Under the pieces are notes generated by a model. It searched no databases. It saw only the letters and a program-made list of their open reading frames with translations, and was not told the origin of the DNA. The position numbers and the translations under genes were made by a program. A DNA stretch of 62,989 bases from an uncultured Bacteroidales bacterium (GTDB taxonomy: Bacteria > Bacteroidota > Bacteroidia > Bacteroidales > Muribaculaceae), in the NCBI GenBank assembly GCA_902768435.1, contig CACXLJ010000011.1, positions 1 through 62,989 of the forward strand, written 5' to 3'. Shown here piece after piece: positions 1-62,989 of the stretch; within the stretch, counting starts at the first letter, position 1; each line of letters starts with the position of its first letter.

Positions 1-20
1 AGTAAAGGGTTTAGGATAAC

Positions 21-57
21 AAGGCACTCGTTCTACAGGGCGGGTGCCTTTTGTTTT
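21..57 (+). terminator. Rho-independent terminator of an upstream gene
   Basis: AAGGCACTCG (21-30) pairs with CGGGTGCCTT (41-50) around a 10-nt loop, and T-rich sequence follows. It presumably ends a transcript that enters from outside the window, since no gene lies between it and position 251. Confidence 0.7.
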
Positions 58-202
58 GTCTTGTTCTTTGTTTTGAAGGATATTTGACCTGATTTAGTAG
101 TAGTTTTGATATAAAAACAAAAAATATGTATTCAAATCATAAATAACCTAAAATTCAAGCAAAAACTAATAAAGTTAGGGTAATTATACGAAATGTTTAT
201 AT

Positions 203-210
203 TATTTTTG
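203..210 (+). promoter_or_regulatory. Candidate Bacteroidota -7 element for the salvage operon
   Basis: TATTTTTG fits the Bacteroidota -7 consensus TAnnTTTG and lies about 40 nt before the amidase start at 251. No good TTTG -33 box is seen at the normal 19-21 nt spacing, so this rests on the -7 element alone. Confidence 0.4.
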
Positions 211-250
211 TACTATTGAAATAATAGGCACTTTTTATAAAGATACTACA

Positions 251-3200
251 ATGATAAAAATAAACAATATGTTTAAAAATTCAATTTACGGTTTTGTGGC
301 AGTATTTTCGCTGTCGCTCATGTGCTCTCCTGTAGTTGGCGCTCAAGATTTCGGTCGCAATGAGATTAACGCAGTGGAGCAGCTCGTTCAGTCAAGTCTG
401 CAGAAACACATGGAGATTGGCAAGGTTAAAGTCAATTCTATGGTAGCCGATGGCAACACGATTGTTGTGGACTTGAACGAGAACTTTGGGCAAGCGCCTT
501 TCACGCATGAGTCGGTCGCCATGCTCAAGAACGACATCAAGCAGCAGTTGGGAAGCGAATATGCCAACAGTGATGTCAAGATTACCATTCAAGGAAATGA
601 TATTGAACTCTATTTTGCCGACTTTGATGAGTCATACAGCCGCAAGCATGGCTCCTTCATTACCCCGCAAGACCCCAACCGTCATTATGGCAAAGGCCTT
701 GACAAGAATGTGATTGCCCTGTGGCAGAGTCATGGCTGGTATTTTGAACCCACACTCAACCGTTGGGAATGGCAGCGTGGCCGTCTGATGCAGACGGTTG
801 AGGACATGTATACCCAGAGTTATGTGGTGCCTTTCCTCATTCCCATGTTGGAGAATGCCGGCGCCTATGTGTGGGATGCGCGCGAGCGCGACACACACAG
901 CGTTGCCGTGGTGGTTGACAACGATGGCGCCCATGCCCAGAATGGCTATACCGATGCCAACGGCAAGAAGAAATGGAACACCGGCGCCGAAAATGGTTTT
1001 GCCTATCTGGAAAAAGAATACAAGGATTTTGAGAATCCGTTTGTGACTGGCACCTATCGTCAGGTAGAATCGGTGAAAGACAACAAGAAACTCTCAACTG
1101 CTCACTGGGATGTGGATATGCCCGAGGCAGGAGAGTTTGCCCTTTATATCAGTTACAAGTCGTTGCCAAACAGTGTTAACGATGCACGCTACACCGTCAA
1201 CGACCTGAGTGGTGCGCATGAATATGATGTTGACCAGACCATGGGCGGCGGCGTGTGGGTTTACCTCGCTACCGTGCAACTAAAGAAAGGCCTGAACAAA
1301 GATGTGGTTGTGCTTTCTAATCTGTCGAAGGACGACAAGCGCATGGTTACTGCCGACGCTGTCAAGGTGGGCGGCGGCATTGGCAACATTGTCAGGAAGG
1401 TGGCTCCCTATACCGAAGAGAATCTTGCCATAGCCAAGGAAAATGGCGATGAGAAATATCTTGCCAAGCCTGGCGTGAACTACAAGTATGTGCCTTGTGG
1501 CAACCGTCCCTGGTTCACCATTGGTTCGCGCTACTATCTGCAGTGGGCCGGATTCCCGCATGAGGTGTATTCCACTTCGCAGGGCATTAATGACTATGTC
1601 GACGACTATCGCAGTCGTGGCGAGTGGGTCAACTACCTTGCCGGTGGTTCTGATGTGCTGCCCAATCGTGCAGGTCTGAAGATTCCTGTCGACTTATCTC
1701 TGGCCTTCCACACCGATGCCGGAACGACCAGCGATGATGGTATCATTGGCACACTGGGCATCTATTGCACCATGAAGAACGGCAAGTCGTTTGGTACTTA
1801 CGAGAATGGTACATCGCGCCAGCTTTCTCGCCTCTACACCGATCTTGTCATGAAAGAGATTTGCAACGACATTCGTGCAAAATATGAACCTAACTGGACA
1901 CGGCGCGGACTGCGCGACGCATCGTACTATGAGGCCCGTGTTCCCGAAGTGCCTGCCATGTTGCTCGAGTTGCTGTCGCACCAGAACTTTGCCGACATGA
2001 AATATGGCCTTGACCCTGCCTTCCGTTTCGATGTGAGTCGTGCCATCTACAAGGGCATGCTCAAGTTCATAGCCCAGCGCGACCATCGCGACTATGTGGT
2101 GCAACCGTTGCCCGTCAATAGTTTCGCCATACGTCCCCTGCAGGATAAGGGCGAGTTCCTTCTTTCGTGGAAACCCACAGCCGACACGCAGAGCGACAGT
2201 GCCGACCCCACCAAGTACATTGTGCTGGAGCGCAAGGGCGAGGGTGCTGGCTTTGTTGAGATTGCTACTACCAAAGGCACTGAATATTTAGTTGAAATCA
2301 AAGATAACGAAATACATTCATTCAAGATTATCGCCCTTAACGAGGGCGGCCGTTCCTTCCCAAGCGAGGTGCTCTCCTGTGGTGTTGCTCCTGGTAGCAA
2401 GGGAACTGTGATGGTTGTGAACGGCTTTACCCGTGTGAGTGCGCCCGACTGGTTCGATGCAGGCACCATGGCAGGCTTTGCCGATGAGAAAGACCATGGC
2501 GTGCCCTACATGCAGCAAATCAACTATGTGGGCCCGCAGTTTGAGTTCAACCGTTCGCTTGATTGGCGTGACGATGACGCTGGCGGTTTCGGTGCAAGCC
2601 GTTCCAGCTACGAGAAGCAGGTGGTGGCAGGTAACACCTTCGACTATCCGGCAATTCACGGCAAGGCTATCATGAAGGCTGGCTACTCGTTTGTGTCGAG
2701 CAGTGTGAAGGCTGTTGAAGACAAGGAGATTTATCTCAAGGGCTTCAAGGTGGTCGATTTCATCATGGGCAAACAAAAAGAGGTTCCTAACGGCAGCGGA
2801 TATTATCCCTCTCGATTCAAGATTTTCTCTAATGGCCTGATCGACGCTATTCGTGACTTTACTGCCCAAGGCGGCTCTTTGTTTATGACAGGTGCCTATG
2901 TGGGTAGCGATGTGTGGGACAAGAAGAATGTGAACTATATGGAAACGAACCTTGCCGAGAATGTGCTGGGTTACAAGTGGCTCACCGACCAGGCGTCGCA
3001 GTCAGGCGAGGTGACTACCGTGCCTTCCCAGTTCCAGGAACTCACCGACGGCTTGGACTTCACATTTGTGAACAAACTCAACGACCGTTTCTATGCAGTG
3101 GAGTCGCCCGATGCTATCACACCGAGCGATGACATGGGAGCTACCATCATGCGATACAGCGAGAACAACATCCCCGCAGGCATCGCATCGGACCGAGGCT

Positions 3201-3301
3201 CATATCGCACAGTGGTGCTTGGCTTCCCCTTCGAGACCATTAAGGACGAAGATGCACGCGAGTCGCTCATGAGCGATGTGCTCAAGTTCCTCAACAAATA
3301 A
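251..3301 (+). CDS. Secreted N-acetylmuramoyl-L-alanine amidase (Amidase_3) with inserted golvesin-like domain
   Basis: A 1016-residue exported protein with a signal peptide at about residues 1-31. The Amidase_3 fold appears in two pieces: residues 150-215 carry the SHGWYFE segment (H161) and the TR-D-like region. Residues 480-610 carry AFHTD (H487) and the LLELLSH segment (E573), which match the zinc ligands and catalytic Glu of the family. Between them, residues 250-375 look like a golvesin/Xly carbohydrate-binding domain. A fibronectin-III-like segment follows near 620-715 and an unassigned C-terminal domain near 720-1016. Amidases of this family cut the bond between MurNAc and the stem peptide in the periplasm. 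It is the first of 13 co-directional genes, 46 nt before the next, which suggests it supplies denuded glycan to the salvage pathway. The family call is firm; substrate and activity are inferred. Confidence 0.8.
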   Translation: MIKINNMFKNSIYGFVAVFSLSLMCSPVVGAQDFGRNEINAVEQLVQSSLQKHMEIGKVKVNSMVADGNTIVVDLNENFGQAPFTHESVAMLKNDIKQQLGSEYANSDVKITIQGNDIELYFADFDESYSRKHGSFITPQDPNRHYGKGLDKNVIALWQSHGWYFEPTLNRWEWQRGRLMQTVEDMYTQSYVVPFLIPMLENAGAYVWDARERDTHSVAVVVDNDGAHAQNGYTDANGKKKWNTGAENGFAYLEKEYKDFENPFVTGTYRQVESVKDNKKLSTAHWDVDMPEAGEFALYISYKSLPNSVNDARYTVNDLSGAHEYDVDQTMGGGVWVYLATVQLKKGLNKDVVVLSNLSKDDKRMVTADAVKVGGGIGNIVRKVAPYTEENLAIAKENGDEKYLAKPGVNYKYVPCGNRPWFTIGSRYYLQWAGFPHEVYSTSQGINDYVDDYRSRGEWVNYLAGGSDVLPNRAGLKIPVDLSLAFHTDAGTTSDDGIIGTLGIYCTMKNGKSFGTYENGTSRQLSRLYTDLVMKEICNDIRAKYEPNWTRRGLRDASYYEARVPEVPAMLLELLSHQNFADMKYGLDPAFRFDVSRAIYKGMLKFIAQRDHRDYVVQPLPVNSFAIRPLQDKGEFLLSWKPTADTQSDSADPTKYIVLERKGEGAGFVEIATTKGTEYLVEIKDNEIHSFKIIALNEGGRSFPSEVLSCGVAPGSKGTVMVVNGFTRVSAPDWFDAGTMAGFADEKDHGVPYMQQINYVGPQFEFNRSLDWRDDDAGGFGASRSSYEKQVVAGNTFDYPAIHGKAIMKAGYSFVSSSVKAVEDKEIYLKGFKVVDFIMGKQKEVPNGSGYYPSRFKIFSNGLIDAIRDFTAQGGSLFMTGAYVGSDVWDKKNVNYMETNLAENVLGYKWLTDQASQSGEVTTVPSQFQELTDGLDFTFVNKLNDRFYAVESPDAITPSDDMGATIMRYSENNIPAGIASDRGSYRTVVLGFPFETIKDEDARESLMSDVLKFLNK

Positions 3302-3347
3302 CAGAAATCTAATCAATCAACAATAACAATAAAAACTTCAAAGAATT

Positions 3348-4859
3348 ATGGGAAGAATTAACTGCTTCATTCCTTTTGCAAATGCCGAACAGGCAAAACT
3401 CACCGTTCAGAACCTGAAGGCTGAAGAACTGGTCAGTAAAATCTATTTGCTTGCAACCGACGACTCTCAAGGCACTATTGATGGTTGTGAAATCATCAAA
3501 GTGAAGAACCTTGCTGCTTCGAGCACTATTAAGGCTATTGCCGAATATGCCGATGCCGACTATGTGCTTTATTACAACAAGTATAATACGCTCAAATTTG
3601 CTCCCTTTGCAGTAGAGCGCTTTGTGAAACTTGCTGACGACTCTCAAGCAGGCATGCTCTATGCCGATCACTATAATGTGACCGAGGGCGGTGCAGTCAA
3701 GGCTCCCGTGATCGACTACCAGTTCGGTAGTCTGCGCGATGACTTCGACTATGGCTCGGTTTACTTCTTCTGCGGTTGCTGTTTCAAGAAGGCCGCCGCA
3801 GCCATGAAGGCCGACTATGAGTTTGCCGGACTCTATGACCTGCGTCTCAAGCTCTCGCAGTTTGCCAACATTTGCCACATCAACGAATTCCTTTATAGCG
3901 ATGTGGAACTCGACACCCGCAAGAGCGGCGAGAAGATTTTTGACTATGTTGATCCACGCAATCGTGGCCGTCAAATCGAGATGGAGGCTGCATGCACCGA
4001 GCATCTGAAGGAAATTGGCGGTTATCTGGCTCCCACCAAGGTGGTGGATGGCAAGGAAGTTCCCAATTTCAAGCACATTGAGTTTGACCATGACAAGTTT
4101 GAAGTGGAGGCTACAGTGATGATTCCTGTGCGCAACCGCATACGCACCATTCGCGACGCTATCGACAGCGTGCTGCGTCAGAAGACCAACTTCAAGTTCA
4201 ACCTCATGGTGGTTGACAACTTCTCGACCGACGGTACCCGCGAGGCTATTGCCGAATATAATGATCCTCGCCTTATCCATATCATTGCTGACTATTATGA
4301 TATGGGCATTGGCGGTTACTGGAATTTGGCTGCTCATCATGAAAAGGCCGGCAAGTTTGTGGTGCAGCTCGACAGCGATGACATGTATAAGGATGAGACC
4401 ACGCTGCAAACCATGGTGAACGCCTTCTATGAGCAAAATGTGGCCATGGTGGTTGGCACCTACCTGATGACCGACATCAACTGCAATCCCATACCTCCCG
4501 GCGTGATTGACCACAAGGAATGGACTCCCGAAAACGGCCGCAACAATGCCTTGCGCATCAATGGTCTGGGTGCTCCCCGTGCATTCTACACCCCGGTGCT
4601 TCGCGACGTGAAGATTCCTAATACCAGCTATGGTGAAGACTATGCGTTGGGCCTGAACATTTCGCGCACTTACCAGATTGGTCGCGTGTACACACCTGTG
4701 TATCTGTGCCGCCGCTGGGACGACAACAGCGACGCGAGCCTTGATGTGGAAAAGATGAACCGTAACAACCTCTACAAAGACCGCATCCGCACATGGGAGC
4801 TCCAGGCACGCATTGCTTTGAACAAGAAAGGTAATTGCTGCTGCAAGTGTGACGAATAA
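3348..4859 (+). CDS. Tandem family 2 glycosyltransferase, cytosolic
   Basis: A 503-residue protein without signal peptide or membrane segment. Residues 252-500 are a clear GT2 (GT-A) domain: it opens with MIPVRNR, has the nucleotide-sugar VVDNFSTDGT segment, and has the metal-binding acidic motif DSDD at 342-345. Residues 1-240 look like a second, degenerate GT-A fold (ATDD, then DADYVLYY) without a convincing DXD, so it may be a pseudo-transferase half. The C-terminus ends in a cysteine cluster (CCCKC), which is unusual. It sits 46 nt after the amidase and 9 nt before the DUF4922 gene. Donor and acceptor sugars cannot be read from sequence; context suggests a cell-wall or muropeptide substrate. 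Confidence 0.8.
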   Translation: MGRINCFIPFANAEQAKLTVQNLKAEELVSKIYLLATDDSQGTIDGCEIIKVKNLAASSTIKAIAEYADADYVLYYNKYNTLKFAPFAVERFVKLADDSQAGMLYADHYNVTEGGAVKAPVIDYQFGSLRDDFDYGSVYFFCGCCFKKAAAAMKADYEFAGLYDLRLKLSQFANICHINEFLYSDVELDTRKSGEKIFDYVDPRNRGRQIEMEAACTEHLKEIGGYLAPTKVVDGKEVPNFKHIEFDHDKFEVEATVMIPVRNRIRTIRDAIDSVLRQKTNFKFNLMVVDNFSTDGTREAIAEYNDPRLIHIIADYYDMGIGGYWNLAAHHEKAGKFVVQLDSDDMYKDETTLQTMVNAFYEQNVAMVVGTYLMTDINCNPIPPGVIDHKEWTPENGRNNALRINGLGAPRAFYTPVLRDVKIPNTSYGEDYALGLNISRTYQIGRVYTPVYLCRRWDDNSDASLDVEKMNRNNLYKDRIRTWELQARIALNKKGNCCCKCDE

Positions 4860-4868
4860 TCATGATTG

Positions 4869-5822
4869 ATGAATCTTGTTGAAGACATAGAAGTACTTCA
4901 TGCTCGGCAAATGTGCAATTGGCCGTTAGCGCATGACAATTATGCTGCCCTTGATGGGCTGCTCACCCGTGAGTTATGGCTTGATGACGGCGAGGGCAGG
5001 TCGTGTGCTCGCATTGTCATGCAGCATAATCCTGAGCGCGTGCGTTCTACGGCTGCCGATGTGAGTCCTGAGGCAATCAGCCGGCGCCCCTGTTTCCTGT
5101 GCAAGGAAAATCAGCCTCCTGAGCAGGAAACAGTGATGTGGCGGTATTCGCAAGAGAATGGCCTGGAAAGGCTGTACAAGATTCAAATCAATCCCTATCC
5201 CATCTTTAAGCGACATCTCACCATCGCCTCGATGCAACATGAAGAGCAAAGGTGCCGATACAGGGAGATGATGGCGCTTGCACACGACCTGCACGGCTAT
5301 GTGATTATGTTTAACGGCGAGGGTTGTGGCGCATCGGCGCCCGATCACCTGCATTTCCAGGCTACGCTGCAGGACGAGTTGCCCTTGTGTGCCGAACTTG
5401 AGGCTCGCAATGGCGATGGTCTGGACTCCTGCTATGGCAGTTTCAATGAACTGTGGATGGACAACAAATTGGGTAGGCAACTCATCTATATCAGGGCTCA
5501 TGCCATGAATAGTGCTCTCATTTCTGACATGAACATTGCTCTGAATGGCTGGCGACGCAATGCCTTGTGCTGGTTTAAGGAGGATGTTTGGCACTTCGTC
5601 TATTTCCCGCGTAAAGCAGGTCGGCCTTCGTGTTATGGACAGGAGCCTGGTCAATATCTGGTGAGTCCTGCAGCTGCCGAGTATGGCGGCGTGTGGGTGT
5701 TGCCCCGCAAACAGGATTTCTATGGCCTCACACCTGAACTTATCGGTTCGTTTTACGAGGAACTGTCGTTCAGTGCTCGTGAAATGGAATTCATTTACAA
5801 CGATTACGGAAGAGTAAATTAA
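4869..5822 (+). CDS. DUF4922 protein, HIT/GalT-like nucleotidyltransferase or phosphorylase
   Basis: A 317-residue soluble protein. The ATG at 4869 is preferred over the TTG directly before it. A CFLC pair (C75, C78) could be half of a zinc site. The stretch INPYPIFKRHLTIAS followed by GASAPDHLHFQ (H160, H162) is the histidine-triad-like core of the HIT/GalT/GDP-sugar phosphorylase superfamily, which transfers nucleotidyl groups through a histidine. It lies 9 nt after the glycosyltransferase and 13 nt before the SpoIID gene, so the three are almost surely co-transcribed. A role in making or breaking a nucleotide sugar used by the neighbouring transferase is plausible but unproven. The superfamily call is firm, the reaction unknown. 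Confidence 0.75.
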   Translation: MNLVEDIEVLHARQMCNWPLAHDNYAALDGLLTRELWLDDGEGRSCARIVMQHNPERVRSTAADVSPEAISRRPCFLCKENQPPEQETVMWRYSQENGLERLYKIQINPYPIFKRHLTIASMQHEEQRCRYREMMALAHDLHGYVIMFNGEGCGASAPDHLHFQATLQDELPLCAELEARNGDGLDSCYGSFNELWMDNKLGRQLIYIRAHAMNSALISDMNIALNGWRRNALCWFKEDVWHFVYFPRKAGRPSCYGQEPGQYLVSPAAAEYGGVWVLPRKQDFYGLTPELIGSFYEELSFSAREMEFIYNDYGRVN

Positions 5823-5835
5823 AAAACAAGTATAT

Positions 5836-7149
5836 ATGAACACACAACCCACAGTGAAAGTTGGCATCATGAACGAGCCCTCGGTTGAGTTCGTCTTGAA
5901 TGGCAATTACAAAGTGAATGGCAGTGATTACACGGGCCCTCAATCGGTGTCGTGTATCGATGGCAAGGTGTCGTGGAACAGCATGTGCTGCGATGAACTG
6001 CTTTTTGAACCTGCCGACTATGAGTCATGCTCCTTCACGCTCAAGGATGTGACCATTGGCGTGAGTTTCCACTGGAAACGCAAGGAGGACCAGACCTTTA
6101 AAGGCTCACTCAAACTCATCATAGAAGACGACAAGGTCACGGCCATCAATATCCTTCCCATCGAAGATTACCTGCTCAGCGTCATCTCGAGCGAGATGAG
6201 CGCCAATGCCTCACTGGAACTGCTCAAGGCTCACGCTGTGATATCGCGCAGCTGGCTCTTGGCTCAAATCCAGAAGGATACGGTGAATGAACTGACTCAG
6301 GGCTTTGAACAGAATCAGAATCCTGACGAGGAAATCAAGTGGTGGGATCGTGACGACCATGTGAACTTTGATGTGTGTGCCGATGACCATTGCCAGCGTT
6401 ATCAGGGCATTACCCGCGCTTCGACCGACACTGTGCTGCAAGCCATCAAGGCCACTTGGGGGCAGGTGCTCATGTATGGCGGCGACTTGTGCGATGCCCG
6501 CTTCTCCAAGTCGTGTGGTGGCGTGTACGAGGAGTTTGAAAACTGCTGGGAACACAAGCATCATGGTTATCTGGTAGCGCGACGCGACAGTGCTGATGAG
6601 ATGAATTTCCCCGACCTGACACGCGAGGACATTGCTGCCGAGTGGATTCTCTCGGCGCCCGAAGCCTTCTGCAACACGCGCGACCCCGAAATTCTCTCGC
6701 AGGTGCTTAACGACTATGACCAGGAGACCAAAGATTTTTATCGCTGGAAAGTGGAGTACACTCAGGAGCAGATTTCTGAACTCATTGCTCGCCGCACTGG
6801 TACCGATTATGGCCGCATTCGCGATCTCGAACCCGTGGCGCGTGGCACCTCGGGCCGTCTTTATAAACTCAAAATTGTGGGCGAGAAGTGTTCTAAAACC
6901 ATAGGCAAGGAACTTGCCATTCGCTATGCGCTGAGTGAATCGTGTCTTTACAGTTCGGCCTTCGTTGTCGAGAAGCATGATGTTGACGGCGATGGTTACC
7001 CCGACAAGTTTGTGCTGCGTGGAGCAGGGTGGGGCCACGGCGTAGGTCTGTGCCAAATTGGTGCCGCAGTGATGGGTGCCAAGGGCTATAACTACAAGGA
7101 TATTTTGCTCCACTACTTCATTGGTGCCACCATTGAGCAGCAGTATTAA
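5836..7149 (+). CDS. SpoIID/LytB domain protein without signal peptide
   Basis: A 437-residue protein of the SpoIID/LytB family, whose sporulation member is a lytic transglycosylase that cleaves peptide-free glycan strands. The core motif SSEM (E120, the equivalent of the catalytic Glu) is followed by LKAHAVISRSW; the zinc-type motif CADDHC has C181, H185 and C186; and the C-terminal GAGWGHGVGLCQIGA box is intact. Unusually, the N-terminus (MNTQPTVKVGIMNEP) is polar, and only 13 nt separate the gene from the preceding stop, so there is no room for a hidden signal peptide. The protein should therefore be cytosolic or exported by another route. Family call firm; location and substrate uncertain. 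Confidence 0.85.
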   Translation: MNTQPTVKVGIMNEPSVEFVLNGNYKVNGSDYTGPQSVSCIDGKVSWNSMCCDELLFEPADYESCSFTLKDVTIGVSFHWKRKEDQTFKGSLKLIIEDDKVTAINILPIEDYLLSVISSEMSANASLELLKAHAVISRSWLLAQIQKDTVNELTQGFEQNQNPDEEIKWWDRDDHVNFDVCADDHCQRYQGITRASTDTVLQAIKATWGQVLMYGGDLCDARFSKSCGGVYEEFENCWEHKHHGYLVARRDSADEMNFPDLTREDIAAEWILSAPEAFCNTRDPEILSQVLNDYDQETKDFYRWKVEYTQEQISELIARRTGTDYGRIRDLEPVARGTSGRLYKLKIVGEKCSKTIGKELAIRYALSESCLYSSAFVVEKHDVDGDGYPDKFVLRGAGWGHGVGLCQIGAAVMGAKGYNYKDILLHYFIGATIEQQY

Positions 7150-7170
7150 ATTTTGATTATTTGATATATT

Positions 7171-9108
7171 ATGAAACAGTATATAGCAAAAGTTACTAAA
7201 AGAAATCCATGGGCATGGATACCGACATTGTATTTTGCCCAAGGTTTGCCTTATGTGGCAGTGATGACTATTTCGGTTATCATGTATAAAAGGTTGGGTA
7301 TGTCAAATACAGATATTGCCCTTTACACTGGTTGGCTTGGGCTTCCATGGGTTATAAAACCTTTTTGGAGTCCGTTTGTTGATATCATCAGAACTAAACG
7401 ATGGTGGGTTTTGATAATGCAATGGGTAATAGCTATTGCTTTGGCAGGCATTGCTTTCACGATACCCACATCTTGGTGGGTACAGCTCACATTTGCAGTG
7501 TTTATGCTCATGGGATTTGCATCGGCTACTCATGACATTGCTGCAGATGGTTTTTATATGCTTGCACTTACAGAACATGAACAATCGCTCTATGTTGGTA
7601 TTCGAAGTACTTTTTATAGGATTGCAACAGTTATGGGGCAAGGAATACTTGTTATTATTGCAGGCTTGATCGAAATGAATTCAGGATTGAAACCGGTTGA
7701 GGTCAGTTTTGACGTGAATCCCAAAATTGCTCAGTCGGAATATGCATTGCCAGTAGTCACTGTATCAGAATCTCAATCGAATCAGGAAATACAGTTTATA
7801 ACAAGTGCTTCAAGTATTACAATTGGAGTTTCAACACCAGAAACAGTTCAAAACCAAGCTTTCGCTGATTTTTCTCAATTAATGCTGGATTCGGTTAATA
7901 ACCTGAATGTAATAAATGGATTTAATACGACAGGTGAAATTATAGATCGAAGTAAGAGTTTATCTGTTGTGAAGGATGAACGATGGAGTGGTTTTCGCAT
8001 GTGGTTAAGCCGAACTTTTGGAGATCATATTTGGGGCAAAAAGTCAGAGAAAGCTGCTGATGAGAATGTGGATAACAATATTGCTATCGTTGCTATTCGA
8101 CTGAATAAAAAGCCAGAAACTGGTAAAGACTATATTCTCAATGTTTCCCAAAAAGAAGGTGATACAGGCATAAAATTAGTATCAGATGGTCGATTGGTAT
8201 TTAATGAAAGTAATTGGGAGAAATTAGCCTATCTATATTATACAATTGACCATAAAATTAAGGATAGGGTATCAGCTAAGTTTGCTGGTTCATCAGGAAA
8301 TATTCCATTGGCTTGGGCTATCGTTTTTGTAGTATTATCTCTTTTTTTCTTTGCTGTCGTTCTCTATCATACATGGGCATTGCCCAAGCCATCAACAGAT
8401 ACCAACCAAGAGAAGAAGACCACACGGCAAATCTTTTCTGAATTTGTTGATACCTTTAAGACCTTCTTCACAAAGTTTCCATTATGGCAGACTATTGCAG
8501 CTATACTTTTCATGCTCTTCTATCGCTTTCCAGAAGCTCAATTGACCAAAATAATTCAGCCGTTCCTACTTGATCCGATTAATGCTGGTGGTCTTTCTCT
8601 GAGCACTGGCGAAGTTGGCCTAGTCTATGGAACTGTTGGTATTATTGGTTTAACAATTGGTGGTATTATAGGTGGTATTGTTGCTGCCAAAGGCGGTCTA
8701 AAGAAATGGCTTCAGCCCATGGCATGGAGTATGTCTTTAACATGTTTGACCTTTATATATCTAGCATTTACTCAACATCAAGACTTGCTTACAATTAATA
8801 TTTGTGTGTTTGTTGAACAGTTTGGTTATGGCTTTGGTTTCACGGCCTATATGCTCTATCTAATTTATTATAGTGAAGGTAAATATAAAACAGCTCATTA
8901 TGCGATTTGTACAGGCTTTATGGCTTTATCTATGATGACTGGTATGATAGCAGGTTGGATTCAAGAAACTGTTGGTTATCGCAGTTTCTTTGTTTGGACA
9001 ATGATATGTTGTGCTATTACTATCATTGTTGCCATGATTGTGAAAGTGGATCCTAAGTTTGGTCTTAAGAATAATGAAGACAATACTAATGTGGACAAGA
9101 AAGAATAA
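7171..9108 (+). CDS. ampG: AmpG-like muropeptide permease (MFS) with large periplasmic insert
   Basis: A 645-residue MFS permease. Residues 12-95 contain AmpG hallmarks (NPWAWIPTLYFAQGLPY, WSPFVDIIRTKRWW) and ATHDIAADGF lies near 119-128. AmpG imports GlcNAc-anhydroMurNAc (peptides) in Gram-negative bacteria and is usually about 430-500 residues. Here about 207 residues (171-377) lie between transmembrane helices 5 and 6, a loop predicted to face the periplasm, with several Ser/Thr/Val-rich beta-like stretches. The gene is visibly richer in A/T at third positions than both neighbours, which may mean a different history or only the codon needs of a membrane protein. It lies 21 nt after the SpoIID gene and 49 nt before namZ. 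Substrate is inferred from family and operon. Confidence 0.75.
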   Translation: MKQYIAKVTKRNPWAWIPTLYFAQGLPYVAVMTISVIMYKRLGMSNTDIALYTGWLGLPWVIKPFWSPFVDIIRTKRWWVLIMQWVIAIALAGIAFTIPTSWWVQLTFAVFMLMGFASATHDIAADGFYMLALTEHEQSLYVGIRSTFYRIATVMGQGILVIIAGLIEMNSGLKPVEVSFDVNPKIAQSEYALPVVTVSESQSNQEIQFITSASSITIGVSTPETVQNQAFADFSQLMLDSVNNLNVINGFNTTGEIIDRSKSLSVVKDERWSGFRMWLSRTFGDHIWGKKSEKAADENVDNNIAIVAIRLNKKPETGKDYILNVSQKEGDTGIKLVSDGRLVFNESNWEKLAYLYYTIDHKIKDRVSAKFAGSSGNIPLAWAIVFVVLSLFFFAVVLYHTWALPKPSTDTNQEKKTTRQIFSEFVDTFKTFFTKFPLWQTIAAILFMLFYRFPEAQLTKIIQPFLLDPINAGGLSLSTGEVGLVYGTVGIIGLTIGGIIGGIVAAKGGLKKWLQPMAWSMSLTCLTFIYLAFTQHQDLLTINICVFVEQFGYGFGFTAYMLYLIYYSEGKYKTAHYAICTGFMALSMMTGMIAGWIQETVGYRSFFVWTMICCAITIIVAMIVKVDPKFGLKNNEDNTNVDKKE

Positions 9109-9157
9109 ATGCCAAAGTGATTTTATTGAATTCGCTATAATTAAAGATGATTGAAAT

Positions 9158-10399
9158 ATGAAAAAGTATATAATGACAATAGCGCTGTGCACACTGGCAG
9201 TTGTGACCGCCATTGCACAGGTGAAGCCTGGAATCGAGGTGCTGCGCGACATGGACTTCGCACCCTTGCAGGGCAAGCGGGTGGGGCTGGTGACCAACCC
9301 CAGCGGCATTGACAACAACTTGAAGTCGACTGTTGACATCCTTAACGAGGCTCCCGGTGTGAAACTCGTCGCCCTTTATGGACCTGAGCACGGCGTGCGC
9401 GGCAATGCGCATGCTGGTGACGCTGTGGGCGATGATGTCGATGCCAAGACAGGCATCAAGATGTATTCGCTCTTTGGCAAGACCCACAAACCCACCCCCG
9501 AGATGCTGCGCGACATTGATGTGCTCGTCTATGACATCCAGGACATAGGTTGCCGCAGTTACACCTTCTATGCCACGATGGGCGTGTGCATGGAGGCGTG
9601 CGCCGAGAATGGAAAAGAATTTATGGTGCTTGACCGACCCAATCCGCTGGGTGGCAACAAAGTGGAGGGTAATCTGGTGGAAGAGGGTTATTATTCCTTT
9701 GTGAGCAAATATAAGATTCCTTACATTTACGGTCTCACTCCTGGCGAACTTGCCACATTCCTCAACGAGGAGGGCGGCTACATCAAGGGCAAGGCCAAAC
9801 TCACCGTCATTCCCATGCAAGGTTGGAAGCGAAGCATGAAGTTCCGCGACACAGGCATGCCCTGGGTGCTGCCTTCACCGCAGATTCCCACCCCCGAGAG
9901 TGCCTTCTTCTACCCGTTGAGCGGCATTCTGGGCGAACTCTACATTTTCAATACAGGTATTGGCTACACCCTGCCATTCCAGCTCTTCTGCGCTACTTGG
10001 GCTGATGCCGACCGCGTGGCCGATGCCATGAATGCGCTCAATCTTCCTGGCCTCAAGTTCCGTCCCATCAATGTGAAGCCCTTCTTTGCCACGAGTGTCG
10101 ATGTGAATCAGGAAAAGAAGGAAGTGCATGGCGTGCAGACCTACATCACCGATGTTGACGCAGCCAATCTCACGCTCACCCAGTTCTACTTCTTGCAAGT
10201 GATGCATGAGCTTTATCCCGATGTGAAAATCTTTGAGCAGAATCCCAAGCGCTATGCCATGTTCGACAAGGTGTGTGGCACAAGCAAGATTCGCGAACTG
10301 TTCACTCGCCGTTACAAGGTGGAGGATATGGCCGACTACTGGAACAAGGATGCCGATGCATTCCGTACGCTTTCGAGCAAATACTACTTGTATCGCTAA
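9158..10399 (+). CDS. namZ: Exo-beta-N-acetylmuramidase NamZ (DUF1343)
   Basis: A 413-residue protein with a signal peptide (residues 1-20) and the DUF1343 signatures GLVTNPSG, YGPEHGVRG (E77 in the conserved PEHG), VYDIQDIGCRSYTF and DRPNPLGG. Characterised members release terminal MurNAc from the non-reducing end of peptide-free glycan in the periplasm. It lies between the AmpG-like permease and the D-lactate dehydrogenase-like gene, upstream of MurNAc kinase and MurQ, which is the setting expected for a salvage enzyme. Length is normal for the family and the ATG at 9158 gives a full signal peptide. Confidence 0.87.
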   Translation: MKKYIMTIALCTLAVVTAIAQVKPGIEVLRDMDFAPLQGKRVGLVTNPSGIDNNLKSTVDILNEAPGVKLVALYGPEHGVRGNAHAGDAVGDDVDAKTGIKMYSLFGKTHKPTPEMLRDIDVLVYDIQDIGCRSYTFYATMGVCMEACAENGKEFMVLDRPNPLGGNKVEGNLVEEGYYSFVSKYKIPYIYGLTPGELATFLNEEGGYIKGKAKLTVIPMQGWKRSMKFRDTGMPWVLPSPQIPTPESAFFYPLSGILGELYIFNTGIGYTLPFQLFCATWADADRVADAMNALNLPGLKFRPINVKPFFATSVDVNQEKKEVHGVQTYITDVDAANLTLTQFYFLQVMHELYPDVKIFEQNPKRYAMFDKVCGTSKIRELFTRRYKVEDMADYWNKDADAFRTLSSKYYLYR

Positions 10400-10420
10400 C
10401 GCCCTGTTAGACTCTGCGAT

Positions 10421-13213
10421 ATGAACAGACTTTATAAGACATACTTACGCAACATCTCCTGGTTCATCCCTGATGATAGGGTGTACACCGACGACCTGCG
10501 CTGCCTGGCGTGGGGCACCGATGCGGGTTTCTATCGCCATGTGCCCAAGGTTGTGGTGCGCTCGAAGAACGAGTGGGAGGTGTCACGGCTGCTCAAGGAG
10601 GCTCATGCGCTGGGGCTGCCAGTCACTTTCCGTGCGGCAGGCACCAGCCTGTCGGGACAGACTAACACCGACTCTATCCTGATAGTGGCCGGCAAGAATT
10701 GGGAAGATTATGAAATCTCGCCCGATGGTTCGGTCATCACCATGCAGCCGGGTCTGGTGGGTGCCCAAGTCGATGCCTTGCTCAAGCCCTATGGCCGCAT
10801 ATTCTCGCCCGATCCCGCATCGAAGGCTTCGGCCATGGTGGGTGGCATCGTCATCAACAATGCTTCGGGCATGAGTTGCGGCACACACGCCAACAGCGAC
10901 AAGATACTGCACTCGATGCGCATTGTGTTTGCCGACGGCACGGTGCTTGACACAGGCGATGAGCAGAGTCGTGAGCTGTTCAGGAAAACGCATCCTGAGT
11001 TCATTGTTGGCATCGAACGCCTTCGTGACGAAGTCAATGCCGACAAGGAACTGGTGGAGCGCATTCGTCATAAGTATGCCATCAAGAATGTGACGGGACT
11101 CAATATCTCGCCCTTCGTCAATTTTACCGATCCTTTCGACATCATCACTCACCTGATGGTGGGCAGCGAGGGTACGCTGGGCTTTGCTAGCCAGTTCACC
11201 ATGAGCACTGATCATCTTTATCCGCACTCGGCTAGCGCTATGCTCTATTTCGAAGATATGCGCAAGGCATGCGAGTGTGTGGTGAAAATGAAGAGCGGCC
11301 CTGTGGAGTGTGCTGAGATTCTCGACAAGAAGTCGCTTGCTTCGGCCGAAGATACTACGGGTGAGGGGCTTACCGCAATACTGGTACGCACCTCGGCCGA
11401 CACCAAGGAGCAGCTCGACGAGAACATCGCTGCCATCATGAAGATACTTGATGACTTCACACTCTATGTTCCAGCCAAGTTTACCGATAACCCCGAGGAA
11501 TATGGCAAATATTGGGCCATTCGCTCTGGCATCTTCCCTGTGGTGGCTGGAACTCGTCCGTTGGGCACTACCGTAATTATCGAAGACATTGCTTTCCACA
11601 TCGAGGATTTGCCCGATGCCACCGTTGACCTTGCCAATATGCTCAACGAGCACGGCTACGACGACAGCTGCATTTATGGGCACGCTCTTGAGGGCAATTA
11701 CCACTTCATCATTGCCCAATCATTCGATACACCCGAGGAGGTGGAACGATACAAGAACCTCATGAACGAGATTGTGAAACTCGTAGTCGACAAGTACGAT
11801 GGCTCACTCAAGGCTGAGCATGGCACAGGCCGCAACATGGCCCCCTTTGTCAAGAAAGAGTGGGGCGAGAAGGCTTTCGAGGTCATGCGTAGGGTGAAGC
11901 AGTTGTTCGACCCCAAAGGCATCCTGAATCCTGGTGTCATTTTCAACGACGACCCCGACTGCTTCATCAAGGATGTGAAGCCTATGCCGCTCACTAACCC
12001 CAATGTGGACAAGTGCATGGAATGCGGTTTCTGCGAGGTGAACTGCCTGAGCAGCGGTTTCTCATTGTCGTCGCGTCAGCGCATTGTGGCTCAACGCGAA
12101 ATTTCACGACTCAAGACTACCGGCGAAGATCCCAAGCGGCTTGCCCGTCTTGAGAAACTATACAGATATTACGGTAACAGCACCTGTGCTGCCGATGGCT
12201 TGTGCAGCACATCCTGCCCCATGAAAATCAATACGGGCGACATGACTCACGATCTGCGTGCCCAGAGCCTGCCAGAAGGCAGCATGGGATACAAGACCGG
12301 TCGTTATTGTGCCCGTCATCTCAATGGTGTGCGCAAGGGACTGATAGGTTTGCTCTATATGGCCGATGCTGCTCACTTCGTGCTGCGCGATGGTGGTGTG
12401 GCATTCACTGGCAAGGCGCTCCACAAGGTGGGAGTGCCGCTCTGGACACCGTCGCTGCCCAAGGCACACAAGGCAAAGAGCGTGGCAATGCCCGAAACCA
12501 ACAAGAAGGTGGTGTATTTCCCCAGTTGCCTGAACCAGACGATGGGGCATGGCCATAAGGGTGAGAAAACCGACCTTGCCGACAAGGTGGTGGCTTTCTT
12601 GAAAAAGGCTGGATGGCAAGTCATCTTCCCGCAAAACATGAAAAAAATGTGCTGCGGCATGATTTGGGAAAGCAAAGGCATGCCCGACCTTGCCAAACAA
12701 AAGGCACTTGAACTTGAGGAGGCTATGTGGCAGGCGAGCAATGAGGGCGCTTATCCTGTGGTGTGCGACCAGAGCCCTTGCCTGCATCACATGCGCAAGC
12801 ACTTCACGCGCTTCAAACCACTGGAACTCATGGAGTTTGTGCACGACTATGTGGCACAGGATTTGGATTTCCATGCTACCGACGAGCCTATTGCTCTGCA
12901 TCTCACCTGCTCAACAAAACTCATGGGAATCGATGGCAAAGTCCTTGATTTGGCAAAGCGCTGCTCATCGCAAGTGCTCGTTCCCGATGGAGTGGGGTGC
13001 TGTGGTTTTGCTGGCGACAAGGGATTCACGCATCCCGAACTCAATGCTTATGCCTTGCGTAAGTTGCGACCTCAAATCGAGAATGCTGGAATCAAGCGTG
13101 GTTTCTCCAATAGCCGCACCTGCGAGATAGGACTCACCACCAACAGCGGCATACCTTACCAGTCGCTCATTTACTTGATTGACGAATGTACAACTACTAA
13201 AAATGATATATAA
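10421..13213 (+). CDS. FAD/Fe-S D-lactate dehydrogenase-like oxidoreductase
   Basis: A 930-residue fusion. Residues about 40-215 are a PCMH-type FAD-binding domain (FRAAGTSLSGQ, GLVGAQVDALL), followed by a FAD-linked oxidase C-terminal domain with LKAEHGTGRNMAPFV. From C532 there is a 4Fe-4S motif CMECGFCEVNC and near 587 a second cysteine set (CAADGLCSTSCP). Two CCG-type cysteine domains (CCGMIWE, GCCGFAGDKG) complete the layout known from D-lactate and glycolate dehydrogenases. No signal peptide is seen. MurQ produces D-lactate, so its place five genes before the end of the MurNAc pathway strongly suggests D-lactate oxidation to pyruvate, with electrons passed to quinone. A glycolate or 2-hydroxyglutarate substrate cannot be excluded. 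Its stop overlaps the next start (TAATG). Confidence 0.8.
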   Translation: MNRLYKTYLRNISWFIPDDRVYTDDLRCLAWGTDAGFYRHVPKVVVRSKNEWEVSRLLKEAHALGLPVTFRAAGTSLSGQTNTDSILIVAGKNWEDYEISPDGSVITMQPGLVGAQVDALLKPYGRIFSPDPASKASAMVGGIVINNASGMSCGTHANSDKILHSMRIVFADGTVLDTGDEQSRELFRKTHPEFIVGIERLRDEVNADKELVERIRHKYAIKNVTGLNISPFVNFTDPFDIITHLMVGSEGTLGFASQFTMSTDHLYPHSASAMLYFEDMRKACECVVKMKSGPVECAEILDKKSLASAEDTTGEGLTAILVRTSADTKEQLDENIAAIMKILDDFTLYVPAKFTDNPEEYGKYWAIRSGIFPVVAGTRPLGTTVIIEDIAFHIEDLPDATVDLANMLNEHGYDDSCIYGHALEGNYHFIIAQSFDTPEEVERYKNLMNEIVKLVVDKYDGSLKAEHGTGRNMAPFVKKEWGEKAFEVMRRVKQLFDPKGILNPGVIFNDDPDCFIKDVKPMPLTNPNVDKCMECGFCEVNCLSSGFSLSSRQRIVAQREISRLKTTGEDPKRLARLEKLYRYYGNSTCAADGLCSTSCPMKINTGDMTHDLRAQSLPEGSMGYKTGRYCARHLNGVRKGLIGLLYMADAAHFVLRDGGVAFTGKALHKVGVPLWTPSLPKAHKAKSVAMPETNKKVVYFPSCLNQTMGHGHKGEKTDLADKVVAFLKKAGWQVIFPQNMKKMCCGMIWESKGMPDLAKQKALELEEAMWQASNEGAYPVVCDQSPCLHHMRKHFTRFKPLELMEFVHDYVAQDLDFHATDEPIALHLTCSTKLMGIDGKVLDLAKRCSSQVLVPDGVGCCGFAGDKGFTHPELNAYALRKLRPQIENAGIKRGFSNSRTCEIGLTTNSGIPYQSLIYLIDECTTTKNDI

Positions 13214-14367
13214 TGGCACAATCTAAACGATTATTAGCACTCGACATATTGCGAGGCATCACCATCGCAGGCATGCTGCTGGTCAACAACCCCGGCACAT
13301 GGAGCAGCATTTATGCTCCACTTGAGCATGCCGAATGGGAAGGGTTGACCCCAACTGACCTGGTATTCCCCTTCTTCATGTTTGTTATGGGTGTTTCCAT
13401 GTTTTTCTCACTCAGGAAATTCAATTTCTCACTTAACGCCCATGTCTTTCTCAAGATTGTGAAGCGCACCGTTATTCTCTTCCTCATTGGTTGGGCGGTG
13501 TCGTGGTTTGCCGTGTGGCTTCGTGGATTGTTCAATCCCGAAGTCGACTTTGTCGATCGCGCTATCAACCACCTGCGCATTCTGGGTGTGTTCCAGCGAC
13601 TGGCTTTGGTCTACTTCTTTGGGGCGATAATTGCCGTGACCCTGAAACATCGCTTCATCCCGTGGATGATAGGACTCATTCTGGTAGCCTATGCCATTAT
13701 TATGGCGGTTGGACATGGCTACGACATCAGCGCCGACAACATCATTGCCCGCATCGATAACGCTGTGCTGGGTGAGGACCACATGTATAAGGAAGGTGTC
13801 TTCGATGGCATCATTGCATTTGACCCTGAAGGCATCTTGAGCACCTTGCCTTGCATTGCGCATGTGCTCATCGGTTTCATGGTGGGCAAACTCATCTTGA
13901 CTTATCATAACAACACCGAGCGCATTGCCAAACTGGCATTATTCGGTTTTGCCATGATGCTGGGCGGTTGGTTGCTCCAGTATGGCATTCCCTGTGGCAA
14001 GAAGATGTGGTCGAGCACCTTTGTACTCATCACTTGCGGCATGGCTTCCTGTTTGCTGGCATTGCTCATCTACATCATCGATGTGAAGGGACGCAACAAG
14101 TGGTGCCGTTTCTTCCAATCGTTCGGTGTGAATCCGCTGTTCTGCTACCTGGTGGGAACCATTCTCTCCATAGCTTTCAGCACAATCAAATTTGGCACCA
14201 ATGCCGCTGGCGATCCCGTCAGCATCCACTCGCTCATTCACGATGCCTGCAAAGCGGTGACCTGGTCACCCGAGTCGGCTTCATGCCTCTATGCCATCGT
14301 TTTTGTGCTCATCTGCTGGCTGTTTGGCTATATCTTGTATAAGAAGAAAATTTACATAAAAATATAA
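13213..14367 (+). CDS. DUF5009 multi-span membrane protein, candidate MurNAc transporter
   Basis: A 384-residue polytopic membrane protein with about ten hydrophobic segments. It opens with RLLALDILRGITIAGMLLVN and has the conserved LEHAEWEGLTPTDLVFPFF block of the DUF5009/heparan-alpha-glucosaminide N-acetyltransferase-like family. Its start overlaps the previous stop by 1 nt and it ends 5 nt before the kinase gene, so translation is probably coupled. In Tannerella forsythia a MurNAc transporter is encoded next to murK and murQ, and position makes this the best candidate here; I cannot confirm that the two are homologous. An acetyltransferase acting on sugar at the membrane is the alternative. 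Confidence 0.7.
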   Translation: MAQSKRLLALDILRGITIAGMLLVNNPGTWSSIYAPLEHAEWEGLTPTDLVFPFFMFVMGVSMFFSLRKFNFSLNAHVFLKIVKRTVILFLIGWAVSWFAVWLRGLFNPEVDFVDRAINHLRILGVFQRLALVYFFGAIIAVTLKHRFIPWMIGLILVAYAIIMAVGHGYDISADNIIARIDNAVLGEDHMYKEGVFDGIIAFDPEGILSTLPCIAHVLIGFMVGKLILTYHNNTERIAKLALFGFAMMLGGWLLQYGIPCGKKMWSSTFVLITCGMASCLLALLIYIIDVKGRNKWCRFFQSFGVNPLFCYLVGTILSIAFSTIKFGTNAAGDPVSIHSLIHDACKAVTWSPESASCLYAIVFVLICWLFGYILYKKKIYIKI

Positions 14368-14372
14368 CTACT

Positions 14373-15218
14373 ATGATTTTAATTGCTGATTGCGGATCAA
14401 CCAAGATTAATTGGTGTCTGCTCAATGGAAATGAAAAGGTCGCTCAAATTTTTACGACCGGAATGAATGCTTTGTTGATGACCGAAGAGGAAATGACTGC
14501 CCGCATCAAGGACGAGCTCATGCCTCATTTGGCCAACTACAAGATTGACGAGATTTATTACTATGGTGCAGGTATTATCTCTGACGGAATCAGGCAGCAA
14601 GTGGTGAATGCACTCAAGGCTAATATATCGACCGCAGCCAAGATTGAAGTCGACAGCGACCTGCTTGCCGCTGCACGCGCGCTTTGCCAGCGTAAACCTG
14701 GCATCGCATGCATCATTGGCACGGGATCTAATTCTTGCTACTATGATGGCGAGAAGGTGGTCGACAATGTTTCTCCGCTTGGCTACATTCTGGGCGACGA
14801 GGGCAGTGGTGCCGTGCTTGGCAAACTGCTGGTGGGCGATGTGCTCAAGAAACAGTTGCCCGAACACATTTGCCAGAAGTTCCTTGACGAGTACAAGCTT
14901 GACCGCACCAAGATTATTGAGGCAGTTTATCGCAAACCTGCCGCTAACCGTTTCTTGGCTCAGTTTGCTCCCTTCCTTGAGCGCAACATGGATGTGCCCG
15001 AGGTGCGCAACATCGTGTTCCGCTCGTTCACCGACTTCTTTAAGCGCAATGTTGCCAACTACAAGAATTACCAGGAACTGCCTTGCAACTTTGTGGGTTC
15101 TATCGCACTCAAGCAAAAGGAGACGCTCATGCAGGCAGCCAGTGAATTGGGCATCACCATAGGACGCATTATTCAAGACCCGATGGAAGGTCTCGTGAAG
15201 TATCATTCCACCATGTAA
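14373..15218 (+). CDS. murK: BadF/BadG-type sugar kinase, probable MurNAc kinase
   Basis: A 281-residue soluble ASKHA-fold kinase of the BadF/BadG/N-acetylglucosamine-kinase family. The phosphate-1 loop is ADCGSTKINW at residues 4-13, the second phosphate motif is IIGTGSNSCYYDG, and GDEGSGAVLGK completes the site. It lies directly before murQ (57 nt), so it most likely phosphorylates MurNAc (and perhaps GlcNAc) at the 6-position to feed the etherase. The kinase family is certain; substrate preference between MurNAc and GlcNAc comes from position only. Confidence 0.8.
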   Translation: MILIADCGSTKINWCLLNGNEKVAQIFTTGMNALLMTEEEMTARIKDELMPHLANYKIDEIYYYGAGIISDGIRQQVVNALKANISTAAKIEVDSDLLAAARALCQRKPGIACIIGTGSNSCYYDGEKVVDNVSPLGYILGDEGSGAVLGKLLVGDVLKKQLPEHICQKFLDEYKLDRTKIIEAVYRKPAANRFLAQFAPFLERNMDVPEVRNIVFRSFTDFFKRNVANYKNYQELPCNFVGSIALKQKETLMQAASELGITIGRIIQDPMEGLVKYHSTM

Positions 15219-15275
15219 TGATGCATCATTTATTCTCCAAAATTATTAAAGTAATACTTTAAACTCTTTAGTGTA

Positions 15276-16097
15276 ATGGCTTTTGTCAAAATTAGTGAGC
15301 AACCATCGCTCTATAACGATCTTGAGAAGAAATCGGTACTTGAGATTCTCACTGAAATCAATCAAGAGGACCATAAGGTGGCCGATGCTGTGCAGAAGGC
15401 GATTCCCCAAATCGAGAAGCTCGTCACAGGCATTGTCGAGCGCATGAAGGAGGGTGGACGCATCTTCTATATGGGCGCTGGAACATCGGGCCGGCTTGGT
15501 GTGCTTGATGCCAGCGAGATTCCACCCACATTTGGCGTCGGTTCGGGCTGGGTCATTGGACTCATTGCCGGTGGCGATACTGCCCTGCGCAATGCCGTGG
15601 AAAAGGCCGAGGACGATGAGCACCAGGGATGGAAGGATTTGCTCGAACACGGCGTGAACGAACTCGATACCGTCATTGGCATTGCAGCATCGGGTACAAC
15701 ACCCTATGTGATTGGTGCTCTGCGTGATGCTCGTGAACACGGATGTCTCACGGGCTGCATCACAAGCAACCCCGATGCGCCCATCTCGCAAGTGGCCGAG
15801 GTACCCATCGAGATGATTGTGGGGCCCGAGTATGTTACCGGCAGCAGTCGCATGAAGTCGGGAACCGGGCAGAAACTCATCTGCAATATGATTTCAACCA
15901 CTGCCATGATACAGATGGGGCGTGTGAAGGGTAACAAGATGGTGAACATGCAGCTCACCAACAACAAGCTTGTGGACCGAGGCACGCGCTGGGTGGCCGA
16001 GGAGTTGAAACTGTCGTATGACGAGGCACGCCAGTTGCTGCTTGAGCATGGTTCGGTGAAAAAAGCCACCGATGCCTATCGCAAACAAAATCAGTAA
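15276..16097 (+). CDS. murQ: N-acetylmuramic acid 6-phosphate etherase
   Basis: A 273-residue SIS-domain protein with the MurQ signature AGTSGRLGVLDASEIPPTF. E81 and E112 (AVEKAEDD) correspond to the two catalytic glutamates of E. coli MurQ. Further family blocks are GTTPYV, VGPEYVTGSSRMKSGT and NMQLTNNKL. The enzyme removes the lactyl ether of MurNAc-6-phosphate to give GlcNAc-6-phosphate and D-lactate in the cytosol. It is slightly shorter than the E. coli protein but no domain is missing. It sits between the kinase and the SGNH esterase (5 nt gap). Confidence 0.95.
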   Translation: MAFVKISEQPSLYNDLEKKSVLEILTEINQEDHKVADAVQKAIPQIEKLVTGIVERMKEGGRIFYMGAGTSGRLGVLDASEIPPTFGVGSGWVIGLIAGGDTALRNAVEKAEDDEHQGWKDLLEHGVNELDTVIGIAASGTTPYVIGALRDAREHGCLTGCITSNPDAPISQVAEVPIEMIVGPEYVTGSSRMKSGTGQKLICNMISTTAMIQMGRVKGNKMVNMQLTNNKLVDRGTRWVAEELKLSYDEARQLLLEHGSVKKATDAYRKQNQ

Positions 16098-16102
16098 ATG
16101 AT

Positions 16103-16765
16103 ATGAAAAAACTGTTTTTCTTTCTTGTCGCTTCGCTACTCTCAATCGGTGCTGTGGCGCAGAATCAGCCTGCAAATACCGATGTCTATTATGCTCGCCG
16201 GGCATCGCTCTTCCAGTACTTGCCCATTACCAAGCACGATATCGTGTTTCTTGGCAATAGCCTTACCGACGGTTGCGAGTTCAATGAACTCTTCAACAAC
16301 CGCCACATCAAGAACCGAGGTATTGTGGGCGACATTGTGCAGGGCCTGATTGACCGCATCGACCCCATCCTCAAGGGAAAGCCTAAGAAAATCTTCATTT
16401 TGAGTGGTGTGAACGATGTGTCGCATGGCGTTTCGGCCGACAGCATTGCACGCGCCACCGAGAAACTCATTGTGCTCATCAAGCAGCATTGCCCCAAGAC
16501 CAAAATCTACCTTCAGAGCATGCTTCCCTTCAACAATGATGTGCGCATGTGGAAGAATCTCAAGGATCGCGAGCAGGTGGTGGTCGATGGCAATAAGGCT
16601 CTTGAGCAGGTGGCGGCGCGTCAGCATGTGACATGGATCAACCTGTATCCGCTCTTTGTGAACAGTGAAGGCAAACTGCGCCCCGAACTCACCAACGATG
16701 GGCTGCATCTCATGGGCGAAGGCTACCTCATTTGGCGCGACGCCCTCAAGCCCTATGTCAAGTAA
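16103..16765 (+). CDS. Exported SGNH/GDSL esterase
   Basis: A 220-residue protein with a signal peptide (residues 1-20). SGNH blocks are clear: GNSLTDG with nucleophile S53, the glycine of block II (RGIVGDI), SGVND with the block III Asn, and DGLHL with D199 and H202. Such enzymes often remove O-acetyl groups from sugars. It starts 5 nt after murQ and belongs to the salvage run, so removal of O-acetyl groups from MurNAc in the periplasm is an attractive but unproven role. A general sugar-ester esterase or lysophospholipase is the alternative. Confidence 0.75.
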   Translation: MKKLFFFLVASLLSIGAVAQNQPANTDVYYARRASLFQYLPITKHDIVFLGNSLTDGCEFNELFNNRHIKNRGIVGDIVQGLIDRIDPILKGKPKKIFILSGVNDVSHGVSADSIARATEKLIVLIKQHCPKTKIYLQSMLPFNNDVRMWKNLKDREQVVVDGNKALEQVAARQHVTWINLYPLFVNSEGKLRPELTNDGLHLMGEGYLIWRDALKPYVK

Positions 16766-16814
16766 CCTTGACAACCCTTTACAAGATATTTTTTAAAGAA
16801 AACCTTAAATAATT

Positions 16815-17351
16815 ATGAAAAAAGTAGTTGTAATCTCAACCAGCCTGCGTCCTGGCTCTAATAGCCATGCTATGGCTGAACAGTTTGCCGAAGGCGCAAA
16901 GGCGGCCGGTCATGCAGTGGAATTTGTCACGCTGCGAGGTAAAGAAATCAAGTTTTGCATAGGTTGCCTGTCGTGCCAGAATACAGGCGCTTGCGTGTTT
17001 AAAGACGATGTCCCAGCCATTATGGACAGCGTGCTCAATGCCGATGTAGTGTGCTGGGCTACACCTATTTACTACTACGAAATGTCGGGGCAGATGAAGA
17101 CGCTCATCGACCGCATGAACGCCATGTACCCCAAGGATTACCGTTTTCGCGACATCTACTTGCTGACCACTGCTGCCGAGGACGAGGACCATGTTCCGGA
17201 GCGTGCCGAAAGCGGACTGCAGGGATGGATTGACTGCTATGAAAAATCGGCACTCAAAGCGCATCTGTTTTGTGGTGGGGTTGGCGCTCCACGCGACATC
17301 GATGGCAATGCCAAACTGCAAGAGGCCTTTGAATTGGGTAAAAACATTTAG
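16815..17351 (+). CDS. NADPH-dependent FMN reductase / iron-sulfur-type flavoprotein
   Basis: A 178-residue flavodoxin-fold protein. The FMN phosphate loop is STSLRPGSNS (residues 8-17). A cysteine set C48, C51, C54 and C60 fits the compact C-x2-C-x2-C-x5-C pattern of iron-sulfur flavoproteins, and TPIYYYEMSGQMK is the flavin-ring contact block. It probably passes electrons to an unknown acceptor. It lies 49 nt after the esterase and 2 nt before the acetyltransferase; no direct link to MurNAc breakdown is visible. Confidence 0.75.
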   Translation: MKKVVVISTSLRPGSNSHAMAEQFAEGAKAAGHAVEFVTLRGKEIKFCIGCLSCQNTGACVFKDDVPAIMDSVLNADVVCWATPIYYYEMSGQMKTLIDRMNAMYPKDYRFRDIYLLTTAAEDEDHVPERAESGLQGWIDCYEKSALKAHLFCGGVGAPRDIDGNAKLQEAFELGKNI

Positions 17352-17353
17352 CC

Positions 17354-17896
17354 ATGGACAACAATCCAACCGGAAAAGACTATGTGGGCAGCGATGAACT
17401 GTATGCCGATGTGCAGAAAACCATGCGCCTATGTGCCGAGATGAACACAGGTTACCGCACCGAGGAAGAGGTGCGTGAATATCTGCGCCAAATCACCGCG
17501 AGCGAAGTTGACGATACGGTGCGTGTGTTTCCGCCATTTAACATCAACTACGGGCTCACCACACGATTTGGGCGCGACTGCTTTGTCAACTTTGGCTGCA
17601 CATTTTTGGCGCTTGGGGGCATCACTGTCGAGGAGGGTGCCTTCATAGGACCGCATTGCGTGCTCGCCACCGAATATCACCCTGAAGATCCAGCCAAACG
17701 CCATTCGTTGCTCACCAAGCCCATCGTGATTGGCCGCAACGCATGGCTGGGTGCCGATGTGAAGGTGTTGGCAGGCGTGACAATAGGTGAGAACGCCATT
17801 GTAGCAGCCGGCAGCGTCGTCACGAAAGATGTGCCGTCCGACATGGTGGTGGCAGGGAGTCCGGCGCGCATCATCAGGCCCATCAAAAAAGATTGA
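17354..17896 (+). CDS. Hexapeptide-repeat sugar O-acetyltransferase (Maa/NodL/LacA type)
   Basis: A 180-residue left-handed beta-helix acetyltransferase. The N-terminal helical cap runs to about residue 60, then FINYGLTTRFGRDCFVNFG-type hexads follow with the acetyl-CoA face GENAIVAAGSVVTKDVPSDMVVAGSPARI. The family acetylates hydroxyls of sugars such as maltose, galactosides or Nod factors using acetyl-CoA in the cytosol. It is the last gene of the salvage run, 2 nt after the flavoprotein gene. With the SGNH esterase nearby it may belong to sugar O-acetyl handling; substrate unknown. Confidence 0.8.
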   Translation: MDNNPTGKDYVGSDELYADVQKTMRLCAEMNTGYRTEEEVREYLRQITASEVDDTVRVFPPFNINYGLTTRFGRDCFVNFGCTFLALGGITVEEGAFIGPHCVLATEYHPEDPAKRHSLLTKPIVIGRNAWLGADVKVLAGVTIGENAIVAAGSVVTKDVPSDMVVAGSPARIIRPIKKD

Positions 17897-17918
17897 ATTA
17901 CAGACCTTTTCGGCTAAT

Positions 17919-17943
17919 GACCGAATTGGGTTAAATTCCAATT
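17919..17943. repeat. Direct-repeat copy and short hairpin at the end of the salvage run
   Basis: CCGAATTGGGTTAAA (17921-17935) recurs with one change at 18341-18355. Here it also forms a small hairpin, AATTGG (17924-17929) with CCAATT (17938-17943), between two convergent genes. It may act as a weak terminator. Confidence 0.5.
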
Positions 17944-18175
17944 ACTCGATTATCAGCACTACCTTGGCGTAGTCGCCGGTGCGCTGGTCGCGTATCCCGA
18001 AGAAATCGTCCTCGTCGATTCGTTCCACATCGGCCTCTTGGGCAAAGAGTTCTTCGATCACCGAGCTCAATTCGGTGAACTTGCTCATTGCTTCCTCTTT
18101 ATTGTCGAAGTGATAGCGGTTGTTGCCGCTTTCACTCTCGCTCGCATACTCGTAATAAACGATATGTTTTTTCAT
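17942..18175 (-). CDS. Small acidic protein of unknown function
   Basis: Encodes 77 residues starting MKKHIVYYEYASESESG. The ATG at 18175 is chosen over upstream alternatives because a promoter-like pair sits 20-50 nt before it and the longer reading would begin inside that promoter. It is rich in Asp and Glu, with no membrane segment, signal peptide or cysteine, and I recognise no family. It is convergent with the salvage run and divergent from the first BspA-like gene. The isolated position, own promoter and sensible amino-acid composition support a real gene. Confidence 0.6.
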   Translation of the reverse strand: MKKHIVYYEYASESESGNNRYHFDNKEEAMSKFTELSSVIEELFAQEADVERIDEDDFFGIRDQRTGDYAKVVLIIE

Positions 18176-18195
18176 GATTGATGATTTTTGCGTTG

Positions 18196-18227
18196 CAAAT
18201 ATATGAAAAATCCAATTTATAGACCAA
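18196..18227 (-). promoter_or_regulatory. Promoter of the small acidic gene
   Basis: On the minus strand TATATTTG (18203-18196) matches the -7 consensus and TTGG (18227-18224) stands 20 nt upstream as an imperfect -33 box. The coding start is about 20 nt downstream of the -7 box. Confidence 0.45.
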
Positions 18228-18273
18228 TAATATAAAAAAATAATAATATTTTCACAAAATAACCAAAAGATTG

Positions 18274-18305
18274 TTTGGAATTTAGCGTTTTTTGTTCTAT
18301 ATTTG
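18274..18305 (+). promoter_or_regulatory. Strong Bacteroidota promoter for the first BspA-dockerin gene
   Basis: TTTG (18274-18277), a 20-nt spacer, then TATATTTG (18298-18305) is a full match to the Bacteroidota consensus. The expected transcription start, near 18312, places the inverted repeat at 18318-18355 at the very 5' end of the leader. Confidence 0.65.
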
Positions 18306-18317
18306 CAATAAATTATG

Positions 18318-18355
18318 TTAAACCCGAATTGGTCATTTGGCCAAATTGGGTTAAA
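18318..18355 (+). promoter_or_regulatory. Imperfect inverted repeat in the BspA leader
   Basis: TTAAACCCGAATTGG (18318-18332) is a bulged inverted copy of CCAAATTGGGTTAA (18341-18354). It begins just after the expected transcription start and would fold at the RNA 5' end, or serve as an operator in DNA. The right arm repeats the sequence at 17921-17935. Confidence 0.5.
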
Positions 18356-18432
18356 GTGCATGCTTCTGGATACTATTTTTTTTCTTTTATTACTGTGGCA
18401 TTGAATCTTATTAACTTAAAAAATAATTTGTT

Positions 18433-21400
18433 ATGAAAAAATTTCTACTTACTTCAATCGCTTTGTTGCTGTTGTCGTGGCTTTCGGGTCATGCCATAGA
18501 ATTTGATGTGGGCAATCTGCATTACAAGACTTATTCGGGCGAAACCATGGAGTGTACGGGACTCTCGGCTGCCGGTCAGAGCGTCACCACGCTCATTATT
18601 CCCGGAAAAGTGACCTATGGAGGCAAAACCTATCGCGTGAAGGCCGTGAGCGTAGAGGCCTTCATGAACAACCAAAGGTTGAGCATTGTGCGACTGGGAT
18701 GGGGCATCGAGTACATTTTCTCGCGTTGCTTCAGTGGCTGTTCAAGACTCAGCTTGGTGTGGGTTCCCAGTTCTGTGCATCAAATCAATACCGATGCATT
18801 CAAGAATTGCACCCAACTGGCCAACTTTGTTTATGGCGGTGAAACTCCCCCTAATGTCTCCGACAATTTGTCGCCTTTCTCTGGCGTGAGCAACCTCTCG
18901 ATTACTGTTGCCACTCAGCCTGGTAAGAACAATTTCACCGGTTCAGTCTGGAAGAACTTCGGCACCATCAGTTATAATGGTAACATCGCCTACGACTTCT
19001 CCGACAACGGAATGAACTTTATGATCACCAGTGGCCTGGATGATATCAACGGTTATTGTACGCTTGTGGGCGTTCAGTCGGGAACTACTGCCCTCAACCT
19101 TTCTAGTTCGGTTCAAGATGTGATAAATGCCAATCACGGCGGTGGTTCGGCCTATAATTGCATCATCAAAAAAGTGGCAGAGTATGCTTTCTACGGTAAT
19201 TCTACTATCACCCGTATTGGCAATTCGTCTGACTACATGACTTCTATCGATAATATCGGGTTGAGTGCTTTTGCCAATTGTTCGGCCTTGACTGCCGCCT
19301 ATCTTGATGCCGATACCATCTCGAACAGCGCTTTTGCAAACTGCTCGAAACTGACTACGCTGAGCCTCTCGCTTGGTTCTGGCGATGGCAGTGGAGTGAG
19401 GCGCATCGATGTCTATGCTTTCTCGGGCTCGGGTCTCACTTCGGTCACCATTCCTGCAAGCACCAAGTACATTGGCACGGGTGCTTTCCGCGATTGCCAT
19501 TCGCTCAAGCGCATCGATGTGAGTTCCAACAGCACGACCTTTGCGGGTTCAACACAGGGTTCACTCTTCAATAAGAGCTACGTTACCCTCATCCAGGTCC
19601 CTGGCGGTGCCACCTCGTTTGGCTACACCGATGCCACCACCACCATCAACGACATGGCTTTCTATGGTTGCCAAGGCCTTGGTTTCGTCGACATCCCTTA
19701 TGGCATCACCACTATTGGAAATGCCGCGTTCTGCAACTCAAAGATCAACACGCTCAAGATACCTTCGTCGGTAACAACAATTCACACCTATGCCCTCGAA
19801 GGCCTCAAGAACTTGCAGAATCTTTATTTCAACTTCGCTACGATTCCGACCTATCAGGGCTCTACCATTCTTGTTCCTGAGATGAACAGCAGCGCCAAGC
19901 TGCATGTGCCCCAGTTCAAGATGAGGAACTACACCAGCAATTCGCACTGGAATGCCGCCTTTGCCTCGATCGACGAGGGTGGTTACGACATCGAGTACAA
20001 TAACATGTATTATACGGTGACCTCAACAAATTCTTATACCGACTCCTATGTTCAGTCAACTCCTGTCAATGGCACCGTGCGCATGGTCAAGGGACGCTAT
20101 ATCAACACCACGAATGTTGCGGGCAACCTCACCATTCCCAACAAGGTGGAGAATCGCGGCAAATCCTATATCGTTGATGAACTTGCTACCGGTTTGTTTA
20201 AGAACTTCAAGAATCTTGTCCGCGTCACGGGCGGTGATGGTGTGAAGTACATCAATCCGCAGTGTTTCTATGGTTGTACCCAATTGGAGTCTTGCAACAT
20301 CAATAACCCCTATTGGATGGGCGACTCGGTGTTCTATGGCGCTTCAAAACTCAGTTCACTTGGCTTGGGCGACCGACTTACGCAAGTGGGCAAGAGCTGT
20401 TTCCGTGAGACGGCGCTCACTTCTCTCATCTTCCCGCCTTCGCTCCTTCGCATTGGTCAGCAGTTTGTCATGAATGCCACTCAGCTCGATACCATCAAGC
20501 TTTCACCTAATCTGTTGGAGATTCCTGAGCGTGCCTTCCAGAACTGCTATGCCAAGTATATTGTGCTCCCCTATGGCGTGCCAAGTATCGGGGCCGAGGC
20601 ATTCCGCAACGATGCCGGTGGTGCAACGCATGTCGTGGTTATCCCCAGCTCGGTCACTACCATGAGCAGCCGCGCCTTCTATGGTGCCAAGAACATCGAG
20701 GCCATTTACCTGAATGTGCCTCACAGTGTGTTCAAGACGGTCAAGACCGACTGGGAACGCTCGTCTTCGATGGGAGCATCGAGCATCTATGACTGGTCGG
20801 GAGTTAAACTCTATGTGAGTGCAGGGCAGTTGTATAACTTCAAGAACGACCCGGGTATCAAGGCATGCTTCAATCAGTCGAAGATTAATCTTGGCGCATT
20901 CGACTTCTGTATCAGTAAAAGTTTTATGGAAAGCTGGTATTTGGGAACTGTAGTCGATAAAAACAGCAAGACTGCAAAATATGTTTATTCGGCCAACACG
21001 AACACATTTGCTGGAAAATTCTATGCCACGCCGACCGAAACCGACAATCAAACCGGCATTGAATATACCATGGTTGCCTTCGACGATAGCTGTCTCATCA
21101 ATCGCTCGGGGCTCACGAGTGTCAATATCCCCTCATCAATTAAAAGAATTGGCAAATGTGCCTTCAACAACACAGGCCTTTCGGGCGAAGTTATCCTTCC
21201 TTCATCGGTCAATTTCATTGGTTGGAAGGCTTTCTATAACTGTCCAGACCTGGAGTCGTTGTTCATCAATAATCCCGATGTGGGCGATGTTGAGTATGCG
21301 TTCTTTGGTGATAACGACACCTACTTCAGGTGCTATGTGCCGCTCTCGCAACTCTATCGCTTATGGAACATTTGCACATGGTCGAGCGACAGCATGAACA

Positions 21401-22038
21401 ATGCTTACTACTATCTGCGACCCTATTATAAGCCCAAAACCCAATGGTCGACCATCTCTTGCTTCCGTTCTCTTATATTCCCAAGCGGTTTGGAATGCTA
21501 TGTGGTGAAGCAATATGATGCCAGCAAAAAGCAGGTTACGACCGAAAAGGTAACAGATAACATCTATAATAACATGGGTATTCTTGTCAAAGGCAACGTG
21601 GGTCAGATTTATAGGTTTGATATTGATCCTGAGGTGTCTAATAGTCCCACCGACCTGTTGCAAGGTCCTCCGGGTGGAGCTCCATTTATGGCAAACTCCA
21701 CATCTACGATCGATACCTATGTGTTCAACACAAGCACTTACAAGTTTGACCGCCTCAATGGCACCCAGACCATCTATTCGGGCGATGCCTACATGCCGCT
21801 CCCGGTCAGCACCTCGCACTCGGTTGCTAACATCACGGTCGACCTCTTTGGCTCATCATTCCTCAAGGGTGATGTGAACCGCGATGGCAAGGTGAATGTG
21901 AGCGATGTGAGCGCGCTCATCAACATGATTATGGGCATCACTGCAGTTGACCAGGAGGTTGCCGATGTGAACGGTGATGGCCGCGTGAACGTGAGCGATG
22001 TGAGTGCACTCATCAACATCATTCTTGGAGTTTCATAA
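18433..22038 (+). CDS. BspA-like leucine-rich-repeat surface protein with C-terminal dockerin
   Basis: A 1201-residue exported protein (signal peptide about 1-22). Most of it is built of LRR_5/BspA-type repeats with the pattern AF-x-x-C-x-x-L-x-x-I-x-I-P-x-S-V-x-x-I-G. The last 55 residues hold two dockerin type I calcium loops (GDVNRDGKVNVSDVSALIN and ADVNGDGRVNVSDVSALIN). BspA proteins of oral and gut Bacteroidales bind host matrix or other microbes. The dockerin-like tail suggests attachment to a partner, but no cohesin is encoded in this window. It is monocistronic: its own strong promoter stands upstream and a terminator at 22087. Confidence 0.88.
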   Translation: MKKFLLTSIALLLLSWLSGHAIEFDVGNLHYKTYSGETMECTGLSAAGQSVTTLIIPGKVTYGGKTYRVKAVSVEAFMNNQRLSIVRLGWGIEYIFSRCFSGCSRLSLVWVPSSVHQINTDAFKNCTQLANFVYGGETPPNVSDNLSPFSGVSNLSITVATQPGKNNFTGSVWKNFGTISYNGNIAYDFSDNGMNFMITSGLDDINGYCTLVGVQSGTTALNLSSSVQDVINANHGGGSAYNCIIKKVAEYAFYGNSTITRIGNSSDYMTSIDNIGLSAFANCSALTAAYLDADTISNSAFANCSKLTTLSLSLGSGDGSGVRRIDVYAFSGSGLTSVTIPASTKYIGTGAFRDCHSLKRIDVSSNSTTFAGSTQGSLFNKSYVTLIQVPGGATSFGYTDATTTINDMAFYGCQGLGFVDIPYGITTIGNAAFCNSKINTLKIPSSVTTIHTYALEGLKNLQNLYFNFATIPTYQGSTILVPEMNSSAKLHVPQFKMRNYTSNSHWNAAFASIDEGGYDIEYNNMYYTVTSTNSYTDSYVQSTPVNGTVRMVKGRYINTTNVAGNLTIPNKVENRGKSYIVDELATGLFKNFKNLVRVTGGDGVKYINPQCFYGCTQLESCNINNPYWMGDSVFYGASKLSSLGLGDRLTQVGKSCFRETALTSLIFPPSLLRIGQQFVMNATQLDTIKLSPNLLEIPERAFQNCYAKYIVLPYGVPSIGAEAFRNDAGGATHVVVIPSSVTTMSSRAFYGAKNIEAIYLNVPHSVFKTVKTDWERSSSMGASSIYDWSGVKLYVSAGQLYNFKNDPGIKACFNQSKINLGAFDFCISKSFMESWYLGTVVDKNSKTAKYVYSANTNTFAGKFYATPTETDNQTGIEYTMVAFDDSCLINRSGLTSVNIPSSIKRIGKCAFNNTGLSGEVILPSSVNFIGWKAFYNCPDLESLFINNPDVGDVEYAFFGDNDTYFRCYVPLSQLYRLWNICTWSSDSMNNAYYYLRPYYKPKTQWSTISCFRSLIFPSGLECYVVKQYDASKKQVTTEKVTDNIYNNMGILVKGNVGQIYRFDIDPEVSNSPTDLLQGPPGGAPFMANSTSTIDTYVFNTSTYKFDRLNGTQTIYSGDAYMPLPVSTSHSVANITVDLFGSSFLKGDVNRDGKVNVSDVSALINMIMGITAVDQEVADVNGDGRVNVSDVSALINIILGVS

Positions 22039-22086
22039 GAGAGATGTTTGGTAAAAAATGAAGATCCCAGCATGGGAACATAGCAA

Positions 22087-22125
22087 AAGGGCTGATGCAA
22101 CAGTGAAGTGCGTCGGCCCTTTTTT
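22087..22125 (+). terminator. Rho-independent terminator after the first BspA gene
   Basis: AAGGGCTGATGCA (22087-22099) pairs with TGCGTCGGCCCTT (22109-22121), allowing G-U pairs, and a T run follows. Confidence 0.8.
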
Positions 22126-22236
22126 GTGAAAAAATGTTGACCTGCAACAAATTTTCCTTAAAATCTTGGTCGGGTCGCAGAAATGGAGTAATTTAGTAGG
22201 TTAATTTGTATATTAATATAGATTATAATACTTGAC

Positions 22237-23121
22237 ATGAGAAGGTTTTTACTTGCTATAGCACTTCTGATAGCTTCAGTGTCAGCGCTTAAGGCGCAGA
22301 CACCAACCACACTTTTTGCCTATCCTGTAGCCCCTGATACTTGCACCACGCTCGAGGGCCGTTGCAACTACATCGTTCAGCGGTTCTGGGATAATTTTGA
22401 TTTCACGAAACCCATTCCTGCCGAGAATGACAGCGCACTGGCATCGACCATGACCGACTATTTCGAAATCATGCTGAACGCCAATTCCAATGTTGGACTG
22501 GCATCGATACGCAACATGCTCTTCAAGGCTCAGGCCAACCAGCCAAACTTCATGAAATTAGTGAGCATAGCCGAGTATATCCTCTATATGCATCCGGTAT
22601 CGATTATCGACGATGTCTATCTCACTTTTGCTCAGGCGGCTGCCGATGCCTCGTGGATGAAAAGCGATGCCAAAAACTACTACAAGTCACAAATTGAGCG
22701 CATCAATGCCAGCAAGCTGGGCGACAAGATTGTGAATTGTGAGCTCTTCGACGCCACTGGCCGCAAGATGAGGCTGTATGATGTTCCGCTCGACTCGGCC
22801 AAAGCCGTCATCGTCTTTTTCACCGGCGATGGCTCGGCCAGTTCCATTTCGCGCGTCAGGATTTCGACCGATGTGGGCATTAATGCAGCGCTCAGCGCTG
22901 GCCAGATCAAGGTGCTCAACATTGTGGTGGGCGACAAGGCCAAACAGCAGGTGGCTGCCGATGCTTCGCAGTATGCCGACTGGACACTGCTGGCCATGCC
23001 CGATGCGGCAAAGAAACTTGACTTGCGTCTCTTGCCCAGTGTGTTTGTGCTTGACGAGAATTTTGAGATCATCAACAAGAACCTAACAGTGGATGAGATA
23101 AAGGATATTTTTAACTCATGA
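22237..23121 (+). CDS. Exported thioredoxin-fold protein lacking active-site cysteines
   Basis: A 294-residue protein with a signal peptide (residues 1-20, SALKAQ). The N-terminal half is helical and resembles the DUF5106 domain that precedes thioredoxin domains in Bacteroidales; residues about 160-290 have a thioredoxin-like pattern ending in LLPSVFVLD (cis-Pro region). Where CxxC should be, the chain reads [10 protein letters not shown], so it cannot do dithiol chemistry. The last codons overlap the mnmA start by 4 nt (ATGA), implying co-translation with a tRNA-modifying enzyme. Role unknown; a folding or binding role is possible. Confidence 0.65.
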
Positions 23122-24191
23122 AGATAGCAGTCCTGATATCTGGTGGCGTTGATAGCGCTGTGGTTCTCCACCTCCTTCACGAGGCGGGGCACGAGCTGCA
23201 TCCTTTCTACATACGCATTGGCATGGACAATGGCGAAGGCGACTGCTCGGCCGAGGAAGACATTGAGATGTGCACCCTCATCACGCACAAGTATGGGTTG
23301 CCTCTCGAGGTGGTTTCGCTACATCAGGAGTATTGGGACAATGTCATGGAGTATGCCCTGCGCACCGTCAAGGCCGGTCTCACGCCCAACCCCGACATGA
23401 TGTGCAATCGCATGATCAAGTTTGGTTATTTTGAGCAGCGCTGGGGCAAGGAGTTTGACATGACCGCCACAGGGCACTATGCCACGACCGATGTGATTGA
23501 TGGCGTCAAATATCTGGCAACGGCTGTCGACCCTGTCAAGGACCAGACCGATTTCCTGGCACAAATCACCTACGACCAGCTGCAGCATCTCATGTTTCCC
23601 ATTGGCAATCTGCCCAAGGAGGAGGTGCGCCGCATTGCCGAGCAGGTGAAAATGCCCAACGCTCATCGCAAGGACAGTCAGGGAATATGCTTCCTGGGTC
23701 AGATTAATTACAACGATTTCATCCGTCGCCATCTAGGCGAGAAGAAGGGCCCCATCATCGAGATTGAGACCGGTCGCAAGCTTGGCGAGCATAACGGCTA
23801 CTGGTTCCACACCATAGGGCAGCGCAAAGGCTTGGGCCTGAGTGGCGGCCCCTGGTATGTGGTGAAGAAGAATGTGCGCGACAATGTCATCTATGTGAGC
23901 AACGGCTATGGCACAGCTAAGCAGTATGGCCGCATCTTGCACCTCGACGAGATGCACTTCATTTCGGGCAATCCGTGGGGCGAAATCTCAGGCCCTGTGC
24001 GCATCTCGTTCAAGAACCGCCACACGCCCTTGATGCTCAAGGCCACTTTCACGCACCTGCACGATGCCGAGTGGGTGATTGAGAGCGACGAAGATGTGCA
24101 AGGCATTGCGCCGGGCCAGTTTGCCGTCATCTACGACGAGCAGGGGCACTTGTGCTACGGCAGTGGTGTGATAACCGGCCAACAGATTTAA
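23118..24191 (+). CDS. mnmA: tRNA-specific 2-thiouridylase MnmA
   Basis: A 357-residue protein. The PP-loop SGGVDSAVV (residues 8-16) binds ATP. C96 in NPDMMCN is the catalytic cysteine and C191 in GICFLG the persulfide cysteine. The enzyme adds sulfur to U34 of tRNA-Lys, tRNA-Glu and tRNA-Gln. Length and motif order are normal. It overlaps the previous gene by 4 nt and lies 14 nt before the bifunctional-nuclease gene. Confidence 0.95.
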
Positions 24192-24205
24192 AACAAACGA
24201 CTACA

Positions 24206-24784
24206 ATGGAACAAAACGATAAAATAGAATTGCAGGTCTGGGGAATCACCTATAACCCCGTGCAGAGCGGAGCCTATGCTTTGCTGCTGCGCCAGGTCGA
24301 CGGCGAATACCGCATTCCCATTGTTGTGGGCGTTGCCGAGGCACAATCCATTGCCATGCGCCTCGAGAATGTGATTCCGCCCCGTCCCATGTCGCACGAC
24401 CTTATGGTGAGCATGCTGCATGCCTTTGGCATTTCGATCGACGAGGTGCTCATTTATGAGTTTAACGAGGGTGTGTTCATGTCGCAGATTCAGCTCAACG
24501 ATGGCGAGAAGCAGGTTTCGCTCGACTCCCGCACAAGCGATGCCATTGCGCTGGCACTGCGCACCAATGCCCGCATCTTCACCACTCCCGAGGTCATGAA
24601 GCAGACAGGCATTCTCATCGAGAAGAACGAGAAGGGCGACCCCGTCATTCGCAAGGAACCTCGAACCCAGGCCGATTACTCACTCACCGAGCTCCAGTCG
24701 CTGCTCGACGAGGCGGTCGACCGTGAGGAGTATGAGCGTGCCGCCGAGATTCAGCGCATGATGAAGACGAAAACCGGCAATTGA
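24206..24784 (+). CDS. Bifunctional nuclease (DUF151) family protein with UVR motif
   Basis: A 192-residue protein. The ATG at 24206, 14 nt after the mnmA stop, is preferred over an upstream alternative inside mnmA. Residues 1-135 are the BFN/DUF151 fold (PIVVGVAEAQSIA, RTSDAIALALR). Near 155-188 a UVR/UvrB-UvrC-type helical hairpin follows (LLDEAVDREEYERAAEIQ), a common pairing in this phylum. In plants a homologue has nuclease activity; the bacterial role is unsettled. No signal peptide. Confidence 0.85.
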   Translation: MEQNDKIELQVWGITYNPVQSGAYALLLRQVDGEYRIPIVVGVAEAQSIAMRLENVIPPRPMSHDLMVSMLHAFGISIDEVLIYEFNEGVFMSQIQLNDGEKQVSLDSRTSDAIALALRTNARIFTTPEVMKQTGILIEKNEKGDPVIRKEPRTQADYSLTELQSLLDEAVDREEYERAAEIQRMMKTKTGN

Positions 24785-24825
24785 CTGTAGATAATTGTTT
24801 TATAAACTAAATAAAAGATTGATTT

Positions 24826-26235
24826 ATGAAAAACTTGAAATTAAGACTGATTGTGATGAACTTCCTGCAGTTTGCTGTGTGGGGAGCTTATCTCACTTGC
24901 ATGAGTAACTATCTGGGTGCTGCAGGTTTTGACGTTTCTTGGTTTTATATCATTCAAGGACTTGTGTCAATTTTTATGCCCACCATTATGGGTATTGTAG
25001 CTGATCGTTATATTCAACCCCAACGTTTGCTCGGTATTTGTCACCTGTTGGCAGGTGCTTTTATGCTCTCATGTTGGTTTATGGCGATGTCTACTGGCTA
25101 TGGCCCAAAAGGTGAGATTCTCCCAATTGCCAATAAGTCATTGTTCATACTGCTTTACACATTGAGTGTGGCATTCTATATGCCTACGTTAGCCCTGTCA
25201 AATACAACAGCTTTCACTATCTTGAAGGACAACGGACTCGACACGGTCAAGAATTTCCCGCCCATTCGCGTGTTCGGTACGATAGGCTTTATTGCTACGA
25301 TGTGGTTTGTCAATTGTGCGGTGCTTAAACCCACGGGTGAATTCTATTTTACAATTGAGCGAAGTGCTTATTCATTCCAAATGACTTATATGCAATTCTT
25401 TGTTTCGGGTATTTTAAGCCTTATTCTATTTGCTTACTGTTTCACGCTGCCTCAATGTAAATTAGTGAAGAAGGAAAAGAAATCCTTAGCCGAGTCATTG
25501 GGATTGAATGCCTTTAAACTGTTTAAGGATAAGAAGATGGCACTCTTCTTTATATTCTCTGCACTTTTGGGTATGTCATTGCAGGTGACCAATGGCTATG
25601 CAACTCCTTTCTTAAAGAGTTTTGAGGCAATCAAAGAATATGCCAACTCATTTGCCGCCAATAATGCGACAATGCTTGTTTCACTCTCGCAAATTGCCGA
25701 GGCACTCTGCATCCTGCTCATCCCGTTCTGTCTTAAGAGATTTGGTATTAAGAAGGTTATGCTTATTGCTATGTTTGCATGGGTGCTTCGTTTTGGCTTC
25801 TTCGGACTTGGCAATCCTGGGTTCCCCGGCGTGACCCTTTTCATCCTCTCTTGCTTGGTCTATGGTGTGGCGTTCGACTTCTTCAATGTGTCGGGCGGCC
25901 TGTTTGTCGACAAGGAGTGCGACCCGAGTGTCAGGGCTTCAGCACAGGGTTTGTTTATGCTCATGACTAACGGCATTGGAGCTTCGATCGGAACATTCTT
26001 CGCTGGACGTATAATAGAACACAATTTCTGTGCTTGGACGCCTGTTGAAACAACAGCAGTGATTGATGGAGTGCAAAAGAATGAAACAGTATTCTATCTT
26101 TTGGGCGAATGGCAAACTCCGTGGCTCATCTTCGCCGGCTTTGCACTGGTGGTGGCTGTGGCGTTCATGTTCTTGTTCAAGTACAAGCATGTGCGCGATG
26201 ACGAGAGCTCTGCCGCCAAAACTGCTGAAGCATAA
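24826..26235 (+). CDS. Nucleoside-type MFS permease (NupG-like)
   Basis: A 469-residue membrane protein with about 12 hydrophobic segments. The opening (LRLIVMNFLQFAVWGAYLTCM) and the IVADRYIQPQRLLG loop between helices 2 and 3 match the nucleoside:H+ symporter family. It likely brings in nucleosides, but Bacteroidota members have not been widely tested, so related sugars or purines are possible. Like the AmpG-like gene, it is more A/T-rich than its neighbours. It starts 41 nt after the BFN gene and precedes rsmE by 12 nt. Confidence 0.75.
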   Translation: MKNLKLRLIVMNFLQFAVWGAYLTCMSNYLGAAGFDVSWFYIIQGLVSIFMPTIMGIVADRYIQPQRLLGICHLLAGAFMLSCWFMAMSTGYGPKGEILPIANKSLFILLYTLSVAFYMPTLALSNTTAFTILKDNGLDTVKNFPPIRVFGTIGFIATMWFVNCAVLKPTGEFYFTIERSAYSFQMTYMQFFVSGILSLILFAYCFTLPQCKLVKKEKKSLAESLGLNAFKLFKDKKMALFFIFSALLGMSLQVTNGYATPFLKSFEAIKEYANSFAANNATMLVSLSQIAEALCILLIPFCLKRFGIKKVMLIAMFAWVLRFGFFGLGNPGFPGVTLFILSCLVYGVAFDFFNVSGGLFVDKECDPSVRASAQGLFMLMTNGIGASIGTFFAGRIIEHNFCAWTPVETTAVIDGVQKNETVFYLLGEWQTPWLIFAGFALVVAVAFMFLFKYKHVRDDESSAAKTAEA

Positions 26236-26247
26236 TATAACCAGTTC

Positions 26248-26973
26248 ATGCCCCGTTTCTACGCTCCCGATATTGCCCGCACGCTGGCACTTCCCGAAGA
26301 GGAAGCGCGGCACTGCACGCGCGTGCTTCGCATGCACGAGGGCGATGTCATTGAGGTGGTCGATGGGGCAGGGCGACTCTACCAGTGCCGCATTACGCTG
26401 GCACACGACAAGCGATGCAATGTTGAGATTGTGGAGCAGATGAGCCAGCCTGCGCATTGGGGGCACGACATCGTGCTGGCGATTGCGCCCACCAAGAATC
26501 TCGACCGCATCGAGTGGGTGGTTGAGAAGGCAACCGAGATGGGCATCGACCGCATAGTGCCGCTGCTGTGCTGCAATAGCGAGCGCAAGGTGCTCAAGAC
26601 CGAGCGCCTGCACAAGATTGCCGTTGCTGCCATGAAACAGTCGCTCAAGGCCACGCTGCCCGTTATCGACGAGCTCACGCCTTTTGGCCGTTTCATCACG
26701 CAGCCTTTCGAGGGCAATCGCTTCATTGCCTATTGCGACCCGATGTTGCCGCGCAGCGAGCGTCAGCTGTTTGCCCAGCAATATATGCCCCATGCACACA
26801 CCCTTGTGCTCATAGGGCCCGAAGGCGATTTCAGCCCCGAGGAGGTGCAACAGGCGTTGGCTGCAGGTTTCATCCCAGTTTCGCTCGGCGAGAGCCGTCT
26901 GCGCACCGAGACCGCTGCCATCATGGCTGTGGCAAGCTGCCATGCACTGGACATGAGTAACTCAAAACTCTGA
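26248..26973 (+). CDS. rsmE: 16S rRNA (uracil-1498-N3)-methyltransferase RsmE
   Basis: A 241-residue SPOUT methyltransferase. The N-terminal PUA-like part has EEEARHCTRVLRMHEGD. The trefoil-knot SAM site is IGPEGDFSPEEV and SLGESRLRTETAAI near the C-terminus. It methylates N3 of U1498 in the 30S decoding site. Length is normal for the family. Confidence 0.92.
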   Translation: MPRFYAPDIARTLALPEEEARHCTRVLRMHEGDVIEVVDGAGRLYQCRITLAHDKRCNVEIVEQMSQPAHWGHDIVLAIAPTKNLDRIEWVVEKATEMGIDRIVPLLCCNSERKVLKTERLHKIAVAAMKQSLKATLPVIDELTPFGRFITQPFEGNRFIAYCDPMLPRSERQLFAQQYMPHAHTLVLIGPEGDFSPEEVQQALAAGFIPVSLGESRLRTETAAIMAVASCHALDMSNSKL

Positions 26974-27001
26974 ATTTTATAACTAAAACATATTTTTTAC
27001 A

Positions 27002-28615
27002 ATGAAACTAAAGTATTTATTTCTTGCTCTTGTGTTTGCTGTTTCGGCTTCCTCTTTCTCGGCCTTTGCCGATGATAACGACGAAGAACTGAAGAGGAAA
27101 ATCAACGAGGCTGTTATGGGTGTCTATGACAAGCACCTCACACAAGATCCCAGCAACTATGAAGTGCGTTTCGCTCGTGCTAACCAGTATTATTTCAATG
27201 GTGAGTACGAAAATGCGCTGGCCGATGTGTCCAGGTGCATTTCAGAGACTCCCGAAAAGGAATCGGACCTGCTCTTTGACGAGCTGATGCTGCGTGCGAA
27301 ACTCTATGACGAACTCAACCAGCTCAACAACGAGAATGCCGACCTCAAGCGTGCATTCACACTGAAGTCTTCGGCGCTCAACTGCGTGGATATGATGGCG
27401 AAGCTCGCCCTCAAGCAAAACGAACTGGAGATAGCCGAGAACAACTTTAATGTGATTTTGCGCAAGGAGCCTAACAACTTCGATGCTCTCTATGGTCTGG
27501 CACAGGTCGAGGCTAAGCGTAATAACTATGAGAAGGCCTTTGAGTATGCCAACCGTGCTGTGGCCACTTTCCCTGCCGAGCAGCAGGTTTACCTCAATCG
27601 TTCTAACATCCTCGAGATGTCGGGCCAGTATGATGTGGCCGCTCAGGACCTGATTATAGCCATGAGTGTCAGCGACGATGTGAGCAAGCCCATAGCACGA
27701 CTGGTTGAAATGAGCGACACGCATTACAATGCTGTGATGTCGTCGTTGCAGGAAGCTATCGACAAAGCCCCCAATGTGGGCATGTTCTACTATGTGCGTT
27801 CGGCCATTGCCATGCAGCACCAGCACTATGGCCAGGCACTGCGCAACCTGCGCTCCATTATCAGCTACAACCTCTATGACTACCACACCGTTTATGCCAA
27901 TGCCGCACGCTGCCACTACGAACTTATGCAGTACGATGAGGCGCTTGTCAACATCAACAAAGCCATCGAGCAGATGTATTTGCCCGAGTATTTCGTGCTG
28001 AAGTCTAAAATTGAACTCATGCGTGGCAAGGGGAACAATTACAAGGCTGCTACCGATGCTGTCGAGCAGGCTCTCTCACTCGACAAGACCAACAGCGATG
28101 CCCTCTTGCAGATGGCTCGTCTGCTCCTGGCCCAGCGCAAAGATAAAGAAGCAGTTACTCAACTCGATGCCGCTATCAAGGCTCATCCCGACTGCAACGA
28201 GGCACTGCTGCTGCGTGGCTGGCTCCTCAAGTATCGCCTCAACAATGTGTCGGCTGCCAACCTCGATTTTGCTACCATCTTGCAGAATGGTGTCAACATG
28301 GCAAGTCTGCGTGGTTTTGCACTCCATGAAATGGGCCGTGCCGATGAGGCACGCGCTTGGGCACAGCAAATCATTCAAGACAACCCGCTGCCTGGTGGCG
28401 AGTCATACTACAATGCTGCCGCCTTACTGAGCGACATGGGTGATAATGCTGCCGCTATGAAATACTTCGAAAGCGCGCTTGCCAATGGCTATGGCAGTCT
28501 GTTTAATGTCAAGATCAACGAGGTTCCCTATGTCAACCTCAAGCTCTTGCGCCGTGACTCTGGATTCAACCAGATGCTCTCGAACTATCAGTCAAACTTC
28601 CAGGAGCGCGAGTAA
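27002..28615 (+). CDS. Exported tetratricopeptide-repeat protein
   Basis: A 537-residue protein with a signal peptide ending near residue 23 (FSAFA). From about residue 40 on it is built of TPR-like 34-residue helical pairs (YNGEYENALADVSRCI-like, NYEKAFEYANRAVATFP, YDEALVNINKAIEQM). No catalytic motif is seen. It probably acts as a periplasmic scaffold. It is 28 nt after rsmE and is followed by a terminator at 28672. Confidence 0.8.
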   Translation: MKLKYLFLALVFAVSASSFSAFADDNDEELKRKINEAVMGVYDKHLTQDPSNYEVRFARANQYYFNGEYENALADVSRCISETPEKESDLLFDELMLRAKLYDELNQLNNENADLKRAFTLKSSALNCVDMMAKLALKQNELEIAENNFNVILRKEPNNFDALYGLAQVEAKRNNYEKAFEYANRAVATFPAEQQVYLNRSNILEMSGQYDVAAQDLIIAMSVSDDVSKPIARLVEMSDTHYNAVMSSLQEAIDKAPNVGMFYYVRSAIAMQHQHYGQALRNLRSIISYNLYDYHTVYANAARCHYELMQYDEALVNINKAIEQMYLPEYFVLKSKIELMRGKGNNYKAATDAVEQALSLDKTNSDALLQMARLLLAQRKDKEAVTQLDAAIKAHPDCNEALLLRGWLLKYRLNNVSAANLDFATILQNGVNMASLRGFALHEMGRADEARAWAQQIIQDNPLPGGESYYNAAALLSDMGDNAAAMKYFESALANGYGSLFNVKINEVPYVNLKLLRRDSGFNQMLSNYQSNFQERE

Positions 28616-28671
28616 CCCCGCCCACAACCAAGTTATAACCCCACATTTCTGTTATAACTCATCCTTACATG

Positions 28672-28702
28672 AAGAGGCTGGCTTTTGCCGGCCTCTTTCT
28701 TG
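28672..28702 (+). terminator. Terminator after the TPR gene
   Basis: AAGAGGCTGGC (28672-28682) and GCCGGCCTCTT (28687-28697) form an 11-bp stem with one G-U pair around TTTT; T-rich sequence follows. It sits directly before the -33 box of the next promoter. Confidence 0.75.
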
Positions 28703-28730
28703 TATTTCCTCAAAATATTTATTATTTTTG
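28700..28730 (+). promoter_or_regulatory. Promoter of the second BspA-dockerin gene
   Basis: TTG (28700-28702) lies 20 nt before TATTTTTG (28723-28730), a good -7 box. The coding start is 40 nt downstream. The -33 box touches the end of the preceding terminator. Confidence 0.5.
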
Positions 28731-28769
28731 CAAATGTAAAAACGAAATCAACCAATACCATTCATATAT

Positions 28770-31700
28770 ATGAAACGATTATTTCTTTTACTGGCAGTAT
28801 TAGCGGCTTTTGGGACAATCGCGGCGGCCAATTCAACTGTGGTAATAGATGGGATAACCTATCAGCAGCTCAACGATACCAAGGCGGAGTTGGTCGATGG
28901 TGTCTTTTACCACTCTGCCGATTTGGTGATTCCAGCCCAAGTGCAGATTGGAGGCAAACAGCTCTCTGTGTCTTCAATCAAAGCAAACGCTTTTCATGGA
29001 AACACAGATATTGTGAATGTTGAGATGCCAAACACCGTGAAATTGATAGGTGATGATGCATTCTGTTTTTGTTCACGCATTCGTCAAATCACCCTTTCTG
29101 GTTCCTTGAAACAGATAGGCAAAAATGCGTTTTACTATTGCCATGATATTAAGGCGCTCGAGTTGCCGGCCTCATTGACCTCAGTCGGCGATGGTGCCTT
29201 TTATTATTGTAAAGGAGTAGACAGTCTGTTTATATCACGCAATCTGGTCAATATCGGCGTGGCGGCTTTTGCTTATTGTGGCACCAAATCGATTGTTGTG
29301 GCGCCCGAGAATACGAAGTATGACTCTCGTGACAATTGCAACGCCATCATCGAAACGGCAACTGGAGTCCTGCTGAGCGGGTGTACCAACACCGTGATTC
29401 CTGATGGTGTCAAGATCATCGAGGAGTTGGCTTTTTTTGGTGCACAATTTCAGACAATCAATTTGCCCAGTTCGCTCACCGAAATCCGGAAGAATGCATT
29501 TCTATCTTGTTATTACCTGAAAGAAATTGAGATGCCTGATGCGCTTGTGAGCCTTGGCGACAGTGCCTTCTACCAATGCTCTAATCTTAGTATAATCAAG
29601 ATGGGGAATTCATTGAAGACAATAGGCAAATCGACTTTTGAGGGGTGTAACAATATAAACGAGCTGACTTTAAGCAATTCGCTTCAGGCGATTGGCGACT
29701 ATGCGTTCTATAACTCGCGCATGGAGTTTGAGGAACTGATTCTCCCTGAATCTCTTATTTCAATAGGTTCCTATGCATTTGGGAGACCGGTAGGTATCCT
29801 TGAAACCCCTCCACTATTGCACAGGATTCATATCGGCAACAATGTTACAACCATAGGCGACTGGGCATTCTCTGGGTACAGGAATGTGACCCAGGTGGAA
29901 CTGGGCAATTCTTTGACCCATATAGGGGAGAAAGCCTTTTCTGGTTCTAATGTTGAATCGATTGTGGTCCCTGCGTCTTACACCATAATTGAGCCAGAGG
30001 CCTTTGCTACCATGGGGCTAAGAAAAGTGACGCTACTGGGCGCGGTTACTGAGATCGGTTTTGCTGCGTTTGATGGCAATTACGACTTGAAAGAGTTTGT
30101 TTTTCAAGAGTCGTTGCAATCCATTGGAGATTTTGCATTCGCTGATTGCGGACTTGAAAGTCTCGTCATTCCAAATTCAGTTACCTTTATTGGTGAAAGT
30201 GCGTTTGACGGTTGCACCCTAACCAGTATCACCATTGGCAAGTCGCTTGAATCATTAGGCCGTTTTGCATTCGCTAGCTGTAAAAACATCACAATAGTGA
30301 ATTGGAATGCAAAGTCGTGTGCCGATACTGAATATGACTTTCCCATATTTGGTTGGCCAACCATCACCACATTCAACTTTGGAAATGAGGTAGAGCATGT
30401 TCCAGCATATATATGTATGGATCAGTCGAGTTTGAAAAGCATCACCATTCCACCGTCGGTTAACTCAATAGGCACAGGTGCGTTTATGGGATGTAGCGGC
30501 ATGGAGTCGATGGTGGTAGCCAACGGCAATTCAAAATATGACTCGCGTGACAACTGCAATGCCATTATTGAAACGGGCACTAATAAGCTGATTGCCGGTT
30601 GCAAGAATACAATTATTCCTAATACAGTTGTTACCATAGGTAAAGAAGCTTTTTATCGTTGCTCGAGCCTGACTTCGCTTTTCATGCCCAACTCGGTTAA
30701 AACAATTGGTGTCAGAGCCTTTAAAGAATGTACTGGTCTGACGGGTATTGAGATTGGCAACTCGGTCACTTCAATCGACTACAGCGCCTTTTCGGATTGC
30801 ACTGGTCTTACCAATATTGTCATTGGCAATTCGGTGACATCAATAGGAAGTGGCGCCTTCTCGGGATGTTGGGGCCTGACTTCGATTTCCATTCCAAACT
30901 CGGTTGTGAATGTTGGCGACAACGCCTTTGCCACTTGCACAGGTCTCACCAGCGCCATCATTGGTAACTCGGTGACATCTATAGGCCACAGTGTGTTCTT
31001 ACATTGCATAAGCCTTGATGCTATTACTATAGGCAACTCAGTTACCTCTATTGCCGACGATGCATTTAAGGGTTGCACGGGCCTCAGAACAGTGAATTGG
31101 AATGCTAAATCTTGTCTTGATTATAATGTCAACAATATCCCATTTAAAGATTTGACAGGTATCACTACATTCAACTTTGGCAATCAGGTAAAGCACATTC
31201 CGGCGCATTTGTGCCATAACTTGTCGGGATTGACCAGCGTTTCCATCTCTAACACGGTCACTTCTATTGGAGAACTCGCATTTGCTAATTGCAACAGTCT
31301 CTCCTGTGTTAATATGGGCAAATCGGTAACCACAATGGGTGGAATGGCATTCGCTGCTTGTAGCAGCCTTGCCAGCATCACCATTCCCGCCTCGGTAACT
31401 TCCATCGGCTTGGGCGTGTTCTGGGATTGCACAGGGTTAAACAACATTTATAGCTATATCAATCATCCTGCCGATGCTGAAATGGAATTCATGGTGTTTC
31501 AAGGCGTAAAAGTGGCCGAATGCACCTTGCATGTGATTGAAGGCCGCTTACAAGAGTATCGTAATGCCGACCAGTGGAAGGACTTTGTAAATATAATTGA
31601 TGATCTTAAAACTCCTGTGATTCCAGGAGATGTGAGTGGCGATGGCAAGGTGAATGTGAGCGATGTGACCGTGCTTATTAATATGATTTTGGGCATTATC

Positions 31701-31799
31701 GACACGGATGACCAGAGTGCCGATGTGAACGGCGACGGCAAGGTGAATGTCTCTGATATCACCGCCCTCATCAACATCATCCTCGGCGTCACCCAGTAA
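28770..31799 (+). CDS. Second BspA-like leucine-rich-repeat protein with C-terminal dockerin
   Basis: A 1009-residue exported protein (signal peptide about 1-20). It is dominated by regular LRR_5 repeats of about 23 residues, especially at 640-800 where GNSVTSIG-x-x-AF-x-x-C-x-x-LT recurs. Two larger modules are duplicated: one with DSRDNCNAIIET (near residues 188 and 590) and one with VNWNAKSC (near 510 and 770). The C-terminus has two dockerin loops (GDVSGDGKVNVSD, ADVNGDGKVNVSD). Repetitive DNA here could recombine and change repeat number. Probable surface adhesin; ligand unknown. It has its own promoter and terminator. Confidence 0.88.
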   Translation: MKRLFLLLAVLAAFGTIAAANSTVVIDGITYQQLNDTKAELVDGVFYHSADLVIPAQVQIGGKQLSVSSIKANAFHGNTDIVNVEMPNTVKLIGDDAFCFCSRIRQITLSGSLKQIGKNAFYYCHDIKALELPASLTSVGDGAFYYCKGVDSLFISRNLVNIGVAAFAYCGTKSIVVAPENTKYDSRDNCNAIIETATGVLLSGCTNTVIPDGVKIIEELAFFGAQFQTINLPSSLTEIRKNAFLSCYYLKEIEMPDALVSLGDSAFYQCSNLSIIKMGNSLKTIGKSTFEGCNNINELTLSNSLQAIGDYAFYNSRMEFEELILPESLISIGSYAFGRPVGILETPPLLHRIHIGNNVTTIGDWAFSGYRNVTQVELGNSLTHIGEKAFSGSNVESIVVPASYTIIEPEAFATMGLRKVTLLGAVTEIGFAAFDGNYDLKEFVFQESLQSIGDFAFADCGLESLVIPNSVTFIGESAFDGCTLTSITIGKSLESLGRFAFASCKNITIVNWNAKSCADTEYDFPIFGWPTITTFNFGNEVEHVPAYICMDQSSLKSITIPPSVNSIGTGAFMGCSGMESMVVANGNSKYDSRDNCNAIIETGTNKLIAGCKNTIIPNTVVTIGKEAFYRCSSLTSLFMPNSVKTIGVRAFKECTGLTGIEIGNSVTSIDYSAFSDCTGLTNIVIGNSVTSIGSGAFSGCWGLTSISIPNSVVNVGDNAFATCTGLTSAIIGNSVTSIGHSVFLHCISLDAITIGNSVTSIADDAFKGCTGLRTVNWNAKSCLDYNVNNIPFKDLTGITTFNFGNQVKHIPAHLCHNLSGLTSVSISNTVTSIGELAFANCNSLSCVNMGKSVTTMGGMAFAACSSLASITIPASVTSIGLGVFWDCTGLNNIYSYINHPADAEMEFMVFQGVKVAECTLHVIEGRLQEYRNADQWKDFVNIIDDLKTPVIPGDVSGDGKVNVSDVTVLINMILGIIDTDDQSADVNGDGKVNVSDITALINIILGVTQ

Positions 31800-31827
31800 A
31801 TCAAATTCGCTTAAATATCATTTACTC

Positions 31828-31857
31828 AAGGGCTGGCACCCACACCAGCCCTTTTTT
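31828..31857 (+). terminator. Terminator after the second BspA gene
   Basis: AAGGGCTGG (31828-31836) pairs with CCAGCCCTT (31845-31853) around an 8-nt loop, with a T run to 31857. Confidence 0.85.
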
Positions 31858-32471
31858 ATGTCTTATTGCCATAGCGCAAATACTAATGTTGCCTTATCTT
31901 TGCCACAAAAGCGCTCTTTGAAATCCATTCCATTTCCCATCCTTGCTAACGATGGTGCTATGATCAATTTCTTTGATAATCAACAACATCGTCAACGAAA
32001 TTTTGTCCCAGTGTCCCAACTTCATTTAAATTCGTGGTAATTTGTGGAGAATTTGTGATAATTCACGGAGAATATATCTCCGCGCACCGCGCGGCTTTTT
32101 GACGAACTTTGTTCGCAGCTTTTAGAGATTATTATCCTATCCCCGCTAATGCAATCGTAGCACGAGTAATTATAAATTCAAAAAGTTGCCACTTCGTGGT
32201 CGTAAAGCCGGCTCACGCCGGATAATTTAGCGCGCTAGCGCTGAAATTTTTAATATCGTAATTTTAAAACGAAGTTTTTTAATTTTAAGCCCGCAGGGCG
32301 TCCATTAGTTTGAAAATTTCTTTATTTCAACATTATTCACTAATTTTACCTCACTTTGTTCGGTGAAATTAGGCTGCGCTTCGGAAAAACTCCAAGCAAG
32401 CTTTGGTTTTTCGCTCGGCTTGCACTAATTTTGTACTCGCATTTAAATAATACTGTAAAACAACTTGAAAA
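31858..32471. repeat. Gene-free stretch packed with short unlike hairpins
   Basis: No gene is supported here. From 32066 on there is a chain of perfect or near-perfect small palindromes: CGGAGA/TCTCCG (32066-32082), CCGCGC/GCGCGG (32080-32094, then a T run), CGAAC/GTTCG (32103-32115), CCAC/GTGG (32189-32199), CCGGC/GCCGG (32208-32221), AGCGC/GCGCT (32229-32242), GCCC/GGGC (32289-32299), AATTTTACC/GGTGAAATT (32342-32370) and an AACTCCAAGC/GCTTTGGTT-like stem (32389-32408). The stems differ in sequence and have 3-11 nt loops. The stretch ends with the promoter of the flavodiiron gene. Confidence 0.7.
32402..32433 (+). promoter_or_regulatory. Promoter of the flavodiiron gene
   Basis: TTTG (32402-32405), 20-nt spacer, TAATTTTG (32426-32433): a full Bacteroidota promoter match, about 39 nt before the ATG at 32472. 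The -33 box lies in the right arm of the last hairpin of the preceding stretch. Confidence 0.65.
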
Positions 32472-33659
32472 ATGGCTAAGAAAATAACCGATAAAGTGAC
32501 TTGGGTAGGCAAGGTTGACTGGGAACTTACAACCTTCCATGGCGACGAACTCTCGACGCATCGTGGCTCCAGCTACAACGCCTATCTCGTCCGCGACCAG
32601 AAAGTGGCGCTCATCGATACCGTGTGGAAACCCTACGACCGTGAATTCGTTTCTCGGCTCAAGCAAGAAATCGATCTCAAAGACATCGACAATATCATCA
32701 TGAATCACAACGAGATTGACCATAGCGGCTCACTCGTTGAACTCATGCGTGAAATCCCCGATGTGCCCATCTATTGCACCGCCAAGGGTGAGGCCATCAT
32801 ACGCGGTCATTACCATCAGGACTGGAACTTCGTGAATGTGAAAACGGGCGACACGCTCTCGCTGGGCGAAAATACCCTCACCTTTATCGAAGCCACCATG
32901 CTCCACTGGCCCGACACCATGTTCACCTATCTCTCGGGCGAGAACATCCTCTTCTCTAACGACGGATTCGGGCAGCACTTTGCCTCAGAGTCGCTCTTCG
33001 ACGACAAGGTGGACATGTGCGAGGTGATGTATGAGGCTGAGAAGTATTATGCTAACATTCTCAACCCCTTCAGCATGATGGCCAAGAAGAAAGTGGCAGA
33101 CCTGCTCGCCATGAATCTGCCCATCAACCTCATCTGCCCGAGTCATGGCGTGATTTGGCGCAAGAACATACCGCTCATCATCGAGAAATATCAGCAGTGG
33201 GCCGATGCCTATCAGACTGACCAGGTGACTATCGTCTACGACACCATGTGGCAGTCGACCCGACTCCTGGCACAAGCCATTGCCGATGGCATCCACGCTG
33301 CCAGCCCCGATACCACCGTGATGCTCATGAATGCCGCTCACGACGACAAGAACGACATTCTCACACAGATGTTCCGCTCCAAGGCTGTGCTTGTGGGCTC
33401 GCCCACGGTGAACAATGGCTTCACCTATGCCATTGCCGGCATTCTTGAAATGGCAAAGGGACTGAAGTTCAAGAAGAAAAAAGCCGCCGCATTTGGCTCT
33501 TATGGCTGGAGTGGAGAGGCATCGAAACTCATCACTGAGCACTTGCAGAAGGCAGGCTTTGAGATTGTGAACGACGGCATTCGCACGCTTTGGGTGCCAG
33601 ACTGCGATGCCCTCAAGCAGGCGCGTGACTATGGCGAAGCCTTTGCTGCAGCCCTCTAA
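32472..33659 (+). CDS. Flavodiiron protein (FprA/Fdp type)
   Basis: A 395-residue cytosolic protein. Residues 1-250 are a metallo-beta-lactamase-fold diiron domain with the flavodiiron-specific HNEIDH motif (H79, E81, D83, H84) and later ligands in MLHWPDTMFTY and SNDGFGQHF. Residues 255-395 are a flavodoxin domain (YDTMWQSTRLLAQAI; GSPTVNNG; GSYGWSGEA). Such proteins reduce O2 to water or NO to N2O and protect anaerobes from both gases. It has no rubredoxin domain, so a separate electron donor is needed. It has its own promoter. Confidence 0.92.
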   Translation: MAKKITDKVTWVGKVDWELTTFHGDELSTHRGSSYNAYLVRDQKVALIDTVWKPYDREFVSRLKQEIDLKDIDNIIMNHNEIDHSGSLVELMREIPDVPIYCTAKGEAIIRGHYHQDWNFVNVKTGDTLSLGENTLTFIEATMLHWPDTMFTYLSGENILFSNDGFGQHFASESLFDDKVDMCEVMYEAEKYYANILNPFSMMAKKKVADLLAMNLPINLICPSHGVIWRKNIPLIIEKYQQWADAYQTDQVTIVYDTMWQSTRLLAQAIADGIHAASPDTTVMLMNAAHDDKNDILTQMFRSKAVLVGSPTVNNGFTYAIAGILEMAKGLKFKKKKAAAFGSYGWSGEASKLITEHLQKAGFEIVNDGIRTLWVPDCDALKQARDYGEAFAAAL

Positions 33660-33683
33660 TAGTTTTAAGTTTTTGCCCAATCT

Positions 33684-34406
33684 ATGAAAACGCTATTGAA
33701 AGTTCTTACGCTGGTGTTCATGCTTCTCCTGCCTCTCAAGGGGTGGGGCGCTGCACCTGCCGACGATGAGAACGACTATATTCAGGTCGACTGGTACCCA
33801 TTGCTCACCGATAGCGTGGGCTGGAACATCACCAGTGGCGGTCTTGCCATTGGCTTTGTCGATGCGCTCGGTTCGCATGCTCCGCAGGTGGCGATGGGCC
33901 GCTCGATTGAACTTTCGTGGATCAATGTGATTGGAGCAAAGTATAACAACGGCAAGGGCCAGCGGCTCACAATGGGTTTGGGCATCGACTGGAAGAATTA
34001 CAAGCTGAGCAGCGGCAACGCGTTCTTGCGTGACGATGACGGCGTGATTTCGGTGGGCGATTTCCCTGCTGGTGCCAGCAAGTGTGCCTCACGCATTAAG
34101 GTGTTCAGCCTGGGCGTGCCCGTCATCTTTCGCCAACGCATTGCCCGCAAGACCGACCTGTTTTTGGGCGAGGTCACCAACTTCAACCTGCATGCCAGCA
34201 TGCACACCACCTATCGCGTGGGCGATGAGAAAGTGGACCTGAAGTCCAACAGCATTCACCAGTCGCCAGTCACTGTCGATTTCATCACCGGTGTGCTGTA
34301 TAAGAAAGTGGGTGCCTATCTCCGTTACAGCCCGTTCAGAGTCATCAAGGATGGCTATGGTCCCAACTTCTCGACCCTGGCAGTGGGCCTCGTCTTAGGG
34401 CTCTAA
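33684..34406 (+). CDS. Exported beta-strand-rich protein, probable small outer-membrane barrel
   Basis: A 240-residue protein with a signal peptide (residues 1-22, ending GWG-A). The mature part alternates polar and hydrophobic residues (RLTMGLGIDWKNYKL, KVFSLGVPVIFRQRI, KVGAYLRYSPF) and ends in a strand-like VGLVLGL, as in small Bacteroidota outer-membrane barrels. No specific family is recognised. It is 24 nt after the flavodiiron gene and 30 nt before the next lipoprotein gene. Confidence 0.6.
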   Translation: MKTLLKVLTLVFMLLLPLKGWGAAPADDENDYIQVDWYPLLTDSVGWNITSGGLAIGFVDALGSHAPQVAMGRSIELSWINVIGAKYNNGKGQRLTMGLGIDWKNYKLSSGNAFLRDDDGVISVGDFPAGASKCASRIKVFSLGVPVIFRQRIARKTDLFLGEVTNFNLHASMHTTYRVGDEKVDLKSNSIHQSPVTVDFITGVLYKKVGAYLRYSPFRVIKDGYGPNFSTLAVGLVLGL

Positions 34407-34436
34407 TTTAATGTGATAATAAATTCTTAACAAAAT

Positions 34437-35522
34437 ATGAAAAAGTCAATATTCGTTTTTGCGCTCATCGCCGTTTTGCTTGCTGCATGTGGCCGAGGCA
34501 ATAAATTTGAAGTGAACGGAAAGGTCGAAGGCGCCACCAAGACCACCAAGCTTGTGCTTGAAATGGCAAGCAATGGTGAGTGGCTCGCAGTGGACTCCAC
34601 ATGGACCGACGATAACGGTAGTTATAGCTTTGCTGAGACTGCTCCTCAATATCCCAACATCTATAGGCTGCGTCTTAACGACAAGTCGATTTATTTCCCT
34701 ATCGACAGCATCGACGAGCTCACGATTAACTCAAAACTCAAGACTTTCGACATTGATTTCGATGTGGCTGGTAGTGACGAGGCTGTCGCCATCATGAAAA
34801 TCGACAAGGATGCACTCAAGTATGTCAAGGCTTCACCCGAGGAGAAGGCTAAATGGAAAGACCGACTGTCTCGTGAAATCATCAATGACCTGCAGAGCAT
34901 TGTCGCCTATTATGCCATCAATAAATATGTAGGTGGAGAACCGCTCTTCGACCCTATGAACGACAACGATATGAAGATTATTGGGGCGGTCGCTAATGCT
35001 TACGACAGTTACAAGAAGGATGATCCCCGCACCAACTATCTTGTGCAGCTCACGCTCGATGCCCAGCGCCGCCGCCGTGCTGAGTTGGGCAAAACGCCCT
35101 CGTTTGCTGCCGAGCAAATCAGTCTCATCGACATCAACCTGCAAGATGAGAACGGCAAGCCGCAGGTGCTGTCGGCAGTTGCTTCAAAGGGTGGGGTGGT
35201 GCTGCTCAACTTCACTATGTATAACCAGAGTTTCTCGCCTGCCTATAACAAGGTGCTCAACGACATCTATGTGCAGTACAAAGACCGCGGGCTCAATATC
35301 TATCAAGTGGCGCTCGACGAGAATGTGAGCAATTGGCGCTCGGCTGCCAAGAACTTGCCTTGGATTACCGTGTATGACGCGATGGGCGAGCTCTCGCAGA
35401 ATGTTTCGGCTTATAATGTCGTAGGCGTTCCCACTACATTCATCATCGACCGCTCAGGTCAAATTGTTGACCGCGTAGAAGACATCAACCAGCTCAAGAC
35501 GACTGTGGCAAAATACATTTAA
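34437..35522 (+). CDS. DUF4369-type lipoprotein with cysteine-less thioredoxin-fold domain
   Basis: A 361-residue lipoprotein (lipobox LLAAC, C18). Residues 22-130 are a beta-rich domain like DUF4369, often found before thioredoxin domains in Bacteroidales. Residues 220-361 follow the TlpA/AhpC-type thioredoxin pattern (VVLLNFTMYNQSFSPAYN; VGVPTTFIID with the cis-Pro), but the CxxC position reads YNQS, so it cannot act as a redox enzyme. It is the second cysteine-less thioredoxin-fold protein in the window. It ends 5 nt from a convergent glycosyltransferase gene. Confidence 0.75.
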   Translation: MKKSIFVFALIAVLLAACGRGNKFEVNGKVEGATKTTKLVLEMASNGEWLAVDSTWTDDNGSYSFAETAPQYPNIYRLRLNDKSIYFPIDSIDELTINSKLKTFDIDFDVAGSDEAVAIMKIDKDALKYVKASPEEKAKWKDRLSREIINDLQSIVAYYAINKYVGGEPLFDPMNDNDMKIIGAVANAYDSYKKDDPRTNYLVQLTLDAQRRRRAELGKTPSFAAEQISLIDINLQDENGKPQVLSAVASKGGVVLLNFTMYNQSFSPAYNKVLNDIYVQYKDRGLNIYQVALDENVSNWRSAAKNLPWITVYDAMGELSQNVSAYNVVGVPTTFIIDRSGQIVDRVEDINQLKTTVAKYI

Positions 35523-35527
35523 GATTA

Positions 35528-36640
35528 TTACAGTTTTTCCCAAAATGCAAGATAGCGGCTCGCCACAGTGCGGGCCGCATTGTGTTTTTCGACAAAGGCT
35601 CGGCTGGCTCGGCTCAATGCAGGCAGTTGGCTTTTGTTCTTGATTATCCACTCCAGCTTCGCCTCAATGTCGCCCTCAACCAGTGGACTCACATTCACGA
35701 TGGGGTGATTCTCGGTTTCGCCAATTAGTTGATAGTATTCGGGTTCGGCGCCCGATACAGCCACAAGTCCGTGAGCCATGCCCAACAGTGCGTTGGTGGC
35801 AGGTGTGTAGGAATAGAGTTGGTCCAGAATCACATGGCTGTGGCTCATGCGCGACAGGTATTCGTCGTAGGGCACACTCTCCACTACCTCTACCTCGCAC
35901 AGGTCAGGATGCTTGGCATGAACAGCCTGCACGGCTGCCAGCAGTCGATCGGTGCCTTTCACGACCGTGCGGTCGCGCTGAATGCCTATGAAGAAACGCA
36001 CTTTCTCGGGTTCTGCATCGGGGTGATGTGGCGTGATATGATCTGTGTCGATGGGGATGCCGCCATAGGCCACCTTGTCGCCCAGCAGCGGCTGGTAGGT
36101 CATGTAGTATTCCAGCAGGCATGCTACGGCTCCGTCGATGTTCTCCAGGATGTGCTCGGCATAACGGCGCATGAAATCTTTCTCCCAGTTTTCTTGCCTT
36201 TGTGCCTTATACTCGGCCGAGTTCACATAGGGCGAGGGCTCATTGCCCAGCATATAGTCGCTATAGCGGAAGGTGTGTCCGTCGTGGCATGCACGGTAAT
36301 AAAAGTAGTCGGTGTTCAGGGCCGAGAGCACAATTTTGCCATTGTGCTTCTTCAGGTAGTCGAACACGCGGCGTATTTTCTCGGGTTTGAGCGTCAGGAA
36401 AATGTGGCCAGCTATCTCCACGATGTCGTAGCCGCGCATCTTGGGCAACGCTTTCAGGATATCGAGCACATAACGCACTGCACCCAACTTGCCGCTGCCG
36501 CGCAGTAAATTGATGTCACGACCTGTGTTCATCCAGCGCGAGCCATTCGAGGCCACGATGGCTTCGTGGCCAATTGCACGCAACTCGCCAGCCAGGCAGT
36601 TGTGCAAATTGCTCGCATCACCCGCAAAAAGTATCTTCAT
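35528..36640 (-). CDS. GT-B (family 4-like) glycosyltransferase
   Basis: A 370-residue cytosolic protein. The N-terminal Rossmann half opens with KILFAGDASNLHNCLAGELRAIGHEAIVAS. The C-terminal half has the family-4-like pattern FFIGIQRDRTVVKGTDRLLAAV and a donor-site segment SYTPATNALLGMAHGLVAVSGAEPEYY. Sugar donor and acceptor unknown. It is divergently transcribed from another glycosyltransferase gene (70 nt between starts), which suggests a shared glycan or lipid pathway. Confidence 0.75.
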   Translation of the reverse strand: MKILFAGDASNLHNCLAGELRAIGHEAIVASNGSRWMNTGRDINLLRGSGKLGAVRYVLDILKALPKMRGYDIVEIAGHIFLTLKPEKIRRVFDYLKKHNGKIVLSALNTDYFYYRACHDGHTFRYSDYMLGNEPSPYVNSAEYKAQRQENWEKDFMRRYAEHILENIDGAVACLLEYYMTYQPLLGDKVAYGGIPIDTDHITPHHPDAEPEKVRFFIGIQRDRTVVKGTDRLLAAVQAVHAKHPDLCEVEVVESVPYDEYLSRMSHSHVILDQLYSYTPATNALLGMAHGLVAVSGAEPEYYQLIGETENHPIVNVSPLVEGDIEAKLEWIIKNKSQLPALSRASRAFVEKHNAARTVASRYLAFWEKL

Positions 36641-36662
36641 TGGGCGTAAAGATAGCAGTTTT

Positions 36663-36694
36663 TTTGCATATTTTCAAAATCTTGTCTATTTTTA
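36663..36694 (+). promoter_or_regulatory. Promoter of the GT2 gene in the divergent pair
   Basis: TTTG (36663-36666), 20-nt spacer, TATTTTTA (36687-36694; one mismatch to TAnnTTTG). It lies 17 nt before the ATG at 36711. Confidence 0.5.
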
Positions 36695-36710
36695 CACTGA
36701 AAATACGATT

Positions 36711-37670
36711 ATGACTCTGATGGACACGCTTGTTTCAGTCATTGTCCCTGTTTATAACAGGGCACATATTGTGGGACGCACGCTGCAGTCGGTACTGGAG
36801 CAGACCTATCGGCCCCTGCAACTGGTCCTCGTCGACAACTGTAGCGACGATGATTCGCTGCGTGTGATCGAACAGTTCCGTGACGACCATCAGACACCCG
36901 ATTTTCAGGTCGAAGTGCTACAGGAGGAGCGTCACACCGCCGGCGCGGCCCGCAACCGTGGTTTCAGTGCCGCTACAGGTTCGTGGGTACTCTTCTTCGA
37001 CAGCGACGATGTCATGCGTCCTCAACTTGTGCAGCAATATATGGAAATAGCACACAGCAGTCACAATCCGCACATTGTGGCAACCAAGGCGAGTCTTGTG
37101 GCACCCGACGGCAACAGTCGCGTGTTGCCATTCCACAAGGGCGACGAACTGGCCAATCATCTGTTGCACGCTATGCTTGCCACCCAACGCTATGCTGTCG
37201 ACCGCGAGTTCTTTGCCACTGCTGGCGGATGGAATCCTGAGTTGCCGGGTTGGAACGATTGGGAGATGGGCGTGAGGTTGCTGTTGGCTAATCCCAAGGT
37301 GGCATATCTCGAACCTGAGCAACCACTTGTAGATATTTACCAAACCGGAACAGCCTCCATTACGGGCACGGAGTTCCACACCAGGCAAGGGCAGTGGGAG
37401 CGTGTCATCGATTTGCTCGATAGCGAGATTGAAGCCTCGTCGCTCGAAAACAAGCGTCGCTATCACCGGTTGCTCGATTATCGCCGTGTGGTGCTTGCTG
37501 CTCAGTATCGTCGCGAAGGGCACGATGAACTTGCCCAGCCACTTTATCGCGCGGCTTATGGCCGCCTCAAGGAGAGTGCCTTGCTGCGTATCGCCATACC
37601 CGTTCTCTACAAGTGGCTTGTGGCGGGTCGACGAGGAGCCTCGAGCATGGCTCGGCTGCTTATTCGGTGA
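36711..37670 (+). CDS. Family 2 glycosyltransferase
   Basis: A 319-residue protein starting MTLMDTLVSVIVPVYN; the second Met at 36720 is also possible. The promoter just upstream rules out the longer reading, which would overlap the divergent gene. GT-A features are VIVPVYNRAHIVGRT, VDNCSDDDS, AARNRGFSAATGSWVLFFDSDD and the acceptor-side GGWNPELPGWNDWEMGVRL. No membrane segment. Substrate unknown. A terminator follows at 37732. Confidence 0.85.
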   Translation: MTLMDTLVSVIVPVYNRAHIVGRTLQSVLEQTYRPLQLVLVDNCSDDDSLRVIEQFRDDHQTPDFQVEVLQEERHTAGAARNRGFSAATGSWVLFFDSDDVMRPQLVQQYMEIAHSSHNPHIVATKASLVAPDGNSRVLPFHKGDELANHLLHAMLATQRYAVDREFFATAGGWNPELPGWNDWEMGVRLLLANPKVAYLEPEQPLVDIYQTGTASITGTEFHTRQGQWERVIDLLDSEIEASSLENKRRYHRLLDYRRVVLAAQYRREGHDELAQPLYRAAYGRLKESALLRIAIPVLYKWLVAGRRGASSMARLLIR

Positions 37671-37731
37671 AGCTCGTGCAACTCGGCCGTTTTGGCATGA
37701 TTGTTGCTTTTTAGATGTTGCTTTTATTCAC

Positions 37732-37749
37732 CCTGCTTAGCAGGTTTTT
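37732..37749 (+). terminator. Terminator between the GT2 gene and asd
   Basis: CCTGC (37732-37736), loop TTA, GCAGG (37740-37744) and a TTTTTA tail. Short but well formed. Confidence 0.6.
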
Positions 37750-37778
37750 ATTATACGATTTATAAATACCTATAAGAA

Positions 37779-38798
37779 ATGAAAGTCGCTATTGTTGGCG
37801 CCAGTGGCGCAGTTGGACAAGAATTCATGAAAGTGCTCGATGAGCAGAACTTTCCTGTTGATGAACTGGTTCTCTTCGGGTCGAAACGCAGTGCAGGCCG
37901 CATCTTCACTTTTCGTGGCAAGGACCATGTGGTGAAACTACTGCAGCATAACGATGACTTCCGCGACATTGACATCGCTTTTGTGTCGATGGGTGGCGGT
38001 CCTGCTAAAGAGTATGCCGAAACCATTACCAAGTATGGCTGCATCATGATTGACAACAGCAGCGCCTTCCGCATGGACGAGGATGTGCCCCTGGTAGTAC
38101 CTGAGGTGAATGGTGAAGACGCGCTCAATGCCCCGCGCCGCATTATTGCCAATCCCAATTGCTCCACCATCATTCTGGTGGTGGCGCTCAAACCGCTCGA
38201 CAACATCTCGCACATCAAGAATGTACAGGTTGCTACCTATCAGGCCGCCAGTGGTGCCGGTCTGCAGGCTATGGACGAACTGGCCCTGCAGCAAAGCGAG
38301 ATTGCGCATGGCAAACTCGAGACAACTGTCAAGCATTTCCAGCATCAGTTGGCCTACAATGTGATTCCTCACATCGATGTATTCTCGGATAACGACTATA
38401 CCAAGGAGGAGATGAAAATGGTGCGTGAAACATGCAAAATCATGCATAGCGACATTCGCGTTAGTGCCACTTGTGTGCGTGTGCCTGTGATGCGCACTCA
38501 CAGCGAGGCGGTATGGATTGAGTGCGAGGAACCTATTACTCCCGAGGAGGCGCGTGCTGCCTTGCAACTGGCTCCAGGCATCGTGGTGATGGACGAACCA
38601 GCCTCAAACACCTATCCCATGCCCATCACTTGCACGAGCAAAGATCCTGTGTATGTTGGTCGCATCCGCATCGACACCAGTAGCGACAACGGGCTCGCCT
38701 TCTGGGTCGTTGGCGACCAGATCAAGAAGGGGGCCGCTCTCAACGCCGTGCAGATTGGCCAGTATCTCATTTCTCATCGCGGTTTCCCCAAGAAGTGA
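37779..38798 (+). CDS. asd: Aspartate-semialdehyde dehydrogenase
   Basis: A 339-residue enzyme. The NADP-binding start is [11 protein letters not shown] (residues 6-16), the substrate site DNSSAFRM, the catalytic C128 in NPNCST, and the general base H241 in RTHSEAVW. It reduces aspartyl phosphate to the semialdehyde, the branch point to diaminopimelate/lysine, threonine and methionine. Length and motifs are normal. Confidence 0.95.
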
Positions 38799-38853
38799 CA
38801 CTATGCCAGGCCGGGAGGCTAATGTTTCATGGCTTGGATTGATATAAAAATAG

Positions 38854-38890
38854 GGGAGGACTGGCCACACAGCCTGTCCTCCCTGTTTTA
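38854..38890. terminator. Bidirectional terminator between asd and the argB-like gene
   Basis: GGGAGGAC (38854-38861) pairs with GTCCTCCC (38876-38883), with an inner GGC/GCC stem. A T-rich tract follows on the + strand and TATTTTTA on the minus strand, so it can serve both convergent genes. Confidence 0.8.
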
Positions 38891-38906
38891 TTATGCTTGA
38901 GAGCTA

Positions 38907-39692
38907 TTATTGCTTGATGTGGGTGCCGTTGGCAAGATTCGATAGGCTTGCGGCATTGGTGACAATCACCTCGCTGGCGCCATAATCAAGCACTGTGAAT
39001 GCCTCGTCGATAACCAGTATCTTCTCTTCGGTGAAGCACCTCATCTCTTTCAGCATCTTGTAGTTGTTGGGCTTGAGCACGGGAATCACGCTGTTACTGT
39101 CCTTCTTGTTCGACAGCAGGCCGCGATCTTCGAAGCAGAATACAAGGGTCACATCATAGGTGGTTGCAAGCGCCTTGGCCACTTCGCTGGCAATGCTGTT
39201 GGCCTCGGTGCTCAACAGGTGGCCCTTAGCATCGTGGGTGAGAGGTGCCAGCACTGGCATGACGCCTTTCTCGATAATCGAAGCCAGCGCTTTGCCGTTC
39301 ACCTTCTTGATGCGTCCGGCCCAGTTGATCGACTTCGCTTTGATGTTCTCCTCGGGCAACTCGCTGGTGATGATGTTCATGTCGGCTCCCGTCAGGCCCA
39401 CCGCGTTGATGCGATGCTTCTGCATCAGTGCCACAAGCCGCTTGTTTACCAAGCCGCCATACACCATGGTCACAATGTCGAGCATCTTATCGTCGATGGT
39501 GACAGGCTTCTTGCTCTTACCCATCTTGATGCCCATTGAACCGGCCACCTTCGAGGCCATGATGCCTCCGCTATGTACAAGTATCTTGCGGCACTTGATG
39601 GCCACCAAGTCCTTGATGAGCTTGCGCAGCGTCTCGGGATCGTCGAGCACGCTGGTGCCAATCTTCACTATGAGTAGCTTTTCCTTTGCCAT
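38907..39692 (-). CDS. argB: Acetylglutamate kinase-like protein with altered catalytic motifs
   Basis: A 261-residue amino-acid-kinase-fold protein, closest in layout to ArgB (MVYGGLVNKRLVALMQ, VGLTGADMN, PVLAPLTHD, SVIPVLK). ArgB phosphorylates N-acetyl- or, in some Bacteroidota, N-succinyl-glutamate. However, the usual K-x-G-G start reads KIGTS, H-G-G-G reads HSGG, and the G-G-M-x-x-K box near residue 225 is replaced by FTEEKILV, so the second catalytic Lys is missing. It starts 3 nt after the prfB stop. It may be a diverged paralogue with weak, new or no kinase activity. Confidence 0.65.
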   Translation of the reverse strand: MAKEKLLIVKIGTSVLDDPETLRKLIKDLVAIKCRKILVHSGGIMASKVAGSMGIKMGKSKKPVTIDDKMLDIVTMVYGGLVNKRLVALMQKHRINAVGLTGADMNIITSELPEENIKAKSINWAGRIKKVNGKALASIIEKGVMPVLAPLTHDAKGHLLSTEANSIASEVAKALATTYDVTLVFCFEDRGLLSNKKDSNSVIPVLKPNNYKMLKEMRCFTEEKILVIDEAFTVLDYGASEVIVTNAASLSNLANGTHIKQ

Positions 39693-39695
39693 GAC

Positions 39696-40806
39696 TTAGT
39701 CTTCGTTAAATTCCATCAGGTAGGCCTTGATGAATTCGTCGATATCGCCGTCCATCACGCTATTCACATCGCTCGTCTGATAATTGGTGCGGTGGTCCTT
39801 CACGCGACGGTCGTCAAATACATAACTCCTGATTTGGCTGCCCCATTCGATTTTCTTCTTTGAGTCCTCGATTTTGCGCTGCTCTTCCTGGCGATGCTGC
39901 AACTCCTTGTTGTAGAGAATCGACTTCAGGTTGCGCAGGGCATTCTCGCGGTTCTTGGGCTGGTCGCGGGTTTCGGTATTCTCAACCAGTATTTCCTCTT
40001 CCTCGCCTGTGTAGGGGTCTTTATACTGGTAACGCACACGCACTCCCGATTCCACCTTGTTCACATTCTGACCACCAGCACCGCCACTGCGGAAGGTGTC
40101 CCACGAAATGCGAGCAGGGTCGAGGGTGATTTCGATGGTATCGTCGACCATTGGTGTCACGAATACTGAGGCAAACGAGGTCATGCGCTTGCCCTGGGCG
40201 TTGTAGGGCGACACACGCACCAGGCGATGCACACCGTTTTCGCTCTTTAGGTAGCCGTAGGCAAAAGCGCCCTCAATGCCAATCGTCACGCTCTTGATGC
40301 CGGCTTCATCGCCTTCGACCATGTGCTCAATAGCAGTCTTGTAGCCGTGTCGTTCGCACCAGCGCAAGTACAAGCGCATGAGCATCTGTGCCCAGTCCTG
40401 ACTCTCGGTGCCGCCAGCTCCCGAGTTAATCTTCAGGATGGCATCCATCTTGTCCTCGTCATGGCGCAGCATGTTGCGGAGCTCGAGTTTCTCGATTTTC
40501 TGCAAAGCGTTGGCATAGAGCTCGTCGAGTTCGTCCTCGGTGAGCACACCTTCTTTCACAAAGTCTACGCCCAGCACTGTCTCGTCTACAGCGCTTTCCA
40601 TCTCTTTGCAGCTGTCGATCCAGAAGTGGAGCGACTTGATTTTCTTCATTTGCTTTTCAGCGGCTTTCTGGTCTTGCCAGAAATCGGGAACATGTGTTCT
40701 TAATTCTTCTTCTTCGACTTCAATTTTCTTGTTGTCGATGTCAAAGATACCTCCTCAACGCGTCCTTGCGTTCTTGTATCTCTTTTAGTTGGTCTTGTGT
40801 AATCAT
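39696..40806 (-). CDS. prfB: Peptide chain release factor 2 with programmed +1 frameshift
   Basis: RF2 ends translation at UGA and UAA. Reading starts at the ATG at 40806 and runs 21 codons (MITQDQLKEIQERKDALRRYL) to an in-frame TGA at 40743-40741. The site is AGGAGG TAT CTT TGA C, with the Shine-Dalgarno-like AGGAGG at 40755-40750, the geometry known from E. coli prfB. A +1 slip on CTT continues as GAC ATC GAC from 40742 to the stop at 39696, giving 369 residues in all. The GGQ motif is in SGGAGGQNVNKVESG. The stop-codon-reading tripeptide is SPY rather than SPF. The argB-like gene follows 3 nt later. Confidence 0.95.
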
Positions 40807-40906
40807 TTTAGAGTTTCAATGATTCTGGGTTAAACAATTATATATAATTCTTTCTCTTTTGGCGAAAGCGTTAAAGATTAGTGGGGTGATAGGTTTCATA
40901 TCCCTA

Positions 40907-40948
40907 AACTCTTAACTCTCAACTCTTAACTCTCAACCCTCAACCCTC
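40907..40948. repeat. Six tandem copies of a 7-bp unit
   Basis: The units are AACTCTT, AACTCTC, AACTCTT, AACTCTC, AACCCTC and AACCCTC, without gaps. They fill the space directly after the acyl-CoA synthetase stop (minus strand) and upstream of prfB. Unit number could vary by slippage. Confidence 0.85.
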
Positions 40949-40949
40949 A

Positions 40950-42776
40950 TTAGTGCATCTTGTACTCGCGCGTGTAGATGGCGTCGATTAGCTTTGCATA
41001 GCGCTTGTTGATCACGGCACGCTTGATTTTGAGCGTGTTGGTCAACTCGCCTTTCTCCATCGAGAAGGGGCGGGGCAGAATGATGAAGTGCTTGATGCGC
41101 TCGAATGCGGCAAGGTCTTTCTGATATTCGGCAATGTGCTTTTCAATCATGTCGTGTATCTCCTTGCTGTTAGCAAGTTCTTCGTTCGACGAGAGGTTCA
41201 GGTTGTTCTTCTCGGCGTATTCCTTGAGATTCTCGAAATTGGGAACCACCAGCGCCGATATGAATTTGCGTCCGTCACCAATGACGGCAACCTGTTCAAT
41301 GAATTTGTCTTGTGCAAGGCGTGTCTCCAGCACTTGAGGAGCCACATATTTTCCGTTGCTTGTCTTGTACAGGTCTTTCAGTCTCTCGGTGAGCACGAGA
41401 TGGCCGTCTTGTGTCATGTCGCCGCAGTCGCCGGTGTGGAACCATCCGTCGGCATCAATGGCCTTGGTTGTTTCTTCGGGCTTGTTGTAGTAGCCTTTCA
41501 TGACCGTGGGACCCTTCACCAGAATCTCGTGTTTTGCGCCAATCTTTACCTTCACACCGGGCAGAGGAGTGCCCACAGTGCCCAATTTCCATCCTGGCGA
41601 TGGATAGAAGGTGACTGTGGCATTGGTCTCGCTCAGGCCATAGCCTATCACGATGTTGATGCCAATCGCGTGCAGAAATTCGGTGATATTGTCGCTCAGC
41701 ATGGCTCCTGCTGTCGGGAAGAAGTTGCGGTCGCTAATACCCACCGCCTTGCGAATCTTGCAGAAAACCTTGTTGTTGAAATATTGATATTGCTTTTCGA
41801 GCATGGTTGGAACCTTGACTCCGCGGCGCACATACTTGAGGTTGCGCTTCTTGCCCACCTTGATGGCACGCTTGAGCAGCATTTTCATCACTGGCTTGGC
41901 GTCGGCAAAGTTGTCGTGGATGGCCGTGTAGACCTTTTCCCAGAAGCGAGGCACACTGCACATGCAGGTGGGATTGATTTCCTTGACAGCCTTCTGTATG
42001 TCTTTGGGATCACGGTTAATGGCAATGCGCACTCCGTGGATGAGGCAGAACATGGTCCATCCCAGCTCAAAGATGTGGCTGAACGGCAGGAAACTCATCG
42101 ACATGTCGATCTTGTCGTCAACTGTGATGCGCATTGCGTGGCCCAACATGGCTGCGCTGAAGTTGCTGTGCGTGAGCATCACTCCCTTGGCGGCGCCGGT
42201 GGTGCCCGATGTGTATATCAAGTACATCAAGTCGTTGGCCGTGCTGTCTTCCTTTCGCTGGTTCACCTGCTCTTTATCAGCATCACTGGCTGTCTTTCCC
42301 TGATGCAGAAACTCTTTCCAGGTGAGCGAGGTGTCGTCGTCTTTGTCGTGATTCACTCGTGGGTCGATGGTCACAATCATGCCCAGGGCAGGGCATTGGC
42401 CCTTGATTTGCCGCACAATGTCGTATTGTTGCTGGTCGCCAACAAACACGATGCTGGCCCCTGAGTCGTTGATGATATGAATGGCTTCTTCGGGGCTGCT
42501 GGTTGCGTAGATGGGTACAGGCACAGCGCGGTTATAGAAGGCGCCAAAATGAGCCACGAGCACCTCAGGGCAGTTTTGCGTGAAAATGGCTATCTTGCCC
42601 TCGCGGTCGATGCCGTAACGGCATAACGAAAGCGATGCCATGTCTATTTGGTCGGCAAACTCGGTCCATGAGAGACTGGTCCACTGCGGTTGGTCTTCGT
42701 AGGTTTGATAACGCAATGCTTCGCGGCTGCCATAGCGTTGTGCTTGCGATGCAATCACTTCGACAAATTCGTTCAT
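40950..42776 (-). CDS. Long-chain acyl-CoA synthetase (AMP-forming)
   Basis: A 608-residue adenylate-forming enzyme. The phosphate loop is YTSGTTGAAKGV near residue 192, the acyl/adenylate motif GYGLSETNATVTF, the hinge region FHTGDCGDM and a C-terminal Lys region NTLKIKRAVI. It activates fatty acids to CoA thioesters via acyl-AMP. Layout and length match the FadD15/FAA1-like branch that is common in Bacteroidota. No signal peptide. A candidate -7 box lies upstream at 42803. Confidence 0.9.
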   Translation of the reverse strand: MNEFVEVIASQAQRYGSREALRYQTYEDQPQWTSLSWTEFADQIDMASLSLCRYGIDREGKIAIFTQNCPEVLVAHFGAFYNRAVPVPIYATSSPEEAIHIINDSGASIVFVGDQQQYDIVRQIKGQCPALGMIVTIDPRVNHDKDDDTSLTWKEFLHQGKTASDADKEQVNQRKEDSTANDLMYLIYTSGTTGAAKGVMLTHSNFSAAMLGHAMRITVDDKIDMSMSFLPFSHIFELGWTMFCLIHGVRIAINRDPKDIQKAVKEINPTCMCSVPRFWEKVYTAIHDNFADAKPVMKMLLKRAIKVGKKRNLKYVRRGVKVPTMLEKQYQYFNNKVFCKIRKAVGISDRNFFPTAGAMLSDNITEFLHAIGINIVIGYGLSETNATVTFYPSPGWKLGTVGTPLPGVKVKIGAKHEILVKGPTVMKGYYNKPEETTKAIDADGWFHTGDCGDMTQDGHLVLTERLKDLYKTSNGKYVAPQVLETRLAQDKFIEQVAVIGDGRKFISALVVPNFENLKEYAEKNNLNLSSNEELANSKEIHDMIEKHIAEYQKDLAAFERIKHFIILPRPFSMEKGELTNTLKIKRAVINKRYAKLIDAIYTREYKMH

Positions 42777-42802
42777 GTTCTTAATCGATTGTTTTAGATT
42801 TG

Positions 42803-42810
42803 CAAATTTA
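42803..42810 (-). promoter_or_regulatory. Candidate -7 element of the acyl-CoA synthetase gene
   Basis: On the minus strand TAAATTTG matches TAnnTTTG and lies 27 nt before the start. No clear -33 box is seen. Confidence 0.35.
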
Positions 42811-43000
42811 CTGAAAAAATCTTGCTTTTCCTTTTTTTAGGTACTGAAACATTTACTCATTAACAACAATTCTACTAAATGTGTATGGTTTTACACATTT
42901 TAACCGCTCACGGCTCATCCTATGGATTATTGTATAACCATAACCATAGACAATTGCGAAAAAGAATGTGCATATTATAGTGGATTTGTAATATTCTTGT

Positions 43001-43008
43001 TATATTTG
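43001..43008 (+). promoter_or_regulatory. Candidate -7 element of the CHASE2 gene
   Basis: TATATTTG is a perfect -7 match, 31 nt before the ATG at 43040. The nearest TTTG (42985) is too close, so the -33 box is not identified. Confidence 0.4.
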
Positions 43009-43039
43009 CAGTGATATTCAACACGAAACCACACAAGCC

Positions 43040-44221
43040 ATGGCAAAGAAGATTCATAGCGTGCTGAAATACATATTCCACTACGACCACCTGATTATTG
43101 TGGCCATGGCGCTTTTGCTCACTTTCCTGTTCTCGCTTGTCTTTGATGCGCTGGGTTTGAAAAATCCCTACAAGAAGAGCGTATCGACACATTCGTTTGT
43201 AGAAACATTCAACAGGTATGCTGCGACACAAGAGAAAGTGGCCACATCGGACAATGTTGTGGTTGTAGATATTGGTGGAGGTCCCAATCGTGGCAAAATG
43301 GCTTCGGTGCTGAATAAAGTTGACAGTCTTGATCCCATGGCAGTTGGCATTGATGTTATTTTTGCCAGCCCTGGAGAAAAAGCGGTTGATGAGCAACTGA
43401 TGCAAGCCATCAGTTCGATGAGGGAGAATGTGGTGCTCGCAACTGCCAAGCCCGAGGGATCGCCCCATGTGCTGAAGTCGTATTTTGCCGATTCGCTGGG
43501 AATCAAGAGCGGTCATGTGATGCTGGGCATTGACGAGAAAGAAGTGCTCACTTTTAACGCTATTCAAGAAGGCGACACATCGATGGTTGCACATTTGAAC
43601 AAGATGTGGAATGAATATTACGACATCAAGGAACCCTTTAGTTTGCGTGAAGACCCCATACTGATTGACTACAATGTTGATTGTGCGGTGGTGCCAGCTG
43701 AGAATCTCGACAGTTGTGCCGAGATGATAGAGGATCACATCGTGCTCATTGGCGATGCCTCTTCGGGCAGTGACATCAAGCGTGTGCCCACTGAGAAAGG
43801 GGTGATGCCAGGCGTGGTGATTCATGCGCTATGCCTTGAGACACTGCACTCGATGGAGGGATATCCCAAGACAGTGTCATTTGCTTGGAACCTCTTGCTG
43901 GCATTTGTGTTGTGCTATGTGATGGAGCTGCTGCTCTCGCTTGTTCAGACGAAGTTGCCCGACACTCGTAAACCGTGGGCAGTGTTCCTGAAAGAGTGGG
44001 TCAAGAACAGCTATCTCACTAACATAGTGCTGTTGCCCCTGTTGGCGGTGATTACCATCGTCTTGATGAACGCCATGCTGCACGGCAGGCACTACCAGTT
44101 GACCCTCATTTTCACTGCAGTGGTGCTGGTGGTAGAGGCCCGTAACATCTACAAGGCAGCCATAACCGCACTGCGAGTTAAGCACAACTGGGCTTTTTTA
44201 AGAAATTCATTAATCCCATAA
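43040..44221 (+). CDS. CHASE2-domain membrane protein without output domain
   Basis: A 393-residue protein: one transmembrane helix at about 16-38, an extracytoplasmic CHASE2-like domain at about 55-270 (VVVVDIGG, VGIDVIF, DHIVLIGDASSGSD, MPGVVIHALCLETL), then about three transmembrane helices near 285-380. In other bacteria CHASE2 is a sensor joined to a kinase, cyclase or adenylate-cyclase domain; here the chain stops after the membrane part. The next gene, 13 nt on, encodes a small FecR-like exported protein, a frequent CHASE2 companion. Ligand and output unknown. Confidence 0.75.
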   Translation: MAKKIHSVLKYIFHYDHLIIVAMALLLTFLFSLVFDALGLKNPYKKSVSTHSFVETFNRYAATQEKVATSDNVVVVDIGGGPNRGKMASVLNKVDSLDPMAVGIDVIFASPGEKAVDEQLMQAISSMRENVVLATAKPEGSPHVLKSYFADSLGIKSGHVMLGIDEKEVLTFNAIQEGDTSMVAHLNKMWNEYYDIKEPFSLREDPILIDYNVDCAVVPAENLDSCAEMIEDHIVLIGDASSGSDIKRVPTEKGVMPGVVIHALCLETLHSMEGYPKTVSFAWNLLLAFVLCYVMELLLSLVQTKLPDTRKPWAVFLKEWVKNSYLTNIVLLPLLAVITIVLMNAMLHGRHYQLTLIFTAVVLVVEARNIYKAAITALRVKHNWAFLRNSLIP

Positions 44222-44234
44222 TATACACGAAATT

Positions 44235-44723
44235 ATGAAGAAATCGATCTTATTATTGGCGGTAATTCTGCTCTCGGCTTTGACGGTGGTCATGGCTAAG
44301 ACCTACTATGTAGAGAAGGCTTTCTGCGTGAAAGTGAAAGGCCAAAAAACCATGCTGCAGTCGGGAACAACTCTTGACGCAAATACCCATATCACAGTAA
44401 TGCAAGATGGCGTGCTGGTGTTCGTTGACAAGGAAACGGGCAAACGGTGGATGGTGAAAAAGAAATTTTCAGGGAAAATTAAGAAACTCGCCAAACCCAT
44501 TGAGAAAGATATGATAACAGTGACAAAATCCTATTTCCACTCTTTCACCAAGCCTGTCTTGAAGACTTCATCGGAGATGGGAGCAGTGCTGGGGTCGGTG
44601 ATGGCGCCCGGAGTGGGTGTGGGTGTACCGCCTGAAGAGACGCTCGAAAATGACTCGACCTACAAGATGGACCTCTCGGTGGCAGCTACCCCCGATTCTA
44701 TCACTCTTTATGTGATTGAATAG
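44235..44723 (+). CDS. Small exported protein with FecR-like segment
   Basis: A 162-residue protein with a signal peptide ending near residue 21 (VVMA-K). Residues 25-85 follow a FecR-like beta pattern (LQSGTTLDANTHITVMQDGVLVFVD). A Gly/Val/Pro-rich stretch (GSVMAPGVGVGVPP) follows near 120-133. It is 13 nt after the CHASE2 gene, so the two very likely work together. The FecR link is tentative. Confidence 0.55.
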   Translation: MKKSILLLAVILLSALTVVMAKTYYVEKAFCVKVKGQKTMLQSGTTLDANTHITVMQDGVLVFVDKETGKRWMVKKKFSGKIKKLAKPIEKDMITVTKSYFHSFTKPVLKTSSEMGAVLGSVMAPGVGVGVPPEETLENDSTYKMDLSVAATPDSITLYVIE

Positions 44724-44746
44724 TTTGTCAATGCATCTCACAACAT

Positions 44747-44778
44747 AAAATGCCTCGTCAAGTGCGAGGCATTTTTTG
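44747..44778. terminator. Bidirectional terminator
   Basis: AAAATGCCTCG (44747-44757) and CGAGGCATTTT (44765-44775) form an 11-bp stem with a 7-nt loop, flanked by T runs on both strands. It separates convergent genes. Confidence 0.85.
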
Positions 44779-44802
44779 TTATTGATATGTTGTTGTGTTG
44801 CG

Positions 44803-46467
44803 TTATTTGGTTGCTTTTTTCTGTGACTGCTCGGCACGGTGGCGGGCAGCGATGGCATCGTACTCGGGGTTGCCGTTGAGAAGCAGGCTGTTGTAGAGCT
44901 GGTCGTCGTAGATGACCTTGAGGGCCGCCTTGAGGTCGGGATTCTCGTGATTGACAATCTTGGTATAGGCCTCTTGTTCGGCAAATGTGTCGCGAGCGAT
45001 GAGCGCCTTGACATAGGTGCTGATGACGCGCTTGCTTGTGGCGTATTGCTCCTCGTTATAGGTCACTTTCTCTTTCTCGCCTGCAGCAATGAGCGCTTGC
45101 ATCATGTCGTCGGTCACATTAAAGCGTTTGTCGAAGTCGTCAACCGTAGCATATTGTTTCTTAAGGTCTTTGCGATGCTTGTCGACATAGTCAATTGCAT
45201 ACTGATAGATGACGCCTTTGGCCACAAGGTCGCGGTAGTAGGTACTATACTCGCTGGTGTCGACGGGCACAAAAATGTCGGGCATAATGCCGCCACCGCC
45301 GTAGATGGTGCGACGGTTTTTGAGCGTTGAATAGCGGAGCGAGTCGTTGAACTGGATGCTGTCGATGCAGTAGTATTCACCCTCTTTTGAGCGATTAAGG
45401 ATATCTTCGCTGTAAGCCTTCTTGTCGCCCTTGACATAGGGTTTCTGGATGCAGCGGCCCGATGGGGTATAGTAGCGTGCCACGGTGAGGCGCATCATGG
45501 ACCCGTCGTCGAAGCGGATGGGTCGCTGAACCAGGCCCTTGGCAAAGGTGCGACGGCCCACGACCACGGCGCGGTCCCAATCCTGCATGGCTCCGGCAAA
45601 GATTTCGGATGCCGATGCGCTGTACTGGTTGACCATGATCACCATCTTGAGGTCTTTGTATTTTCCGTTGCCAAAGGCTGTTGCCTCGTTGCGTGGCGCG
45701 TTCAGACCCTCGGTATAGACAATCAGCTGTCCGCCGTTCAGGAACTCGTTGCTCATCTCGATGGCCGAGTTGAGGTAGCCGCCTCCGTTGTCGTTCAGGT
45801 CAATGATGACTTGGTCCATGCCCTGCTTTTTGAGTTTATCAAGCGCATCCATCATCTCGTTATAGGTTTTTGCACCAAAGCTCGAGATGCGAATGTAGCC
45901 TGTGCGCTCGTCGAGCATATAGCTGGCATCCACGCTGTAGAGGGGTATCTTGTCGCGCGTGATTTTAAAGGTGATGAGGTCTTTCTGGTTGCCTCGTTTC
46001 ACCTTCACAGTCACTTTTGTTCCTTTTTTGCCACGCAGTTTCTTTTGTATGTCGCTGTTCTTGATTTTCACGCCGGCAATGCTGGTGTCGTTGACATAGA
46101 TGATGCGGTCGCCAGGCAAGATGCCCACGCGCTCTGATGGGCCACCGGGGGTGGTCTGTATCACATAGAGCGTGTCCTGCTTCATGTTGAACTGGATGCC
46201 GATGCCGCTGAACTCGCCTTGCAAGGGTTCTTCCATTTCCTTGGTCTCCTTGGCGTCGGTGTAGCTGGAGTGGGGATCGAGCTTGTCGAGCATGCCCACA
46301 ATGGCATCTTCCACGAGTTTGTTCTCGTCGACGCTGTCAACATAGAGGTTGCTGATGGCATATTGTGCATTCATGAGCTTCTGGAGCGCTTGAGGCAGCG
46401 TCTGTCGAGCACCCAGTGTGAGCGTGACGCACAGCGTGACAATGATGAATATGGCGGTTTTTTTCAT
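44803..46467 (-). CDS. S41-family carboxyl-terminal processing peptidase
   Basis: A 554-residue exported protease (signal peptide about 1-19). After an N-terminal helical part with DPHSSYTDAKE, a PDZ domain lies near 90-170 (GIGIQFN, GILPGDRIIYVND). The S41 catalytic core has the Ser in YSASASEIFAGA and the Lys in RRTFAKGLVQ. Such enzymes trim the C-termini of periplasmic proteins, and some regulate peptidoglycan hydrolases. It is the last gene of the minus-strand group after parE and coaD. Confidence 0.9.
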   Translation of the reverse strand: MKKTAIFIIVTLCVTLTLGARQTLPQALQKLMNAQYAISNLYVDSVDENKLVEDAIVGMLDKLDPHSSYTDAKETKEMEEPLQGEFSGIGIQFNMKQDTLYVIQTTPGGPSERVGILPGDRIIYVNDTSIAGVKIKNSDIQKKLRGKKGTKVTVKVKRGNQKDLITFKITRDKIPLYSVDASYMLDERTGYIRISSFGAKTYNEMMDALDKLKKQGMDQVIIDLNDNGGGYLNSAIEMSNEFLNGGQLIVYTEGLNAPRNEATAFGNGKYKDLKMVIMVNQYSASASEIFAGAMQDWDRAVVVGRRTFAKGLVQRPIRFDDGSMMRLTVARYYTPSGRCIQKPYVKGDKKAYSEDILNRSKEGEYYCIDSIQFNDSLRYSTLKNRRTIYGGGGIMPDIFVPVDTSEYSTYYRDLVAKGVIYQYAIDYVDKHRKDLKKQYATVDDFDKRFNVTDDMMQALIAAGEKEKVTYNEEQYATSKRVISTYVKALIARDTFAEQEAYTKIVNHENPDLKAALKVIYDDQLYNSLLLNGNPEYDAIAARHRAEQSQKKATK

Positions 46468-46504
46468 TTTCGTTTGAGTCTATTGTGGTTTTATGAGTAA
46501 AAAA

Positions 46505-47023
46505 TTATTTGTCGTTCTTGAAAATCCAATGCTCGGGCACGAGATTCCAGTCGATGTTCTTGGGCAGGTAGGCAGTGACATCTTGCTTGTACTTGACCAG
46601 TTCGCGCACGATGCTGGAGCTGATGTGGCTGTGTTCGGGCAGGGTGTAAAGTAGCACGGTTTCGATGCCCGAGAACTCGCGGTTCACCTCGGCCATATTC
46701 ATCTCGTTTTCAAAGTCCTGAATGAGCCTCACACCGCGCAAGAAGAAGTTGGCGTTTAGCTCGCGTGCCACTTCGGCCGTGAGTCCGGTGTAGGTAATGA
46801 CTTTCACCTTGGGCTCATTTTTGAAAACCGATTCAATGAGCTGTTTTCTCAGTTCCATCGAGGTGAGTGCCTGCTTGTTGATGTTCACGCCAATGGCGAT
46901 GATGATCTCGTCGAAAAGCGGCAGGGCGCGCATCACAATGGATTCGTGTCCGCGGGTGAATGGGTCGAAGGAGCCCGGAAACAGGGCAATTCTCTTGTTA
47001 TCAGTGCAGTGTGATGTCTTCAT
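46505..47023 (-). CDS. coaD: Phosphopantetheine adenylyltransferase
   Basis: A 172-residue enzyme of CoA synthesis. The ATG at 47023 is chosen; a TTG at 47032 is the alternative. The nucleotidyltransferase motif T-x-G-H is at residues 23-26 ([14 protein letters not shown]), and the family block [24 protein letters not shown] is present, with the SSxxRE segment. It converts 4-phosphopantetheine and ATP to dephospho-CoA. Its first 23 nt overlap the 3' end of parE, implying co-translation. Confidence 0.93.
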
Positions 47024-48959
47024 CGTCTTCAATCACTAAGTTGTTTACAATAAATTCCTGTCGCTCCATGGTGTTCTTGCCCATGAAGAAGGCGAGCATG
47101 TTGTTCACGGCGTCTTCCTTGCGCAGGTGCACGCGGTCGAGTCGCATGTCGGGCCCTATGAAGTCTTTGAACTCAGGAGGCGAAATCTCGCCAAGACCTT
47201 TGAATCGTGTGATTTCGGCATTTTCGCCGAGCTTGTTGATGGCCCTCACGCGCTCCTCGTTGTTGTAGCAGTAGTAGGTCTCCACCTTTTGCTCTTTGGC
47301 CTCCTTGCCTGCAGCACGGTTCTTGCGCTTGGCATCCTTGCGGTTGCGCACACGGAAGAGCGGGGTTTGCAAGATGTAGAGGTGCCCGGTCTTGATGAGC
47401 TCGGGGTAGAACTGGAGGAAGTAGGTGAGCAGCAGCAGGCGTATGTGCATGCCGTCGACATCGGCATCGGTGGCTATGATCACCTTGTTGTAACGGAGTC
47501 CGTCGATGCCGTCGTCTATGTTGAGGGCGGCCTGCAAGAGGCCAAACTCCTCATTCTCGTACACCTTTTTGGTGGGTAGGCCGTAGGTGTTGAGCGGTTT
47601 ACCCCTGAGCGAGAACACCGCCTGGGTCTCGACATCGCGAATGGTGGTGATGGAGCCGCTTGCCGAGAGTCCCTCGGTGATGAACAGCGAAGTCTCCTCG
47701 CGGCGGTCGACCTTGCCTGGACGGTTGTCGTTGAAGTGCACGCGGCAATCGCGCAACTTGCTGTTGTGCAGCGCCACCTTCTTGGCACGCTCACGCGTGA
47801 GTTTGGTCACACCGGCAATGGCCTTGCGCTCTCGCTCGCTCTCCATGATTTTCTTGAGCATGATCTCGGCCGTTTCGGGGTCTTTGTGCAGGTAGTTGTC
47901 GACCTCGCGTTTCACAAAGTCGTTGATAAACTTGTAGATGGTGGGGCCGTCCTTCCACATGAGGTTGCTGCCCAGCTTGATTTTGGTTTGCGATTCAAAC
48001 ACTGGTTCCTCGACTTTGATGCTCACAGCGGCCACGATGCCGTTGCGTATGTCGCTGAACTCAAAGTTCTTGCCGTAGAATTCCTTGATGGTGCGTGAGA
48101 GCACTTCGCGAAACGCCGTCTGGTGCGTGCCGCCCTGTGTGGTGTGCTGGCCGTTGACAAACGAGTAGAATTCCTCGCCCATCTGCTGTGCATGCGTGAC
48201 CACGATTTCGATGTCGTTGTCCTTGAAGTGCATGAGCGGATAGAGCGGGTCGTTGGTCATGTTCTCCTTCACCAGGTCGCTCAAGCCGTTGCGTGAATGA
48301 TAGCGCTTGCCGTTGAACAGGAGCGATAGACCGGTGTTGAGGAAGGAGTAGTTCTTGATCATCGTTTCGATGATGTCTTCGCGGAACTCGTAGTTCTTGA
48401 AGATGGTGCCATCGGGCGTGAAGCGCACGAGCGTGCCGTTCTCTTCTCCCTCGTTGGCGGGAGTGATGCCGCTCTCGTCGGTGACGAGTCCCTCTTTATA
48501 GGTAACGCTGGAACACTGCCCGTCGCGCACCGAGCGAATGTAGAAGTTGCTCGACAAGGCGTTGACCGCCTTGATGCCCACACCGTTAAGACCCACGCTG
48601 CGCTTGTAGTTCTTGGAGTCGTACTTGCCACCGGTGTTCATCTTCGACGAGGCTTCTTTCACCTGGTCGAGTGGAATGCCGCGGCCGTAGTCGCGAATGG
48701 TTACGGTGCCATCTTCCACATCCACGCTGATGGTGGGTTTGGCAAAGCCTGTGTTGTACTCGTCGATGCTGTTGTCGATCACCTCTTTCATGAGCACATA
48801 AATGCCGTCGTCGCTTTGTGAGCCGTCGCCCAGCTTGCCTATGTACATGCCGGGGCGGAGCCTGATGTGCTCGCGCGGTGTGAGTGTGATGAGCTTTTCG
48901 TAGCCGCCAAAGTCAGACGGCTGCTGTTCCAATTCGTTTATTTCTAAGTTTTCAGCCAT
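47001..48959 (-). CDS. parE: DNA topoisomerase IV subunit B (ParE)
   Basis: A 652-residue type IIA topoisomerase B subunit. The GHKL ATPase motifs are [17 protein letters not shown] and [13 protein letters not shown]. The Toprim motifs are EGLSASGS and [10 protein letters not shown]. The start [20 protein letters not shown] is typical of ParE rather than GyrB. It separates daughter chromosomes together with ParC, whose gene is not in the window. coaD and the S41 peptidase gene follow on the same strand. Confidence 0.92.
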
Positions 48960-49007
48960 TATTGGTTGTTATAGTTGTTTCTTGTATGAGGTTTCTGAAT
49001 TAACCTA

Positions 49008-49015
49008 CAAAATTA
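49008..49015 (-). promoter_or_regulatory. Candidate -7 element of parE
   Basis: On the minus strand TAATTTTG fits TAnnTTTG and lies 48 nt before the start. A TTTG at 49034-49031 is only 15 nt away, shorter than usual. Confidence 0.4.
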
Positions 49016-49104
49016 GCAAAAAAAATCGTGCAAACGGTTGGATTATCATTTTTTTGCATTTGCGAGGTTAAATGTTTCGCCTCGATTGTGTGTCCATTCA
49101 ATGG

Positions 49105-49207
49105 TTGCTGCGGAGCTGAGGAGTCGTTCTTTATAATCAGACAATGGATGACTATTGGTTGACAATTTATAAGATTGATGACAATTGTTGCTACGGAGCT
49201 GAGGAGT
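49105..49207 (+). repeat. Two copies of a 20-bp sequence
   Basis: TTGCTGCGGAGCTGAGGAGT (49105-49124) and TTGCTACGGAGCTGAGGAGT (49188-49207) differ at one base. A looser relative (CGCTACGGAGTGGTGGAGTT) is at 61792-61811 near the tRNA gene, so this is probably a dispersed intergenic repeat. Confidence 0.7.
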
Positions 49208-49334
49208 ATAGGAGTGGCGCTGATGCACTTTTGTTGCAACAATGCTACAATATAATCTCACAAAGCAGGTGGCACACAATCACCACATAACAATCATCGC
49301 ACAAAGGGGCTGGCACACAAAGCCTGGGGTGGGG

Positions 49335-49468
49335 ATAAAAAAGCAACGCGTCTCCCGACGCGTCACCCTAGGAAAAATAGTATGAATAAAATGAGGTATT
49401 AGGGTTAGCCTTTATTATAATCGAACCGTGCTGAATGTGAGCCGTGTTCTATATAATGTCTCAATTAT
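49335..49468 (-). ncRNA. Possible small RNA, about 130 nt
   Basis: On the minus strand TTTG (49505-49502), 19 nt, GAAATTTG (49482-49475, one mismatch to the -7 consensus) predicts a start near 49468. A clean terminator ends it at 49336-49363, and no coding frame lies between. Within the transcript TAGGGT (49400-49405) can pair with ACCCTA (49365-49370). I recognise no known RNA family. Confidence 0.35.
49336..49363 (-). terminator. Orphan minus-strand terminator
   Basis: ACGCGTC (49346-49352) and GACGCGT (49357-49363) form a perfect 7-bp stem with loop TCCC. A TTTTTT run follows only on the minus strand. No annotated minus-strand gene precedes it. Confidence 0.7.
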
Positions 49469-49474
49469 TTGTTG

Positions 49475-49505
49475 CAAATTTCGGTAAAATTTATGAAATA
49501 ACAAA
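49475..49505 (-). promoter_or_regulatory. Candidate promoter of the possible small RNA
   Basis: TTTG (49505-49502), 19-nt spacer, GAAATTTG (49482-49475) on the minus strand. The spacing is right; the first -7 base deviates. Confidence 0.35.
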
Positions 49506-49599
49506 ATTTTGTGGATATTTTTTTTAGAAATAAGTTGGAAATTGCTTTAAAAGAATGAAATTTTTTTGTTAATTTGCACACTGAAGCTTAAAGAAAAAG

Positions 49600-52230
49600 A
49601 TGAAGTTGATGTTGAAGCGCTTTGTGCAGCTGTTTGTTACATTGCTGTTTATGGTAGGGGTATCGTGTAACCGCACCGCTAAGATGAGCAACGATGTGAT
49701 AGCTCAGACCGATAAATATGTTGTGACATGCGATAGCGTGATACAGGGACAATATGTGGCCTGTGCGCTGTCGGGGATGCACATCGAGAGCAATTTCGAG
49801 CCTTCAACGATGCATCGCAAGGTGCCAGCCGAGATTCCGTTTAAACTCGCTTATAATGCCCACGACAACGAATTGCCGTCGGGGCAGACTCATTATCTGC
49901 AAGTGATGGCCGACACGGTGCGTGTGGTGGCCGGTGTTGCCGACAAGCCGCATGTGACTGGGACGGTGACTTCGGAGTCGCTGCCCCGCAAGGTGACGCT
50001 GCTGGTTGACATGCGCGCCAAGGAGGACTCGCTGAAGCGGGTGGGCTACTTTGTGGCATCGAGAGGTGACACGATCTATGGCGACTCGTTTAACGGTGTT
50101 TGGGTGGCTGTCGATGATCCGTCGTACACCACCGACTTCAAGACCTTGAGCGAACGCGACGACCTGAAGCTGAAGCCCACGGGCGAGAGTGGTGTTTATG
50201 AGACTACCCTTGTGCTGGGCGATGCGTTGCCTGGCGTGTCGAGCCAGAAAAGCTGGAGCATAGAGCAACTGCCCAAACCCTATGCCCAGGTGAACACGGG
50301 TGCCAAGCTGATTGATGCCCTGTATAACATGGCCGTGAACACTATTTATAATAATAAGGTGAACGGAAACTTCGTGAAGAGTGCAGCGAGCGTGAACGAC
50401 ATTACCTATCCGGTGATTCTGTCGCTGGCCTATCTTGACCCCGAAGCGTCGAAAAACAGCCTGAAACTCATGGTGACCGACGGCCGCATTTCTCACGAGA
50501 GCAAGGGCGAGTTGTGGCCCATCGTGTCGGACGACATCTCATGGGCATCGGCGGCGTGGGAGGTGTATAGCGTGACGGGCGACAAGGAGTGGCTGCGTTA
50601 TGCCTATGATGTGGTGCGGCAATCGATAGAACAGGACTATGAAACCAACTTCGACGAGTTCGAACACCTGATGCATGGCGGTACTTGGTACTCGCTGACG
50701 GGCAATCTATACTATCCGTCGTGGATGCAACTCACGCACATCTATGAGTCGATGTCGCTGACCAACAATGCGCAATATGCGCGCGCCTTTGAAATACTGA
50801 ACGATATGAGCGACGAGCTGGGCGTGGAGAATGAATATGGCTCGCTGGTGATGGATGTGCGTGATGCCATCAACGAGAAATTCTGGAATGAGCGCAAGGG
50901 CTATTATAGCCAGTACACCTATATGCCAGCCTATCCCATCCAGTCGCCGTGCATCGATAATCTGGGCCAGGCACTGTGCGTGCTGTGGAACATTGCTAAC
51001 GACGACCGTGCCGAGAACCTGATTATGAAGACCCCGATGGCGCCTTATGGAATAACCGTGACCAGTCCGCACTACGCCAGTGGCGGCATCATGAACCAGA
51101 GTGAGTTGTCATTCCCCATGATACAGGCGTTTTGGAACATAGCCGCTGCCAAAACCGGCAACGAGCACAGTCTGCGTCGCGGACTGGGAGCCTTGTACCG
51201 ATTGCCAGCGCTTTACTGCACCTATAAGTCGTGGTGCAATGCCTATACCGGTGAAACGCTCGACACAGGGCTGGGCAGTCTGAGTGCTGCCGCCGCCAAT
51301 GCGTCGATGATATTCAGGGTTTATGCGGGCATTACTTTCTTGCCTAACGGCTTGGAGCTGAATCCGTTTGTACCCGTGTTCCTGACTGGAAAAAAGGAGA
51401 TTAAGGGATTCAGATACCGTCAGTCGGTGCTTGATATCACCATTGAGGGAACGGGCGACGACATCGAGTCGATCACACTCGACGATGTGTCGACCCACGA
51501 CAATTTCATACCTGCCACACTGAAGGGGCATCATCAGATTCACATCAAGCTGTGCCACACCAATCATGCCTTGCAGGAAATCACGGTGAGCGACTCGGCC
51601 TTCAGCCTGCCCGCTACGCCCTTGCTGTCGTGGCGCAACGGCGTGGCCCGCATCGAGAACTATGACGGTGCGATGAGCTATCGCCGCGTGATCAATGGCG
51701 AGTTGAGCTACACGGTGCGCGATACAACCTACATGACCCAGGTCGACATTGACCGCTTTAGTGTGCGTGCAGTGCTCGCCATAGGGCAGTACTCGATGGG
51801 TTATGTGTCTAATCCCTACCTGCATGCCCCCATGAGCAAAATCTTCCGTTTCGCCCCTTGGGTAAGCGGCGGCAGCCGTGGCGCTGGCGCGATGGTAGAG
51901 TCGGCACTCGGACTGAATGACCACATCACCATGCAGGTGATTGTTGACGAGCCCGGCACCTATATGCTCGATGTGCGATATGCCAACGGCAACGGTAATG
52001 TGACCTCGACAGGCACATGTGCGGCGCGCAAGGTGATTGTGAACACACACCGCCAGGCAACGCTGGTAATGCCTGCCATGGGACTTGACGAATGGCACCG
52101 GAAGGGCATGACCAACATGGTGCGTGTGGAGCTACTGCAGGGCCGTAACGAGATAGAGCTGCGTTGCGAGCCCGGCATGGGCAGCGATGTACCTATTATG
52201 CTCGACTATATGCGTTTGATCAAGAAATAA
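49600..52230 (+). CDS. Lipoprotein with six-hairpin-glycosidase-like domain and C-terminal CBM-like domain
   Basis: An 876-residue lipoprotein (lipobox region MVGVSC, C23). Residues about 100-210 are beta-rich. Residues 230-600 look like an (alpha/alpha)6 barrel of the six-hairpin glycosidase type (YLDPEASKNSLKLMV, GELWPIVSDDISWASAAWEVY, YPSWMQLTHIYESM, GGIMNQSELSFPMIQAFW). The last 170 residues resemble a CBM6/35-like beta-sandwich (YMLDVRYANGNGN, RVELLQGRNEIELRC, MLDYMRLI). Catalytic acids cannot be assigned with confidence, and no GH family is named. It starts a + strand group that leads to SusC/SusD, so a glycan-degrading role is likely. The Tricorn gene follows after 13 nt. Confidence 0.65.
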   Translation: MKLMLKRFVQLFVTLLFMVGVSCNRTAKMSNDVIAQTDKYVVTCDSVIQGQYVACALSGMHIESNFEPSTMHRKVPAEIPFKLAYNAHDNELPSGQTHYLQVMADTVRVVAGVADKPHVTGTVTSESLPRKVTLLVDMRAKEDSLKRVGYFVASRGDTIYGDSFNGVWVAVDDPSYTTDFKTLSERDDLKLKPTGESGVYETTLVLGDALPGVSSQKSWSIEQLPKPYAQVNTGAKLIDALYNMAVNTIYNNKVNGNFVKSAASVNDITYPVILSLAYLDPEASKNSLKLMVTDGRISHESKGELWPIVSDDISWASAAWEVYSVTGDKEWLRYAYDVVRQSIEQDYETNFDEFEHLMHGGTWYSLTGNLYYPSWMQLTHIYESMSLTNNAQYARAFEILNDMSDELGVENEYGSLVMDVRDAINEKFWNERKGYYSQYTYMPAYPIQSPCIDNLGQALCVLWNIANDDRAENLIMKTPMAPYGITVTSPHYASGGIMNQSELSFPMIQAFWNIAAAKTGNEHSLRRGLGALYRLPALYCTYKSWCNAYTGETLDTGLGSLSAAAANASMIFRVYAGITFLPNGLELNPFVPVFLTGKKEIKGFRYRQSVLDITIEGTGDDIESITLDDVSTHDNFIPATLKGHHQIHIKLCHTNHALQEITVSDSAFSLPATPLLSWRNGVARIENYDGAMSYRRVINGELSYTVRDTTYMTQVDIDRFSVRAVLAIGQYSMGYVSNPYLHAPMSKIFRFAPWVSGGSRGAGAMVESALGLNDHITMQVIVDEPGTYMLDVRYANGNGNVTSTGTCAARKVIVNTHRQATLVMPAMGLDEWHRKGMTNMVRVELLQGRNEIELRCEPGMGSDVPIMLDYMRLIKK

Positions 52231-52243
52231 CTATTAAAATACA

Positions 52244-55200
52244 ATGACAACCATGAAGAAATGGATTTTAACAGTGGCTTTATCGGCCACGCTGATGAAC
52301 TTGCAGGCCGAGGAAGGCCGATTGCTGCGTTTCCCCGCCACTAATGGCGTGGATGTGGCATTTTCCTATGCCGGCGACATTTATCGTGTGCCTGTAACGG
52401 GCGGTCTTGCCCAGAAACTCACATCGCACAAGGGCTATGAGGCATTTTCACGCTATTCGCCCGATGGCAGCCAGATTGCCTTCACCGGGCAATATGACGG
52501 CAATACCGAGGTGTATGTTATTCCCAGCAGCGGGGGCAAGCCTAAACGCATCACCTACACTGCTCACAATGAGCGTGACGACTGGGGCGACCGCATGGGG
52601 CCTAACAACATTACCATGACCTGGACCCCTGACGGCCGTGGCGTGATTTTCCGTAACCGCATCAGCGAGAGTTTTGACGGGCAGTTGTGGTGCGCTCCCC
52701 TCGATGGCGGCATGGCCACGCGTCTGCCGTTGCCCGAAGGCGGCTTTTGCAGCTACTCGCCCGATGGCAAGAAACTCGCCTACAACCGCGTATTCCGCGA
52801 GTTCCGCACTTGGAAATACTACAAAGGCGGCATGGCCGACGACATTTGGGTGTGGGACACCGAAGCCAAGACGGTGCGCAATGTGACTAACAATGTGGCA
52901 CAGGACATTGCCCCCATGTGGATTGGCGATGAAATCTATTTCATCAGCGACCGTGATAACCGTATGAACCTGTTTGTTTACAACACGGTTACGGGTGCTA
53001 CGCAGAAAGTAACTAATTTTGAAGACTATGATGTGAAATTCCCCAGCTGTGGCGGTGGAATGATTGTGTTTGAGAAAGGCGGTTATCTGTATCGTTTAGA
53101 CCCCAGCACCAAGCAGACTCATAAGATTGATGTTGTGCTCAACAGCGAGGACAACTACGCTCGCCAGGAGATGCGCAATGTGAAGGACTTCATGACCATG
53201 GCATCGCTCTCGCCCGACGGCAACCGCATGGCGGTCACTGCTCGTGGTGAGGTGTTTGATGTGCCGGTGAAGAAAGGCGTGACGCGTAACATCACTCACT
53301 CATCGGGTGTTCACGAGCGCAATGCCCAGTGGAGCCCTGATGGCAAGAACATCGCCTATGTGAGCGATGCCACGGGTGAATCGGAACTGTGGATGCGTCC
53401 GGCCGAGGGTGGCGATGCTGTTCAGCTCACCTCTAATAATAACACCCGCATTCAAGACTTTGTGTGGAGCCCCGACGGCAAGCAAATTGTGTACACCGAC
53501 CGTGAGAACCGAATCATGCTGCTCAATGTGGCATTGCGCTCGAGTGTGATGCTGTGCCAAGACTCGATTGGCACTTATCCCACACCGCGCTTCTCGCCCG
53601 ATGGGCGCTGGCTTGCTTACAGCCAGGTGACCCGCAACCAGCACAGCGTGGTGTATCTCTACGACATGACAGCCCGCAAGGAGTATGCTGTGACCGATGC
53701 ATGGTATGACTCTAATTCGCCTGAGTTCAGTGCCGACGGCAAGTATCTGATTTTTGCTTCGGGCAGGGATTTCAATCCCATCTATAGCGAGATAGAATGG
53801 AACTTTGCTTATAATAAACAAGAGGGAATCTATTTGGCAATGCTTGCTGCCGATACTCCTTCGCCCTTCTTGCCCAAGGATGACGCTGTCACGGTGCCAA
53901 CCAATGAGAATGAGAAAAAAACGGGCGACAAGAAACCTGACAAGAAACAGGCCGCAGCCAAACCGCAATCCATGAAGGTAGATGCCGAGGGTATTGGCAA
54001 CCGTATAGTAAAGGTGCCCGTAGCCGGCGACCACTATGGCGGATTCTATTGCGACGGCAAATTGCTTTGGTATTATGGCAATGGCGGTACACACATATAT
54101 AATATAGAGGAACAGAAGGACGAACTGATTGTTTCCAAAGCTCGCATGCAGGTGTCGCCCGACAAGATGAAGGCACTCTTCATGCGCGGCAGGGACTTGT
54201 TTGTGGTTGACCTGCCGCGTGGCAAGGTCGAGCTGAAGGATGCCGTGAAACTCGACGATGTTGTGGCCGACATCAACTATGAGCAGGAATGGCGTCAGAT
54301 TTATGACGAGGCATGGCGCAACTATCGTGACGGTTTCTATTTGAAAGATATGCAGGGTGTGGACTGGAAGGCGATGCACGACAAGTATGCCGAACTGTTG
54401 CCATGGGTGAAGAACCGTCTGGATTTGACCTATGTGATAGGCGGCCTCATCGGTGAGCTGGCAGTGGGCCATGCCTATGTGGATGGCGGCGACCATATTC
54501 CGGCAGATGTGAAATCGACGGGTATGCTGGGCGCTGAAGTTGTACGCGATGGCAAAGCCTTCAAGATTACAAAGATACTGCAGGGCGCACCTGACCGCAA
54601 GTCGCTGCGTTCGCCGCTCACCGAGCCGGGCATGAATGTGAAGGTGGGTGACTGCATTACGGCTGTAGATGGTGTGTCGACTGCCGATGTGAACAACCTA
54701 TACAGTTTGCTGCAAGGCAAGGCCGGGGTGCTTACCGAACTGACGATAGCCTCGAACGCTTCGGGTGCCGGTGCCCGCAAGGTGGTGGTGAATCCCATAG
54801 CCGACGAGTATCCGCTCTATCATTACGAGTGGGTGCAGAACAACATCAAATATGTGAGCGAAAAGACTGGCGGCAGAGTAGGGTACATTTACATTCCCGA
54901 CATGGGTCCCGACGGCCTGAACGAGTTTGCCCGCTACTTCTTTGCCCAGCTCGACAAGGAGGCGCTCATTGTGGACGACCGCGGTAACGGCGGCGGCAAC
55001 ATCTCGCCCATGATAATCGAACGACTGCTGCGTCAGCCCTATCGCATGACCATGTTCCGCGGCAGCAACTTTAACGGCACTATTCCTGAGCAGACCATCG
55101 TAGGTCCCAAAGTGCTGCTGGTGAACAAGTACTCGGCAAGCGACGGCGACCTGTTCCCCTGGAGTTTCAAGGAAAACAAGATTGGTCCCGTGATTGGCAC

Positions 55201-55489
55201 TCGCAGTTGGGGTGGTATCATCGGCATCAACGGTTCGTTGCCCTATGTCGATGGCACCAGCATAACCACGCCCTTCTTCACCAACTACAGTATGAGGGGC
55301 GAGTGGATTGTCGAGAATCATGGTGTTGACCCCGACATTGTGGTTGACAACGACCCGCTCCGCGAATTTGCCGGCGAGGATCAGCAGCTCGACAAGGCCA
55401 TTGAGGTCATTCTCGAACAGCTCAAGTACCGCAAACCCTTGCCCAAAACTCCTGCTCCGCGCACCATGCGCGATTTGGGCGTCAAGTGA
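52244..55489 (+). CDS. Tricorn-type S41 peptidase with beta-propeller
   Basis: A 1081-residue exported protease (signal peptide about 1-22; a second Met at 52253 is possible). Residues 30-520 contain many TolB/PD40-type propeller blades (SPDGSQIAFTG, SPDGKKLAYNR, WSPDGKNIAYVS). A Lys/Pro-rich linker follows near 545-570, then a Tricorn C1 helical part, a PDZ domain near 755-850 and the S41 protease core with YSASDGD (nucleophile S966). Tricorn degrades peptides from other proteases; Bacteroidota homologues are periplasmic. It is 13 nt after the glycosidase-like gene and has a strong terminator. Confidence 0.9.
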   Translation: MTTMKKWILTVALSATLMNLQAEEGRLLRFPATNGVDVAFSYAGDIYRVPVTGGLAQKLTSHKGYEAFSRYSPDGSQIAFTGQYDGNTEVYVIPSSGGKPKRITYTAHNERDDWGDRMGPNNITMTWTPDGRGVIFRNRISESFDGQLWCAPLDGGMATRLPLPEGGFCSYSPDGKKLAYNRVFREFRTWKYYKGGMADDIWVWDTEAKTVRNVTNNVAQDIAPMWIGDEIYFISDRDNRMNLFVYNTVTGATQKVTNFEDYDVKFPSCGGGMIVFEKGGYLYRLDPSTKQTHKIDVVLNSEDNYARQEMRNVKDFMTMASLSPDGNRMAVTARGEVFDVPVKKGVTRNITHSSGVHERNAQWSPDGKNIAYVSDATGESELWMRPAEGGDAVQLTSNNNTRIQDFVWSPDGKQIVYTDRENRIMLLNVALRSSVMLCQDSIGTYPTPRFSPDGRWLAYSQVTRNQHSVVYLYDMTARKEYAVTDAWYDSNSPEFSADGKYLIFASGRDFNPIYSEIEWNFAYNKQEGIYLAMLAADTPSPFLPKDDAVTVPTNENEKKTGDKKPDKKQAAAKPQSMKVDAEGIGNRIVKVPVAGDHYGGFYCDGKLLWYYGNGGTHIYNIEEQKDELIVSKARMQVSPDKMKALFMRGRDLFVVDLPRGKVELKDAVKLDDVVADINYEQEWRQIYDEAWRNYRDGFYLKDMQGVDWKAMHDKYAELLPWVKNRLDLTYVIGGLIGELAVGHAYVDGGDHIPADVKSTGMLGAEVVRDGKAFKITKILQGAPDRKSLRSPLTEPGMNVKVGDCITAVDGVSTADVNNLYSLLQGKAGVLTELTIASNASGAGARKVVVNPIADEYPLYHYEWVQNNIKYVSEKTGGRVGYIYIPDMGPDGLNEFARYFFAQLDKEALIVDDRGNGGGNISPMIIERLLRQPYRMTMFRGSNFNGTIPEQTIVGPKVLLVNKYSASDGDLFPWSFKENKIGPVIGTRSWGGIIGINGSLPYVDGTSITTPFFTNYSMRGEWIVENHGVDPDIVVDNDPLREFAGEDQQLDKAIEVILEQLKYRKPLPKTPAPRTMRDLGVK

Positions 55490-55532
55490 GACAGTAATAC
55501 AAGTCCTGCGCCATCAGGCATGGACGATTGAA

Positions 55533-55569
55533 AAAAGTTGCAGCAAAAGTTTGTTTTGCTGCAACTTTT
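55533..55569. terminator. Terminator after the Tricorn-type gene
   Basis: AAAAGTTGCAGCAAAA (55533-55548) and TTTTGCTGCAACTTTT (55554-55569) are a perfect 16-bp inverted repeat with a 5-nt loop. It could stop transcription from both sides. Confidence 0.85.
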
Positions 55570-55580
55570 GTATAAATTTG
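55550..55580 (+). promoter_or_regulatory. Promoter of the plug-domain lipoprotein, nested in the terminator
   Basis: TTTG (55550-55553), 19-nt spacer, TAAATTTG (55573-55580): a full consensus match. The -33 box lies in the loop of the preceding terminator and its spacer covers the right arm. Confidence 0.65.
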
Positions 55581-55623
55581 TGACATAAACCCAAGATTGT
55601 CTAACTTTTTAATTGTTTGACTC

Positions 55624-56034
55624 ATGAAGAAGCTGTTTCTGCTACTAATATCGATGATTTGTTTGGCCAGTTGTTATGATACGGGCCAGCTGGCAGTGCC
55701 CGGTGCAAACAAGGCCGTTACAAGCTTTGCCCAGCTCATCGAGGGAAGCGAAGCCGGTGTGCTCATCAATTCGCTCGGACAGCCTGGCGCGTCGCCCTCG
55801 ATACTCATTCGCGGCATTAACTCGATTAATGCCAGCACCGAACCGCTCTATATTGTCGACGGAATGCGATACAGTGGTCCGTTGAGCATGCTCAACCCTA
55901 ACGACATAGAGTCGGTCAAGGTGCTGAAAAATCCCAACGAAACCTCGATCTACGGCATTCAGGGCGCTAATGGCGTTGTGGTCATTACAACCAAGAAGGG
56001 TGGGGTGCCAAAGCAAAACAGTAACGACAAGTGA
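55624..56034 (+). CDS. Stand-alone TonB plug-domain lipoprotein
   Basis: A 136-residue lipoprotein (lipobox LASC, C17). Residues 32-125 are a TonB-dependent-receptor plug that closely tracks the plug of the SusC protein encoded 650 bp downstream: GQPGASPSILIRGINSINA, PLYIVDGMRY, LNPNDIESVKVLKNP and GANGVVVITTKKG. There is no CarboxypepD-like domain before it and no barrel after it. It has its own signal, promoter and stop, so it looks like a small complete gene rather than a broken receptor. It may be surface- or periplasm-anchored and bind a TonB or SusC/SusD partner; function unknown. Confidence 0.75.
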   Translation: MKKLFLLLISMICLASCYDTGQLAVPGANKAVTSFAQLIEGSEAGVLINSLGQPGASPSILIRGINSINASTEPLYIVDGMRYSGPLSMLNPNDIESVKVLKNPNETSIYGIQGANGVVVITTKKGGVPKQNSNDK

Positions 56035-56116
56035 TGGCAGATGAAAAGTTGGCACCGAGCAGTAATATTTTCTTATTCTTTTGCCACAAATTGCCAAATT
56101 GGCGATAAATAATGGG

Positions 56117-56143
56117 CACATGTTTCGGGGCATGTGTTTTTTT
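56117..56143 (+). terminator. Weak terminator after the plug-domain gene
   Basis: CACATG (56117-56122 region) pairs with CATGTG (56131-56136) with an 8-nt loop, followed by seven T. The stem is short. Confidence 0.45.
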
Positions 56144-56426
56144 GTGCATTTTTTGACCAAAATCAATGGGTAAAACACTAAATTATGCGTGCTGCATGAA
56201 TGTATTTAAGTTAATTATTTGTTGATTTTAACAATTGGTTCTATGGGTGTGGCTTTTGATGTTGTGTAATGGCTGTTTTTTGTTGCTGATTGATAATTAT
56301 TTATATTATATTTTTAAAATTATTTCATTTTTTTAAAATAATTAAGAAATTCATTTTTGAATGTTCTTAAATGGACCACAAAGGTTAAAGTTTGACGAAA
56401 ATGACTCTTTTTTATAATTAAATGAT

Positions 56427-56434
56427 TAAATTTG
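56427..56434 (+). promoter_or_regulatory. Candidate -7 element of susC/susD
   Basis: TAAATTTG fits TAnnTTTG. No TTTG is found at 19-21 nt upstream (T-rich only). The predicted start near 56440 leaves an untranslated leader of about 250 nt. Confidence 0.4.
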
Positions 56435-56688
56435 CAACGAAAAATATTGTAATAATTTACTGTTTGACGATGAACTGCTCCTGTGTTAAGAATATTTCAC
56501 TATTCGAAGGCACCCTGAACAATGTTGTTTCGGCAACATATTGATATGAAAATTTAACCAGAAAAACATTATTGTGTTAACTCCTACTTGAATCTAATAT
56601 ATTAATAATGTATATAATAGAGGCAAGTTTATGAGTGACAATATGTTGGAAGCGTAAATTTACTTTTTTTTATTAAATATTTTTTTAT

Positions 56689-59600
56689 ATGAAAAAGTTG
56701 TTTCTACTTTTAATGACAGTGTGCTCTTTTGCGTTCACGGCCATGGCCGACAGAACCGTTCAAGGGCAAGTGACTGATGCTGCAACAGGTGAACCTCTGA
56801 TTGGTGCAACTGTACAGCCAGTAGGTCGTGGACAAGGTGTTGCAACCGACATCGACGGAGCCTTTACGCTCAAAGTCCCCGACAATGTGAGTTATCTCAA
56901 CGTTTCATACGTAGGCTACAAGGCCCAGCAGGTTGCTGTAGCTAACTATGTTAACGTTGCGCTTGAGGCAGAGAACACCACCTTCGACGAAGTGATTGTG
57001 GTGGCCTACGGTACTTCGAAGAAAACAAGCTTCACCGGTTCGGCTCAAGCAGTGTCTAACAAGAAGATCGAGACTCGTCCTATCACGAGTGCCACCAAGG
57101 CCCTTGAGGGTAACGTGGGTGGTATTCAGGTAGGTGGTAGCTCGGGTCAACCTGGTGCCGCACCAGCCATTCGCATTCGTGGTTTCGGCTCAATCAATGC
57201 CGACAACAACCCCTTGTATGTGGTTGATGGTATTCCCTACGACGGTAACTTGAGCGATATCAACCCCAACGATATCGAATCGATGACCGTGTTGAAGGAT
57301 GCATCGGCAGCTGCTCTGTATGGTGCCCGTGGTGCTAACGGTGTTATCATGATTCAAACCAAGCGTGGTTCTGAAGGTCGCACTAATGTGACCTGGCGTT
57401 CTACCGTGGGTTGGTCAAACCGTGCTACCCCTCGCTATGAGACCGTGGGCCAGAAAGATTTCGTTCAACTTTACTACGAAGGTTTGTTAAGCTACTTCGA
57501 ACTCGATAATGGCATGGATCGTGCAACTTCTGAAGCATATTCTCAGTACTATCTGGGTGACGAGCTTGGCGGTGAGTTGTACAACCCCTTCAAGAACTAC
57601 ACATGGGACAACATCATTGACCCCGCAACCGGCATGGTTCGTGCTGATGCCCAGAGTGTGTGGAATGAAGACTGGTATGATTCTGTAGTTCGCAGTAGCG
57701 CTTTCCGTCACGAGCATGTGTTCTCGGTGAATGGTGGTTCTGCCAAGACCCGTTTCATGTTCTCTCTTGGTTATCTGAATGAAGATGGCTTCCTAAAGAC
57801 TACAAGCTTTGAACGCTACAGTGCCCGTGCTAATGTCGACACTCAGGTGAACGACTGGTTTGCAGCCAACATCAATACTTCGCTGGCTCACTCTACCAGC
57901 AACTTCAGTGACTATGATGACACTGCTTACAGTAACCCCTGGTTCACTGCTCAGTTCATCAACCCCTTGTTCCCTGTTTATCTGAAAGATGAGAATGGTA
58001 ATAATGTACTTGACAAAGATGGTAATCGTCAGTATGACTGGGGTGAGACAACTCGTCCTGGTAACTTGAACGACTTCAACTCTCTGGGTATGCTTCTCAT
58101 GGATAAGGCAAAAAATGTTCGCGATGTTGCCGGTCTTCGCACTGGTGTCGTGTTTGGTAGCGACCTCGAGAAATATGGCTGGCGTCAGGGTATCAAGTTT
58201 GCTGTTAACTTTGGTATGGACTATACAACTCGCAACCGCATGATGTATATGAACTCACAGCACGGTAACCAAGCCAACGCTGGCGGTCTGCTCTACAAGT
58301 ACAACTATCGCACTCAGAGCTATACCTTCAACCAGTTGCTCACTTGGAACCGCACCTTCAACGGTGTTCATAACATCGACTTCCTCCTTGGTCACGAGTG
58401 GTATGCTTATAAGTACAATTTCCTCCAGGCAGGTAAGAGCAATCTCGTTGATGGCATCTATGAACTTCGTCCTGGTACATCACTTCAAGTTGCCGACTCT
58501 TATCAGATTGACTATCGCATCAACTCATTCTTGAGCCGCTTCAACTATAATTACGATAACCGTTACTATCTGTCGGCTTCTATTCGTAGTGATGCTTCTT
58601 CTCGCTTCCACAAAGATCATCACACAGGTGTGTTCTGGTCGTTGGGTGCTAACTGGCGTGTTTCGAGCGAGTCCTTCATGAAAGACATCGACTGGATCCA
58701 CAACCTCAGCGTTAAGGTGAGCTATGGTGAGCAGGGTAACGATAACCTCGGTACCTACTATGCTTGGCAGCAGCTCTATGACCTTGAATATGCTAATGCC
58801 AACAATGTTGGTGCATTTGTTTCTTCACTTGAAAACCGCGAAGTGTCTTGGGAAAAGAACTCTAACCTGAATGCAGGTTTCGAGGCTGCGTTCCTTGATG
58901 GTCGTATTCGTGTTGACTTCGAGTACTTCTATAAGAAGACCACCGACATGCTCCTTAACTTCCCCATGGCTCTCTCTACAGGCTTCCTGGGTTACCTCGA
59001 CAATGTAGGTAACATGCGCAACACTGGTTTCGAACTCAACTTGGGCTTCACACCTGTTCGTACTCAGGACTTCGAGTGGAACCTGAACTTGATGTTGAAC
59101 AAGACAAACAACAAGGTTCTGAAACTTACAGGTGACTCTCCTGAAATCATTAGCGGTAACCGTGTGATTAAGGAAGGCATGCCCATCTACACTTACTACA
59201 TGGCCAAGAGTGCAGGCGTTGATCCCGAAACAGGTAATCGTCTCTATTGGGCTTACAAAGATGAAGATGGCAATGAGGTTGAAGAATACAAGACTGATGA
59301 CTACTACACCGCACTTGACAACAAGTACTATCAGGGTAGCCGTATTCCTAAACTGTATGGTAGTATTGGTACCGACCTCACCTGGAAGGGCCTGAGCCTC
59401 TCTGTTCTGACTACTTACTCGCTGGGTGGCAAGATTTATGATACTGTCTATGCTGGTCTCATGATGGGATTGGGCAACGCAAACTCTACATTCCATAAAG
59501 ATGCTTTGAAGCGTTGGCGCAATCCTGGTGATGTCACCGATGTTCCTCGTATCCAACTCGACGACTATCGTGGCACGATGGAAGCCGCAAGTGATGCTTA

Positions 59601-59835
59601 TCTGATTGATGCTTCTTACTTTGCTATCAAGAACATTACACTGTCTTACTCTCTGCCCAAGATATGGATGAACAAACTTGGTATCCAGGGTGCTAAGATC
59701 TTTGCTTCAGGCGACAATATCGCACTCTTCACCCACCTTAAGGGTATGGATCCTCAGTACAACTTCACCGGTGGTACCAACTATGACTACAGTCCCAACA
59801 GGACCTACACAATTGGCGTTGAAGTTAACTTCTAA
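56689..59835 (+). CDS. susC: SusC/RagA-family TonB-dependent outer-membrane receptor
   Basis: A 1048-residue receptor with a signal peptide (residues 1-20). Residues 23-100 are the CarboxypepD-regulatory-like domain (VQGQVTDAATGEPLIGATV), 105-230 the plug (TSFTGSAQAVSNKKI, RIRGFGSINADNNPLYVVDG, GANGVIMIQTKRG), and the rest a 22-strand barrel ending in TYTIGVEVNF with the C-terminal aromatic. With SusD it imports glycans or peptides, powered by TonB. Codon use leans strongly to T-ending codons such as GCT, GGT and CGT compared with neighbouring genes, which suggests high expression. No glycan enzyme or regulator follows it, so the substrate is unknown. Confidence 0.95.
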   Translation: MKKLFLLLMTVCSFAFTAMADRTVQGQVTDAATGEPLIGATVQPVGRGQGVATDIDGAFTLKVPDNVSYLNVSYVGYKAQQVAVANYVNVALEAENTTFDEVIVVAYGTSKKTSFTGSAQAVSNKKIETRPITSATKALEGNVGGIQVGGSSGQPGAAPAIRIRGFGSINADNNPLYVVDGIPYDGNLSDINPNDIESMTVLKDASAAALYGARGANGVIMIQTKRGSEGRTNVTWRSTVGWSNRATPRYETVGQKDFVQLYYEGLLSYFELDNGMDRATSEAYSQYYLGDELGGELYNPFKNYTWDNIIDPATGMVRADAQSVWNEDWYDSVVRSSAFRHEHVFSVNGGSAKTRFMFSLGYLNEDGFLKTTSFERYSARANVDTQVNDWFAANINTSLAHSTSNFSDYDDTAYSNPWFTAQFINPLFPVYLKDENGNNVLDKDGNRQYDWGETTRPGNLNDFNSLGMLLMDKAKNVRDVAGLRTGVVFGSDLEKYGWRQGIKFAVNFGMDYTTRNRMMYMNSQHGNQANAGGLLYKYNYRTQSYTFNQLLTWNRTFNGVHNIDFLLGHEWYAYKYNFLQAGKSNLVDGIYELRPGTSLQVADSYQIDYRINSFLSRFNYNYDNRYYLSASIRSDASSRFHKDHHTGVFWSLGANWRVSSESFMKDIDWIHNLSVKVSYGEQGNDNLGTYYAWQQLYDLEYANANNVGAFVSSLENREVSWEKNSNLNAGFEAAFLDGRIRVDFEYFYKKTTDMLLNFPMALSTGFLGYLDNVGNMRNTGFELNLGFTPVRTQDFEWNLNLMLNKTNNKVLKLTGDSPEIISGNRVIKEGMPIYTYYMAKSAGVDPETGNRLYWAYKDEDGNEVEEYKTDDYYTALDNKYYQGSRIPKLYGSIGTDLTWKGLSLSVLTTYSLGGKIYDTVYAGLMMGLGNANSTFHKDALKRWRNPGDVTDVPRIQLDDYRGTMEAASDAYLIDASYFAIKNITLSYSLPKIWMNKLGIQGAKIFASGDNIALFTHLKGMDPQYNFTGGTNYDYSPNRTYTIGVEVNF

Positions 59836-59859
59836 TTTAATGAAAGGAGACACATTACA

Positions 59860-61428
59860 ATGAAAAAAATTATATATGCTTTTATAGCAATAAGTGGACT
59901 TCTCTCGTTGAGCGCTTGCTCCGAAGATAGTCTGATTACCGATCCGACCGATAGCATCTCGAAGGATGCTATGATGGAAGACGGCCAGCATGCACTGGTT
60001 TCGCTCAATGGTATCTATCGTTCGATGTACACTCCCGGATGGTCAACTGAATTTAATATCCACCAGTGCTTTGGTATCAGTGCCTACAATCTGGCTGCTG
60101 AACTTATGGGCGACGACCTCATGATGGGAGCCGCTGGTTCAGGCTGGTTCTGGTATGATGCAACTTACAATGTGAAGGGTCGTTTTACCAGCGATGGTTG
60201 GCGTTCTTATGACTTGTGGAATGCACACTACAAATGGATTGCTAATGCCAACTATATCCTCGCTGCCGAGGAGACTATGGGTGGAGATGTTGATGCCAAG
60301 AACTATGCAATAGGTCAGGCATACGCTATCCGTGGTTACAGCTATTTCATGCTTGCTCAGTGGTTTGCTCGCACCTATAAGGGTCACGAAACTGAAAAGT
60401 GTGTTCCTCTGTACACAGAGCCCACTTTTAAGGAAACCACTGGTCAACCTCGCGCTACTGTTGCCGATGTTTACAAGCAGATTGATGAGGACCTCAATAA
60501 GGCAGTTGCTCTGCTCAAGGGCCTTCCCCAACAACATCCCTCACACATGAGCTATTCTGTGGTTCAGGGTATCCGTGCTCGTGTTGCTCTTGTTAAAGAA
60601 GACTGGGCAACCGCTGAGGCTGCTGCTGAAGAGGCTATCAACTACACTTCAGCCCAGATTGCCGATGTGAAGGACTTTATTGGTCTTAACAATGTTTCAG
60701 CTCCTAATGTGATGTGGGGTGCTGAGGTTATAGCTGACCAAGCAAGCGGTTACGCTTCGCTCTATGCACACATGGACACTTGTGCAAGCTATGGCACACG
60801 TGCTCCCAAGATGTGTACTGCTTCACTTTACGATAAAATGTCTGACACCGATGATCGTAAAGAGGCTTGGTTCCCGTCACTTGACGATTGGAGTGAAACT
60901 CCTAGTGCTTTTATTCCTGCTAAGTGGCGTGGTGCTCACCTGCAGCGCAAAATGGTCTTCAGCGATCCTGCTCAGTGGCTTGGCGACTACATCTGGATGC
61001 GTGTTGAGGAAATGTACTTAACTGCAGCCGAAGCTGAATGTCGTCAGGGTAAAGAAGGCGAAGCAAAGGATCACTTGATGGCTCTCATGGCTCATCGTGA
61101 TGTTAACTACGATTGCAGTAGTAAAACTGGTAATGCTCTTGGTGCACTCACAAGTGATGTGACTGGTTCGCTTCTCGAGGAGATTATTCTCCAACGCCGT
61201 ATTGAGCTTTGGGGTGAATTTGGTCGTGTATTCGATATCAAGCGACTCAAACAAGGTTTTGTTCGTCCTTCTTCTGATGGTTGGGCTGCTGGTTGTAACC
61301 TGCAGGCTCGTCCTGCCACTAAGAATCCTGAGAACTATATGTGGGTTCTCACCATTCCTCAGGCAGAGTTTGACGGAAACAAGAACATGACGCTTGAAAA
61401 CGATCAGAACCCAACTCGAGATGAGTAA
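59860..61428 (+). CDS. susD: SusD/RagB-family outer-membrane lipoprotein
   Basis: A 522-residue lipoprotein (SLSAC, C20). It has the SusD TPR scaffold: AYAIRGYSYFMLAQWFARTY near 150-170, TVADVYKQIDEDLNKAVALL, and the C-terminal EEMYLTAAEAECRQG, IILQRRIELWGEFGRVFDIKRL and PQAEFDGNKNM, all hallmarks of the family. It caps SusC and presents substrate. It starts 24 nt after susC and is followed by a strong terminator. Codon bias matches susC. Confidence 0.95.
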   Translation: MKKIIYAFIAISGLLSLSACSEDSLITDPTDSISKDAMMEDGQHALVSLNGIYRSMYTPGWSTEFNIHQCFGISAYNLAAELMGDDLMMGAAGSGWFWYDATYNVKGRFTSDGWRSYDLWNAHYKWIANANYILAAEETMGGDVDAKNYAIGQAYAIRGYSYFMLAQWFARTYKGHETEKCVPLYTEPTFKETTGQPRATVADVYKQIDEDLNKAVALLKGLPQQHPSHMSYSVVQGIRARVALVKEDWATAEAAAEEAINYTSAQIADVKDFIGLNNVSAPNVMWGAEVIADQASGYASLYAHMDTCASYGTRAPKMCTASLYDKMSDTDDRKEAWFPSLDDWSETPSAFIPAKWRGAHLQRKMVFSDPAQWLGDYIWMRVEEMYLTAAEAECRQGKEGEAKDHLMALMAHRDVNYDCSSKTGNALGALTSDVTGSLLEEIILQRRIELWGEFGRVFDIKRLKQGFVRPSSDGWAAGCNLQARPATKNPENYMWVLTIPQAEFDGNKNMTLENDQNPTRDE

Positions 61429-61460
61429 TATATTCAGGCACTATAAGTACTGAAATTCTT

Positions 61461-61493
61461 AAAAAGGAGTCGCAATTGTGCGGCTCCTTTTTT
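61461..61493 (+). terminator. Terminator after susD
   Basis: AAAAAGGAGTCGCA (61461-61474), loop ATTG, TGCGGCTCCTTTTT (61479-61492): 14-bp stem with one G-U pair and a T run. Confidence 0.9.
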
Positions 61494-61546
61494 ATTTAAT
61501 CAAATGAATAAGTTTGAGTGGCATTAAGTTTGGGGAGGTTGTTTCT

Positions 61547-61575
61547 ATAAAAACAGTGGCAGGACTATGCCTGCC
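61547..61575 (-). terminator. Terminator of tRNA-Arg
   Basis: On the minus strand GGCAGG and CCTGCC (61575-61570 and 61563-61558) form a 6-bp stem, followed by ACTGTTTTT. Confidence 0.65.
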
Positions 61576-61582
61576 GCCCCAG

Positions 61583-61654
61583 TGAACCCGTGGGGAGTCG
61601 AACCCCAATCGAAGGAACCGGAATCCTTTATTCTATCCATTAAACTACGGGTCC
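61583..61654 (-). tRNA. tRNA-Arg (anticodon CCG)
   Basis: A 72-nt cloverleaf on the minus strand. The acceptor GGACCCG pairs with CGGGTTC (one G-U). The D arm is GTTT/GAAT around AATGGATA. The anticodon stem AAGGA/TCCTT holds the loop TTCCGGT with anticodon CCG. The T arm TGGGG/CCCCA encloses TTCGACT. Discriminator A; the 3' CCA is not encoded, as is usual in Bacteroidota. It reads CGG codons. Confidence 0.92.
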
Positions 61655-61872
61655 CAAAGAAAATAGTTTATAAAATCGTGGCAAAATTAGTCAATTTTCA
61701 TTAGCTTTGCAAGTGCAAACGCACATAGATTGCGTTTTTCTCGGCAACCGCCGCTTTTGCATTGAGCCAAAGTCTCTGCTGAGTCAAGTATCGCTACGGA
61801 GTGGTGGAGTTAAGGAGTCTCAGCAATAAATGATGTTGTGTGGTATTACTGTGTGGCTTTGATTACGGTGGC

Positions 61873-61980
61873 ATTAATCCCGTTAGGGATGGGTAGCAAA
61901 AAGGCAGGGGTAGAGCCGTAGGCGTAACCCCTGTGATAAATGCGAAACATGATTATTAGCCCTATTAGGGGCGACAGATG
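61873..61980 (+). repeat. Three-hairpin repeat module, copy A
   Basis: Hairpins in order: ATCCC-GTTA-GGGAT (61877-61890), CAGGGGT/ACCCCTG (61905-61933) and GCCCT-ATTA-GGGGC (61959-61972) followed by GACAG. Copy B at 62766-62870 has the same order with different but self-complementary stems. It lies directly before ung. Confidence 0.75.
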
Positions 61981-61994
61981 TAAATGATAAAGCT

Positions 61995-62657
61995 ATGAAA
62001 GTGAGAATTGATGAATCGTGGAACCGTGCGCTGCAGGCCGAATGGGACAAACCCTATTTTGAGCAGCTCACGCAGTTTGTTCGGGCCGAGTATGGCCGCA
62101 CGCAAGTGTTCCCGCCGGGCAGGCAGATTTTTGCAGCATTCGATGCCACACCGTTCGACGCGGTGAAGGTAGTGATACTGGGGCAGGACCCTTATCACGA
62201 TGTGGGTCAGGCCAACGGGCTGTGCTTCTCGGTGAACGAGGGGCAGCGGTTTCCGCCTTCGTTGCAGAACATCTTCAAGGAGGTGCACGACGACACAGGG
62301 GCTCCCATTCCCGCCAGTGGTGACCTGAGCCGCTGGGCGCGCCAGGGCGTGCTGCTGCTCAATGCCACGCTCACAGTTGAGGCGCACCGTGCGGGTTCGC
62401 ATCAGGGGCATGGCTGGGAAGAGTTCACCGATGCTGCCATAGCGGCTCTCTCGGCTCATCGTGAGCATGTGGTGTTTATCTTGTGGGGCTCCTATGCCAT
62501 TAAAAAGGGCGCAATGATCAACAGGATGAAACATCTGGTGCTCACCTCGCCACATCCGTCGCCACTGTCGGCACATCGCGGCTTCTTTGGCAACCACCAC
62601 TTCTCGCAAGCCAATGCCTACCTGCAGCAGCACGGCATGACACCCATCCAGTGGTAA
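61995..62657 (+). CDS. ung: Uracil-DNA glycosylase
   Basis: A 220-residue family 1 UDG. The water-activating motif GQDPYHD has D65; SVNEGQRFPPSLQNIF and LLLNATLTVEAHRAGSH are the substrate-pocket blocks; HPSPLSAHRGFFG has the catalytic H187. It removes uracil from DNA to start base-excision repair. Length and motifs are normal. It is flanked on both sides by copies of the hairpin repeat. Confidence 0.96.
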   Translation: MKVRIDESWNRALQAEWDKPYFEQLTQFVRAEYGRTQVFPPGRQIFAAFDATPFDAVKVVILGQDPYHDVGQANGLCFSVNEGQRFPPSLQNIFKEVHDDTGAPIPASGDLSRWARQGVLLLNATLTVEAHRAGSHQGHGWEEFTDAAIAALSAHREHVVFILWGSYAIKKGAMINRMKHLVLTSPHPSPLSAHRGFFGNHHFSQANAYLQQHGMTPIQW

Positions 62658-62989
62658 CGCATTGACAGAAGCTTTAAAGACATAAGAACATAAGGCTCAT
62701 AAGGTATCCCGGTTTATTACACACAGATCACTATAAGGATGTAAAACAAAACTATTAGTGTCCGATTAAAAGTCCGTTAGGACTGTCAAGAACCTAGGCA
62801 GGGGTAAAGCCGCAGGCGAGAACCCCTGTCAGTTAGACATATACAACATTAGTCCCGTAGGGACGGCAGAATGTGAATCAAGTTTTTTAACTGTCGCCCC
62901 TGATGGGGCTAATTATATTGAATATCGCCTTAAAACAGGGGTTCTTCGCAATGTTGAGAACAGTTTCAATGCCCTTTGGGCACCGCGCA
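62658..62989. repeat. Repeat-rich end of the window: module copy B and inverted hairpin copy
   Basis: No gene. Copy B: AGTCC-GTTA-GGACT (62771-62784), CAGGGGT/ACCCCTG (62799-62828) and GTCCC-GTA-GGGAC (62852-62864) followed by GGCAG. An inverted copy of the third hairpin is at 62891-62909 (CTGTC then GCCCC-TGAT-GGGGC), and TGCCC-TTT-GGGCA is at 62970-62982. Before 62760 nothing is recognised. Confidence 0.7.

Follow-up and report, generated by a model that had tools for sequence, protein, structure and literature searches.

A signal-less GT2-DUF4922-SpoIID gene trio co-inherited with AmpG-like permeases in Bacteroidales, a candidate for processing imported anhydro-muramyl sugars

Gene content of the locus

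The window analysed here is a stretch of 62,989 nt, contig CACXLJ010000011.1 of assembly GCA_902768435.1, from an uncultured Bacteroidales bacterium of the Muribaculaceae. It carries a run of genes on the + strand whose first member encodes an amidase-like protein with a Golvesin_C domain (251..3301; Golvesin_C 66.3 bits, Amidase_3 23.1 bits, which does not reach the cut-off of 27). Three closely packed genes come next: a GT2 glycosyltransferase with two GT-A domains by fold (3348..4859), a DUF4922 protein of the HIT/GalT superfamily with an Apa2-like fold (4869..5822, with TTG at 4866 as alternative start) and a SpoIID/LytB-domain protein devoid of signal peptide (5836..7149). They are separated by 9 and 13 nt, respectively.

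The run continues with an AmpG-like muropeptide permease of the MFS type (7171..9108; TIGR00901 166 bits, under the 350-bit cut-off) and two further genes, one for a NamZ exo-beta-N-acetylmuramidase (9158..10399), which is presumably also the product of ybbC in the Tannerella forsythia operon described below, the other for a GlcD-like FAD/4Fe-4S oxidoreductase (10421..13213), plausibly acting on the D-lactate released by MurQ. Next come a NagX-like membrane protein (13213..14367; 137 bits, under the cut-off of 480), a BadF/BadG-type sugar kinase, MurK-like by position (14373..15218; 23.4 and 28.5 bits, each under its cut-off), and the MurNAc-6-phosphate etherase MurQ (15276..16097; TIGR00274 309 bits, cut-off 302). 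The AmpG and kinase calls, both below cut-off, are backed by gene order. The initial annotation, which placed a trio without export signals in a wall-sugar salvage locus, is confirmed.

This order matches that of the MurNAc/muropeptide operon of T. forsythia, except for the additional oxidase gene of the window. Tanf_08345-08385 comprises xanthan lyase, gtf, gtf, lytB, ampG, ybbC, then murT, murK and murQ (PMC5388701, PMC7670621), and was mapped as a single transcript by RT-PCR (PMC5388701). The second gtf is likened to DUF4922 by position, not by sequence, and the NagX-like gene occupies the slot of murT, again a matter of position only. In the available sections of that work, gtf and lytB are named and the operon is linked to recycling and protein glycosylation, with no tested role given for either (PMC5388701). 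Consequently, the trio is 'undescribed', as first supposed, with regard to the biochemical role of its members but not to its gene order.

Conserved features of the three proteins

The SpoIID domain scores over curated cut-offs (PF08486 85.6, cut-off 23; TIGR02669 171.6, cut-off 83.3). Glu120, within an SEM motif, aligns with the catalytic Glu of solved SpoIID proteins, E88 in B. subtilis and E101 in C. difficile. The SEM Glu and a glycine-rich motif are present in 67/67 homologues, and 33 aligned rows show no variation at Glu120 or at the four residues of the Cys/His quartet (H175, C181, H185 and C186). Domain, catalytic Glu and quartet are thus shared with the SpoIID lytic transglycosylases of B. 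subtilis, C. difficile and Waddlia. Substitutions of E101, C140 and H145 are reported to leave the C. difficile protein without in vitro activity (PMC6221140), and the Waddlia lytic transglycosylase is described as releasing mostly non-anhydro products from denuded glycan (PMC6635528). While the accessible part of the latter report attributes N-terminal signal peptides to the B. subtilis and Waddlia proteins (PMC6635528), they are missing from the clade of the window, some members of which are fused to DUF4922. A hydrophobic N-terminus was found in 2/67 SpoIID homologues versus 55/56 NamZ controls, and no 19-residue window with hydrophobicity above 1.6 occurs anywhere in the 67. A signal peptide hidden upstream was considered and rejected, because in several homologues the frame offers no space upstream to encode one. 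None of the N-termini of the trio is hydrophobic, and the three proteins likely act inside the cell.

The HIT/GalT-like nature proposed for the second member also stands, its nearest fold being the Ap4A phosphorylase Apa2. The predicted structure adopts a HIT-superfamily fold matching Apa2 over its full length; this fold and the HxHxQ motif (79/79 homologues) liken DUF4922 to Apa2, plant GDP-L-galactose phosphorylase (GGP) and GalT. In sequence, however, it is barely related to Apa2, from which its conserved CxxC pair also distinguishes it. Ap4A_phos_N is weakly matched by 17 of the 23 members compared (best E 0.0011), and ATP_transf (PF09830) by a single one, also weakly (E 0.14), although the fold match to Apa2 spans that part. 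A single DUF4922 sequence retrieved no solved structure, whereas a profile retrieved Apa2 weakly (best E 0.0025) together with one chance-level ubiquitin ligase. The open-licence literature on DUF4922, in the portions available, concerns plant GGP only.

The GT2 motifs are found in 67/67 full-length homologues; DxD (DSDD) and GEDY lie in the C-terminal domain. In the model, residues 1-492 align to the chondroitin polymerase K4CP, which likewise has two GT-A domains per chain, and the catalytic domain is similar to heparosan synthase among other GT2 enzymes. Yet the two domains are placed differently than in K4CP (rmsd 21 A) and, over 35 rows, the C-terminal DSDD alone is invariant. Since the N-terminal domain has no invariant DxD, a two-sugar polymerase is unlikely.

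Co-inheritance and fusion

Distribution was analysed in 149 genomes of the order Bacteroidales, 36 with DUF4922 and 113 others, and in 247 genomes of the phylum Bacteroidota, 37 with a strong DUF4922 match and 210 others, among which we placed G027, G136 and G160 with weak matches (<27 bits). The window's genome (G000) and G230 are common to both samples. We also inspected 80 loci; being the best 80 of 580 confirmed stretches, they are skewed toward relatives of the window, and the two genome samples are less biased.

All 36 DUF4922 genomes of the order contain both GT2 and SpoIID, each of which occurs only once without DUF4922 (G341, G257). In the phylum, SpoIID is present in 36/37 strong DUF4922 genomes versus 0/210 others, the exception, G223, having DUF4922 and GT2. 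In four of the best 80 loci, neither GT2 nor SpoIID lies within 1.5 kb of DUF4922. Co-occurrence persists at a distance: in 14/36 order genomes DUF4922 and SpoIID do not lie within 2.5 kb of each other. Ten of these genomes have them on different contigs, two have them 4.6 kb apart, and the remaining two show distances of about 29 kb and 1.4 Mb. Moreover, members are fused in at least 7/36 order genomes, as GT2-DUF4922 (G230, G380, G384), as DUF4922-SpoIID (G254, G271, G356) or, in G371, as all three in one 1006-residue frame ended by the contig edge; L042, L052 and P0190 provide further fusions, and natural fusions also occur in L116 and L118. Together, these observations rule out a chance neighbourhood, and with it the random association that the initial annotation had named as a refutation; the trio behaves as the unit it had suspected.

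Outside the order, GT2-DUF4922 is often found among genes absent from the salvage locus, such as neighbours d3, d5 and d6 in L132, L137, L143 and L150. In L134, L139, L147 and L148, SpoIID is separated from GT2/DUF4922 by a GT4 gene. A DUF4922 neighbour in L091, with similar matches in L098 and L101, was not retained as MurB, only FAD_binding_4 being matched when L091 was scanned.

Association with AmpG-like permeases and depletion of AnmK

AmpG-like permeases are present in 36/36 trio genomes versus 13/113 others of the order, all matches in these 49 genomes lying below the curated cut-off of the family; AmpG function has been demonstrated only for the T. forsythia homologue (PMC7670621). AnmK shows the inverse distribution, 4/36 versus 94/113 (Fisher 4e-15), and no PF03702 match at E 1e-20 was found in the window's genome. 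Within the 49 AmpG-like genomes, AnmK occurs in 4/36 with the trio versus 10/13 without it (2.6e-5), and 46 have the trio or AnmK. The phylum sample gives 15/37 DUF4922 genomes with AnmK versus 155/210 others. Because AnmK and DUF4922 coexist in these 4/36 and 15/37 genomes, and in the named control Bacteroides ihuae, which has matches for DUF4922, AnmK, AmpG and MurQ, replacement of AnmK is a tendency rather than a rule.

A correlated-evolution test on an rpoB tree, which covers 138 of the 149 order genomes, linked the trio to AnmK (p 0.004) and to AmpG (p 6e-9). These values derive from a single-gene tree with a small number of changes, about 12 and 10 in the trio and AnmK, respectively. No trio genome is among the 11 left out, of which eight had no rpoB match at 1e-150 and three (G293, G306, G314) a split or partial rpoB; G341 and G255 were kept with partial rpoB.

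MurQ is found in 19/36 trio genomes versus 11/113 others. It is thus neither necessary nor sufficient, a MurQ-dependent pathway was rejected, and the fate of the product therefore varies. Substitution of GT2 for the glucosaminidase NagZ was not supported: NagZ-like matches, none above the curated cut-off and many of them belonging to frames some 1000 residues long, occur in 28/36 trio genomes versus 102/113 others (Fisher 0.08).

Possible function of the trio

AnmK converts anhMurNAc into MurNAc-6P by phosphorylation (PMC7670621). T. forsythia takes up GlcNAc-anhMurNAc through AmpG and grows on it, while its growth on free anhMurNAc is restricted; no AnmK ortholog was predicted and, in the words of its authors, its strategy 'remains to be explored' (PMC7670621). 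P. gingivalis, too, is reported to be devoid of AnmK and to shed fragments (PMC7670621). The trio is a testable candidate to fill this published gap. We tentatively favour the reading in which the trio is a cytosolic module that opens and processes GlcNAc-anhMurNAc imported by AmpG-like permeases in bacteria mostly lacking AnmK. It would act on the same class of substrate as the AnmK route of E. coli-type recycling, a cytosolic anhydro-muramyl sugar, but without a kinase.

Peptides would be stripped outside the cell by the amidase-like protein and GlcNAc-anhMurNAc imported by AmpG. SpoIID, which likely acts on the anhydro bond, would attack this 1,6-anhydro bond by a lytic-transglycosylase step in reverse, in which water or a sugar would serve as acceptor, to give GlcNAc-MurNAc units. 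We know of no lytic transglycosylase working in this direction. The least certain steps are those of GT2 and DUF4922: the former might use a nucleotide sugar to make or extend the acceptor, and the latter might make or recover this nucleotide sugar via a nucleotidyl-His intermediate. MurNAc would then pass to the MurK-like kinase and MurQ in genomes having them. The growth of T. forsythia on the disaccharide, set against its restricted growth on the free sugar, is consistent with this scheme if the disaccharide is the substrate; this contrast is no proof of it, since the authors invoke poor import or slow metabolism of the free sugar (PMC7670621). The weak spot of the scheme is the loose assignment of GT2 and DUF4922, which a hydrolase alone could do without.

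The initial annotation had proposed a pathway that 'makes, remodels or stores' a sugar polymer from recycled wall sugars: GT2 would build a cytosolic glycan, DUF4922 supply the nucleotide sugar and SpoIID trim or remobilise this reserve. The resemblance of the GT2 model to K4CP and heparosan synthase, and the linkage or fusion of a transferase to a glycan-cleaving enzyme, would fit such making and trimming. We nevertheless consider it unlikely, given the N-terminal domain of GT2 and the AmpG-like (36/36) and AnmK (4/36) distributions, which it leaves unexplained and which indicate processing of imported GlcNAc-anhMurNAc instead. As stated it is not supported, and to our knowledge no such polymer is known.

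It is more doubtful still that GT2 works on a lipid-linked or protein acceptor, the trio serving surface or protein glycosylation with the salvage locus as a merely convenient operon. The T. forsythia operon was indeed termed glycosylation-related and tied to protein glycosylation (PMC5388701), and the intervening GT4 genes point the same way; the N-termini of the trio, its tight link to AmpG-like permeases and the phosphorylase-like DUF4922, unlike glycan-assembly enzymes, speak against it. Of comparably low probability is assembly of muramyl glycan in the cytosol by SpoIID acting as a synthase, the energy of the strained anhydro bond of imported GlcNAc-anhMurNAc serving to join disaccharides onto a GT2-made primer while DUF4922 balances the nucleotide-sugar pool; a cytosolic store, or direct re-use of wall glycan, would result without kinases or UDP-MurNAc. 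We give little credence to nucleotide-sugar housekeeping, in which DUF4922 would phosphorolyse a wrong or surplus nucleotide sugar, as do GDP-glucose or GDP-galactose phosphorylases, GT2 and SpoIID drawing on the same pool, for it does not explain the pairing with SpoIID and the fusions. Finally, pairing and fusion would also suit a catalytically idle SpoIID subunit that binds muropeptides, senses the cargo of AmpG and controls both transferases, but this is very improbable, conservation of the SEM Glu and glycine-rich motif (67/67) and of the Cys/His quartet (33 rows) being hard to reconcile with the absence of catalysis.

The operon itself has been described; the enzymatic roles put forward here for the trio are proposals. 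If opening of imported GlcNAc-anhMurNAc is indeed its function, SpoIID would work inside the cell rather than on the wall, and DUF4922 would acquire a role. In the open-licence literature searched, we found no report tying SpoIID to peptidoglycan and a glycosyltransferase in Bacteroides, or to AmpG in Bacteroid- taxa, none using the words 'lacks AnmK' in an anhydro/MurNAc context, and nothing on a NamZ muramidase with Tannerella. In the parts available, SpoIID with AmpG and SpoIID with a glycosyltransferase both led to the same work on Chlamydia, and SpoIID with AnmK to Acinetobacter. Recycling of wall fragments is reported to affect beta-lactam resistance in Caulobacter (PMC13046382).

Organization of the salvage locus

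The first 16 kb of the window form one plus-strand run of ten genes, from an amidase-like gene (251-3301) to that of the MurNAc-6-phosphate etherase MurQ (15276-16097). The amidase-like gene is followed by the trio GT2 (3348-4859), DUF4922 (4869-5822) and SpoIID (5836-7149), then by genes for an AmpG-like permease (7171-9108), the exo-beta-N-acetylmuramidase NamZ (9158-10399), a GlcD-like FAD/4Fe-4S oxidoreductase (10421-13213), a NagX-like protein (13213-14367) and a BadF-type kinase (14373-15218). A role for the oxidoreductase in oxidizing the D-lactate freed by MurQ would fit. The trio genes are separated by 9 and 13 nt, as the initial annotation claimed, and its statement that the three proteins lack an export signal was borne out by a hydropathy test of homologues: N-termini were hydrophobic in 3/67 GT2, 0/79 DUF4922 and 2/67 SpoIID proteins versus 55/56 NamZ and 49/54 amidases among the exported neighbours, a clean split. 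Beyond the run, positions 18433-22038 encode a leucine-rich repeat protein of the BspA type, with a dockerin-type domain at its C-terminus.

Co-inheritance and fusion of the trio

GT2, DUF4922 and SpoIID almost certainly constitute one functional module. Among 149 genomes spread evenly over the order, DUF4922 was found in 36, SpoIID (E 1e-20) in 37 and trio-type GT2 (E 1e-60) in 37, and all 36 DUF4922 genomes carry the complete trio. SpoIID stands alone in one genome (G341, 93% complete) and GT2, with a weaker match, in another (G257, 61% complete). Co-occurrence extends to the 14 of 36 trio genomes where DUF4922 and SpoIID lie more than 2.5 kb apart or on separate contigs (two pairs at 4.6 kb, one at ~29 kb and one at ~1.4 Mb on the same contig, ten on different contigs). 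In a phylum sample of 247 genomes, SpoIID is present in 36 of the 37 genomes with a strong DUF4922 match versus 0/210 of the remainder. Within the best 80 of 580 loci retrieved by DUF4922 alignment, some clipped by contig ends, both partners lie within 1.5 kb of DUF4922 in 62, SpoIID only in 7, GT2 only in 7 and neither in 4.

Of the 36 trio genomes in the order sample, at least 7 encode fused members, as GT2-DUF4922 (G230, G380, G384), DUF4922-SpoIID (G254, G271, G356) or all three in a single frame (G371, whose contig ends inside the SpoIID part); further DUF4922-SpoIID fusions occur at loci L042 and L052 and in protein P0190. Genome G230 has two GT2 copies, one fused to DUF4922 and another, on a different contig, adjoining SpoIID at a salvage locus (L112, L113). 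An extra, more divergent GT2 copy lies immediately upstream of the trio at seven loci (L006, L012, L021, L024, L026, L028, L029). In a Bacteroides SpoIID of the trio clade (L059:10807-12621), the SpoIID domain is interrupted by DUF559, an endonuclease-like domain.

Association with AmpG and AnmK

In the order sample, an AmpG-like permease is present in 36/36 trio genomes versus 13/113 others, all matches falling below the family's curated cut-off, and its gene lies nearby at 64 of the best 80 of 580 loci. MurQ is found in 19/36 versus 11/113. The recycling kinase AnmK occurs in 4/36 trio genomes versus 94/113 others. Among the 49 genomes with the permease, AnmK is found in 4/36 with the trio versus 10/13 without it, and three have neither. 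This exclusion is weaker phylum-wide (AnmK in 15/37 DUF4922 genomes versus 155/210 others), and Bacteroides ihuae, a named control, is positive for both DUF4922 and AnmK. On an rpoB tree of 138 of the 149 genomes (the 11 dropped all lack the trio), the trio changed ~12 times and AnmK ~10 times; a correlated-evolution test, of a kind that is over-confident with few changes, returned p values of 0.004 (AnmK) and 6e-9 (AmpG).

Outside the order, AmpG, SpoIID, DUF4922 and GT2 lie at most one gene apart at L144, L149 and L151, with a nearby kinase gene, BadF-type in L144 and so assigned by clustering in the other two; this kinase shares 26% identity over ~200 residues with that of the window. At four further loci outside the order (L134, L139, L148 and, by clustering, L147), a GT4-type glycosyltransferase gene, possibly a fourth partner, separates SpoIID from GT2/DUF4922. 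In a separate sub-group of loci (L034, L037, L046 and L078), a protein combining GH9 and polysaccharide deacetylase domains is encoded between SpoIID and AmpG (annotated in L078, by clustering elsewhere).

Possible function

The module probably processes wall sugar imported by AmpG. Where AnmK is absent, the 1,6-anhydro ring needs another opening route. Since this ring is formed by a lytic transglycosylase active site, the reversed reaction could open it, and SpoIID, the sole trio member built for such chemistry, would by its lack of an export signal be placed where the substrate is. We infer that GlcNAc-anhMurNAc would enter the cytosol through AmpG and that SpoIID would open its ring by running the transglycosylase step in reverse; for ring opening by SpoIID we see somewhat less than an even chance. 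Most simply, GT2 and DUF4922 would make the acceptor sugar and its nucleotide donor, roles that we consider doubtful. Competing explanations are that the trio makes a cytosolic polymer or an envelope glycan, that it serves nucleotide-sugar housekeeping, or that SpoIID is idle.

The operon is not new, since such a gene order is already in print for Tannerella forsythia. The portions of the reports considered here (PMC5388701, PMC7670621) give xanthan lyase, two 'gtf', lytB, ampG, ybbC, murT, murK and murQ as a single transcript under GppX control, tied to peptidoglycan recycling and protein glycosylation, and contain no tested role for gtf or lytB. The likeness concerns the kind of gene order, the second gtf being only putatively DUF4922, and the window's oxidoreductase is absent from the nine genes named there. 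According to the same portions of one report (PMC7670621), AnmK is not predicted in T. forsythia, which grows on the GlcNAc-anhMurNAc disaccharide and only to a restricted extent on free anhMurNAc. The authors of that report left the route open; weak growth on anhMurNAc might, in their view, stem from poor import or slow metabolism. This growth pattern and the missing AnmK, as described there, fit ring opening by SpoIID after import through AmpG.
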